DNA from: Plectrocnemia conspersa
Lineage: Eukaryota; Arthropoda; Insecta; Trichoptera; Polycentropodidae
Direction: 5' to 3'
Length of the DNA stretch: 64,000 nt
Assembly (NCBI GenBank): GCA_009617715.1
Contig: VTFK01000534.1
Coordinates: 62,001-126,000, forward strand
The position numbers and the translations under genes are program-made. How positions within the stretch are numbered: position 1 is the stretch's first letter; the number at the start of each line of letters is the position of its first letter. This document shows, in pieces, positions 1 through 64,000 of the stretch. The notes beneath the pieces are model-generated. The model searched no databases and had not been told where the DNA came from. It worked only from the letters and a program-made list of their open reading frames with translations.

Positions 1-583
1 GCTATGAATAATTAAAATAAAATCGAGCTACGTAATGCATAGTGACATTGTTGATTGTGTTTATCCCTACACGAAGATTTAATATAAATAAATAATAAAG
101 GCAGACTGAAAAAAACATACATCATCGTAAGAACTATTGAAATTATATTTTGATTTAATACTGTCACTTTTCATTCAATCCATTACCTCCTTATAATACA
201 TAGCGAGAGATAATAAATCTTCACTAGAAATAACAATTCGATTGCACAATCACACAAACACATATTTTTATTGACTTGATCATTAAAGAGTTTTGTGACC
301 CTTAGGTCACTATTAATTCGACACAATTACAAAAAAATGACAACGCCACATTCAGAAGACCTGTTGATCTACAACAAACTTTAAATCGAAGCCCACATTC
401 ACTTGAGGCGAGACATTTCCGCAATTTTCCCCCACCCGAGGCGACATTATTTACTTACACTTTCGGCTATCCGACTGACACAACATCAGTCGCCCGGAGC
501 TTTTCATCCGAGACAGTGCTCTGCTTCGATTGTATCTCCGATAAGTTTTTCCTTCGGCTATGTGCTATTAATTCACTGGGAAG
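1..583. other. 5' flank of the AKHR gene
   Basis: This is AT-rich sequence upstream of the AKHR start codon. It turns less AT-rich from about 390 to 583, which probably contains the 5' untranslated region. I see no clear TATA box and cannot place the transcription start. The short open frames here lack coding character. Confidence 0.4.
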
Positions 584-3500
584 ATGGACGTTAACTTGCC
601 AGAGGTGATGCGAGAGCATCGCCTCACGGATACTTTGGTCGGAAATAAGGAAAACAGCAGCAATGTGGAGCTGCCCATAGACATGAGGTTCAACCAGGGG
701 CATGTGGTGTCCATAGTGGTATATTCGATCTTGATGGTGGTGGGATCCATCGGGAACTTTACGGTTTTGTCGTTGCTGCTGAGAAGGAGCACTCCCAAGA
801 CGAGAATCAACAGCATGCTAGTGCATTTGGCTATAGCCGATTTGATGGTAAGTACCCTTTATTATTCTTGGGATATCATCAGATGATAAGCGACTTATTT
901 TTTAACCATAAATATTTTTTGTATCCATGGAGATTCACAATGCTTGTAATTAGGATCAATACTGATTTTTATACAATATTAACAGATAACCCAAATTCAA
1001 ATATGTTTAACTTACATATTTGATAAGATGTCAAAAAACTTATGTATGTAAATATTCGTAACGAGCGTGAATAAGTTGACAAGTCAACAATATTCATTTA
1101 TTGGAACAGCAGTTAAAAGTTTTACATTTATACAAAAAAAATTGTTTTTGTAATATAAAATTATTTATATATGTTTTGTGTAAAGAGCTTTTAGATAATA
1201 CACAATATAAATTTATTGTTTTTAAAAATGAGGAATGAAATTCAGCATGAGAGTTTTTAAAAAAAGCACTAGTGAATCAAAGCAAAGTGGTTTAACTAAA
1301 TAGAGGGCAAATACTAATAATTTTAATCGAACTGTCAACTTATTCACGTTGACCATATTAGGCCATACATTAAATATTGTGGAGAATAACTGTTGTAACG
1401 AGAGAGGATGAAATAAAAAGACTACAAGCTCAAGACTATTCAGAACAAGGATAGTATGTGCTATAGGATTGATTGAATGATTTAAAATGGTCCAGTGTGA
1501 GAGGAGAATGAAAATAAGTGTGCTAATTTTATATTTTAATTAGAAAATAAATATTTAGCTATGAAAACATTTATTTTTTTATCAGAACCAATTATTGTAA
1601 GTCGTAAATTAATGACAATTAATATTTTGGTTTCAAAATATTTATCATTATTGCTTTTATAATATTTTTTAAACTTTATATATCTATTTTCTGCAGTATT
1701 TTTAAGCATATACAAATAAAAATAAGAGAAAAATAACACATTAAAAATAATTTTGTCACAACAATTAAGATTGATTGATAAACTTTGTGTCTATGTTTTT
1801 TTTATTTCCTGCGGAAATTAATTATAGACTAAGAATTTAGTTTCTATTTACATTGAAGCATAATTCACTATGATATGGAAAACGTATTAATTTTATCTAA
1901 ACATTTCAGACCATGGAAAACCATTGCCTTTATCCAAACATTTCAGAGTTTTTTTTTACATATAATATACCATGAAACGTAGATGATATATATATATATA
2001 TATTCCAGAGACTATGCATCAAAAAACTAATTAAATCGATCTATATGTGAAATTATACCCTAATTTTATTTATATATTATGCAAAAGTTGCTTGTTGATA
2101 TAATACATTTTTATTAACAATTTTAATTAAATATGCTACAAAGTAAACAATAAATTCATTTAAATGTCAGTTTTAAATGTATACATTTTTATAATAAAAA
2201 AAATATTTTTTAATATAAAAATCTCAAAAACTAAAGACTTGTGTACTTATGTTTTAGCAAATGCAAATAAATAGTAGTAGGAAATAACTATTGCAACAAT
2301 ATTTAGATAAATCAATCTAATATGTTTCATTTTTTTTTATTTTTCATTCTTCTTCTCTATTTTTATGAGAAAATCTATATTTAAAATGATATTTTTTTAC
2401 GAAAAAAAAATTGTTAATTGAAAATTTGACTTTGAGATATTTTTTATGGAAGGCTATTGTAAATTATAATATAAAGTATACATTAAATACATTTAAAGCT
2501 GAGTATAAATTTTAAAATTTAGTAATAGAATTTATACATTGAAATATAATATTGAAATTATTTTTGTTGTTATGTTGTAGTTTTTTCAGCATATACAATT
2601 AAAACTAAATGAAAATAAGCACTTCACAGAAATAATTTTGCCACAAAGATTAGATAAATTAATCTATATCTTTGTAAAATGTTTAATTTATAAGTTGCAA
2701 TGCTTTCATTTTAATTATTGAAAAAATTGATATTTGATAAAATAATGCATTTTATAAATTATTATAATTAATCATATTACAAAGTAAATATAAAATTTAT
2801 TTTGAGAAAGTTTTGAGCTATTTACTACTGTAAATACTGTAAATATTTCTGTTAATATTGGTAAAAACGTATTACACCTAAAAATTAAATTAATTTATTA
2901 ATAAATCAAGTACCTAAATTAAATTAAAAATAATTTATAGCATTTTTTCGCAACAAATAATCAATTAGCTACAGTTTTCTATATAAAAATGATTATAATA
3001 TAATTGAATTTTACCTTAAAGTTATTGCTTTAATATCTTAGTCTAGATTATTAGGCTAATTATTTATAGAGGAAAAGGTTAACAATTTTCACACTAATTT
3101 CATCGAGTAACTAATTAACAGTATATTATAAATTATGAGTTTAGGTATATATGATTTAAAATATAAAATCAACCCTAACAAAATATCCATATGCTATAAT
3201 GGCATAATAGTAATTGACTTATTAAATAGTTTTTCAATTATAGTCACATAAAAAACATTGTTTTTGTATTTTTTTTTGTAGAATATATAAGATAAATTTT
3301 AGTAGCTTTCTTAATAGCTAATATGTATGATCTAGCTTGATTTTAATTATATATCACGATATTAGAAAAATGTAGGTAAACCTAATCCGTGATTATCGAT
3401 CGAAATTATGATTATATAACAATAACTAATTCTACTCTCCCATACATGAACCCAAGACTTTTAGGTCAATAGTCAGCGACTTATACCACTCATATATTAT

Positions 3501-6500
3501 AATATTATTAAAAAAATAATTTCAAAAGCCATTCATGTTTAATCGCGATAAAAGGATAAATAAGTGGAAAATACATTGATTATAATTTCTCTGCGAATTT
3601 TATCAAGCAATGTGTTTTTCAAGAAAATTCGTTTACTAAAGCTATGAGTCATATTTTATCAAGCATACATTTTCTTTTGAAGTTTTTATATTTTATCAAA
3701 GCAAATTGGGTTTATGGTTTTGGTAAAAACAATTTTACTACAACGCACACGAGAGATTTGGAATTCTATAATATATGAAATCGATAAATATGTTTATATA
3801 GTGCAATAAAATTAGTTTAAAGAACATAATATTATTGTTGAACCATATGATTTTAAATAATATAAAATGCTTCAAAAATTAAATAGTATATCATGTGACG
3901 TTATTTATTTTTATTATTCTCATATCGTTAATTATGTTATGTATTTAATTTAACTTAATAACTAGTCACTGGTTATTCCGGTTATACAATAGACACTTGA
4001 AAAGTAGTGACATTAAATATTGACTGATTCAATTATGAAGAAGTAAGTAGAAAAAAATAAATTAACATGATGTCGTTTAAGATAATTTAATTATTTATAC
4101 TTTTTTTTTTATATTATAGAGTCTAAACCCGAATCGCTGCATTGTAAAATATATTATAAAATATACGATCTTTGCTTTTTAAGAAGTCTATCGATTTACA
4201 TTGAACCATCGTGGCAATGAAATTATTCACCTAAAAGCGTTGTTTGAACACGTGTTTTATTTATAAATCGAATTTTTGTTATTCACTATACATTTATTTA
4301 TACTATATAAATAATCCAGATATAATGTGCTGTATAAACAGTCGATCATTACAAAGAGGAATGCTCAAATACATAATTAAAACAGAAAAGTAATAAAGCA
4401 ACTTTATTCGACGTTATAACTTTCATTAATCCAGAGCGAGAAGCAAGAGAGACTGGGATAAAAATGGAGATAATAAAAATCTGATTAAAAAGGTCAAATG
4501 TAAATAATAATTTTCTACAAAAAATATTCAAATAAGTATAGAAAAAATGTATCAAAACGTAGGCAGACACAATGCGAAAGATCTAACGAGATAGATAAAG
4601 ATTGACATTGGTTAGAAAGTAGATGACATATATAACAGATGAAAAAAAATATATACGCAGAAAATCAATTTCCGTTGGGTTCATAGAAAAGTTAGATATG
4701 CAAATAATTTTATTTTTTACATTGAAGCGTCTCAAGAAAACTTTTTTAAGCTACTTTCAGCTTTATCAAATTTATTTTCTTCCAAAAACCCTCGAACTAA
4801 TTCTTCGCGTAATGTAAACATTTACATACCATTTGTCTTGGAACGTGTCTCATTTACTATATGCCATATTAGCATTCACGTTTTGTATTACACTCACGAG
4901 CTTTGCCAAATTGTTACATAAGTTTTACTGTGTTCAAAACATAATGTGACACCTAATTTTAGTTTACTAGTATTGAGTCATTTTTTATATAATATATGTC
5001 AAATTTAAACTCATAGTAATATGTAAATTTGTCAGTTAAATTAATAAATAATTTTTATAATAGTATATACAAATATCTATGGTTGTCTCATTTTAAATTA
5101 ATGAAAGTCGCACGACCATGAAAAGTAGAAGGTTTCGAGCTTTATATAGTGCGACTTATTATAATAATGCCGTGCAGATTTGTAGAAGAGAAATGTGTAA
5201 GCATAAACATAAAGAAACGGTATCAGCTTAACAATTTAGCAGATTTACGCGATGCTAGATAGCGTCCATCAATTTTGTTCAAATGACGCTCTTGGCCTTG
5301 CTACCAACATAATAGACCACAGCCATCATTCTCCCCACATTATGGACATACGATATTTCAGAAGCGGGTTATAACGAGTGGGGAATAAAAACTTGATATT
5401 AAATCTGCTTCCGCATTCTTGGCGCAATATTGCTCTCGATACGCGATCGATTTGATTTTGGATACTCTAAAATATAGATCAACATGTAACTTTTAATACA
5501 GATTTCGCAATCATTTTTAAGAGCAAGTAGAGATTCTCTCTACACGTAAACGACGTCTGCGAAAAATCTTTCAGGATGTATGACTTTGTTATGAAAAACG
5601 CATTTCACGATCCAACAGATATTTGTGTCCTCTATGAAAGTAGTCGTCAACCCGTGGTCCGTGGTACACTGACGGGCCACGAAAAAATAATATATTTACA
5701 ATTTTCTTGTTAAACTTTTTTTAATTTTCATCTTGTTCATTAAAGCCCTAGAACAAACAATATCCAATGTAAACGACGCAATTTTAAAGTCAAGTTAAAA
5801 AATAATTTAACTTGTCCATTGGAAAGTGGGGAGGGGGGGGGGAGAATTGAGGGTATTTGCATTTATTGAAATACTATTATATACCCCCCTGAAAAAATCT
5901 GAAATGACGTCTCTGATCTCGAAAATATTTTTAAAAATATATCATTTCAGTGAAATCATATTGCACCGGTAGATATATATTTTTAGCAATGAAAATATAA
6001 TTTATCTGGCAGGCGTTATTTATATTATATAATTGTAATTTTTCCATACGTAGTAATATATACATTATTTATTTATATGCGATTTAGAATTGTGCCAGTG
6101 AATGTGTATTTTTCGGTGAATTTATATTTTCACTAGAGAAGTCCGAATACATTTTCACCAATATGTATTTTAACTAACGAAAATATAATTTAACTAATAT
6201 GCACTAGTGAAATTATAAGCTGCTCTAAAATATCTATGAAACTTAATTTGAGAGTTGAGAAACGTGGATTTTCGGCTCAAACCCAAACCGAACCTACACG
6301 AATTAACTAAACTTAACTTAACCTGAAACTAATAATATTTTTATAACTTTTTATTAGTTTTAGAACTTTTCTCAGGGGAAAATAAGTACACACAGACTTC
6401 ACGTCTCACATATTGCGCTATAGTTTGTCTGCACTTCAACATTACACAATGTTTAAAATATATAATAGCTACCCTTACCGGAATTTTGTACAATAGGAGT

Positions 6501-9500
6501 TCGCAAAAACAATTATCACTTCTCAGAAGTCAAAAAAATTCACGTCAAAAGTAGCAAAAATTCACGATTTTATTGCTTTTGACGTGAATTTTTGACTTCT
6601 GAGAAGTGATAATTGATTTTGCATCCTCCTATTGATCAAAATTTGGTTTAGATATGCTTTATTCAGCATCTAGCTCCTTAATACACTGGCATTTCATATT
6701 ATTCTATTTAATGTCAGACACGAGGAGGTGGTCCATTTTGTATCATTTAATTTTATTATAATATTATTTTATTATTTTTTCATGTATTATTTTTTACCTC
6801 ACTCAATAATAACACATTGAAGTAAACTGTTTGATTTTTACAAAAGCGTAAAAAAAAAAAAAGGTAGATTGGTGTATAATAAATATATAGAGGCGTATAA
6901 AAAAGTATTTATTTCGTATTTTATTTTAATTTAAATAGCAATGAACATTTATGGCCTCAAAAGATTTTTCTACAATACCTAAAATGTACGACCTAGCTCT
7001 ATTTTAATCAATAACCAGGATTAGCAAAATTTAGGTAAAGCTTATCCGCGATGATCGATTGAAATAATTATATAATATTCACTAATTGCGATCCCTTAGA
7101 CACTAGAAGTTCAAAAATATCAAGGTCCATATGGGATTTGAGCCCAGGTCTTTCAGGTTTTTCAATTTTCAATTGAAAAACCTGAAAGATATTGGCAAGT
7201 TTTAAAATTAATTTTAAAAATCAGCGCTTTTTCATTGCTTGTGGTGATCCTTTTAAAAAAAGATTTGAGCTTGAGCAGCTGATCCACCATCTAGTTTGCA
7301 GATAGCGATATATACAATATGAAACTACCGGTTATTCACAGCATTTAAAGGATACACGCGCGCGAACGCGGAAGTGCATAAATGTGTGCTTTATTTAAAA
7401 TTCTGTTTGGAAAGTTTTATTTAGTTATAACTGCTTAGTTCGACAGGCTAAACTTTGGTTTGTAATTTACAGTAAAAAACAAAGTGAAATATTTCGAAAT
7501 AAAATTTTCATAAGAAATTAGCGTTTCAAAATGATTTGTGGTGTACTTTTTTAAAAATGATTCAAACATGATAAGCTAATTCTCCATTTAATTTAAAAAT
7601 AGTGATACGATCTGGTTGATTCACAACATTAAAGCTATACATGTGCACGAATGCCTAGCAACCTCCATGTGTGGACGTCAAGTAATGGTTTCTGTGCTTT
7701 TTTTTATATATTTTTTTGTGCTTTTAAAAGCAAACTATATTACAATTATATGAACATATTACAATTATATGAACATCGGACTGAGATTTTCAAGAAAGAG
7801 ATTGAATTTAAAGTTTTTTATATTTTACAAATTTAAAAAAGTTTGTGGATGGCTATGGATTATATATAATAACAACTTTGCAGAAGTATTTCATAAACAG
7901 ATTTAACGATTTAAAAAAACTGACTGACTGAAATTTGGAAATTAAACTTCAAAATGCCAGAGATGAAATTATGAAAATCTTGACATGATAACCAAAACGT
8001 GGAATGATCTCCCAGACAGATTTCATTGTATGAAAAAAGTCGCATTTGCTCTTTTAAATATTTTCGTTACACTGTGAGCAAACATTCTCAATTATGAAAT
8101 ATATTATAAACCCATATCGAAATCGTTTAACTGAAGAAAATTCCGAAATGTGCATAAAATTAAAAACTTATTTTAATGGCGCGCTGAGTATCCAGTATTC
8201 TTAATTATCTATTTTGTGGCATACCAATGTATATGGGTTGCCGACCACTGCTCTAGGGCACTAAAACTTGTAGCCAAAAGTCGCCGAGAATTGACAGTTT
8301 GTCAACACAACCCCTTAGAAACTTTAAAAACGCTACACTACACCGAGAATACATTAATGTGCCGAGGAAACGTCGACTGGTATGAAGTTTTCGGTACACG
8401 ATTTATAACCCTTTTTGTAGATCGGGGTGATTTTCGCTAAGGTGACCAGATTTTGAAAATATCAAAGAGAAAATAAGGTGACTAGATTTTGAAACTGTCT
8501 AAAAAATATATCATTTTGGAATTTTTTGTTAATTTAGGGATGTCGTGGGAACTAAAAAAAGGTGAATTTGCACATTTTGTTCAAGGAGGGCAAAGAATGA
8601 CAAAATGAGGATAAAAAGACAGACGAGGACATCATTTTTGAGGAGGACGTTTGGTCACCTTACTTTTGTACATCTCCGCAAATCAGGAAACGATACAGAT
8701 TTAAGAGGAGCAAAGAGATTCACCTTGCAGCCATTAAATATAGAATCAAGAAGTTCGTTCTGTTGTTGACAGAAAGAAACTGACAATGTAAAGGTGTATA
8801 ATATTGATTCATTATTTTTAATGGATATTAGAGTTTCAAAACTATTTGTGGTATACATTTTTAAAAATGGTTTATACAAAAATACATTTAAATTCATAGA
8901 AAAAAAATGGCAAAACGTCTTTAAAATAATGTTCAAAGAAACTTTTTTTATTCACCTAAATATTATTGGTATGATATATATATATTTCGTTTTTGCTAAA
9001 TAGATATATTTTTATTTGTTTTTATTTCTGGTATGTTTTCCAGTTAGTTATACGAGTATGTTATCAACAATACAAGTTTTTCTTACGTAATATAAATACA
9101 CAACCGGCGATTCTAAAATGTCAATCTGATTAAGTTGTTTTTCTAGCAGCTTTAACCTTCACAATACCAAGTCTATTTTTAATACATAGTTACAAACCCT
9201 TAGCGATCCTTTGAAAGTTGTATTAACGTTTGGTCTCGCATGTTTCGTAATTGTGGAAACGATTGCTATGTATACTCTTATGAAAGTATAAACCGCGATG
9301 TACACTTTTGTCATCAATCAATTGATCTCTGACAGTTTGCGTCAGCACCGAACGAGCAACGGACAAATTGGTGATAGATAACTACTAGTTTTAGTTTAAA
9401 CATGCAAAGTAATTCATATCAAGAATCTAAATGCCAAAAATTATGTTTCAAGCGTGATATTTTTATCGGTTCCTTTTCTAACCCACTGGACTTAATTATT

Positions 9501-12500
9501 ATGTGAATGTCAATAAAGCCAAACGAGCTATGTTTGCTGAAATAATATGTAAATGCTCAACCCTTTACACTCGGAAATGTTTCATTTAACAATAAATTTG
9601 AGATTATTTCGTTATATTTATAAATTAACAAATTAATTATATAAACTATTGTGCAAAAATATGTGGAAACTTTATTTTATTATGGTATTTTGAAACGATT
9701 TTGACCCCAATTAACCGGCGATAATATAATTATACTATCACTATGGAGCAGTGAAGCTAAACCGTAAGATTTTTTAATAATTGTAATATATTCTGTAGCA
9801 AATGTAACTTTTTATTAACCTTAATTTGCTAAGAAACTTTCAGCACTCCCTACAGTATCGGGAAATGTAAACGAAATTAGAAGTTATTTAATTGTAATGT
9901 AAGTAAATTATTTTAATAAAATATTTGCTTTCTAATTGTCAACTGAAAATAATGATATGTATAATATTAGTATTATATTTTTGCTTAATAATTTGTTTAA
10001 AAATTATACTGTGTTTAAAAACACATCGTTTGATTATCACATTTTTTCATTTCTCTCTCTAAATGCTATATAAATAAAAATAAAATCATATCTATAATTA
10101 TTCGGAATATAACTTTGAGAGGTTATGTTTAATTATTAGTACTGTATCATCAATAAAGGAATTACGTTTTTAAATTTAATTTAGCCGGCCTTGCTCATGG
10201 GAAATGATCCTGATACCGTCGTCGTCATCGTTGTTGACAATAGATAATATTATTGTCAGGACTACCCGTGATTGTTGCGACGGAATTTGGTTCGCAAAGC
10301 TATAAAACTATTTTTTAAGAGCGAATTCATAAGCCTTATACAAAGATTTATTTACAGAAAAGACCTGAACAAACTGAACGGCCGACGCTAAATACAAAAG
10401 AACGCGTTGCATATTTCTGATAGAGTTACCAAACCCTTATCTCAGTGATTTGCGTTATTAAACATTGAAGTAGTTCATTAATATACTTAATATATTATTT
10501 ATTTTAATTAAAAAATTTAAGTATTAGGATTTAATAGGCTTCCGCAATGCGTCATAATGGCTATTATAAATACAAGTTTAAGTTTAAATTTCAAAAAGCT
10601 TAAATACAAGCATATTCATACACACACTCTTTAACAAACATATTATTAAAGATTCATACGAAATGCTAAATTAAACAATTAAAAAAATGACGAGCATTTT
10701 TTCTAGCTACTAATAAATATTGAGAATAACATCTTTGCGTTCTCAAACACTGATGTACTGACCGCGACGGGCAAGAACAAGGGACGTGATCGCGACTTTA
10801 TGGGCACTTTAAAACTCGCAGCTAAAGTCGCCGAACATTGACAGATTAATGACACAACCATATAGCCAGTTACCAAAAGTTGTAATTTCATATTCTATAT
10901 TATGGTTGTTTTGGCGGATAGATGGCGACGGATGGTAATTATACACAGATTGGACTGCTGTAGTTATAATTAATTGAATTAATGAAAATTATATAAATGA
11001 TAGGGAAACGGGAGCGAGACAAAGCCCCGCCTACCGTAAAATAATAACGTTACCCTTGCTGCCGTCGCGCCAGTGTTGCCAGAGTGCCGCCTAACTTGCG
11101 ACCAAATAAATCGCCTCTCACATATTTACTTTTATTTCTGTTATTATTTTGAAAGTCACATTTTTATGAGTAGCTAACGTTTTTAAGAGATCTGTACTGT
11201 ACAAGTATATGCAGATAGATTTTTAAAAGTTATTTTAAACGAAATTTAATTTTGCGTATTACTACAAATATCTTTGTTTATATTTAGTTTTATTGTACAA
11301 TCTATAAACCATCATTTGAAAGGCTAATAAAGCTCATCGAATTAATACAGTACAGTGAATAAACAAATAATGATTTAAAGATCCAATTCTGTAGAACAAT
11401 TCAACTAAGTAGAATACTTGGAAATCTCGTAAATCATTTGATAGAATTAGGCATAATAACGGCACAATCTTACGTTCGTAAACAGGGTTTATTTGTCATG
11501 GTATTGTATGTATAGTAATTTTGTGTTATTCACATAATTAATTAATGCTATTTAGATACATATAAATAGATTCTGTCATTAGGAGGGTGTGTTATAAGGA
11601 TGCAGGGTTGTAGTTTTATGTTATATACTTATGAATTTTTTATTAAAAAAAAACATATCGAGGAGAGTTATATTATCTTTGAAAGTGTGCAATAAAAAAG
11701 TTTTTCATTTAAACAGCTGATGTTTTTTATCTAAAATTTAGGATCTCGATAGATTAAATTTCTAACAAAATCTTTCCTAGATTTATTGATAATTAAATTG
11801 CATATGATTTCAGCGAGCAATGCCTTGAATTTATTTATGGCATTCCTTATTTATTATCTTATCCTTTTATCAAAAAGTTTAACCTTAAATTTTATGATAT
11901 TGCTCCATCTCTTTCAAAAATATTTTAAAATTCATTTTGTTTGGAAATTTTTATATAATTTTTGAGGTTTTTAAAAATGGAATTAAGACACCATCAAAAT
12001 AACAATGATTCACATAAAACTAAATACATTAAAAAACAGCAGAACACCCAGAAGTGCACAATAGCCACGCAAACTTTCGAAAGCTATCAATTATCAATAA
12101 TAGCCATGAATTATTACATTTTTTCATAAGTTTAAAACACTAATGGCCTCGCATAGAATAAGTGTTGTTAGAATTATTCTTTGTAATTATTGAACAGTCA
12201 CTCAATGTGCAACTTTGAAACTAGCTTTAATGAAATAAATGATTTAGAGACGGAGTATGCGATTATGTTTCCTCGAAAAATGCCCTATCTTAAATTCGTT
12301 CATGTTTCCTCGAAAAGTTAAAAAAAATTGGTGATACACGATCACATAACCAATCAGCCAAGAACTTGATTTACACGTCCCAATTTATATATTGTTAGCT
12401 TTCTTCTTTAAAATCTAAGACATAGTTTTAGTGATATCTTAGATTATTTATTTTAATTTTTTGGCAAATTTAACATATTTTATAAAACCTATAGATAAAT

Positions 12501-15500
12501 ATCACGATATTTATCTCTAAGTTTGAATCTAAAAAAAACTAATCTATAATAATGGATTGAAATTAAATTTATATTATAAATTGAAAAGTATATATCACTG
12601 ACCTATCGTGCTATAATATAATACATTCTATAAATCTGTGTTTTAAACACTTTTGTAACGTCGAGATATCAACACGTTCAGTGTTAAATCACGTTGGGGT
12701 TCACCACTTTCAGGTTTTGATACTAAAGGGTTGTGACTTTGCAGCCAAATAGACGCGGAAAAGCTAGTAACTGTTTATTCTAAAAAATATAACATACCAG
12801 AGAAATGTAGATGACACTAACAGGCGGTGGAGTCTAGAAGTCGGAAAGTCTTCATTGGAGTGTCGAGTTGTAATATTATCAGCTGTGATTTCGGTAGAGC
12901 AGTTGGGATCCGCTTATGTTTCTCCAGATGTCAGAGAAGAATATATTTTATAGAGCGCGTTCTTTCCAAACAAAGAGTAATTTTTCAATTTTTTTAATGT
13001 AAATCTATATTTTAACAAATCATGCAGGTGGTTTAAATCCCACAAATGAAACGCAGATATAATAGTACCGTCTCTAAGTCCACAAATCAGTTTATTCTTC
13101 TCCAAAGTTTAGTTAGATTCGTTTCATATGTGCTCCGATTATTGTTGAAACGTACATAGTAACTGTAACACAGAAATTTAATTTTATTTTCAATTTAGGA
13201 TCCATTCGCTTATTTTTTTAGATTGCATTGTTTTGTTTGAGACTTTTTAGATAACTTTTAGCCAAAATGAAGCAATTACGATGCTAAAGATGACACTTTT
13301 TTGAGAGCAAATTCATTCAGGAATATATTATAAAATATTAAGATGAGATATAAACTATAAAAAATAGCATTTTAAAAAAAAAAAATTTAGGAAATCTTCA
13401 GGTTAGTTAAAGTCATAGAATAGATTCATGAGATTTCCAAAAATGGTGAGAATCAGATTTTTCCTGTTCTCATATTATAAATATAGATGAAATTAATGTT
13501 TTTAGATAAATAGTTGAAGATTACACCAAATAGTGCATTTCGCAAATATTATTTACATACATGATTTACGTATTTTTTATGTAATAATAATAAAAATAAT
13601 TTAGATAATATATATAGACTTTTAATTATATATAGAAACAGTACCTTTGTTGATAATTTATTATATTATATAGGCGATTGTATTTTTTTATTAATGAGCT
13701 TAAGAGATATAATGTAATTATTCTTTCGGCTAACAATGAGTAATCCCTTTAACAAAGGAAAACTGGTAACCCTACTTTAAAGGGATAATATCGATACGAA
13801 GCCTAAGGGTAAACACAAAATACCCTTTGATGATAAAATACGCATACTGTTCACGTACCCATTGTGCCGTGGACATCGAATACTTTAATTACGTAAGTAT
13901 CGAATGTTTCGCTTTTAATAAACATAAACAGAGATCCATCAATCCGATGTGCGCTTAATGGTGTTATTATGATTTAGGAAACATTGTAATAAACACAAAT
14001 TTTAGGAAGCCAATTCGGATAAACAACAGATTCCGATTAGATCGGTGCAGTTTGCGTCATGAATGCCGAAAGTTCCAATCGATGGAATTACACCGAAATG
14101 GATGTGTGTTTTTTGAGATGAATTTTGAGTCTAAATTGAAAACTGTGATCTGGTGACCGCGCGCCGTTTGTTTTATCTGCGTGACCTGTAGTTTATCAAA
14201 GTGTGTTTAATAAAATAACAAATCTTATAAATGGCATGGCATGATCACTCGATCAAGAACGAGGAAACGTTTTTGTTTTGGTTTGCCCAGAAACATGTCC
14301 GATTTGTTGTGTATTGCGCGGTGACATTGAAAGTTGTAATATGGTCTCAAAAATCTGATTTAGAGTAGTACATTTAAAAGTTAGAGAAATATAAAATAAA
14401 TTGTGATACTTCTTATTTTTATATACACTGTAGCGTATGTAGTTTTTGAGGGCTACTTAAATAAGCGACCTTTTTTAGAGAGCTGGCGAGGATCTGGGGT
14501 GTTAGACCGTTGTTATATGATGAGAGAAAAGAAAAGAATGTATATTTAGCCAATTGTTTAAAAAGCACCCGCTTCACAAGTTGAGCGGTGGTGTGGCAAC
14601 ACTGACAACTGTCAGAACGCCGCCACAACACAATAAGTTTGCTACAAAAAAATATTAATTTTGTCATACATACTCTGACAAAATATTTAAAAACATTTAC
14701 TATTTTATGATAGACAGCAATAGTGACTAAATATAGTATATATTTAATATATTCTAAGGTGAGATTTCTGTAAAACTATCTAGTTATAAGTAGGCTAAAA
14801 ATGTTTAAATGACTATAGTCAAAACATAAACCATACGTGCTAGCATAAAACTAATTAAAATAAATAAAAGATACATTCATTACTATGATACAAATGATAT
14901 ATTTTTTTGAGAATAAAACTGGGTGATTTTTGAAGAATAAGAAATTGTAAAGATTTAAATAGAGTTTAAAATTTACCAGTTATGATAATTCGATTTGTAT
15001 GTAGAAACTAAGATCACAATCTTTGCGGAAAATATGTTGCAGTGTAATTAAATTATATTTTTTTTGTTTATATAGGTTGCTAGGAGAATATTTTTTGTTT
15101 ATAAAAATATTATTATTTAATCAAGTGTAAGACTTCCGAGTTTTAAACGTAAAAAAAATCTTGTTCAATTTTTGAAAGGTTTTTGTGTGATGTGTGATAA
15201 GGCATTGTCGTGCAGGAGAATTGAACGGACAAACGGAAATTTATTGGCAAAACTTCAACTGTACAGGTTCCTCTAGGATTAAAAAAATCAAGTAAACTAT
15301 ACCAAAACGCAGACCACCAAACAGACGTCATAAATTTATTTTTTACGAAATGATGTTGGGCTTTTTTTTCTGTACAACCATTACTTATGTACCACAAAAA
15401 GAAGGTAGATTAAACTTTTAAATAGCGATTATTTTGATTTTCATTCGCTTCATGCGGCAATCAATTATTAAGTTATATTATTTTTATAGCTGTTTATTAT

Positions 15501-18500
15501 GTGAGCTATGACAATCGTTGCTACGGTGAATATTTCGCTCATTCTGGACTACCACAAGGATTCAAACTGAGCCTTTTCGTTCTTTATTAATGACATACAA
15601 GCTGCAATTAATAACTCGGAATATTATTGTGTAAGTGTTTCAGATTATTCACACAATTTTATTTACAGAAAGAGATGCTGTAAAAGTGGTCTATCGAAAA
15701 TCGACTTAAGAGATGTTTTACGCACATAGAGATAGAGATGTTTTACGCACATCGCTAAAATTTGCGATAAGGCGTCGAGGATGCTCGACTTCGTTACGCG
15801 GAGCGCGTTTCACTTCAAAAAGATTTTGGCGATATACGTTCTGTACGATACGCTAGTTCGTAGCGTTCTCAAATATGGCTTCAATTTCTGCAATCTAAAT
15901 GTAGCTAAGTACTCTTTGTTGTTGGAGAGAATTCAAAACAAATATCTGAAATATCTCCACAAGTATGGACAGGAGTATCCATATTTGTATCTTAGTGTCA
16001 TTTGTATACAATTCATTGCATCTCGGCGTAGTGTCTACTGAAAATCTAGGAAAACCTAATCTGTGATAATCGATTAAAATTATAATTATATAAAAATTAC
16101 TAATTCCGATCAAACACACATAATATAAATTCAAAAACACTAAGGTCCATATCAAATACGAATACAGGTCTTTAAGGTATTAGTACATGATTTAAAATAG
16201 TCAATCAATTTCAATGCAAGTATTTCAATATATAGTGAAATTTCCAAGATAACGAATTTGCAATTTGTCCCCGAAAACTTTCATACAAAATGTTTTCATT
16301 GTAACGAAGACTGATCTTAGTGTAACGAAATATTTTTATCTGAATTTAAGATTGACGTTACAATTTGACACAATGTTTTTTTGAATTCAGTTCGTCCTTG
16401 ACTTTGGGTGCGTTGGATGCGTTCACGAGCGACATTCAAGGTGTTTCTAAAGCAATGAGATTAAGAGTGGCTTAGAGAGTCGCGATCGCGTCCCTTATTC
16501 TTGCCCCTTGCGGGAGAACGCTCCTCTTGCATGTGCATCTAGTTTTTCTAGAACTTGCTAAGCACAAGGTTGTTTTCCTCATAAGGAGCTAGAAAAAAAT
16601 ATGTAGAATGTTATTTATTTTTAGTGTGAACCATAACTGTTTTTATTAAACATTTATCTGTGTAATGTCCAACATGATGAATTGTGGAAATCTGCCAAGT
16701 CATATGATTAGATTTTTAAAAAATAAAAATAATGTGTGTGTGTTATTATTTTATGTAATTATTTAAAGAATTTGCTTACGGTCACGAGTTGATTTTAATA
16801 TTAAAGATAAAGTAGTTATTCTTTTTAATGTCGTTGGTACTTGTGGTCTTTAGCACGTTCGTCTGTGGTCGAATAAGTCTTCAGAGTCAAGTAGTGGTCC
16901 GTGCGTCAAGGCGTGGTAAAGTCGATTGTATCTATTCTGGTTTTCGTAACGCGTTTCGTAGTACACCCACCACGTACGTTGGTAGGGATCAGAAGGTCAC
17001 AGCGCACATCTAACGGTTTTGTGCTTGTGCACGGGTCTCAATTGCGTTTCTAAAGCGTTTGCGCAAAAATGAAAAAATAATATTTTTTATAAAATAATTT
17101 TAACTATCGGATTTTGGTTAAAATCTGTTTTAAATCAGGTACGCTTGTATTTTGCAATATCTAGGCGGCGCTCGTTATCGTTTTTTAATTTGTAAGTCTG
17201 TTACATTGTTTGCTAAAAACTATAAAAAAATATACGAATAGAAAAATATGCTTATTAAGACTATACCGATAGAATGCCCAAATATAAAGTAAAATGTGTC
17301 TTCTGGGTGGCGCTTTATAAGCGATACCATTGTAGTTGCTTCCTGATGATGATAAATGGTTGCGTATCATTTTAGACGTGTAGATAAATATTTGACTAAT
17401 CGTTAAATAGTTTTGTTTACTTTTCAAATTCTCGAGTGTTTCAAATATAACGATTTATTTCGCAATTTTTGTTTGTAAAGCATATTTAGCTTAAAAAGCA
17501 TATGTATCAGTAATCGATAGTCGTTGATGTAGGACAATTATTGTAGATATTTAATGGTTGTTTACAATTCGCATTGAATTTTTTAAAAATTGTGTGATAA
17601 AACCATATAATTGTAAATATAAAAATGTAAATGTTAATAGTGATAGTATTATCCACTAATCAGTAATGAATATATCATATAATACAAATGTCTAATGTTA
17701 TCAGTCATTATTATTACATCGACATGATTTTTTCTAGTCTCGGCTAAGTTTGTAAGCCAGCCTGTTTCGCCCCCTTATTTCAAAATGGCGACTATAAAAC
17801 TACATTAAAAAAATCCCAAAGAAAAAAGTAGAGTGATCAAAAATGTTCCGTAAAAGAAATTAAAATAATGTAAAAAATAATATTTTTTTATACACTCATA
17901 TACAAAAATATACATATTCTTGCGACCTTGTCAGATGGATTTATTTTTTTACAAAAAATTTGACTTTTTAATATTGTATTTCTCTTAACCGATCTTTATT
18001 TTTATGTTTACTAAGATTGAATCTATATCATCTAAAGAAAGCTTAAATTCCTAAAGTCACTAATTATAATACAAAATAATGTTCTTTTGAACCATGAAAC
18101 AAGCAACTGATATCATAATTTATTGTGTAAATAAATGTTTACAATTTTTTCCTTGTGTAATCTAAGAAGCGTCTAAGGTTGAGAGATTACACCACATTTG
18201 CTAATTAAATTCATATACACACATAATTTATAGTTTTGTGGATAATTGCTAAGTTTTTAAATAATAATGTATTTCTCATCGCATTTTTTTACAGTTTATC
18301 TTAGATGACTAATGATGTTTGCTGTATTTATTTTGATCAGTGACAGTAGCTGTCAAATCGCTGTAATTAAATCTTTCGAGAGATTTCCTTGAAAGTATGG
18401 AGAACGGTTCTAGTGTCTTTGTGTAATGCAATTCATTTTCATAGAGTCGCGATTGCATTATATTTTCTTGACGTGAACGTTTGACAACGTTACCCAACGA

Positions 18501-21500
18501 GCTTACTAAGTACAATGATGTTTTCAGAGATTGCTGTGAGGAGCTAGAACAGTTTATGCACGATGCTTCACATCTAATTTAGTTGTGCGTGTTCGAGCTT
18601 TTGTATATGTTATTTGATATTCCTTAGGTAATATTCATAATGATGCCAATAGACATCGGGTGGGCTTGGAATGTTGAATGGAAAGCAGGAGACGCAGCAT
18701 GCAGAATATTGGCATTCATGCGAACTTTCGGCCTCTACTTGTCCGGCTTCGTTCTTATCTGCATCAGCATTGACAGGTTTCTTCACTCGAACTTGACGAA
18801 ATTTTAACAAATGGCATATTCCACCGTTAATTTAACAAGAATCTCGTTCCAGATATTGCGCCGTCTTGAAGCCCTTGCAGCTGAGAGGTATCGAGAAGAG
18901 GGGAAGACTTCTGCTGACCATGGCATGGTTGGCCTCGGTTGTTTGTAGCGCTCCCCAGGTGAAGATAAGCTAAAACTTTATGATACCCTCCGTTTCGAGA
19001 TAACCTCGTGATTTTATTATAATGGTTCTTTTTTGATTACAGGCGTACGTGTTTCACGTGGAGATACATCCTAACATAACGTGGTACAGGCAGTGCGTTA
19101 CATTTAACACCTTCAAAAACCCTACGCACGAACTTCTGTATTCTTTGCTGAACATGTTCTTCATGTATGGAGGGCCGTTGATCATGTTCATATTTTGCTA
19201 TTCGTCTATAATAATGGAGATAATCAGAAGATCTGATGTTAATGGTAAGCTAGTTTTTAGAGAAGCGAAAATTTTACATATTTTTTTTAAGTTTATGACC
19301 AACAATTAATTTTACTCTCTCTTCGTTTACGGGGCCGTTCTGCCCTTTTCTCATTAGAAACCAGCCTTAACTTTTAAGAGTTGCAAATCTAATTGACGAA
19401 TCACAACCATGGAGCCATCATCCAGCCAATTGTTGCACTGGTTTCTTAGAACAACGAAATATGTATACGCCTCTAGAAAGTGACATTTGCTTGATGGATA
19501 TCATTCCGAGGTCGAGTTGTGTATCGGGAATTTGTGGCCATATGGTGCTTTTTCGCCGTTTCGCAACAAAGCAATATTCTTTCAATGCATCGGAGAATTT
19601 TTGCGTGTTATTTATGTGGTCTCATCCTTTACATTATATTGTCTAGTTCTCCTATTATTACAAATAATCATCCTTGCTCGCGGTCATTAACGCGAGTTTC
19701 AAGAATAAGTGTGTAGTGTTAAGTTATTTTCTTAGCTCAATCTTGATTTATTTTTAATGCGCCAATCAATACCTTAGTTTTCTTGATTCGTAGAGATGCA
19801 CGATAGTCGCCCCGATCCATGGTCGCCGTTCTTTTAAAACTTACCAGGTTGCTTACTTTATATATTCTTACACAAATTGAAAAAATCAAGTGTCGACAAT
19901 CCGTTAATACTCAGCGACTTTCAGCGACGATCTTTAGAGTGCTCTGGAGTAGCGGTTCTTAAGCTTATGTAGTCCGTGGATCGCAAAGCAAACGCCTTGG
20001 GCTCCGCGAGAATTTTTTTTTTACCATTACAAATATTTTTTGTACCTTCAAAATATTTTATTCATTTTTACCTGCAAAATTTATTAATTAATAAATTTTG
20101 TAAGAACAAATAAAAAATAAGAAGCACAGTAACAGAAAAACGAAAATAAAAATTAAATAATGATATGATATATGTATAATTTATTGACTTAGACTTTTTT
20201 GGTTAAAGTTGCATGAATTTATTAAAAAATATTTTTTAATTTCTATGCAACTATTTCTCGTGGATTATGGCACCTCATTAAATGTCATCATATGTAAGAA
20301 TATCTAAACATAATTTTGACGAAAAAGAGGGTGCAAAAAACAATTATTATAAGTGCAGACAAACTATGAAGCAATATGTGAGATGCGAAGAATGTCTGTA
20401 CTTCTTCTTTCGCTTATTTTCCCCTGATAGATGAGTTGGCTTATTTTATATTGACTTGACTTCTAAAATTATAATTAGTTTCAAAAGTTTCATTAGGTTA
20501 GGTTTTGGTTTTAACAGCAAATATACGTTTTGCAACTGTTAAATTGAGTTTCATAGACATTTTTTTTAAGAATTTATTTATGTAATTCCGCACGAGTAAG
20601 AAATAACTCATACTTATTAGTTGTTAATTTGTTTTAGTCCCATAATTTTTTCAACTTTTATGTCTTTTATATCATATATTGAAAAAAAAGATTATACAAT
20701 ATTGAAAAAAAATACTATTTTATTACAAAATTAAATAAATAAAAACAAACATTTATAAACCATCTTGTACTAATTTTTATAATCTATTTTTAGAGGGGAG
20801 GGGTGCACCTTGATTCAGACCTTAGGTTCCACATCCTGCGCCGGCCCTGCACGGACTCCCTCTTGAACAACATTTTTTTTGTGGATCCCACATCTCTCCT
20901 AACCATTTTACGTCGTTTTTAAGATATAATTTCTGGATCAATAATCTCATAGGAACCGCGTTTTACATAAAAATTGTTTTACGTCAAGTCTTGGTCAACA
21001 TACATAGTTTTATGTAAATATTTTGTACCTTATTAGACTGGTATAGTTGTTTCTTTGAAACCAGAATCACAATCTTGAGCTCGATGTTGGAAAATTTTAT
21101 TTTAATTTCACTTCTACAATGAGTTTGCTTCTATACTTTGATTTCATAGATAACAATACCGAAAAAGCATGTTCACATAGATATGTTGTGCATAATGGAA
21201 TCAAGTGTTGAGTGGTTTATTTGCAAGTGCAGAGTAATCAGATCTGAGAAATAACCAAAATTTCAGTTTTCCCAAAATGTAGCGCATGACAATTTAAAGA
21301 CTTACTAATGTGTTCACTGTTACATACTATCGATTAATAAGCATTTGCGACATAGAAAACAGCCGGATCTTTCCATATATTTATTGAAGATATTGCAGAT
21401 ATAAGTGAATCTAAATTATAAATCACAATATTTTCTAATTTTATGTTTCTTGATGGATTCTAAGTTTACTGCTCCATCATTTGAGTCGTTCTCATCTATA

Positions 21501-22868
21501 TTATGTTTCATTGTTTTCTTTTATTTTTATTAATGTCAAATATGTTTCGCGGTCTCCAGTTTAAGAACCAAGAAAGTCACGATCGCGTCCTTCATTCTTA
21601 ACCGTCGCAGCCAGGACGTCAGCGCTCAAAAACTCTCCTCTTCCAGAATCCACTTGGTTTCTTAATGACCTTGCCAAACAAGGAAGTTTCGGCAATAGCT
21701 ATGAGGAGCTGTAAAAATGTATGTGTGATAGTGTGCATATATTTTAGGTGTGCAATATAATTGTTTTTTATTGTTATAAAAATTTTATGGTATATTTTTT
21801 TGTATGATGTCCATAATGACGCATTGGGAAAATCTGCCCAATCAAGATGGTCAAATTTGTAATAAAAATAAATACATACATCCATAATCGCTGTCCTCTA
21901 ATGGAACAGGAACACGGTTTTTGACCGCATCGTTCCATGGTCTCTCGAAGGTAGTGACAGTCCCTCGATTCTAAAACCCAGATCTCTTTAAAAATAAGCT
22001 ATAAAATCACATGACGAATTCATTAAAGAAGACTTCCTTAAGCCACCGCTCAGAATTGTGCATATTCGCATCACCCGCGCGTTCTGGAATACTGCCATAG
22101 TTTATAAATTTAAACTCTTTATCAGTTTAGATCTTATTCTCAGCCAATCCTAAAATAATTTTACATCATAAGTTATTTTAATTAATAATGTTTTTTATAT
22201 TACTTTCAGATAACATGAGAAGGTCCAGTATAGGTTTTTTGGGTCGCGCCAGAACCAGAACCTTAAAAATGACATTGACTATAATATGCGTGTTTTTCGT
22301 CTGCTGGACACCATACTACATCATGTGTCTATGGTAAGTGTTTATTACAAGGATTAGTAAGTTGTGAAATTAGTACAACTTTTTCATCACAACGCTAAAG
22401 ATAGATGCTAAAAATATATGTATATACACATATGTACATACATATTATCTTTGTGTGAAATGGGTGTTGTGTAATATAATATACTTGACTGCAAACTTTT
22501 TTTAATTGGATTAATCTGATTTCAGGTACTGGTTTGACATTGAATCGGCCAAGCAGGTGGACCAAAGAATTCAGAAGGGTCTGTTTTTGTTCGCGAGCAC
22601 CAACTCGTGCATGAATCCCATGGTTTACGGGATATTTAACGTGAGGGCTCGCACTCAGGTGAGATGGCATGCCAGACAGACGACCAGTAACGGAGCTCAA
22701 ATCAATGCCAATCCGTCGTTACACCCTCCCATGCAGCATGACACCCGATTGTCGTCCATATCCATATCCTTAAAAAACTATGGAATGACCAAAGCGGTCG
22801 TCAGCCATCGTGGTCACTGCTTCTTAAAAACAAACACGTCTCTTTTGATCTCAGCTCACGATGCTTAA
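584..22868 (+). CDS. AKHR: Adipokinetic hormone receptor (rhodopsin-family GPCR), six coding exons
   Basis: Exons by my reading are 584-847, 18628-18776, 18853-18958, 19043-19244, 22210-22333 and 22526-22868. They join in frame to 395 residues, a normal AKHR length. AKHR is the Gq-coupled plasma-membrane receptor for adipokinetic hormone, which mobilises fat-body lipid and sugar. Visible hallmarks: MRFNQGH just before TM1; GN at 57-58 in TM1; LAIAD in TM2 with Asp86; C113 and C191 for the extracellular disulfide; DRY at 137-139 ending TM3 and split by an intron; KPLQL in loop 2; HPNITWYRQCVTFN in loop 2 outside; CWTPYY at 272-277 in TM6; NPMVY at 312-316 in TM7. NSS at 24-26 is an N-terminal glycosylation sequon. 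All junctions are GT/AG. The start was chosen because it opens a complete N terminus in front of the receptor motif. The related corazonin or ACP receptors are less likely given the MRFN-GH signature. Confidence 0.93.
3327..3490 (+). repeat. Dispersed repeat family R1, copy 1
   Basis: This is a diverged copy of a roughly 150-bp repeat also seen at 6990-7165 and 16026-16180. Shared landmarks in order are a block like ATTTAGGTAAACCTAATC, then GTGATNATCGAT, then AATTATATAA, then a GGTCCATAT-type block, then CAGGTCTTTNAGGT. This copy has lost parts of the 3' half. The family looks SINE-like, but I see no clear Pol III boxes. Confidence 0.5.
5635..5690 (+). mobile_element. hAT-like transposon end, degraded
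   Basis: The stretch reads like the terminal region of non-autonomous hAT elements: a GTCAACCCGTGGTCCGTGG block followed by a GGGCCACG complement. No transposase and no matching second end are visible nearby. Identification rests on resemblance to common hAT termini and is tentative. Confidence 0.3.
5820..6700. repeat. Composite repeat region (G-run / ACTAGTGAAAATATA / foldback family)
   Basis: This block shares its parts with blocks near 20300-20560, 38640-39460, 49640-50420, 55800-56640 and 62520-63360. The parts are a G or C homopolymer next to TCTGAAATGACGT, repeated motifs such as TTCACTAGTGAAAATATA, a TTTCGCTTATTTTCCC-like block and the foldback hairpin. It is probably an unnamed non-autonomous transposon of roughly 1 kb. 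Confidence 0.5.
6503..6622. repeat. Foldback MITE hairpin, copy 1
   Basis: Two arms, about 6503-6550 and 6576-6622, are inverted copies of one another and contain CTTCTCAGAAGTCAAAAA and its complement. The same sequence forms a longer foldback at 49749-49966. It occurs as single arms near 29824-29945, 37728-37900, 39400-39450, 55813-55900 and 63045-63150. Confidence 0.75.
6990..7165 (+). repeat. Dispersed repeat family R1, copy 2
   Basis: This is the best-preserved copy of the family described at 3327-3490. It includes the AAATTTAGGTAAAGCTTATC block, the GATGATCGATTGAAAT block, the AAGGTCCATATGGGATTTGA block and a CAGGTCTTTCAGGT end, which runs straight into the perfect hairpin at 7150-7188. 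Confidence 0.55.
7150..7188. repeat. Perfect 18-bp inverted repeat
   Basis: CTTTCAGGTTTTTCAATT at 7150-7167 is followed by a 3-base spacer and its exact complement at 7171-7188. It lies at the 3' end of a dispersed repeat, so it probably arose with that element. It does not look like a host terminator or microRNA. Confidence 0.7.
8216..8255 (-). mobile_element. hAT-like transposon terminus
   Basis: On the minus strand this begins CAGTGGTCGGCAACCCATAT, a typical hAT-type end. The adjoining CTCTAGGG could be one half of an 8-bp target duplication, but I did not find its partner. The following open frame to 8440 looks non-coding. Confidence 0.35.
8438..8662. mobile_element. Short TIR element with TAAGGTGACCA ends
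   Basis: The stretch starts TAAGGTGACCA and ends with the complement TGGTCACCTTA, giving about 11-bp terminal inverted repeats around roughly 200 bp of non-coding DNA. An internal repeat of the 5' motif lies at 8474. A reverse-oriented relative lies near 27545-27715, where AAAATCTAGTCACTTTAT is the complement of its inner 5' sequence. Confidence 0.5.
10918..11120 (+). repeat. Dispersed repeat family R2, copy 1
   Basis: It shares blocks with 51318-51512: TGGCGACG or TGTGACGTTAG near the start, AATTATACACAGATT, CGTCGCGCCAGTGTTGCCAG, then a GCCGCCTAACTTGCGACCAA-like block. The CpG-bearing blocks stand out from the AT-rich surroundings. I do not recognise the element class. Confidence 0.45.
15530..16041 (+). 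pseudogene. Non-LTR retrotransposon reverse transcriptase relic
   Basis: Around 15540-15600 the translation gives SGLPQG followed by FINDIQAAIN, matching the PQGS...INDI region of non-LTR reverse transcriptases of the Jockey/R1 type. From 15781 an 86-codon frame reads through YDTLVRSVLKYG and LERIQNKYLKYL, the usual sequence downstream of the RT domain. The catalytic block is missing and the frame is broken between the two parts, so this is a dead, internally deleted copy. It lies within AKHR intron 1. Confidence 0.7.
16026..16180 (+). repeat. Dispersed repeat family R1, copy 3
   Basis: It shares with the copy at 6990-7165 the blocks AAAACCTAATCTGTGATAAT, AATTATAATTATATAA, AAGGTCCATAT and ACAGGTCTTTAAGG. 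It directly follows the reverse transcriptase relic. Confidence 0.55.
16467..16730 (+). repeat. Dispersed repeat family R3, copy 1
   Basis: It begins AGAGTCGCGATCGCGTCCCT and includes an AGGAGCTAGAA block, a GTGNACCATAACTGTTTTTA block and a TGTCCAACATGATGAATTG block ending in AATCTGCCAAGT. The same order recurs at 21570-21870, in part at 32795-32925, and reversed at 52640-52830. Related GAGGAGCTGGTC motifs occur near 24730 and 6725. Confidence 0.5.
19380..19690 (+). repeat. Dispersed repeat family R4, copy 1
   Basis: About 300 bp here is clearly related to 30120-30370. Shared blocks include ATCCAGCCAAT, TGACATTTGCTTGATGGATA, GTGGCC and GTGTTATTTATG near the end. Short overlapping open frames are by-products of the repeat. 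It lies in AKHR intron 4. Confidence 0.6.
19940..20015 (+). mobile_element. hAT-like transposon end
   Basis: GTAGCGGTTCTTAAGCTTAT followed by GTAGTCCGTGGATC resembles the terminal sequence shared by many hAT elements and their MITEs. No transposase frame is present. The class assignment is from resemblance only. Confidence 0.35.
21570..21870 (+). repeat. Dispersed repeat family R3, copy 2
   Basis: It begins AAAGTCACGATCGCGTCCTT and carries the TATGAGGAGCTG, TTAGGTGTGCAATATAATTG and TGATGTCCATAATGACGCAT blocks, ending AATCTGCCCAATCAAG. It lies in AKHR intron 4. Confidence 0.5.
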
Positions 22869-25256
22869 GTGAATAACATGTAGGTATACAATTGTTGTCG
22901 ATCGAATAACTGTGTAGAAAAGAGTCAGTGTTGCTAGAACAATATTAGGCGTACAAGTGGGATGATCAAGCATTGTCGTGCAGCAATACGACCTTTGGCG
23001 TGCATATACTACTAAATCATCTAATTCGCATGTTGAAAATAATTCATTGCGAAAACACACCGGTATTTTTATTTTGATTTTTTGTAGTTAGTGACAATGC
23101 GATGAATTTCTGCCAAATGTTGTGTTCCCTGACTTGGTCCGCAGGTTCAAACAGAGTGTTGTTTATGGACAAACTTACCGCTGGTCATTGTGTATTACTG
23201 ATTTTGTGGTGTGATATATTCAGTTAGACGCTGTTAGAGCTGTTTGCTATTTAGTCGGGATCGATGTAAGGTAGTCCTTGCAATGGTAGAGTAGTTGTAA
23301 GGTAGCAGTCCTTGCATTGATGATGTAGTATAAGTCTTTTAGGCGACTTCTTACCGATGCCTGGAAAAATGATAAAAAAAGGTTTGTTTAGACTAACTGG
23401 TAAACTCTGCCAATAAAGTAAATACTCTCTAATAAAGGAAAGATATGCCTCCCGGGTGTTCCTTTATAAGCTAAAACATTGTGGTTGCTTTCCGATTATG
23501 ATATTATATACGAGCAACGATACTATTCGTTACTTGCACATCCCATGTATTTAGAATAGTATAGTAAGTATTTTAAAGTACGTTTGTTTCCTTTCTACTC
23601 AGTTCCTCGACATTTAAGACTAATGCTCTCAAAAATCTTCTAAAACTGTACGCTTCATAGTCTTAATTCTTCAAAATTACTATTGTATTATATTTGCAAT
23701 ATTTTTTCAGAATTCGAGCATCCAATCAAAATCCACAATGGTATAATATTTATTGAAGATGTTCTGTACAAATAACGTAGAATATTTGTAGAATTTATTT
23801 ATAAAACATATTGTGCGTTTGCATTTGGGGACGCGTCGTCGTTAGTTTGACGAAGATTCCATAAGCTTAAGAAATAATCTACTTCATCAATATCTAGTCG
23901 AATAAATAAACGTAAGCATAGATTTATAAATAAAAAACGAACATTTCCAACTTGTAAAAAATCCATTTTGTGATGTATTTTACGGTGTTTGTATTAGGAA
24001 AGTTCCTGTGTATAATTTTAGCTGTGTGTGTGATTGTCTAAATGTGTAATAATTAAAATATGATGCAAACGTATTTACTGTGAGTAACAATATTGTTAAA
24101 TTTCCTATTAGGTTATGCGACTCAAATATTATTAATTATTTATAACGTACATGTGCAAAATGTTATATATTAATATAATATTAATAAATGTGAAATTTTA
24201 ATTAAAATACTAATTAATGTGCCATAAATTTTAAATATAAAAAATATTACATAAAATAATGATAACGTCTTATAAATGACTGTTTTACATTTCATTATTA
24301 CATAAAAAAATATCTGTGCATTTAATAAGTAAATTTACTATTATGTATGTTAAATAATAACTCAAAATATTTCAACTGCCATTTTTTTTATAAAAGGTAA
24401 TGCGTGTTCTACTCGTTTAATTTATAAGTGCATCCGTTTGGTCAGTAGTAATTGCTAGTTCACAGGTGATAAAAGATAGAAACTTTTATGTGTTGATAAA
24501 TATTTCAACACTCGTAAAATGTTGTTATTTGTTAAGCACTTTAATATAGTTTATCATGTGATTTTTTTACGGTTATCGACACGTTTTTGTATACTATTTA
24601 TGTATAATATGTACATTTGCGTTTTTAAAGAACACGAATAAATATATTTTTATTTTAGTTTTCAAGTGCTTTTATTTTAACTTTAAGGTATATTGGTGTA
24701 TGTTGGCATTGCACATTGACCTGTTTAATGTCAGCTACGAGGAGCTGGTCTGGTTCGTATTATATTATTTTTTATTACTATTCTTGTGTCTTTCTATGTA
24801 TTATTTTTTTATGAATTATTTTAATTATATGTTTTTTTTGTGTAACTACCTCAGAGAGGTAGTTGCATAAATTATAAATTTTCATTTCCTTGAGTTATTA
24901 AAAAAAACATTACCTCCGATAGAAATAAATGTATTTACATCTGACGAAATCCACTTGGTGTAAAAGTTTTTATGATTTTAAGATGGCATAATCTGTTTAG
25001 TTATATTGGCCAATACAAAACACAAGTGGAGTTTTCCTCTCATCAGTGGCATACCCAGAGACTAAGCGTCGAATGAGTTCCGTATGTGCGATAGACGGTC
25101 AGTTTCAACCATAAATCTTCTTGCAAGAGAAAAACCTTATTATACACTACATATGACACAATTATTTTTAATTTCTAAATAACATTTGAAAAATATTAAG
25201 AACAACCTAACATATGTATATAAAATAAATTAAAAACACTAAAGATAAGAGAACAG
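22869..25256. other. Intergenic region between AKHR and aminotransferase A
   Basis: The start should contain the AKHR 3' untranslated region. Several AATAAA motifs occur from about 23900 to 24640, but I cannot tell which is used. A short local duplication of AAGGTAG...TCCTTGCA is seen at 23270-23330. A fragment related to 17270-17370 is at 23390-23530, and a family R3 fragment is near 24716-24790. No other gene is seen. Confidence 0.5.
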
Positions 25257-25288
25257 TTGATAAGAGAATGTCTTTAATTGGTTGTGCA
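25257..25288 (+). promoter_or_regulatory. Core promoter of aminotransferase A with GATA-type site
   Basis: TTGATAAGA at 25257-25265 and TGTCTTTA precede an initiator-like GTGCAGTGAC around 25285. The same order TTGATAAGA, GTCTTTA, GCAGTGACTAT is kept upstream of copy B at 31926-31960, while surrounding sequence has diverged. That conservation is the main evidence for function. WGATAR sites commonly serve gut and fat-body genes in insects; tissue expression here is inference. Confidence 0.55.
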
Positions 25289-25352
25289 GTGACTATCAAA
25301 TCGTTATTTTACGTTGAAGCGCCGTAGACGACATCACTTGTTTTTACATTCG
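25288..25352 (+). other. Noncoding first exon of aminotransferase A (5' UTR)
   Basis: The stretch ends TTTTTACATTCG with donor GTAAGTATTATATTCAG. The paralogue has ACAACATTTA with donor GTAAGTATTATATTTAG at 32020. A clean acceptor sits just before the start codon (CAG at 27832-27834), so the leader is probably interrupted by a roughly 2.5-kb intron. The exact start is inferred from the initiator motif. Confidence 0.55.
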
Positions 25353-27838
25353 GTAAGTATTATATTCAGAACCTCTTTAATAAACATTTACTATCTTAAC
25401 TGACATGTTTTTTGCAATGTAAATAAATAAGTATGTATTAAAATATATTTCAAAATATTTCAATTACAATCTTAAAATAACACATTTAAAACTCTGCATA
25501 TTTATTACTATGGCATTTTACATATCAACGTTGGAGATGTATTGTATACATGAAAATTCTAAGTTCATCTGATTTGTGTAATCATTTCTAGAGCCAAGGG
25601 TGAAACTAAACCGTAAATCATATTTTTTATAATCTTCGTGAAATGCTGTAAATGTTGAGAATGAAACTGACTATTTATGTTTGAATTTTATAACTAGAAA
25701 GTCCTGAAGTCTCTCATTTTGGAAATTGTTTAAGATTTTCGAAGGGATGTAAAGTGCTGCGTCGTCGCATCCTCTAAGTCATATTGAATATTGAGTTTAA
25801 TCCTGAAGGATTTGGTGTGTCTGCTCAACTAGACTAGATCGAACGGCCGATGTGAAAGCGGCTGCTTTTATAGGAATTCTAGGGATCATCTCGATCGATT
25901 TTGTGGTCAATTTCCAGAAAGTCTAGACAAAAGTTGTGGTGAAAGATCTGATGGAAGTGATTAAGTAAGGCAGTGTTATGGCTTATATTATATATCATTG
26001 AAGAATAAACGAAAGTATAGTATTTTTCGTGCTCCGATTAGATTAGTCAGGGCAAAACTGTTGTTTGTTTTTCTAATACATATCTTATCAGACTCTTTAT
26101 CATGTGTAATGTTTATTCTTTGAAATGTGCAATCCAGGATCAGGATATTCTTTGTTAAAGTGCGTTCCAACGATTATAGTGCAATTCGCGTTAGCACTAT
26201 TAACGGTACATATTTATAAAACTCTAAACAGGAACAGCTAAAATTTTTGTTCATTTTGAGCTGCCGACATGTGCTAAGTTGGAATGCAAGTCAAGCAAAA
26301 AATAAAAAAGGTCAACTCAGAAATTTTGTGAAACTGGGACGAAGGGTAAGCCTATTCATTGTTACTCTTGTTTTGATTGTTACGCAAACAAAAAGAAATT
26401 GTTAGAAAAATCAAGGTACACAAATGTATTATAATATATAATTTTATGACCCCTTTTACAAGTCTTGAGCAACTAATTTCAACGCTAAATTATGGGTGGT
26501 TCGAAAAAATTTTTTTAATTTATTATAAAATATCCGATCACTTTATTGTAAAACTGAATAACTTTAAAAACATTTTTAGATTTTTTTAACTTTATGGAAT
26601 ATCGAATCAATTATATAGGTTTTTAAATTTAAAAAGCATGTCATTGTTATTGTTTGCAATAATACTTAAAGATAATAGTACAGTTTATAGATAATGATCA
26701 ATAAGTTAAATAAAAAAATATTTGTAAATATATGTCAAGTTAAAAGGCATTTTTTTGTCATGTACTTTGATTACTCACTTGCGTTTTGTCGATGGCGAGT
26801 GGCGGTCGCTTGGTGTTTCTTACTATTTTTAAACATATTCAGACTTAATTCTACATAATATGTAAGTTACCATCTGTATTTATACCTTTTTTTTATACAT
26901 TTACAATTATTCATAGACAAATAGTTGCGTTATTGACTGTTATCTATACTATCATTTTTGACAGATTGTAGGGATGTGCCATTTGGTATAGTAACTGTAG
27001 TGCGATTAGCTTACTAAATATTACGTACTTTGACAGAACTTTAAAATGTAATAATTAAAAACACTGGCAAAGTATTATGTAAATATTATAATAATAAATA
27101 AAAATATATGTAAATAAAAATAATATAAATGAAATTTAATTTTAATGTATTTTTATCTTTATAATATACTTTCTGTTTGATAGTAGCTACCTATATACAA
27201 ATAAATAAGTAATTCAATTAAAAACACCATATAACCGGTGATATATTTTAATCAAAGGCATGTTTGACATAACCTCAAATATTTTTTCAGTAAAACCAAA
27301 TTTATTAAAAACATATTTTCTCCCCTCCTGAAATAATTTTCGATTAAAATACAAACAGAGACAAATGGCACACCACATATAGGGCAAGAACATGCTAATT
27401 ATAACGCAGTTGGTAGAACATTGATGCAGAAAATAATATATTTTACTATATAATGTGAAGTATTTGGTCCTTCTTTGTTCTTCTTGAGCAAATATTTTCA
27501 TAATGACATTTTTTGAGCTTCCGTAGCAATTTCTCTTCCTCAAAAAAATTTCAGAGATGGCCTTTAAACAAAAATTTTATTTCCGAAATGATTTTTTTTT
27601 ATTCCTTCAACAATGTGTTCCTTTTGTCCTCTACAAACAAAAATTTCCAACATGGCTTTTTTATTTTTAGTGTCCTCATTTGATGTTTTCAAAATCTAGT
27701 CACTTTATAAGTATAATGCAGATGTGTTTTTATGAAAAATCAAATGGAACTTGAAAAGTTTATTTTCAATTAAAATGACAGTTAACATGTTCTTGGCTAT
27801 TAAGCACTTTTAGTAATAAAATACATTTTTACAGCAAA

Positions 27839-29593
27839 ATGGAAGACTTTGATCCAAAACAAGATCACCTTTTCGACGATTTTGGAAAAATAAATGTCTA
27901 TAATAAAGACATTATCAATTTGGGAGCTGGATGTCCCGGTCCAGATCTTTTAGAACCTCTTACGGAAATGATGAATAAGGCAGTGCAACATAGAATGGTG
28001 ATATTTGTTATTAATGAATTATATGTTGAAATAAGATTAATATAATATTTAAAAAAATGTGAACCAGGAAAAGGAGAAACATAATAATAACTTTTTATTT
28101 CAATATGGACCGATGATGGGATGGTGGGATATGAGAGAAGCACTATCGCATTTTCTCACTAAACAATACGGAGACAATGTTAAGAGGTTAGTCAATTACA
28201 ACTAAATATAATGGATTAGATTTAACTGCTTATTCATTTCCAGAGAAGAATTGATCTTAACTTGTGGTGCTACACACGGAATGCATTTGTTAATAACTAC
28301 ACTCCTAGCACCAAATGGTGTTATTTTTGTTGAAGAATACACTTATATGATTGCCCTTAACACTTTCAAAGAGTTTCCCAACATAAAAATAGTGCAAGGT
28401 ATATTTATCATGTATATAAATAAGATGAAAATACCGAGGTGATTTAAGATGGTATTTTGTGTCAAAAAATGCTAAATTGTTGTACTTTCAGACCTAATAA
28501 ATGATATTTTTTATGTTAAACAGTGCCTATAAAGAGTGACGGAGTTGACATTATACAGCTTCGTAAAGCGTTCATAGAAGCAAAACCTGAATTTGACCCT
28601 ATACTATATGAAGAAAAACCGTGTTGGGCCATGTTTTATACTATTCCAAACTTTCACAATCCTACTGGAATTTTATTTTCAACTGGTAATATTAGTATTC
28701 ACATATTTTTATTTAAAACGTATAGTCTTATGTAGATGTATGTTATTATAATATTCCAGAAATTTGCAAGTCTCTCGTAAAATTAGCTAGAGAATTCGAC
28801 GTTTTGATCGTTTGTGACGACGTCTATAACATGTTATATTATGGAAACGATCCACATCCTCCAGCTAGATTGTTTTCATACGATAAACCCGAATTTGATG
28901 GCTATAAAGGAGGACATGTGATTTCCAACGGTACGTTTAGTAAGATTTTAGCGCCGGGATTGAGAGTCGGTTGGATGGAAGTTCCGCAAAGATTGGTCAC
29001 CAATTTTAAGAAATCGTAAGTTAGATATACTTCTGCTGTAAACACGTAGTAAATTATATATATTTATAATATAATAATATTTGATTTATGTTTAGTGGTA
29101 TAATGCAGAGCGGAGGATCGGTAAACAATGTGATGTTTGGTATAGTACAAAGTTTTATAGACTTGGGAATGGCTGCAAAGCAATTGGATTTATACAAAAG
29201 CACTAATAAGGTATAAACTATTTATACACATATACAGAAAGTTAATATAAAGTAGTCTCATATAATACATATTTTTAGAACCGCCTGAACACATTTTGTG
29301 ATATTCTCGAAGCAAATCTACCAATCGGATGTAAATTTATTAAACCAGTAGGAGGTTATTTCATTTGGATCGAGCTACCGGTGAATGCTGATGATTTTAT
29401 GAGTTGGTGTTCCACGAGGGGAGGACCTGGAGCCATTCCTGATTCAAGGTTCAACTTATATCCGAATGATCCGATACACGTAAAGCGCTCCGCCATACGT
29501 TTAACATATAGCTTCCACACTGAAGAAATACTTAGAGAGGCCGCTAAAGATTTGTGTTTAAAATTAAAGAAATACATGGAAGATGTTCATTAA
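27839..29593 (+). CDS. PLP-dependent class I/II aminotransferase (2-aminoadipate aminotransferase-like), copy A
   Basis: Exons by my reading are 27839-27997, 28068-28186, 28244-28398, 28524-28685, 28760-29015, 29096-29210 and 29279-29593, joining in frame to 426 residues. Fold type I signatures are present in order: TCGATHG near residue 95, NPTG with Asn190, DDVY at 218-221 for the PLP ring, SNGTFSKILAPG with the Schiff-base Lys260, RVGW after it, GGYFIW near 347-352, and IRLTYSF with Arg396 for the substrate carboxylate. All catalytic residues look intact. The family moves amino groups between an amino acid and a 2-oxo acid; the specific substrate cannot be read here. Related arthropod proteins are often labelled 2-aminoadipate transaminase or YdfD-like, but there is no HTH domain. 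It has no signal peptide, so it is probably cytosolic. An AATAAA follows at 29616. Confidence 0.88.
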
Positions 29594-31925
29594 ATTAAAT
29601 GTAAAATGAGAACATAATAAAATATTTACTTTTTAATAATATTTTCATTACAATATTGTTTTTTTGAAAATATTAAAAAAAATTAAAAGTCATATTAAAA
29701 AACGAATTGAACTCATACGATTCAGATGAATTCTTAAGCTAGACCTGGTCGGACGGAAAGAATGAAAAGCGGCTGCTTTATTAGGCTGCTAAGTCGCAGT
29801 GGGTACGTTCGGTCACTGCGACGGCGCCGACATGATTTTATTGCTTTTAACGGGAATTTTTGACTTTATAGAAGACATCATTTTTTTGCGCTCTTCTATC
29901 GAGCAGAATTCCGTTTGAATACACTTTAACCAATACTATTTTAAGGTTTCGGTAACCCTGTGGTGTGTGTGTAACTGCACAGCTAGTAAGATTCAGGTGG
30001 AAACTAGTAAGAATTTTATTAGTTTATGTTACATATTGTGACAGACTATGAATGGAGAGTGTCTGCTAGAGTCTGTCAGGTGACTATCTGTAACTGCCCT
30101 TGTGTATTCAGGCATGTAAAGCTGACTAATCACAATCTTGCAGCAAGCATCCAGCCAATCACTGCATTCGCTTCTTAGGACCACGAAATAAGTATATGTT
30201 GTTAAATAGTGACATTTGCTTGATGGATATCTCCGAGGTGAACTGGGCAACGAAAATATTGTGGCCTTACAATGCTATTTGTCTTCCAGTGATATATTGT
30301 TTCTCACGACCGTTTCATAATAAAGAAATATTCATTCAATACATTGGAGAATCCTTGCGTGTTATTTATGAGGGTACCCTTAAGTTTTAGTCTTAACAAG
30401 AGCCTGAGTGTAATTGCATTATTGTTAAATAATCACTTTTGGTCTTCAAGAAAGAGCTCCTCCACCGAGAGTCTGTATGGTCCCCACGCTATCATATCAG
30501 AAGTGTGTAGTAATATAGGTAAGTATAGCTTTTATGTTATAAAAAGTTTATTTTTAATAACTTTGCACCGAACATAATATATTTAAATTTATTCTTATTT
30601 TTTTTCATACGTAGTAACTAGGCGTCTAATTTTTACATTTTTCATTTAAAGCAGAAAATCAATGGCAATTAAAATAGATGGCCATTCGTTGTCACTGAGT
30701 AACTCATTAAGTAAAATGTTTTTATAGGCTTTTGAAGAACAACAAACGGTCCAGTATTATTTTAAATGTAACGTACGCCGAAAAGGAGAGTAGGATCCAG
30801 ATTTTTTAACGTTGAAATTAATTTAGAAATCATAGTAGCTATTGTAATAATATATAATTTATGTAGTAATAATTTTTTAAATTATTCTATACAGTACAAT
30901 GGTCAAAAATATTTAAGAATTATGTTCTGCAGAAATTTATTTTAAGTTCCAATTAATATTTTACCTTAATATTGAATTTTGTTACTTTTCTTATATCTAT
31001 GTGCTTATATAAATAAAATGATAATCTAACATCATAATCAAAAGTTACACGTAAAAGATTGAAAAACATAAAAGATTACTTATGTTGTTATAGTTAACAG
31101 ATTATTATTGATAGGATATTATCTTCAATCTATGTCAGAGATCAACAACATTTTCAGTGACTGTAAATTATTAATAAAAGAATTGTTTGGCAAAATACAA
31201 TTTCTAATTTGCAGCTACAAATGTAATAAATGTAAGTAAAAATATATTTCTTGATTAAATATAAAATATAGAAAAAAAGCACAAATATAAAACATAATCA
31301 TGTATCGGTAAGATGGTGAATGGCTTCCTTGATTAAAAATAAATATATATTTGACCATTTTGGTTCATATACTGTCTAAAGTACAGACTTCAGTCTAAAG
31401 CACAAATCTAGGTATTCCGTTGATAAACTATTTAGAAAATTATTCTATACATTTTTCAGTGAACCGACGGTGGCTCAATGCTCTGCTAGACTTTTGTGGA
31501 GGCCTGTCAAACCAAGGGCGAAAGCTCCGGCGTCAGACCCGAAGACTTTAGCATTCTCTGTGTTTCGACGATTAAAACTTCACCGCATGGGGTGTGACTC
31601 AAATACTTTCGTAAAGATTTAAAACGAGTTGATGGTTGCTGATTACTAATTTACATACGTAATAATAAATAACACTTTATTCTTGCAACATTTAATAAGA
31701 ATTCAGTTTTAAAATAAGCATAATCAACTGGAATCAATACAGTATATTAATTTTGTTGATGTATTATTTTGACAAGTGGATCTTTTTTGAGATTTCAAGG
31801 TAACTGAATTACATAGTTATAAGATAATAGAATTTGCAACTCATTGAACTATGATATGACATTTTTTGCTACATGTATTTCCAAAATAAAGATAACTGAA
31901 TGTTGCTAAGGATTACCGATTAATG
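29594..31925. other. Intergenic region between the two aminotransferases
   Basis: It holds AATAAA for copy A at 29616-29621. It also holds a single arm of the foldback MITE at 29824-29945, family R4 copy 2 at 30120-30370, and a possible tRNA-derived SINE fragment near 31460-31670. The remaining sequence is AT-rich with no coding signal. Confidence 0.5.
30120..30370 (+). repeat. Dispersed repeat family R4, copy 2
   Basis: This copy matches 19380-19690 through the blocks CATCCAGCCAATCACTGCAT, CGAAATAAGTATAT, TGACATTTGCTTGATGGATA and GCGTGTTATTTATG. Divergence is high, so both insertions are old. Confidence 0.6.
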
Positions 31926-32020
31926 TTGATAAGAAAGTCTTTATTTGACGAGCAGTGACTATAAAATTACTATTTTAAGTTTAGGCGTCTACTATAACAC
32001 TTGTAGTTATACAACATTTA
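31926..32020 (+). promoter_or_regulatory. Promoter and noncoding first exon of aminotransferase B
   Basis: TTGATAAGA at 31926-31934, a GTCTTTATTT block and an initiator-like GAGCAGTGACTAT match the copy A promoter in order and spacing. The transcribed part probably runs from about 31954 to 32020 and ends at donor GTAAGTATTATATTTAG. It would splice to the acceptor CAG at 33177-33179, five bases upstream of the start codon. Confidence 0.55.
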
Positions 32021-33184
32021 GTAAGTATTATATTTAGAAAATAGGTTAAATTGAACTGTACTAACTTGATATTCATGACATTTACAAAAATAAGCGTGAT
32101 TTGAAATAATCATAATAACTATATTACATAAATAATTTATAGATTATAAAATTCGCCACTCAACGTATTATGCTATTACAATTATGATAAATTAAAGTAC
32201 TTTTTTATTACGTTCCATATAATGTTTACTTTTTTATGTATTATATAGACTCCATCCATATGAATAATTAGCATATGGCATTTATAATTTTCAGATAAAA
32301 TCTTAATAGTGTTTGTGATCAATATTTGACTTTGAGTTTATAAAAATATTACTTTTAAAACTAATCTGACTGGAAATTATATATTAAATCTTTATGTATA
32401 AGTTAAAAACTAGATGTTTAAAATTAATTACTTCAGTGATCACTTTAAGGAAATTTAAATAGATCTATTTTATAGTGTACAATTATTTCAATTTCTTATT
32501 TTATTGTCTTTTTCTAGAGATAATTTTTTTTTGTGGTTGTACAGTATTTCTTAAAGTAATACAAATACCTAGTATTTACTTTTTCCCTCCTAGAAAAAGT
32601 CAGCGTCATATTTTTGTTCGCGTGCGAATTTGACCTTCATGGAAAGGGCAAAGTCGGATTCGAAAGACCAGCGAAATACAGAAACACAAAATTTTTCACT
32701 AATAATTGTGTCAAATGCTAATTGGATTGTCCGGAACTCAATATTACACAGAGATTTAAAATTTATAAATTAAATTAAATATTGGGATGATACTCATCTA
32801 TTTTAGGTGTGCACCATAACTGTTTTTATTTATTTATTATTATTTTAATGTTTTCTTGTATATTGGCCATAATGTAGCATTAAAAAAGCTGTCAAATCGT
32901 AATAGTCTGATCAGAGATAGCATTTCGGTGAATAATTTTAAAAATATCACTACGAGAAAATTAGAAAAAAAAATGAATATAACCATCGTTTAAATTACTC
33001 TTTGCTTTTAGTATATACATTTTAGAAGCACGAAACTCACATTATGAAATTATGCTTGTGTTTTTTAAAAGTATGCATCTTAAGTAAATCTAATAAAATT
33101 ATTCAAAATTCAAATTTAGCGATTCATATTTTTGTTTTTTTTTCTTTTGTTATTTGTTTAATTGTTCTATTATTTTCAGTAAAC

Positions 33185-35018
33185 ATGGAAGACGATTATT
33201 GTGAATTCGATGCAAAGCAAAATAGCCTATTTGACGGTGCGGGAAACGAGCAAAAATTTATAAGTTTGAGTACTGGATCTCCTGGACCAGATCTTTTAGA
33301 ACCTCTTACGGAAATGATGAAAGTAGCAGTGCAACACAGAATGGTGAGATTTTTTTTTGTGTATAAATTAAATAATAAAACAAAACTCAACCGTAACAAT
33401 ATGTATTAGGAAAAGGAGAAAGATAACAACAATTTTTTATTCCAATATGGACCGATGACTGGATGGTGGGATATGAGAGAAACTCTATCTCATTTCCTAA
33501 CTAAGCAATATGGAAACAAAGTTGATAGGTAAGCTTATTAAAAACTTGACTAATAAGTTTTAAAATTTTAATATGTTTTTTTTTTTTAATTTCAGAGAAG
33601 ATTTGGTATTGACTTGTGGTGCAACTCACGGAATTCATTTATTGATAACTACACTCCTAGCACCAAATGGTGTAATTTTTGTCGAGGAATACACTTACAT
33701 GCTTGCCCTGGATGTTTTCAGAGAATTTCCAAATATAAAAATAGTGCAAGGTGAATATTAAAAACCACTTTTTATGACAATTTTTTTAAGGAACAGTTTC
33801 TAAGATGAAAGCATGAGGCTATGCATTGTTTAGTACTATATGAAAAAGGCAAGGGCAAAGCCCTGGCGTTGGGCCCAAGATCTTTATAAACGCAAAAGTG
33901 TTGTAAAACGTTATTTTACAGTATTATCAAATTATTTATTTTATACTGAGCAGTTCCTATAAAAAGCGACGGAGTCGATGTTGAAGAACTTCACAAAGCG
34001 TTCAAAAAGGCCAAACCTGAATTCAACGCAAAACTATACGAAGAAAAGCCGTGTTGGGCTATGTTTTATACTATTCCCAACTTTCACAATCCTACTGGAA
34101 TTTTATTTTCAACTGGTAATATTAATATAAATATATTTTTATTTAAAACGCATAGTCTCACGTGAATATATATTATTAAAATATTCCAGAAATTTGCAAG
34201 TCTCTCGTAAAAATAGCTAGAGAATTTGACGTTTTGATCGTTTGTGATGACGTCTATAACATGTTATATTATGGAAACGATCCACTTCCTCCAGCTAGAT
34301 TGTTTTCATACGATAAACCCGAATCTGATGGCTATAAAGGAGGACATGTGATTTCCAACGGTACGTTTAGTAAGATTCTAGCGCCAGGAATGAGAGTCGG
34401 TTGGATGGAAATTCCGCGAAGATTAGTCACCAAGTTTAAGCAATCGTAAGTTGAATATACGTTTGCTTTAAACGCATAGTAAATTATATATGTTTGTAAT
34501 ATAATAATATCTGATTTATGTTTAGTGGTATAATGCAGAGCGGAGGTTCTGTGAACAATGTGATGTTCGGTATAATACAAAGTTTTATAGAGCTGGGAAT
34601 AGCTGAAACGCAATTGAATTTATACAGAAACACTAATAGGGTAATATTCTATTCATGTAAATATAAAAAGGTTACGTTATAGCACTTGAATATATTTTTT
34701 TAGAATCGTCTGGATAAATTTTGTGATATTCTCGAAGCTAATCTACCAAGTGGATGTAAATTTATTAAGCCAATAGGTGGTTATTTTATTTGGATCGAGT
34801 TACCAGTGAACGCTGATGATTTTATGAGTTGGTGCTCCACAAGGGGAGGTCCTGGGGCCATTTCTGACTCAAGGTTCAACGCATATCCGAACGATCCTTT
34901 GTATGTGAAGCGCTCGGCCATACGCGTAACTATCAGCTTTCATGCAGAAGAAACGCTCATTGAGGCCGCTAAGGATTTGTGTTTGAAATTGAAGAAGTAT
35001 ATGGAAGAAGGTCATTAA
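33185..35018 (+). CDS. PLP-dependent class I/II aminotransferase (2-aminoadipate aminotransferase-like), copy B
   Basis: Exons are 33185-33343, 33410-33528, 33596-33750, 33954-34115, 34190-34445, 34526-34640 and 34704-35018. Every exon has the same length as in copy A, and introns 4 and 5 are the same length too (74 and 80). The product is 426 residues and keeps NPTG, DDVY, SNGTFSKILAPG with its PLP lysine, GGYFIW and the carboxylate-binding Arg in IRVTISF. The first 25 or so residues differ most from copy A; exon 5 differs at about 13 of 256 bases. The frame stays open upstream to 33044, but a good acceptor at 33179 and a good start context favour the ATG at 33185. AATAAA lies at 35110-35115. 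Both copies look functional. Confidence 0.87.
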
Positions 35019-35169
35019 TGGAATATGTGAAGAAATAATATAATGGCCTTTTTCAGTACATCTATAAATTTAAATATGCATTTTTGAAAATCATTAGCAC
35101 TATTGGTTGAATAAAAAATATTTATAATTGACAAATGTATAGAAACTACAAGTATTGTCTAGCGCATCG

Positions 35170-35470
35170 TATTTTTTGTTGACTTCGGGAAATGACTACA
35201 ATGGTTGAACTTTTAAAGGGCAACTCGGGAAACATACAATTATTTTATTAGAGAGCGTGCATGTTACCAGCGAAGTTTAAATAGGCCTCTTCTCCAATTT
35301 GTCTAAGCTACTAAGAAGAAGCGTATAAAAGAGTTGACACATGCTAAAATCAGCACTCAGACTCTCGAAGAAAGCGAAGAGAGATAGTCAACTACTTTTA
35401 TATTACGCTATTATCAGGCATTAGGATAATTTGTTATTAAGATTTCAAATAAATACACATAATAATGCGT
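35170..35470 (+). mobile_element. Possible solo LTR or isolated promoter
   Basis: GCGTATAAAAGAGTTG is followed about 25-30 bases later by ATCAGCACTCAGACTCTCG, a good TATA-to-initiator spacing, and then by AAATAAA about 100 bases on. A compact promoter plus poly(A) signal with no gene between them is what a solo LTR looks like. I could not define matching TG...CA ends or a target duplication. Confidence 0.3.
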
Positions 35471-35763
35471 TTTTTTATTTTTTTGTTTTATGTTGACACT
35501 AAAAATCCTTAATGTGTATGGTACTTACATCATGTGAGCTGTAACATTTTTTTCTGATTTTAATCTGTTGATGACGATTATCAGATACAAAAAACTATGC
35601 CGAATCATGCAATTCATCTAGACGTTATAAACGTTTTGTACCGGAAAGAGGATGAATGTCAAACACATGAAGATTCTTGCGAAAAGGGACATGACTTCAA
35701 TACATGCTGATAAATTGATTCGTCTTTTAGAAAATATAAGGAATAAAAAAGGGGGAAAATAAA

Positions 35764-36298
35764 ATACCGCCCTGGTTCTGAAGTATTGTTACACATACGC
35801 TGTTAGCACATCGAGCTAACGCCTTTTATATAATAGAGGTAAATTTATAAATATAATGTAATAAAGTAATATACTTTTAGTTATATAAAGATAAACAATA
35901 TTTTTGAAACTGGAAGTCAAAATCTTACTATTTCATACATAATTTTTCCAGCTTTTAGTTTTGTAACTACACAATTGACTGATAACATGTTTATTAACAA
36001 TGCGTGAAAAATGGAACGAATGCGTAAAAATAGAATTAGGTAAATTTATATACGCATTAAAGGGTACTTGGTCGTAGATAAGCGATTAAAAAAATTTGTT
36101 CAGGAGCAGTCTCGGCTCAAGAGCCATCTAGACTTAACGTCCATTACCTACAAAGTATACAACTCATTGTTTTTAATTTTTTAACATTTTTTTTAATATG
36201 TATTGTAACGAATTTGAGAAATTGAGCGAAGCTAATCAGACTTTCGATTAAGTTGGTTAACAAATGGATTTTTGTCGGTTTTAGTGGATTTTTAGAAC
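35764..36298 (+). repeat. Duplicated 5' flank of thrombospondin 1
   Basis: This stretch is homologous to 56738-57305 upstream of TSP-2. Shared blocks include ATTGTTACACATACGCTGT, GCACATCGAG, AAATTTGTTCAGGAGC, AAAGTATACAA and GGATTTTTAGAACATGGCTC. It therefore contains the promoter and 5' leader of the ancestral gene, with one duplication edge near 35764. The TTCAGGAGC block is a possible initiator, unproven. Confidence 0.65.
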
Positions 36299-39200
36299 AT
36301 GGCTCTTGCAGTGAAGTTGCTCTTTTGGGCTTCGATTCTGTATGCTGCTGAAGCTCTAGTTCAAGATATAGGTGAGTTTTAATATTTATTAAAACCATAT
36401 GCTTTGCATCGTAAAGATAAATACTGTCCCCCCAGATTGTGTATTATCAATAAAAATATATTTATTTCTTGAAGAAATTAAAAACGTTAAGCTTCAAACC
36501 ATAAGTATCAATCGTTGTGGTCTACCACTTGCACCATTTTTCACCACTGAACAATATAGTTGTATTTATTGAAACGCAGGTTAAATATTTCATGTTATTG
36601 TCATGATCAATACAAAGTCTTAAGCGTGACACTAATTCACAGCCGCATTCTTTTCTTGATTGCTATCCTTTGTATAAATACTTTAGTGCCATGATGGCAA
36701 AGTTATTAGAGAGAAAGAGATTGACAATACCCGGTAACTATGCATCAAAGATGCTCGTAAGAACATATACAAAGATTTTTAAGAACTTATATTTTACACG
36801 TGTTTTCATTGGTTCGCATAAAATAAAACAAGATAAAAGACTTATTATAGAACTGTTTTCAAATCAAACATATAAAATAGTATGTTGTTTATTTCAGTTG
36901 CATCATTAGAACTAGAAGAAGCCATCGAGCGAGATGAGTTCGTGATTTTTTTGAAACAGAATAAGTCCTTAAAGTGGATTAGAAAACAACCTGAGACTTT
37001 ATTTGAGATGCGTTTTCCAGGAGAAAAGAGAAAATATTCGTTAAAGCTCAACAGAAATACTGACGTCGGTGGGTGTAACTTAAAAATAATTATCTTAGAT
37101 ATATGTAGTTGGTCCAAATCATTTAATTACTATTACCCTTTCACAGTAACCTTTAAAGGAGGCAAAACAGCCTTTAACTGGTCAGAAACCGGACTGAGAG
37201 ACGGAGGAGCCATGGCGTTATCAGTGGACCAGAATAGCCAAAGTGGAGCTCGATTGGTTCTGTACAAAAATTGCACAAAACTGGGAGAATACCGAATGCA
37301 ATTATCGTTTAGGGATATATATTCGCAGATGGAGGAATCTTCAGTTAAAATGGTATATTTATATTATCATACTCTTTCTCTTCGTTTCTCATAAAAGTAA
37401 CTAGGCTCTCAATACTATCAAAGATTAATTTAAAATTCTGTAGGAAAATTAAGATCTGATTTGTGAAAGTTCCAGATGGCAGATTCTTATGAAAGTGTCA
37501 TACGTTTGATTGGTTTGTGCTTATATACTCATTTAAAGATAGTGGAGGTGTTTTCGTGCATCTTGCACTTGACGTTTGAGCTAATACAATGATTTGGGGC
37601 TGAAACATACTTTTTTTTATCGTTACTTTGCTTTGCAAAAGTTAACCAGACAGTGGTCGTTTTTTAGAATTTTAATCTTATCAAGATTCATTGATTTACA
37701 TGCATTTTTCTGGTCCTTGATTAGAAACCACGTCAAAAGCAATAAAATCGTGCCGTCGCATTAAAATCACTCGGTTATCTAGCGTTCATATTAAACAATA
37801 TTACGACTTATAATAAGTGAGAATCGAATGAAGCTTATCTAAACTGAATTTTACTAATATGGGAGCGCAAAACACAATTATCCCTTTTCAGAAGTTTTCG
37901 TCTTGGACCCATAGCGAAGTAAGTTCTCTTATGGAGTGGAATCAACGGAAAAAACTAATGCTTAGATGTAAGATGCTCTACGGATTATTCCTCGTGGTGT
38001 GCAATATAGAGGCAAACTTTAAAAAAATAATATGATGCTACACTATGAGATATTTTTTGTAAATTTTATCTATATATTTTATTTTATTTTATGTATATAT
38101 AATATATACATAAAATAAAATAAAATATATAGAAACCATAAAAATAGTGTCGTTAATATCTGTCATTTTACATTGTTAAGGTTTTTATATGTTTCATATT
38201 TATTTTCGCTTTTTTTTTTTTATATACGTAATTAAAAAAAAAAAAAAGTATTCAAAAAATACTTTGCAATGAGAGCGGGTATCAATTATTTTTGCAGGTG
38301 GGGGGGGGGCTCAAAATTTTAAGTTTCGCCACTGCCTATATCAGGCCCGACTATCCAAGAAGCCCTGGCGCGGCGGTGGCCCCGAAGGCCAATATCTTCT
38401 TTGTGGTGCGAGACTACTACATCAGTCTTCGAGAGCGAATGTAGCTAAGATGATCGTTAATACTTCACCTGTTGGAAGAGGAAGTGGGGGGCTTGATAAC
38501 ACACACATTTCAGAGATTTAAAGGGCTCATCAATGAGCCATTCCTTATCTCGTCGTGCAATTAAAAATTGTCTGTGTGACCATGTATTTGCCACACAAAT
38601 GAATGACTGTCAAGCTAATCACAGCTATTTTTGTTAAGAATTACAATGCAAATACAGGGACGTCATTTTAGATTTTAAGGGGGGGGGAGGAGGGAGCAAA
38701 AGTGATCCAGTCTGTAGTCGTTTTATTTAAATATTTCTATTTTATTAGAATTCACAGTATTTCATTAAGTGACATGCATTTTTCTGGCTAAATACAAAGA
38801 AAGAGGCAAACGCCCTACCAGCCCCCCTCACCCCCAAATGACGTCACTGTTTAGAAATCACATCTAAAGCTGCTTTTTTTTGACGTCTAAGGGTTATCTC
38901 GGTCAATTTAGCCAGATTTTCCAGAGAGGTGTAGGGGGGGGGGGGTAATAGTTAGCTGTATAATTCAATATATTTTTTTAATATTTCGAATTTTTTAAAA
39001 ATGACGTCCTTGTTTAGAAACAACGTCAAAAGCAAATATTTGCAGCACAATAAGCTTGAGCTCTTGCGGATAGATACTACAGTACATATCGTTATACATC
39101 AGCGAGGATAAAAAGGTAGATACTACTGTCTCCTGAATTACTATCAACAAACACAGGGGGTCAGGACTATTTGACCTGTCGGTAAGGGTTTGGATTTTGT

Positions 39201-42200
39201 CAGACTCAAAAAAGGTAGATACTATCTGTCTCCTGAATTATGATTTATATATGGTCCTGGACTATAAGTGTTTTGTCAGACTATAAACAGTTAGAGTAAT
39301 GATATACAATAATATTTTATTAAATGTCATGCATTCTTTAGGCTTTGCTCTGAAAAATGCATGACATTTAAGGAGGGCTCCTTTATAGAATTCACGTCAA
39401 AAGTAATAAAATCATACCGTCGTCGTCGTAGTGGAAATGCTTGGTTATCTCCCTGACCGTACTCGGTTTCTTATGTATCTATCCTTAAATTATTGTATAA
39501 TAATTTTTGATATCACAAATATTTTCACATTTAATTGCACTTTTCACAAAAAAATATATTTACCAGTTATGATTGTGGTAACCTATTTGATTATTGCGAT
39601 TTGAGTGTTCTTCTTCATCTTTTTAGTCTCGAGATAAACGCTTCCCAGTTCACGTCATGGGTGGTTCTTTTAACGAAGTAATCGGCTGCAGCCAAACCTT
39701 CGATAGAAATAAACATGAAAACAATAACACTAAACCTCAGCAGCCGTCCAACGAAAACAAGCTGCACGACAAAAACTGCGACGGTAATTCATTTTAGTGT
39801 AACTACTTTAGCTTTAATATCACGATTAATGATTCGTTGCATCTTCAGATAAATTTGCGAGTTCTGTAAAGAGTCTGGTCGTGATGATCAGTCAGCTGAA
39901 GGACGAGGTGATCAAGCAGCGCGAAGAAATCCAAAATATGAGACAGACGTTAGAGAAGTGTGCGGGATGCAAACAGCCAGACGCCAGGATAACCTGCTGC
40001 TCTAATCCAGGACCCTGTTTTGCAGGTGAAAACATTTCTAAAGAAGCTTTCGCTAAATAATTAGGCTCAATCCAAATCGCACAAACATAACTACATCAAT
40101 AAGAGGATCTTGCTTTGTGAGCATCTTGTGACATTTGGTTTCACTGATCGTCATGTACGATAGTGTGACGAATATAATTATTGTTTGCCAAATCAAATCT
40201 TTTCTCGATTCCGACAGTTTCTATTTCTTGTAACTAGTTTCATTGTACGCTCCCCGACATATATGTATATTATTATATATAATACGTAAAGAATATCTTT
40301 AAGAAAAAAGTTTTGTCATGATTATTTTATTGTGACAAATTAGCAAAAAGATATTTTTCTCGCAAATTAACATTTCAGGAGTACAATGTCAAGATACTCC
40401 AGAAGGACCTAAATGCGGCAATTGCCCAAAAGGATACGTAGGAGATGGTCGATTGTGTAAGCCTGAATTCACATGCGCAAACAAAACTTGTTTTAAAGGT
40501 AAGGTTGATTAATGCCCATTAGTTTTTTTGCTAATATTTTGACTGATTTTTTTATTATCTTGTCAAATGATTTTCTTATTCATACTTCTTTCATAATATG
40601 TGTAATATATATGAAATCACACGCACAAAAAAACCTTGTTTTGCAGGTAAGCTTAATTTATAGAAGAAACTCCTGAACTTATTCAGCCCACCGCCCCTTT
40701 TTTAGCTATTAAAATGCTTAGCGCTAATCACAAACTAAAAGATACAATTTTTGACGGAAGAAGAGATTTTTGTTTTGTGTCGATGTTGCTTTAACCCTTT
40801 TAGTGCCAAGTGAAATTAGGCGGGGTATGCTAAGAATGCCAAGCGTTATTTTTACAAATATATTTAAAAAAAATATTTATGATTTTTTTTGTGTAGACCA
40901 CTATTTATTATAAAACAAAATTTAATCCAGTTTATAAAAATAAATACACAAAAAGCATAAAAAATGTACAAAAAAAATAATTAAGCAAGAAGCACACCCA
41001 CGTTCAAACGATGATCGACAACAGGGCATTAAATAACCACAGAAAGCGATTTGCTCTCATTTGCCAGTTAATTGTTTTTATCATATTTTGACTTATTTTT
41101 CCATTATTATGTGAAATGCTCTTCTTTCATTAATCTCTTAAAGAGACTAATAAATAAAACGACTAAAGATGACGAAGAAAATAAAGTGTGTTGAACTAAT
41201 AAATGCTAGATTTTTTCAGTGCACTATTTAAATTTTATTGTTACAAGGATCCATAGTCATTTATTAGCCTAAAAAAATTTTAATCTTACACATATCTGCT
41301 TTGATGACCCAAAAAAATATTTAATAATTGAATTTGGATATTAATATACACCCACTTTACTCTCCAGTCCTTGCTCCATCTGATTATTATTTGTTCAGGG
41401 CATTAAAAAAATGTTTAGATAAAAAAAAAATCTAGGATAGGTGAAAAAACTAATATAAATGACAGATGTAAGCACCAATAAATATTATTTGAATAAATAA
41501 ATAAATATGGAGAAAAAATATTCTACTTTCTATGAAAAAAACGGGCAAAGTACATATTTGAATCAACCCAATAGTATTAATCATTAGCAAAAAATTCTTG
41601 GCATTTCAGAAGTTAAAAGTCAAGATAATCCAGGAGGACTTAAATGTGGTACTTGCCCAAAAGGATACCTAGGAGATGGTCAATCATGTAAGCCTGAATT
41701 AACATGCGCAAACAAAACTTGTTTTAAAGGTAAGGTTGATTAATGCCCATTAATTGTTTTGCTACTATTTTGACTATTTATTTTATAATAATGTCAAATG
41801 ATTTTCTTATTCATATATCTTTCGCAATGAGTATAATATATGTGCTTTAATAAAAAAAAAAATTGGCGCAAAAAATTAAATTTTGTATGAAAAGAACATC
41901 AAAACTTTTGCATCAACCCACTGGTATTAATCATTAGCACCACATTCTTGGCATTTCAGGAGTTCAATGTCAAGATACTCTAGAAGGACCTAAATGTGGC
42001 CCTTGTCCAAAAGGATACCTAGGAGATGGTCGATCATGTAAGCCTGAAATTACATGCGCAAACAAAACTTGTTTTAAAGGTAAGGTTGATTTATGCTCGT
42101 TAATTCTTTTGCTACTATTTTGACTATTTATTTTATAATAATGTCAAATGATTTTCTTATTCATATATCTTTCGCAATGAGTATAATATATGTGCTTTTA

Positions 42201-45200
42201 AATTGGCAAAAAAATTAAATTTTGTATGAAAAGAACATCAAAACTTTTGCATCAACCCACTGGTATTAATCATTAGCACCACATTCTTGGCATTTCAGGA
42301 GTTCAATGTCAAGATACTCCAGAAGGACCTAAATGTGGCCCTTGTCCAAAAGGATACCTAGGAGATGGTCAATCATGTAAGCCTGAAATTACATGCGCAA
42401 ACAAAACTTGTTTTAAAGGTAAGGTTGATTTATGCTCGTTAATTCTTTTGCTACTATTTTGACTGATTTTTTGATTACAATGTCAAATGATTTTCTTTTT
42501 CATATATCTTCTTCAATGAGTGCAATATAATAATTTAAATAACTAAATTAATTAATTTAGCGAAAAAAATTCTATTTTGTATGAAAAAAACATCAAAGAT
42601 TTTGCATCAACCCACTAGTATTAATAATTAACACCACATTCTTGCCATTTCAGGAGTTCAATGTCAAGATACTCTAGAAGGACCTAAATGTGGCCCTTGC
42701 CCAAAAGGATTTTTAGGAGATGGTCGATCATGTAAGCCTGAATTTACATGCGCAAACAAAACTTGTTTTAAAGGTAAGGTTGATTTATGCACGTTAATTC
42801 TTTTGCTAATATTTTGACTGATTTTTTATTATCTTGTTAAATAATTTTCTTATTCATATATCTTTCCCATTTAGTATAATATATGTATTTAAATAAATAA
42901 ATAAATTTGGCGAAAATAAATTATATTTTGTATGAAAAAACATCAAAACTTTTGTATAAACCCAATGGTATTAATCATTAACACCACATTCTTGCCATTT
43001 CAGGAGTTCAATGTCAAGATACTCCAAAAGGACCTAAATGTGGTCCTTGCCCAAAAGGATACCTAGGAGATGGTCTATCATGTAAGCCTGAATTTACATG
43101 CGCAAACAAAACTTGTTTTAAAGGTAAGGTGGATTTATGCTAATATTATTCTTTTGATAATATTTTAACTGATTTTTTTATTATAATGTCAAATGTTTTT
43201 CTTATTCATATATTTTTTTCAATTAGTATAATATAATTATTTAAATAAATAAATAAATTTGGCGAAAAAAATCAATTTGTATGAAAAAAAACATCAAAAC
43301 TTTTGCATCAACCCAATAGTACAAATTTTAACACCACATTCTTGGCATTTCAGGGGTTCGGTGTCAAGATACTCCAGAAGGACCTAAATGTGGTCCTTGC
43401 CCAAAAGGATATATAGGGGATGGTCAATCGTGTAAGCCTGAATTCACATGCGCAAATATAACTTGTTTTAAAGGTAATGTTGATTTATGCCCGTTAATTC
43501 TTTTGCTAATATTTTGCCTGATCTTGATTAAAATGTCAAATGATTTTCTTATTCATATATCTTTCTTAATGAGTATAATATATAATTGCCTAAATAAATT
43601 AATAAATTTGACGAAAAAAATTCAATTTTGTATGAAAAAAACATCAAAGCTCTTGCATCAACCCACTAGTATTAATCATTAACACCACATTCTTGGCATT
43701 TTAGGAGTTCAATGTCAAAATACTTCAGAAGGACCTAAATGTGGCCCTTGCCCAAAAGGATACCTAGGAGATGGTCGATCATGTAAGCCTGAAATTACAT
43801 GCGCAAACAAAACTTGTTTTAAAGGTAAGGTGGATTTATGCTAATATTATTCTTTTGCTAATATTTTAACTAAATTTTTTATTACAATGTCAAATGATTT
43901 TCTTATTTATATATCTTTCGCAATGAGTATAATATATGTGCTTGACTAAAAAAAATTTGGCGAAAAAAAATTCAATTTTGTATGAAAAAAACATCAAAAC
44001 ATTTGCATCAACCTACTGGTATTAATCATTAACACCACATTCTTGGCATTTTAGGAGTTCAATGTCAAGATACTCCAGAAGGACCAAAATGTGATCCTTG
44101 CCCAAAAGGATACCTAGGAGATGGTCTATCATGTAAGCCTGAATTTACATGCGCAAACAAAACTTGTTTTAAAGGTAATGTTGATTTATGCCCATTAATT
44201 CTACTGCCAATATTTTGATTGATTTTTTTATTATAATGGTAAATGATTTTCTTTTTAATATATCTTTTTCAATGAGTGCAATATAATTATTTAAATACAT
44301 AAATAAATAAATTTTGCGAAAAAAATTCTATTTTGTATGAAAAAAAATATCAAAGCTTATGCATCAACCCACTAGTACTAATCGTTAATACCACATTCTT
44401 GGCATTTCAGGAGTTCAATGTCAAGATACTCCAGAAGGACCTAAATGTGGCCCTTGCCCAAAAGGATACCTAGGAGATGGTCGATCATGTAAGCCTGAAA
44501 TTACATGCGCAAACAAAACTTGTTTTAAAGGTAAGGTTGATTTATGCTCGTTAATTCTTTAGCTACTATTTTGACTGATTTTTTAATTATAATGTCAAAT
44601 GATTTTCTTTTTCATATATCTTTTTCAATGAGTGCAATATAATTATTTAAATACATAAATAAATAAATTTTGCGAAAAAAATTCTATTTTGTATGAAAAA
44701 AACATCAAAGCTTTTGCATCAACCCACTAGTATTAATAATTAGCACCACATTCTTGGCATTTCAGGAGTTCAGTGTCAAGATACTCCAGAAGGACCTAAA
44801 TGTGGTCCTTGCCCAAAAGGATACCTAGGAGATGGTCGATTATGTAAGCCTGAATTCACATGCGCAAACAAAACTTGTTTTAAAGGTAAGGTTGATTAAT
44901 GCCCATTAGTTTTTTTTGCTAATATTTTAACTGATTTTTTAATTACAATGTCAAATAATTTTTTCATTCATATATGTATCTTCCTCAATGAGTGTATTAT
45001 AATTATTTAAATAAATAAATAAATTTGGCGAAAAAAATTCTATTTTGTATGAAAAAAAACATCAAAGCTTATGCATCAACACACTAGTACTAATCATTAA
45101 CACCACATTCTTGACATTTTAGGAGTTCAATGTCAAGATACTCCAGAAGGACCTAAATGTGGCCCTTGCCCAAAAGGATACCTAGGGGATGGTCAATCAT

Positions 45201-48200
45201 GTAAGCCTGAATTCACATGCGCAAACAAAACTTGTTTTAAAGGTAATGTTGATTTATACCCGTTAATTCTTTTGCCAATATTTTTACTGTTTTTTTTTTT
45301 TATAATAATGTCAAATGTTTTTCTTATACATATATTTTTCCCAATTAGTATTATATAATTATTTAAATAAATTAATTAATTTGGCGAAAAAAAAATCTAT
45401 TTTGTATGAAAAAAACATCAAAGCTTTTGCATGCACCCAACAAGTACTAATAATTAACACCACATTCTTGGCATTTCAGGAGTTCAATGTCAAGATACTC
45501 CAGAAGGACCTAAATGTGGCAATTGTCCAAAGGGACACATAGGAGATGGTCGATCGTGTAAGCCTGGATTTACATGCGCAGAAAAACCTTGTTTTAAAGG
45601 TAAGGTTGATTTATGCCCTCTTTTTAGATATGAAAATGAAAACCCATTCCTTAGAAAACTCATTTTTTACTTAACAAACACATATTACATATTTTTTTGT
45701 ATAATTTTTTATATTTATTAAATATCGACTCTTATTTATTTACTGTTTTCAAATTTTCATAAAAAAAACTTTTTTTTTTAAATATTTTCTTTTCATAGAT
45801 GTTCGCTGCAATGACACCGTTGATGGTGCCAAATGCGGCACCTGTCCGAACGGATACATAGGCGACGGACGCAACTGTACCAGAAAGCCATCTTGCCAAG
45901 CAAGTACTTGCTTTCCAGGGGTAAAATGCAATAATACAGAAAAACCACCTTATTACCAGTGTGGCTCTTGCCCCGAAGGATACTCTGGAAACGGCACTGA
46001 ATGCAAGGACGTCGATGAAGTAATAATATAAATATATATCAGTACATACAATTATTATTCGTCTTAATATATATTCCTGTATGCAGTGCAAATTGGCAGA
46101 ACCATGCGATTCAAAACAGAAATGTCAAAACTTAAGTCCTGGATATATATGCGGGCCGTGTCCTAAGGGTTACTCTGGAGCCAAAAACGTTACAGGAGCA
46201 GGCGTTGAATACGCAAAACGTAATCGGCAAAAGTGTGAAGACATCAACGAATGTGAGGATGGAAAAAATGGAGGGTGTGTACCCAATTCTCAGTGCATCA
46301 ACGAGGAGGTAAGTTAACACATTACCTGCCATGATCCCCATTTGGTGTACCCGAATTTTATTACTCTACGGTTGGTGGTATTTGCTGAAATATTGAAATT
46401 GCCAATACAGTTACGTTTAGAAAAGTCTATTGAAGGCACAAAAAATAATCTACAATGGTTTTGTTAGATCGGAGTGATTGAAGTGAAAATTTAGAGGTAA
46501 ATCGCAAATAGAAAAAAGTGTATTTTTTATAATATAGTTTTTGTATTGTTTCTTTAAATTATAGATTGGTATCTCGTGCATGGCTAATTTATAGATTATA
46601 GTAAATGCCACTACTGAGAGATACTTATTTTATATGGAGAAAATAAATATTATATTGAAATTTAAATAACAGGGTATCTGTTAAAAATATCAAGGTATTC
46701 TGGTTCTATACGGATCGAAACCCTATATCCATCCAACCATTCTTTTCAGTTTTGAGTTGATCAAGATGTTAGGGATAGAAATATTACTGCTACTGGCACA
46801 GTGCGATATAATCGAATTGATTATTGTCCAACAAAAGATTAGTGTTAAATTTGATTATAGGATTGATGTTAAAAATTACATTTTGACAGTAATGGTGTTT
46901 AAATGTTATCGACTCATTTTTATTAAAAAAAATAAGTAGATGATCTAAAACTGAGATGACTAAAAATATTACTTTTGGTCACGCCTGAAATTACTTATAT
47001 TATGTAATGATTTTATCTGAAATGTGAGTGTGCTACGAAGAAATACATAAATAATGACAATTTGTGTACATTACAGAAAATTAAAATCAAAATCGGTTTA
47101 TACATCAGCGCGATTAAGCACGTTACGTAAAATTCTTTAAATCAGTAGAACATACTTTTATTTTTTATTAAAAATTTAGGGTACGTTTAAGTGTCAGTGC
47201 AAAAAGGGGTTCGTAGGAAACCAAAGAGTGGGTTGCCACAGAAAACCTTACCTGTGCGAAGATGGGACGTTGTGCGACCGTAATGGTGAATGTTTAAATT
47301 CATCTAGTGGGGGTTACCAATGTGTATGTAAAACGGGATGGGCCGGAAACGGAGTCATTTGTGGCCAAGATCGAGATTTGGATGGATGGCCGGACTCAGA
47401 TCTGATGTGTGAAAATCCAAACTGTAAACAGGTATTTAATGTGTTTTGATTTTAGTTAAAATATTTTGCCCTATAACATTTCATTTTTTAGGATAATTGC
47501 TTAAAAACTCCTAACTCTGGTCAAGAAGATGCCGACAGAGATGGAATAGGAGACGCTTGCGATACAGACGCTGATGGCGATAGAATACCAAATGGAAATG
47601 TTTGTTGCTTGTTTAGTATATATATGAGATTACCTTTATTGTAATTTTATGTTCTATTTTTAGGATAACTGTTATTTAAAATTTAATCCAAATCAAACCG
47701 ACAGCGATTATGGAGGCGGCGACCAGGTTGGAGATGTTTGCGACAACTGTCCATTAGTGAAAAACAGTGGACAGGAAGATGTCGATAAAGATGGACTCGG
47801 AGATGCTTGTGATCCTGATATAGATAACGATGGTAATATATATGCTGATAAATTTTGTAACCAGTATCGTATTTTTAATTTAACGAATGCTCTACATTGT
47901 TTGGAAAGGGCGATATTCACGTTATACTGATTTTGGGCATTTTATATCCATGTTTTCCAATAAATAAAAGGTGATCCAAACACACAAATTTAAGGATATT
48001 TTCTAATTTTTTTAAAAATCGAACATTTGGTATATTTTATTAATAATAAAAAATAATATTAATTAAATGGATCTGGATCGTTTGCAACAGCCAATCTCTT
48101 AGATATAATTTTTGATGACTTTTTCGTACAATTTGGGTGGTATCTCGGTTATAATTTAGCGGATGTTGGTTTTTAGGTCCTCCAACTTTTCGGCTGTCTA

Positions 48201-51200
48201 CTGTCCATTAGTGAAAAACAGTGGACAGGAAGATATCGATAGAGATGGAATTGGAGATGCTTGCGATTATGACATAGATAACGATGGTAATATTTAGATG
48301 CTTATGAATTTTGTAACCAACCAAAGAATAGAAAAAGTTAGTTGTATGGCTTTTGCAATTAAACTAACTTTTGTTATTTATGTTTTACTGTTTTTTTGTT
48401 TGTTAATTCAGTAATACATTAATTTGTATTGTTTGTCATTTCAACATACGTTATTTCATTAAATAGTATTAAATTATTAAGGAGGGGCCAGTAAATACAT
48501 ATAACATTAATTTGTTCTGAGACAGAATGATAATTTGGCCCCTTAACTAGGAATGGTTGCCCATGAGTGATGCTCATGTATCCGTTGCGAGCTACCTTGG
48601 TATCCGTTGCGTGTACTTGGGCCCTACGAGTCCAACCCTATGGGCGGGCACAAAGCTTGCGACGGCCGGCTGAGTGGGGCCCCCGTAGTACATATTTTAT
48701 CGGAGTATGCATTATATTTGAATGAAATAATGGCATAAATAAATTTTACTGTAAAATATATTTTTATTTTACACTTCATATGCCATGCTCAATTGGGAAC
48801 ATTCACAAAAATCTATTTTTTGAAGTGTTTTTTTTTCGGTAAAATATTTTACTGAATCTATTTTTCAGTTAAAAAAATACATGTATTCAAAAAAATAACA
48901 GGAAAAAAAATCTGGCAGGTAATGGGTTAAATCGTAGGAACGTAAAACATATTTTTCCCGAGTGCACGGGGAAAGGTGCTCTCGTTGGCTGGCCTGCATT
49001 GCTTTACACTGCATGCATTGCGTATCATCATTGTCGCAACACCACCCCCTTGATCTTCGAGGGATGTAAATGTTGCCTCAGTCGCAGTCTTGGCCCTCGG
49101 TTTCCCTTAGGGCCGAGCCTTTTGGCCCTGTTTGCGTTACTCTGCTATGCTTTGTTCGTTATTAGTAGTGCCTCGCGCCCTATCTCAGACGACCAGCCCG
49201 AGAGGTCACTTCCCCTCAAGGGTTTGGGTTTTAAACCTAATGAGGGGTCCCTGAGCGTGTTATCGACTGGCGCTGATGCCCATGTACTACCGGTATTTCA
49301 TTTTGTAATACCGGTAATATCGAAGGTCGATTTTCGCCGCAGAACCCAAAAATATTATCAGAAATAAATAGGGTTTCAAAGTTATTACAAATAAAATATA
49401 TTGACATTATTACAGCAATATACGTTTTACAATCAGCCATTAGTGAATGAAAAACATATTGAAATATGTATTTATATCAGCAATAAGATGGCCTCTAAAT
49501 AAAAAATCAAACCTTTATTTAAGTTAATTTAAGTTGATTCATACATTGAACTCGCTAGTTACAAATTCAATAATCAAAATGTTAACCTTAATTCTTTTTT
49601 CTATTAATATTGTCCGCAATTTTTTTGTCCGGAAAAATCAGTGTCCGGTAAGTTCCTGTCCGCAAAAATCTGTCCGAAATTTTTGTGTACGGAAAAATTC
49701 CTATTTGTAAAAATTCTGTTGAGATATGCTTCTAAGAATCGAATAAAGGAAGCATATCTAAACCAAATCTTGCCCAATAGGAAAGGGCAAAAAACAATTA
49801 TCTCTTCTCAGAAGTCAAAAATTCACGTCTAAAGCAATAAAATCGCGACGGCACCGACACGATTTTATTGCTTTTGACGTGACTTTTTGACTTCTGAGAA
49901 GTGATAATTGTTTTTGGGCCCTCCTATTGAGCAAAATTCGGTTTGAATACACTTTGATGGATAATTTAATATTAGAATCTCATAGTATCGGTAAGGAGAG
50001 TTATCATATTTTTAGAATATAATAGTTTACTACGGAGCAATGTCTGTATGTACTTCTTCTTCCGCTCATTTTCGACTTGAACTAATGTAAGCTATTCATC
50101 TTTAATTAGTTTTAGATTTATTAGATTGTATTTGGGCTTGAAATGCAGTTTATACATTCACTGTAACATTTTTACATCGCATGTAAATAAATGATGATAA
50201 GTATGTAAAACTATAAAACTACATATAGAAAAGATAAAATCGTGTAATTTTACTAGCACCTGCAATATAAATTATATTTTTACTGGTAAAAATATATATC
50301 TGCTAGGGAAAATGTGTTTAGATATGATTTTACTGAAATGACATATTTTAATTTTTTCATTTTTTCTGGCAAAATTCAAGATGGGACAAATGCCCCCACC
50401 TACTCCCCCTAAATGATGTTCCTGTGCAAGGACCATTAGTTACCAACAAAAACACTTTTAAACAAAGCTGACTTACAAACTTGTTCTAATTAATCTTAAT
50501 TATGTAAGGTATACCAAATCACTCTGATAACTGCCCTTATCATGTAAACGTTGAGCAAGGAGATAGTGATGCTGACGGAGTCGGTGACGTTTGCGACAAC
50601 TGCTTACGAGTATCGAACAAGGACCAAGAAGACAGTGATATGGATCTCATCGGTGATGCTTGCGATAGTGATGTGGATAGGGACAGGTGACTTTCTATTC
50701 ATACATTAAACATAACATTGAAGGGAATCTAATTTATTCTTCTCACAATTTAGAGATGGAATTCAAGACAACTTAGATAATTGTATCAACACACCCAATT
50801 GTAATCAGTTAGATGTTGATAACGACGGTCATGGAGACGCGTGCGATGCAGATGCAGATAACGACGGAATATTAAATCTTGAAGATAATTGTCCGTTACT
50901 TTACAATCCGTCCCAAATTGATGAAAATCGTTAGTAAATTATAAATTAAATATACCAATGTAAATTATCAGATGATAATTTCATACTAGACATTTTGAAT
51001 AATAACTTTAGAATGATTTATTTTACAGTTAATGGAGTAGGAGATTGGTGCGAAGACGATTTTGATTCTGATGATGTTCTAAATGATGAAGATAATTGTC
51101 CCAATAATTCAAAAATTCATTCAACCGATTTCAGGTGAGACTTTCAGCAATGAAGTAATAGGGTTTCGAATTTTAAGTTTGTTTGCTTCACTAAAATAAA

Positions 51201-53910
51201 TTAATATGAATTTAAAGTTTGTCTAGTTCCCTTTAAAAATTATTATGCTTAGCACATTTATTCTGAATAGCTTCTAATGAGTTGTCTTATCGCTTCAAGC
51301 GGCTTTAATTCATTGCCATGAGAATAAATAAAAGATGTGACGTTAGCAATTATACACAGATTAGCCGCTGTAGGAAGAGGCGCCGCTGGCCGTCGAACTC
51401 CCATCATAGTAACCAAAAAAATTTTCTCCGCCGCTACGTCGTAGTGTTGCCAGTGTGCTTCCTATATCGCGGACAAGCAAATAAATTGGCATATACAGCG
51501 CCCCCTCGTTAGCAATTCATTAACAGTAGTCCGAAAGAAAATTACGAATAAAAGAATAAATTTTATTATTATTGTAGAGAATATCAGACTGTCAATTTAG
51601 ATCCTATAGAAGGTTCACAAATAGATCCATACTGGGAAGTATTTAACAATGGCGCTGAAATGCTTCAAAGGTTTAATAGCGATCCCGGTCTTGCAGTCGG
51701 ATATGATTCGTTCAACGGCGTCGATTTTGAAGGAACCTTTTTCGTAAATTCTAATCAAGATAATGATTACGTTGGATTTATATTCAGGTATTTTATTAAC
51801 TGAATATATATTATTTAATAAATTAAAATTGAAAAACACAGCCTTCTTTCTCAATAGTTATCAAAACAACCGCAAGTTTTATACTATGACGTGGAAGAAG
51901 CAATTCCAGTATTATTGGGAAGCTATTCCGTTCAGAGCCACGGGTGAACCTGGAATACAATTAAAGCTAGTCAATTCTAGCACTGGACCTGGACCAATGT
52001 TAAGGAACTCCTTTGTGGCACTCTGGAGATACACCAGATCAGGTATATGTCGACCTTCTTATAATGTTTCTCTTCTTACTAAAAGATTTTTTTAGCTAGT
52101 CGCTTCAGCAAGTCTATGATTTGTCTATTGTAGTATCTTATATATAATTGTTCTAATCTATTATATTGCACAAGTAATAATATATAAGTGTTAGTATTAG
52201 GTGGCAAATTTCAAATAGCTTGGACAAATACGAAAAATGGTAATTAGTACCAATTAAGCCACCAAACTTCGCTTCTTCAATATATGTCTTTATAAAGCTT
52301 CAAGAATAACGGTGATATTGTATAAACGAGAGCAATACATTGTGTTGTGGTTATCAATGGTTATACAAGTTATAGCATATATTTTATTGAAGGTCCAACC
52401 AGCTGCACCGTTATCTCTAAAGTTATTTAAACGGCCATTTTAAATATTTTTAAAATTAAATAACTAACTGAACAGACAAAAGGAGAATACTAAATTTATT
52501 TATTTGTATTAAATTAAGACTATCGTGACATAAAAGGTTACTCCAATGGGTCACAATGGTTAAAAAAAATACATTGTATTATTGCAATTTACAAAAATAT
52601 GTAATTAAAATAATACGTAAAAAGAAGCAAACAAAAAACATGACATATTAAAATTATATGATACGAACCAGACCTGCTCCTCATAGCTGACATTAAACAG
52701 ATCAATTTACAATACCAGCGTATTGAGGAGCCGGATGGTGACAGCTATAGGCGAGTCAGCAAGTCGTAGCCATAATGATCATCAAAAGAGGACGCGATCG
52801 TGATTCTCAAAGATTTTCAGGAACCCAAAACTGGAATTTCTCGAGAATAGTTTGTCGACAGCACCCTTCAGTGCGATCTTAATTCACCACACGTTGGAGG
52901 CCCGTCTTACCAGTATTATGAACTCCTCTCGAGGAGAAAGGACTCTCGGGGGACACCACGGGCGTTCCCGAGGGGTGGAGCTATGACAATGATGATAATA
53001 AAAACGAATAATACACTGATTAATGCTCGGAAAACATATTGCTATATATTTCTATTACATGTGAATAAAACATTTTATTAAAGATACTTTTATGTTTTGT
53101 AGTATTAAAAATTAACATTTTATGTTCTGGGAATGTGTCTCTTTTCAAACGGTTTATTATTTTTATCTTAAAGGTTAAGATACTTTGGAGTGAGCCAAAA
53201 AAGATCCCCTGGAAAGAATACACTGCCTATCGTTGGAAATTGCTTCACAGACCAAATATAGGTTTGATTCGTCTGAGCATATACGAAGGAAAAAATAAAG
53301 TTGCCGATTCCGGAAACATTTTCGATTCGACGTTAAAGGGAGGACGTCTGGGAGTTTACAGCTTCTCTCAAAAGATGATCATTTGGTCCAACTTAGAGTA
53401 TAGATGCAACGGTAATATTATATGTATATATATTATAGAATTGTTTATTTTTACGCAATATTATATTGAAAAAAAAAAAAATATTTAACGTGTATTTTTC
53501 GCGTTCATCTTTTATATGAACGAGTCTCTATATTTCGCCGAAGATTGTCCCAGCATCATCAGGAGTTCCCACATTTTTTAGAGTACACTTTTTTTACATC
53601 GCGCAGGTTTTTATTTGCATTTTTTTGTATTGGTTTTAATGTTAATAACACCTGAGTTTGAATATTATTACCCTCATTGCTCCGCGGATAGAAGCATACT
53701 GAATTTTTTTTTCAGTATGCTCCTATCCGCGCTCCTGATGATGCTGCGACAATTTTCGGCGAAATATAGAGACTCATTCATAACGCGAAAAAAACACGTA
53801 AATATTTTTATATATATTTGCAATTTACAGAAAATGTGCCGGAGATGGTTTATCGCGAGTTACCTCCTAAACTTCAACAAGAAGTGGGCATCGATTACTC
53901 TCGATTTTAA
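36299..53910 (+). CDS. Thrombospondin (pentameric type) with greatly expanded EGF region, TSP-1
   Basis: Exons: 36299-36371, 36898-37068, 37147-37352, 39627-39783, 39849-40025, then 13 array exons (listed under 40379-45599), 45799-46019, 46087-46308, 47180-47431, 47492-47599, 47664-47832, 50509-50686, 50754-50929, 51029-51134, 51578-51787, 51858-52042, 53174-53411, 53831-53910. About 1,496 residues if all are used. Order: signal peptide ([13 protein letters not shown]), N-terminal LamG-like domain (about 25-170), coiled coil from 203 ending EKCAGCK for oligomerisation, EGF domains, type 3 repeats with DNC and GDACD motifs, and a C-terminal domain with [18 protein letters not shown] and [10 protein letters not shown]. 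Thrombospondins are secreted calcium-binding matrix proteins; in flies the single gene acts at muscle attachments. Oddity: exon 51858-52042 ends in phase 1 but 53174 needs phase 0, and the conserved residues at this join are missing. Confidence 0.9.
38070..38132. repeat. Perfect 30-bp AT-rich inverted repeat
   Basis: Arms at 38070-38099 and 38103-38132 are exact complements separated by three bases, made of TATTTTATTTTATTTTATG-type sequence. It lies in TSP-1 intron 3, close to transposon debris, and could extrude as a cruciform. It may be the core of a decayed foldback element. Confidence 0.8.
38640..39460. repeat. Composite repeat debris in TSP-1 intron 3
   Basis: The block contains several G-run tracts next to AATGACGT motifs, GTGACATGCATTTTTCTGG-like sequences, a repeated AGGTAGATACTAC...GTCTCCTGAATTA pair (about 39112-39160 and 39213-39240) and one foldback-MITE arm near 39400-39450. 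It belongs with the composite family at 5820-6700. Confidence 0.45.
40618..40650 (+). pseudogene. Truncated EGF exon remnant
   Basis: CGCACAAAAAAACCTTGTTT followed by TGCAG and a GTAAGC donor matches the 3' end of an array exon (compare the end of copy 13) or of exon 39849-40025. The upstream part of the exon and its acceptor are absent. It lies inside the long intron between array copies 1 and 2. Confidence 0.55.
41343..41432 (+). mobile_element. Mariner transposase C-terminal fragment
   Basis: The translation reads [20 protein letters not shown], matching the YSPDLAPSDYHLF region of mariner transposases, which carries the last catalytic aspartate. The frame ends soon after. It sits in the roughly 1.1-kb intron between EGF array copies 1 and 2 and helps explain why that intron is longer than the others. 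Confidence 0.75.
48050..48197 (-). mobile_element. Tc1/mariner-family transposase 3' fragment
   Basis: On the minus strand the translation gives [12 protein letters not shown], then [15 protein letters not shown] with an in-frame stop between, resembling the C terminus of Tc1/mariner-family transposases. The fragment abuts the duplicated type 3 exon piece at 48199, so the two events may be linked. Confidence 0.5.
48199..48325 (+). pseudogene. Duplicated fragment of a thrombospondin type 3 repeat exon
   Basis: This is homologous to 47743-47865, the 3' half of exon 47664-47832 plus its donor and the first bases of the next intron. It encodes [20 protein letters not shown] and IDND with no stop, and changes are mostly conservative. 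A pyrimidine-rich tract ending CCATTAG would allow an acceptor at 48211, giving a 75-nt phase 1-1 exon 48212-48286. Including it would add one unpaired Cys to the calcium wire, so it may be a pseudo-exon. Confidence 0.6.
48540..49330. other. GC-rich island of unknown nature in TSP-1 intron
   Basis: Two stretches, 48540-48680 and 48960-49290, are much richer in G and C than anything around them. The second has a 122-codon open frame (48999-49367) with no family I recognise. The composition suggests a recently inserted element or foreign DNA rather than a host exon, since the flanking type 3 exons join in frame without it. Confidence 0.4.
49749..49966. repeat. Foldback MITE, longest copy
   Basis: Arms of roughly 100 bp (about 49749-49846 and 49860-49966) are inverted copies, including CAATTATCTCTTCTCAGAAG and its complement, AAAGCAATAAAATCG at the loop, and CCAATAGG with CCTATTG outside. 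The loop carries GCGACGGCACCGACAC, also seen at the single-arm copies 29824 and 63030. It lies in the TSP-1 intron before exon 50509. Confidence 0.8.
51318..51512 (+). repeat. Dispersed repeat family R2, copy 2
   Basis: It matches 10918-11120 through AATTATACACAGATTAGCCG, GTCGTAGTGTTGCCAGTGTG and TATCGCGGACAAGCAAATAA. It is inserted in the TSP-1 intron before exon 51578. The 64-codon frame over it is not a gene. Confidence 0.5.
52640..52990. repeat. Reversed family R3 copy plus retroelement-like tail
   Basis: From 52640 to 52830 the minus strand repeats family R3 (GAGGAGCAGG, ATTATGGCTACG, GATCGCGTCCTC). From 52890 to 52990 a more GC-rich stretch with CTCGAGGAGAAAGGACTCTC and CCCGAGGGGTGGAGCTATGA ends in ATGATGATAATAAAAA, which resembles the 3' end of a non-LTR retroelement. 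Both lie in the intron where the TSP-1 frame fails to close. Confidence 0.4.
53489..53799. mobile_element. MITE with about 70-bp terminal inverted repeats and a nested hairpin
   Basis: The left arm 53489-53565 (TTTTTCGCGTTCATC...GCATCATCAGGAG) is complementary, with few mismatches, to the right arm 53731-53799. Inside, 53684-53703 and 53711-53730 form a second 20-bp hairpin with one mismatch. The element fills most of the last TSP-1 intron, between exons 53174-53411 and 53831-53910. It has no coding capacity. Confidence 0.8.
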
Positions 53911-54162
53911 AGAAAATAAAGATGTATGTAAATGTAAAAAATCCGACGAGCATTGAACCTAGCTTGTTTAAGATGCATAGTATTGTCTTTTAAATAAATT
54001 AATAATTTATGATTATATAAATATTAATAGTAATAAAAACAATGGTACGATTATAAGATTTTTTTTTACTTAATAAATTTATTATATAATATGTTTCTCT
54101 GTCGGCGTACTGAAGAGATATCTATTGGGTTGTACGTTAGATAAACAATCCTGCCTCATTTT

Positions 54163-54374
54163 GTCCACTTGAAAGAGTGTTTGGTCATGTTAAATTTCAA
54201 TAAAAAGCAATTTTCACGCCGTTTCATAACCATGGACGAAACATGGATACATCACAATACACCAGAAACAAAGGAGCAGTCGAAACAGTGGACGGCTCCT
54301 CCCTCTGATCTTGAAACAAAGTTAAGCAAAACCATAAGATTAGTGACAATGGATCGAGATACAACTGGATAATT
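54163..54374 (+). mobile_element. Mariner transposase fragment
   Basis: The translation contains FSRRFITMDETWIHHNTPET and KEQSKQWTAPP, the diagnostic mariner block around the second catalytic aspartate. It stops after DRDTTG, and both ends of the transposase are missing. It is a dead fragment immediately upstream of the aminotransferase exon relic. Confidence 0.85.
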
Positions 54375-54439
54375 AAAAAGATACAACTGCAATAATTAAA
54401 AACGTATTTATGTAATACAAAATAAAATAATAAAGATTT

Positions 54440-54694
54440 AATTTTGTGTCATTCTAGAAGCAAATTTATTGGACAAATATGTGGATATTTTATTTAAATC
54501 GAGCTACCGGTGAACGCTGATTGTTGTTCCACAGGGAAAAGCCCTGGGCCATTTCTGATTCAAGGTTCAACGTATATCCGAATGATGCTATGCATGTGAA
54601 GCTGGACCATACGCACAAACTATTGACTTTCATGCACGTTGAGGCCGCTAAAGGTTTGTGTTTAAAATTAAATAAATACTTGGGAGTTCATTAA
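54440..54694 (+). pseudogene. Relic of aminotransferase last exon, third copy
   Basis: The sequence follows exon 7 of copies A and B: ATTCTAGAAGCAAAT, TATTTTATTTAAATCGAGCT, ACCGGTGAACGCTGAT, CCATTTCTGATTCAAGGTTC, GAGGCCGCTAAAGGTTTGTG, then a matching CATTAA stop. It has several internal deletions that break the frame, and exons 1-6 are absent. It combines bases found in copy A and copy B, so it is a separate old copy. Confidence 0.85.
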
Positions 54695-55799
54695 TATATT
54701 TTATGTAAATAAATCATACAATACACCTTTTGTAAATTGTATCGCCCACTCGATTGTTGTGGTTTGTGGTCGTACCTGTTCACCCACTCGAAACGAGACT
54801 AAGTAAAGTGACTTTGCCAAATTAATTTTGTGTTGCTTATGAATTGATGTAAACATTTGGAATGAAATGCAAATTAAAACGGTTTAAAAATACGCACAAC
54901 TTGAAGCGATTAGATGTGGTGAATCTAGTCATTCATTTTGTCGTGCGGATGATAGCATCATATCCTGAGGTTTTACACTGTAAGTATTGTGTCATTTATA
55001 ATTTAGATTAATAAGGAAAAATGATGCAGCTAACAAACCATATGCATTAAAATAATCAGTTAAATATTATTTTGGCATATTTTTTTATCATTATGGTAAA
55101 TGTAATATAATTGACAATTTTGCTGTAATCTAAAAATTGTTAATCCAAAGCTTTCTCAGCGTTGTATACCATAAAACTTGTTTTTAAGAAAAAATAATTT
55201 TATTTGTATTTTTTTTTAAATGCAAATTAAGCTTTTGAACACTTTTTCCATACGACGTTTTTCAGTAGGATTTGATTTCGCAAAGTTATGACACTTTTAA
55301 TTTTAAATTGGACACCATTTTGTAAAAAAAAAAAATATATTTTTTTTCGTACAGAATGTATAAGGGGTGCTCAGTAATTCAATACTATACTAAAAATTGA
55401 GTTTAAATCTTCAAAACCAAACAATTAAGAGCGTTAACTCTTTTGCAAGTCTCAAAATGGCTCATATGGGGTCCGATCGATCTGATACATAGCTTGTTTT
55501 GAAGCAAAAAACTATTTTTTTTATATTTTATTTAGATGAAGTTTATTACATACAATTAATTGAATAGATACATGCGGGTTTTTAATTACGTATGTCCATT
55601 TTTATCTATCGATTCATTGTTATTTTTATAATAAAATGTGTATTTTTCCAAACATTTCAGATACCAGAGTTAGTAATACGAATTTTGCTACTTTTGAGCT
55701 TCCTTTTCGGATTCAATGGAAAAAATGTCTTAAGTCTTAAGATAAAAGACAGCAGAAACTATTACTATTACTTATTCTGAGTAATATAAAACGTTCGTT

Positions 55800-56640
55800 A
55801 CCGAGCCTTTATTGCTTTTGGCATGGATTTTTGACTTCTGAGAAGTGATAATTAACCAAAATTCGATTTGAATACACTTTGACCAATACTCTCATGTCAG
55901 AAGTCCGTGATAATATCGGTAAGGATAACTATCATATTTAAAAAAAGTGTATTATCAAATTTCAGAGAAATCAAACTATGGAGAAATATGTGAGATGTGA
56001 CACCTCTCTGTAATTCTTCTTTCGCTTATTTTCTCTGAGAGATGAGTTGGCTTAGCTTGTATTTTGGAGCTTTCATTAGATTTGGTTTGGGTTTAAACAG
56101 AAGACATTTCGCAACTTCAAATTGAGCTTCATATACATTATAAAGCAGAATATAAATTCACTAGCGTCCATCAGTTAAATTATGTTTTCGCTAGTAGTAT
56201 AAATGTATTTAGATTTCACTAGTAAAAATATAACTTTACTGAAAAATACACATTCACTGTAACTTTGCATGTAAATGTATTTATTACCGCATATGGAAAA
56301 GTTGAATATTTGTACTAGCACTTGCCAGATACATTTTATTTTCATTGGTAAAAGTATATATTTACTGGTGAAAATGTATTCCGATATAAATTCACTTAAA
56401 TGGCATATTAAAAAAATATTTTCGTTAGCGATTCGAGACTGCTTTTTTATTTTATATGAACCCGAATTTTTTTGGTTTAGAATCAGAGACGTCATATAAG
56501 CTCATTCCAGGGGGGGGGCGGGGGCAAAAGTTAGCCAGTCAGTGGTCGTTTTTCTTAATATTTCTTTTTCATTAAGATTCATAGTGTCTGGAAAATTCAA
56601 GGGGGGGGGGGGAATGCCTCCACCTGCCTTCCTCAAATGA
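55800..56640. repeat. Composite repeat region upstream of TSP-2
   Basis: It carries a foldback arm (TTTTTGACTTCTGAGAAGTG) at about 55813-55860, a TTCTTTCGCTTATTTTC block, ACTAGTGAAA/ACTAGTAAAAATATA motifs and two G runs at 56505 and 56602 next to AATGACGTC. The order parallels 49780-50420 and 62520-63360. Confidence 0.5.
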
Positions 56641-56737
56641 CGTCCATGTACAGTAACACGCTACCTCTGGTAATCGACAAGCACATGTTCGTACTGCCTG
56701 TGAGAGAATATCACTAAAATTTACTTTAATAATATAA

Positions 56738-57305
56738 TTATTATTTGTCTGAAATATTGTTACACATACGCTGTAAGCACATCGAGATAACGCCTAATAT
56801 ATGAAAACGGTAGATTTATACATATAAAGTAATAAAATAGTATAAACTTATATAGTAGTGAGCAACAGATTTTTATACAATATTTTTCAAACTGGAAATT
56901 AAAATCATACTATTTTAAGCATAATATAAAAATGTTTTTTTTTCACATATTATTAATTGTAAATAATAACCTGCTAGCATGTAAATAAATATGGATCGAA
57001 TGTGTATATAAATGGAATATGGCAATTTATATACGAATTGAAGGGTACTAGTAGTTCGTCGATGAGCGACCAAGAAAATTTGTTCAGGAGCTTTAGTCTT
57101 GGCTTAAGAGCCACCGAGACTTGACGTCTGTTATATACAAAGTATACAATTCATTTTCTTCCATTCTTGACTATTTTTTAACTTAACGATAACTTTAGAT
57201 TAGGAACAAACGTGACGAATCCGCGGAATTGAGCGAAACTAATCAGGCATTCGGTTGAATTCGTTAACTAATGGATTTTTGTTGGTTCTAGTGAATTTTT
57301 AGAAC
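56738..57305 (+). repeat. Duplicated 5' flank of thrombospondin 2
   Basis: Homologous to 35764-36298, with the same ordered blocks up to the start codon. The duplication edge lies close to 56738, just after repeat debris. The AAATTTGTTCAGGAGC and AAAGTATACAA blocks are kept, which marks them as possible promoter or leader elements. Confidence 0.65.
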
Positions 57306-60300
57306 ATGGCTCTTGCGGTGAGGTTGCTCTTTTGGGCTTTGATCCTGTATACGGCTGAAGCTCTAGTTCACGATCCAGGTGAGTTTTTACTATTTTTTTA
57401 TATTTATAAAAAACATGTGCTATGTAACGTGAAGATAAACATTGTCCGTCAGTTGGTGAAAAAGATAATAGAGGTCCATCTTCATCAAAGGTTATCTGTT
57501 GGAGAAAAGCAATACCCGTTGTGTTTTGACAAGTTTTGTAACGATTGCGGTACTGTGCCTTATTGGCTCTATATAAGGCAGTACGCACAAGGGACATGTC
57601 GAATATAACATGACACCAGCTGTTTGTCTCCTTTTAAGGCGTCTTGTCACATGTGCCTTCTTCTGGTCCACGGACAGTGTGGGCAGATCAACCTTGCGAC
57701 ACGAAAAAGAAACTCATTGTGTACCCAGAATATATTTTATTATACTCAGGTGCTTTCGAGAAAGATTTCTCTTAGATATTTATATATTATAGATATTACA
57801 GAATATGGCGACTTTTTTTTCGTTTCAAAAGATCCACTCAATATGAATAAGATCAGTTCAATTTACGAGCATATCTCTTTGTATAAAATCTAAATCAAGA
57901 TGTTTGCCACAAAAATATTAAATTGACTTTTTTTAAATATCGGTTCGTAAGGGACAATTAATTTTTTTTAAATATCGGTTCGTAAGGGACAATTAATTTT
58001 TTTTCCGAAAATCATAGAGAGAAAAAGATAAGAACTATTTTGTTGTCGATGTACATATACAGGTTTTAGAACATGATAACTGATTTTCAATAAACGTTTT
58101 TGAAAAAAATACTTAATTTACTAGTCATCTGATCTTGCTTATAAATAGATATTTATAAATCAAAAAAATAATTTGGAGAAAAAATTTATACAAAAAATTA
58201 AATTTTATTTTATATATATGCATGGGTTTTGGTTCAATTTATTTAAAAGTATTATAAAAAACATTATGTATCTTTTAATCAAGGTCGGAATAACGTAGTC
58301 TGTAAGGTCTCAGACTAGTCACCCAGAGGCCGCGGGTTCGAGCCATGGCACCTTACTTGAATTTTTATTTATAAAAATGCGCTAATATTAAAAACCGACC
58401 CTAGATGCAAAGTCACAAATATTGATTATGTCACATCATTATTTATATAGATGTTACAGATTTTCAGACTGAAAAGTCTGGTGGTTAATACTTACTTGTA
58501 GGTATTCATTGTCTGATTAACTTATCCAGTTAATACATAATTAAATAAATAAATAAACATTAGTTTTTTAGTATCTGAAAAAATGTCATTTTAAGTTTTC
58601 ATTTTCGTTTATATTTATATTTTTTTAGATGGTTATAAAATTATTTTTCCTTATTCTTATATTCGTATTCATTTTTAAATAACCGCAAATTAGTCTGAAT
58701 TGATTTATAAATACGACAAAATAGGCGACTAAATCATGACACACCTGTCTCTATCACCGCTTAATTTACATAATATGATAGTTAGTTAGTTACGCATATC
58801 ATTGTTGTCTCTAAAATACTATCGTTATATAATTTTTCATTTCAAAATTATTCAATATGGAAGTTTAAAAAAAAAAATAAACTGTTAGACAATTTTCATT
58901 CAATTATTATTTGGAACTACTATAAAATACATAACTCACATGTACAAATATATTTGGTAAAAGGTTTTTACTTCTGTAATTTAAATTTCAAAAGCTTAAA
59001 AAAAAAACATTTTCATTATACTTTTTTTTTAATTGATGTTTTTTTTTACTATTTAAATACGATACTATTATCATTTTTTATATTTAGACTAAAACTTCAA
59101 ACTCTTGTATACACACTTAGTCCGCACGAGCGAGAGATAATAAAAAAATAGTTGCATTCCGATCTGTAGTGTCCAGAAGAAGTTCGACCGGTGATGGGTC
59201 ACGTATCCCTTACAAGGAAGACAGTTTCCAGTCTGATGCACCGTTATACCCTTCTTTTTGCATTCAATTGTGCCATTTCATTTTTACCGATTGTTTCGCC
59301 ATCTCACAATATCCATCGTTACGATAGCCATATGGCGATTCGATCGACGAAATATGCTATAGTCGTTAGTGCTTTACTACTTATAAAAATATGGCTAGAC
59401 TGTCACAGTCATGATTTCAAAATTGTCATCGTTAATACGCATTATAGAGATTCGTGCATTCAAGATAAAAAAAATAGCTCGATGTCACCAAGATGGTAAC
59501 GATACTATCAAGGTTTCCGCCCACACGTAGGACCGTTCTCTTTGGTGCGTACAGAGTGGCGCAAAAACGCCTTCATTTATGCGATAATGACTTTAACAGC
59601 CATTGAAACAGTGACGCGTTAAGTAACTATATTAAAATCTAACTAAGATATCTGATATATTCCGTCGATGTTCTCATTGCTAAGGATCGTAACTTCTTAC
59701 GCCCTGAAACGTTTTTCACCTCTTCATATTCTATTTGCTCAGGATTCCCCACATTTTTTCTACAGCTAGACGCTCCATATTATTTAACTTTTAAAATCGT
59801 TATTGTATTTATATTCTATTTAAGATTTATTGAAGAAATTACTGATCGGAACAGGTAGTGTTTCTTATTTTTGAAATTCATATTAATGATCTTATATATT
59901 TATATATTACAGATATTTATCAAACTTTTCCATTATATATAAATTAACTCTAACCTAATATCTCTAAAAAATATAACTTTACCTATAAGATAAAATCATA
60001 AGCAATCGAAAAATTAAGTTAATTTTGTATGAATTTGGTTTAATCATAGACAAGGTTCATATTTTGCAAATATACAATCTTTAGTTTCGTCATGACTATT
60101 ATCATTATTAGACTGTAAAGGTATTTAAAAAATTGGTTCTTCTAAAATCTGATGAAAGATATAATTATTGTTCTGCCTGAGAAGAAATTTCTTGAAAAAT
60201 GTAAATTATTTGACTGCATTAAGAACGTGTTTTTTGCTTAGATATTTTTTATCTACATATAAAGTTGAATTTGTAAACTTTTAGTATTCCTTTCGTAGTT

Positions 60301-63300
60301 ACAATGTCGATTCTTCGCTTTTTATTAACCATATGAGAATCATGAAAAATTAAAGATCGCCACAAAGACGTGGAAGATTACTTTAACGATTTGTCACAAA
60401 AAAAAGTGAAAAAAAAGTCTTGATTGACACAGTGAAATCTCAGTATAGCGAAGCTCACGAGACCTAAGAAAAAAATTCGTTATGTACGGAATGTAAGGAA
60501 GATGATATATTTTTAATTTATTTTTTTAGCAAAGCAATATAAAGTTGATTCTCAACTTTATTTTGCATTGATCTATTTTACTACTTTTTTTGTATTAGTG
60601 TGTTTTAATAATGTATTTTACCACTTTTCTATTACTAAATTTCGAATAATTTATTCTACATTTTTTTTATATATAAATCAGCTTATGTAATTTTTTATAT
60701 ATCAATTCAGAGGCTCTCACTTTTTTTTAGAAAATTAATATAAAATATTTTTTCACTGTAATTTATTGTTATAAAAATTATTTACAATAATTCAAATCAA
60801 AATATAATATATAAATATAATATTCTGTATTAATTATTTCTTTAGTTGCATATGTAAATATGTAAATATCTGGAGTACCCTAAAACAGTGAAAGATCGAC
60901 CGACGTACATGTACGGCGATACCGCTCAGATGGTTAATACTTAAGTGCCGTGACATTAAGAGCTCATTAGGGAGGTATAAATTGACAATTTAATTTGTCG
61001 AAATATAAATGATAACCGTACAGCAAAACTGATCGCAAAAACATTTATAATGGTTTTCAAAAGCTTACATTTCACACATGTTTTTATTGATTTGCGTAAA
61101 ATAATCCTAAAGCGACAAGATAAAAAACTTATTGATTTTTTTTATTAATATACGTCTTTTTAATTTCAGTTGCATCCATAGAACTAGAAGAAGCGATCGA
61201 ACGAGATGAGTTCGTGTTCCTTTTAAAACAGACCAAGTCTTTGAAATGGATCAGACAGCAACCTGAGACTTTATTCGAGATGCGTTTTCCAGGAGAGATG
61301 AGAAGATATTCGTTAAAGCTTAACAGAAACACAGACGTTGGTAGGTGTAACTAAAAATAATTAATTTAAATATTCATATGTAAGTTATATAGATTATTTA
61401 ATTGACTTATCCTTTTCACAGTAACTTTTGAAGGAAGTGAGACGGCTCTGAGCTGGTCAGAAAGCGGACTGAGAGACGGTGGAGCTTTGGCGTTACAAGT
61501 GGACCAAACTAGCTCCAGTGGAGCTCGATTGATTCTGTACAATAATTGCAAAAAAATGGCAGAGCGACATTTGGAGCTATCGTTCAGGGATATATATTCG
61601 CAGATGGAAGAATCTTCAGTTAAAATGGTATATTTATATAATTTTCTTCTTTCACTTTGTTCCTCATAAAAGATCATCGTAACTATTAAAGATTCATTTA
61701 CAATTTTGAAAGAAAGTTAAGTTCTGACTTGTGAAAATTCCAGATGAAAGATCCTAATAAAACATTATTCCAAAAGGAAGCCTCATAAGTTTGCTATATT
61801 CGCGCCTTGGTGTTGTTTTTTTCTGCTCTTGACATTTGGGCCAATGTAATGATTTATGGCAGAAGCATATTTTTTTTATCGATAATTTTCTTATATAAAC
61901 GACATTTTACGTAATGGTTATAATTTAAACATTTAGCAACGCTGTCACTGGTCATTGCTAGCCACACTTCTTTGACTTGTCGGCATTTGTTTTGATCCAT
62001 TTGTATACATTAAGTTTCTTTTGAAAGTGGATGTAATCCCTCCAAATTTTTGATCATTTCGTGTGCTTATATAACGTCGACATAACGAATAAACTTGTTC
62101 TGTAACTAAAAAAATATTTTTACGTTTTATTGTGCTTTTAAAAAGTAATAACGGTTAAGAGACGCTAAAAATCAAAATAAATGTGTAACATTTTCTTTAA
62201 AAAAATTAAAACAATGTTTCTAAAAAATCTAAACTTGCTTGGTGAGCATACATGCAACCACAAGCACACAATCAATGACCACTAATTATAGAGAACACTT
62301 AAAATAATTTCGTAAAGCTAGTGGATGACAATTGAAAATAAACTTTATTTATTTAGGATTAAAAATGTTATACTACACATTTTCAACAACATGTCAATTG
62401 CACTAGGGTTCTAAAGTCGACATTTTATTATTGTTTAAAAGTGCGAAATATATTCTAATGCCATCTTTCAATATACTCATATATACATAGATAATAATTT
62501 TATATTCGTTAAGCAGGGACGTCATTTGTATGAGGGGGGGGGGGCGCTAGATTGAATTAAGGCATAAACATCATGTCAATAATGAATCTTAATTAAATGG
62601 ATAAATATATTAAAATGGGCGTCCATTGAATGGCCAACTTTTGGCCCTCCCCAGGAAAAATCTTAAATTACGTCCCTGATTCTAAATCTATAATTCTTCA
62701 GTTACCCTTCAAAGCAAAACTAAAAAATCAAATCTTTGCTGAAAATATTTTTTTAAATATGTCATATTAGTAAAATCATAGCAAAGTACATTTTCCCCGG
62801 TAAATATATATATTTACTAGTAAAAAATAATTTATCTGGCAGATGCTTGTAAAATTATATAATTTTAAATTTCCCATGCATTTACATATACAACATTATT
62901 TATTTACATGCGATTTATAAATGTTACAGTGAATGTGTATTATTTTAGAGAAATTATATTTTTACTAGTTTTTTACTAACGTAAATATAATTTAACTAAT
63001 AGGTATTTTGGTCAATAGTCGCAGTGCCGTCTGTGACGGTGCCGACACGATTTTATTGCTTTTGACGTGAATTTTTGACTTCTGAGAAGTGATAATTGAT
63101 TTTTGCGCTCTCTTATTGATCAAAATTCGATTCAAATATGCTTTCAATATTTGATTCTCATTTATAGATAATATACCTATTTTTTGCAATATTAATATGT
63201 AATTACAATGTTTTTCCTTGAAATAAGCATAATTTATTTTAACTTTTTGGTTTCTCTATTTAAATTAAAATATTAAAAAACGATAACTAACTGGCCAATT

Positions 63301-64000
63301 TTTGCCCCCCCCCCTGTAAAAATCTGAAATGACGTTCTTATAGTTAAAAAGGGATTGCAATCAAATTTAATGGCATATTATTAAAACGGAAAATATTTTT
63401 TAGCTCCCTTTATAGTAGAGCGACCAGATGATCTCATGGATGAGTCTAATGGTGTCCATATATATTTTAATCTCTGCAACTCGTCGCTCTTCTACACGTA
63501 CTTTGATTAGCTACAATTATATTCTTTGTTCTGTGGGCATCATACAGCTGTTTTCGCCGCTATTTTTCGGCGTTGATCCACTATTTTTTAAGTCTTAAAT
63601 GCGTAAATTTATTAAATAATTAAATACAATAATCAACAATAGTTAATTTGATGTATTAAAATTTATATAATGCTTGTAGTTAAGTTGAATTACGATAAAT
63701 TGGGGCACAAAAAAAGCTATGGTAGGCCCTGGCCCTAGTCATGATTTATTGAGTTATTCTTTACTTTTTTAGTCTCGCGAGAAACATTTCCCAGTTCACA
63801 TCATAGGCGGTCCTGCCAAAGACGTAATCGGATGCAAAAAAATCTTCGATCACAAGAAGCAACACGACTACCAAGATATCAAAGAACCCCAGAAAGAGGT
63901 CATGCAAGCCCAGCAACCGTTCAACGAAAACGAACCGTACAGAGGAGACATTCCAGTGATCAGCACTGAAAACTGCGACGGTAATTCACCTTAGTGTAAC
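57306..64000 (+). CDS. Thrombospondin, tandem paralogue TSP-2, 5' part only
   Basis: Exons seen: 57306-57378, 61170-61340, 61422-61627 and 63773-63980; the gene continues past the window. The first three exons are 73, 171 and 206 nt, exactly as in TSP-1. They encode a signal peptide (LLFWALILYTAEA) and the N-terminal LamG-like domain with [24 protein letters not shown] and LRDGG motifs. The fourth exon is 208 nt against 157 in TSP-1 and adds about 17 residues to the charged linker between HIIGG and NCD, with the reading phase kept. The coiled coil, EGF, type 3 and C-terminal exons should follow outside. No stop or frameshift is seen, so this copy looks functional as far as it goes. Intron 1 is 3.8 kb against 0.5 kb in TSP-1. 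Confidence 0.88.
57929..58004 (+). repeat. Two-copy tandem repeat, 35-bp unit
   Basis: TTTAAATATCGGTTCGTAAG GGACAATTAAT occurs twice in direct succession with a 35-bp period, nearly without change. It lies in TSP-2 intron 1. It has no evident function and may be a slippage product. Confidence 0.75.
58285..58560 (+). mobile_element. tRNA-derived SINE
   Basis: A tRNA-like head at about 58283-58357 has an A-box-like TAACGTAGTCTG, a CCCAGAGGCC spacer and a clear B box GGTTCGAGCC. The head is followed by an unrelated body and an AAATAAATAAATAAA tail near 58542. It cannot fold as an intact tRNA, so a SINE is the better call. It lies in TSP-2 intron 1. Confidence 0.65.
59191..59499 (+). other. Open frame of 102 codons, unrecognised
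   Basis: This frame lies in TSP-2 intron 1, within DNA that TSP-1 intron 1 lacks. It has no family motif that I recognise and no obvious splice or promoter context. It is more likely part of an inserted element than a gene. Confidence 0.15.
60425..60500. mobile_element. pogo/Tigger-like TIR fragment
   Basis: CTCAGTATAGCGAAGCTCAC followed by a TTCGTTATGTACGGA block resembles the ends of pogo-type elements, which carry repeated TATAGCGAA/TTCGTTATA motifs. No transposase is seen. The identification rests on motif resemblance. Confidence 0.35.
62520..63360. repeat. Composite repeat region in TSP-2 intron 3
   Basis: It has a G run at 62534 and a C run at 63307, each next to an AATGACGT or ACGTCAT motif, ACTAGTAAAAA motifs around 62815 and 62965, and a foldback arm at 63045-63150 preceded by GACGGTGCCGACACG. 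Its opposing G and C runs may mark the two ends of one inserted element. Confidence 0.5.

Follow-up and report, generated by a model that had tools for sequence, protein, structure and literature searches.

Does a caddisfly thrombospondin carry a stalk of some 18 EGF domains, or has a run of duplicated exons been created by faulty assembly, set aside for alternative splicing or left behind in a decaying gene? The question is raised by a 64,000-nt stretch of Plectrocnemia conspersa DNA (the window), in which a subgroup-B (COMP-like) thrombospondin gene on the plus strand (gene 1, 36299-53910) contains 13 consecutive copies of one EGF exon. The answer that we favour, and regard as probable, is a real, lineage-specific expansion of an exon array, which gave rise to an EGF stalk and multiplied its N-glycosylation sites.

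The thrombospondin parts of gene 1 can be traced from signal peptide to stop (Table 1). Pfam identified the COMP coiled-coil (PF11598; 1.7e-8, 35.1 bits where the cut-off is 23.9), EGF domains downstream of the array (PF12947, PF07645, PF12662 and PF00008), then type 3 repeats (PF02412; 2.1e-53 over 5 stretches), and the C-terminal domain; with tblastn, these bear out the thrombospondin assignment made in an earlier sequence-only reading. Vertebrate subgroup-B thrombospondins have the coiled-coil, EGF domains, type 3 repeats and C-terminal domain in common with gene 1, and the COMP structure 3fby matches it at E 2e-154. For the N-terminal part, which comprises a signal-like exon and a tblastn match to protein P0002 of Arctopsyche grandis (Trichoptera, Hydropsychidae), no Pfam family was found at 1e-3, and its laminin-G fold is thus putative. 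Neither a vWF_C domain nor thrombospondin type 1 repeats turned up when the 27 exons were joined and scanned with Pfam, and Rfam gave no match within the window. Gene 1 lies next to a second thrombospondin gene of subgroup B (the pentamer type), and the product of gene 1 is predicted to assemble as a pentamer.

Table 1. Features of the two thrombospondin genes in the window
Feature	Position	Strand	Basis or remark
Exon 1, signal peptide, 24 protein letters	36299..36371	+	83% identity over 23 residues to gene 2 exon at 57306; donor GTGAGT
N-terminal (TSPN) exons	36898-37068, 37147-37352, 39627-39783	+	tblastn with Arctopsyche P0002; splice sites, phases
Coiled-coil assembly exon, ends with first two cysteines of EGF 1	39849..40025	+	Pfam COMP PF11598; tblastn
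Array exon copy 1	40379..40498	+	exon scan; tblastn to P0002 residues 278-318
Decayed 14th-unit relic	40612..41136	+	long intron after copy 1; blastn
Array exon copy 2	41610..41729	+	one EGF cysteine changed to serine
Array exon copy 3	41960..42079	+	
Array exon copy 4	42299..42418	+	
Array exon copy 5	42654..42773	+	
Array exon copy 6	43004..43123	+	
Array exon copy 7	43354..43473	+	sequon NIT instead of NKT
Array exon copy 8	43705..43824	+	
Array exon copy 9	44055..44174	+	
Array exon copy 10	44411..44530	+	119/120 to consensus
Array exon copy 11	44766..44885	+	
Array exon copy 12	45123..45242	+	
Array exon copy 13	45480..45599	+	without sequon (AEKP); 27/40 to Arctopsyche unit
EGF 14-18 exons	45799-46019, 46087-46308, 47180-47431	+	tblastn; Pfam EGF_3, EGF_CA, cEGF, EGF
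TSP type 3 repeat exons	47492-47599, 47664-47832, 50509-50686, 50754-50929, 51029-51134	+	Pfam TSP_3; tblastn
TSP C-terminal domain exons	51578-51787, 51858-52042, 53174-53411	+	Pfam TSP_C in two pieces; frame slip
Last exon, 26 protein letters then stop	53831..53910	+	tblastn 64% to P0002
Gene 2, second, tandem thrombospondin gene, start only	57306..63980	+	tblastn; window ends before its EGF region
Gene 2 exons (signal first)	57306-57378; 61170-61340, 61422-61627, 63773-63980	+	

All 13 array exons were located at 40379..45599, each exactly 120 nt long, phase 1-1, open and bounded by AG and GT, with acceptors TTCAG (10) or TTTAG (3) and donors GTAAGG (10) or GTAATG (3). Tandem Repeats Finder reports a period of 350 nt (11.7 copies, 87% matches, score 5859). 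Against their consensus the exons score 108-119 of 120, whereas the next-best match in the window, an EGF exon downstream of the array, scores 68, and the maxima elsewhere are 55 on the minus strand and 56 in 20 dinucleotide-block shuffles. Each unit supplies cysteines three to six of one EGF domain and cysteines one and two of its successor; with a length of 120 nt and phase 1-1 common to all copies, every further copy inserts exactly one EGF domain in frame. If all array exons are used, reading the joined exons predicts 18 EGF domains, 13 from the array and 5 downstream, and a lower-bound cysteine pattern gives 17 cores. Pfam barely recognises the array units (one weak match, PF24973, 2.2e-6), which are identified as EGF by the arrangement of their cysteines and a tblastn match to residues 278-318 of P0002 (38 of 80 rows of the search with P0002 fell in the array; matches are given as best per exon). 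The 13-fold exon array with its period of about 350, the symmetric phases and the total of about 18 EGF domains thus all stand as first proposed. The intron after copy 1 also holds two pieces of a decayed 14th unit, one with an exon 3′ end and intron start (40612-40661) and the other an intron piece (41062-41136), with roughly 400 nt of unrelated sequence between them (best blastn E 1.9e-8 and 5.5e-9) and recovered again in a separate search.

Misassembly, which could have multiplied the copies, would be expected to leave them near-identical. By contrast, units 2-12 each have their own differences: none are identical, even the closest pair (4 and 10) differs by 4.2%, and the average difference is about 11%, which makes an artefact extremely improbable. 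Such arrays are nonetheless hard to assemble, so the true copy number may differ from 13. Mean divergence is 5.6% for the exons of copies 3-12 and 13.1% for the 11 introns; with divergence measurable in exons, introns and whole units alike, near-identity of the copies is rejected, and the earlier description of exons and introns as nearly identical was overstated. Recent high turnover finds no backing either: every whole unit among copies 2-12 differs from all the others, and proximity within the array does not significantly predict similarity (Mantel r 0.18, p 0.12), for which reason no order of duplication could be derived.

The divergence among copies carries a signature of selection. In copies 3-12, dN is 0.038 and dS 0.139 (dN/dS 0.27), with an intron divergence of 0.144 over the 11 introns; replacement sites are thus about four times less diverged than introns or synonymous sites, which indicates that these exons were constrained as protein while they diverged. 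For these copies the intron mutation spectrum predicts 41.8 replacement changes, 12.1 synonymous changes and 5.3 stops, and we observed 13, 10 and 0, respectively. The low replacement share has p 0.020 for copies 3-12, 0.028 for all but copy 2 and 0.096 for all 13, the neutral expectation being built from 11 introns and compared with 10, 12 or 13 exons, respectively; dN/dS rises in parallel to 0.34 without copy 2 and 0.41 with all 13. These data show that purifying selection acted on the exons of copies 3-12 during their divergence; the signal looks weaker once the outer copies are counted.

The 13 exons, identical in length and phases and similar in splice sites, would keep the frame in any subset and could also serve a splicing cassette, in which varying numbers of copies, or one copy, are included and stalk length differs between transcripts. 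We consider this very unlikely: no mark of mutually exclusive choice stood out on reading the sequence, and the long arrays of scale insects and an annelid, described below, stand in one protein, albeit in gene predictions.

By direct count, 12 of the 13 array exons encode an N-glycosylation sequon (N-x-T) between the first two EGF cysteines, usually NKT, and copy 13 alone lacks it; a pattern-based search counted 11 in gene 1. The same site has a sequon in 1 of 89 matched EGF cores from seven relatives. The sequence-only reading had not mentioned this feature.

What was copied can be approached through the closest relatives by identity among the matches listed (the best 120 of 7990 candidates scored in one search and the best 120 of 7984 in another), the Arctopsyche thrombospondins P0002 and P0114 (68% and 58% in the C-terminal part), which have the same domain order as gene 1. 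Each holds the array unit once, as opposed to 13 times in gene 1, and that unit has no sequon in its loop. The array exons share 19-27 of 40 residues with it, copy 13 being the closest, and most match the next Arctopsyche unit nearly as well (18-24 of 40); the identity of the copied ancestral exon is therefore uncertain. In a tree of 36 hand-picked relatives out of 205, gene 1 groups with both Arctopsyche proteins (support 99/98), on a branch of 0.87 compared with 0.02 and 0.19 for the Arctopsyche copies, a length at which placement is unsure. Gene 1 is a fast-evolving copy, its branch as long as under relaxed constraint.

The two Arctopsyche proteins read in a single frame, whereas that of gene 1 is broken: it slips by one near 52012, inside the second exon of the C-terminal domain, with tblastn switching frame at 52013, and as it stands it meets a stop at the next exon junction. 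The domain itself is present without a continuous frame (a split PF05735 match, 1-109 and 119-197 of 198). Faulty assembly, allelic variation or incipient gene loss may account for the break. The last of these would fit a history in which the array grew while still functional and gene 1 has since become a young pseudogene, with gene 2 carrying the normal function, an account that we find possible but doubtful. In its favour, besides the slip and the long branch, copy 2 has lost an EGF cysteine, the third N-terminal exon is shorter than in Arctopsyche while its counterpart in gene 2 is not, and the first intron of the array holds the decayed 14th unit with its inserted sequence. Further, two adjoining aminotransferase genes are unbroken in frame within their exon matches, splice phases being outside this comparison, and the assembly therefore seems not generally indel-rich; a single one-base slip can, however, also arise from sequencing error. 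Intactness elsewhere points the other way. The 27 joined exons are free of stops with AG/GT at every splice site, and none occurs in the 2505 coding nt that lie outside the array, compared with a mean of 25 and a minimum of 10 in 300 neutral simulations (set at 29% amino-acid change, with all divergence assigned to gene 1). The constraint on the array exons also argues against decay, as does a dN/dS of 0.18 between genes 1 and 2 in the first two TSPN exons, an average over both copies. The frame break, the neighbouring second gene and the long branch were all absent from the sequence-only reading.

We thus return to the favoured expansion. A single ancestral exon and its intron would have been copied together, unequal exchange being the simplest means, later than both the divergence from Arctopsyche and the duplication of the thrombospondin gene. 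An N-x-T sequon had probably already arisen in the founding unit, in which case amplification multiplied the possible N-glycosylation sites. With all copies spliced in, the predicted product would be a long glycosylated stalk between coiled-coil and type 3 repeats, holding the end that binds cells and matrix away from the assembly core. We counted against this account the C-terminal frame slip, the lost cysteine of copy 2 and the long branch, and also the apparently weaker selection when outer copies are counted, the uncertain founding exon and the faint Pfam EGF match.

Vertebrate subgroup-B thrombospondins have four EGF domains. To place the predicted 18 in a wider sample, EGF cores were counted by a cysteine pattern, which gives lower bounds since it misses EGF domains with long inserts or short of a cysteine. 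Of 215 proteins, 151 passed a thrombospondin motif filter; the 64 left out include Biomphalaria P0072 (10 cores) and Holotrichia P0123 (8 evenly spaced units). Among the 151, the pattern finds 3-6 cores in 137, 7-9 in 9 and 12-23 in 5, so that gene 1 departs from a usual number, not a defining one. The statement that known thrombospondins have three or four EGF domains is not borne out by these counts, and uniqueness of gene 1 by EGF number is rejected.

The five are scale insects, a scale-insect-like record and an annelid. Planococcus citri P0001 has at least 17 cores, Kerria lacca P0003 at least 16, Parthenolecanium corni P0009 at least 12 and the scale-insect-like P0083 at least 14, in tandem EGFs of the same type as those of gene 1 and likewise between N-terminal part and type 3 repeats. 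By contrast, their units are older and more diverged (mean pairwise identity 0.44-0.53), with a sequon at the site in 1 of 58 matched cores. Planococcus, Kerria and Parthenolecanium form their own clade (P0083 is outside the tree), so the expansions are probably independent. A COMP-like protein from Ridgeia piscesae (P0006), an annelid and hence of a different phylum from gene 1, has at least 23 cores before its type 3 repeats, again in diverged units (mean identity 0.53) and with a sequon in none of 22 matched cores. Long EGF arrays are, in these predicted thrombospondins, already known.

Among the top-ranked open-licence literature, we found no paper on an EGF-array expansion in an insect thrombospondin, and one may thus still exist. 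Subgroup-B thrombospondins have one EGF domain more than subgroup A, according to PMC1464143. Mega-thrombospondins are, like the predicted product of gene 1, very large thrombospondin relatives, but in PMC6526912 their size comes from leucine-rich repeats, cadherin or other domains and they were not identified in arthropods; from that source and the Pfam scan, membership of gene 1 was rejected. A byssus 'thrombospondin-1' was set aside as irrelevant, since PMC4597212 gives it type 1 repeats and a vWFA domain.

The locus presents a domain array under construction, and because the exon-intron copies are still readable, exon duplication, the gain and spread of the sequon and purifying selection can be ordered against each other. 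Taken with the long arrays of scale insects and an annelid, it suggests more than one change of thrombospondin stalk length in protostomes. A further-reaching proposal, which we think rather unlikely, is that a caddisfly thrombospondin paralogue gained a new long N-glycosylated stalk by amplifying an exon with a just-acquired glycosylation site, as a spacer in a lineage-specific matrix. If so, and if all copies are included, a pentamer would have five arms of 18 EGF domains and 5 x 12 = 60 extra N-glycan sites, and underwater silk or the silk gland would be the obvious candidate setting. Arctopsyche P0002 and P0114 and a 2-aminoadipate transaminase-like record, taken from the 10 matches listed (E up to 1e-100), are each placed on a contig of one and the same length (30,656,741), and thus probably share one neighbourhood.

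The array consists, as the sequence-only reading had described, of 13 phase 1-1 exons of 120 nt; every one of them is open, preceded by AG and followed by GT. Each agrees with the array's own consensus at 108–119 of 120 positions, compared with 68 for the runner-up in the rest of the window, a downstream EGF exon, and a maximum of 56 on 20 shuffles, so the repeat is not due to chance. Each exon encodes the same 40 residues, or a near variant, and spans two domains, joining the final four cysteines from one EGF to the opening pair of the EGF that follows; in copy 2, counted in array order, one cysteine has become serine. The Pfam EGF match is weak (PF24973, 2.2e-6), and the units read as EGF by their cysteine pattern and by tblastn with residues 278–318 of a thrombospondin from the caddisfly Arctopsyche grandis, which matches 12 of the 13 exons singly with E-values no higher than 7e-9; copy 8 is instead best matched as part of a longer alignment. 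A fragment of a 14th unit remains in the long intron 3′ of copy 1, split by around 400 nt of unrelated sequence. Separately, a short segment within the array may be a mariner-type transposase remnant.

Together with its flanking exons, the array forms a thrombospondin from start through stop: signal exon, N-terminal region, COMP coiled-coil, EGF domains (18 by reading, assuming that every copy is included), type 3 repeats, C-terminal domain and last exon. The Pfam scan found neither vWF_C nor type 1 repeats in the gene, which is therefore of the subgroup B kind. A type 3 repeat exon is partly duplicated within one of the gene's introns.

Features of the array-bearing thrombospondin gene and its neighbours
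Feature	Position	Strand	Remark
Rhodopsin-type seven-helix receptor exons	572-883; 18628-18804		Pfam 7tm_1; 572-883 below curated cut-off
2-Aminoadipate transaminase-like genes	27812-29587; 33170-35009		two, in tandem
Signal exon	36299	+	array-bearing gene
EGF exon array	40379-45599	+	13 exons
Putative mariner-type remnant	41350-41410
Partial type 3 repeat exon copy	48202-48288
Last exon	53831-53910 (stop at 53910)	+	array-bearing gene
Putative mariner-type remnant	54145-54369
Aminotransferase-like open frame	54521-54691
Second thrombospondin gene	from 57306 (57306-63980 inside window)		tandem to array-bearing gene; window ends 5′ of its EGF region

The copies are less alike than the near-identity of exons and introns first claimed for them: array introns (n = 11) differ by 13.1% on average (0.144 corrected), and the closest pair among units 2–12, each an exon with its intron, is 4.2% apart, with neighbours not significantly closer than distant units. 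Across copies 3–12, synonymous divergence (0.139) is like that of the introns and replacement divergence is 0.038. Given the intron mutation spectrum, these copies carry 13 replacement changes against 41.8 expected, 10 synonymous changes against 12.1 and no stops against 5.3; they were therefore constrained as protein while they diverged. The corresponding dN/dS is 0.27; it increases to 0.34 when 12 copies (all but copy 2) are counted and to 0.41 with the full set of 13, and a binomial test of the proportion of replacement changes yields a modest result (p = 0.020, 0.028 and 0.096, respectively).

Compared with Arctopsyche, the frame shifts by one near 52012, within exon 51858-52042, a break absent from the sequence-only reading. 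As sequenced, translation stops shortly past the next junction and the end part of the C-terminal domain is lost. Outside the array, no further break was seen and the 2,505 nt of coding sequence hold no stop; neutral simulation of the same 2,505 nt, which starts from this gene and assigns to it all of the 29% divergence from Arctopsyche, gave 25 stops on average and never fewer than 10 across 300 runs. It follows that the break arose recently, is allelic or reflects an error of assembly. Neither adjoining aminotransferase gene shows a break within its exon matches, which speaks slightly against a generally poor assembly.

Among the matches listed, Arctopsyche grandis is the closest named relative by identity, and likewise the top match of the neighbouring aminotransferase; by E-value the top thrombospondin match listed is an EGF-rich Planococcus citri protein (53% identity). 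The joined protein of the second aminotransferase matches Aminotran_1_2 and is 50% identical to Arctopsyche protein P0206. A tree built from 37 C-terminal regions clusters the window's gene with both Arctopsyche thrombospondins (support 99/98), on a branch of 0.87 compared with their 0.02 and 0.19; the tool flags the placement of so long a branch as unsure. These affinities point to a caddisfly as the probable source of the window. Whereas the window's gene has 13 array units, each Arctopsyche thrombospondin has one. This single unit is the likely, not certain, type of the founder: it shares 19–27 of 40 residues with the array exons, copy 13 scoring highest, but the next Arctopsyche unit shares 18–24. 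An N-glycosylation sequon, NKT or NIT, lies between the first two EGF cysteines in 12 of the 13 exons, copy 13 having AEKP there. In relatives, proline is commonest at this position, and a sequon is present in one of 89 matched EGF cores from seven relatives. The founding unit probably acquired this predicted glycosylation site, which was then copied each time the unit was.

The two tandem genes differ at dS 0.61 and dN 0.11 over two N-terminal exons, so duplication of the thrombospondin gene seems to predate the array copies now present, although exchange between copies can give an array a young look. The third N-terminal exon is 45% identical to Arctopsyche in the second gene versus 28% in the first. 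Between the two genes, one open frame is similar on visual inspection to the final exon of the tandem aminotransferases, and another segment may be a mariner-type transposase remnant; Pfam searches of both gave no match.

Contrary to what had been supposed, long EGF arrays are not unique to this gene: by a lower-bound pattern, 137 of 151 fetched thrombospondins have 3–6 EGF cores, nine have 7–9 and five have 12–23 (Parthenolecanium, 12; P0083, 14; Kerria, 16; Planococcus, 17; the annelid Ridgeia, 23), with the window's gene at 17. Among the open-licence papers listed by literature searches, we found no description of these arrays. The five belong to distant lineages and their units have diverged (mean identity 0.44–0.53), whereas units in the window's gene, downstream ones included, average 0.74. 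The array is a real and instructive exon-array expansion; particular to it are a younger, still readable exon array, a single-unit sister lineage and an amplified sequon. The sequence-only reading described its anatomy correctly but overstated how likely it is to vary. Elsewhere, Biomphalaria glabrata P0072 combines around ten EGF cores, at least two units being fully identical, with thrombospondin domains and is perhaps another recent EGF expansion.
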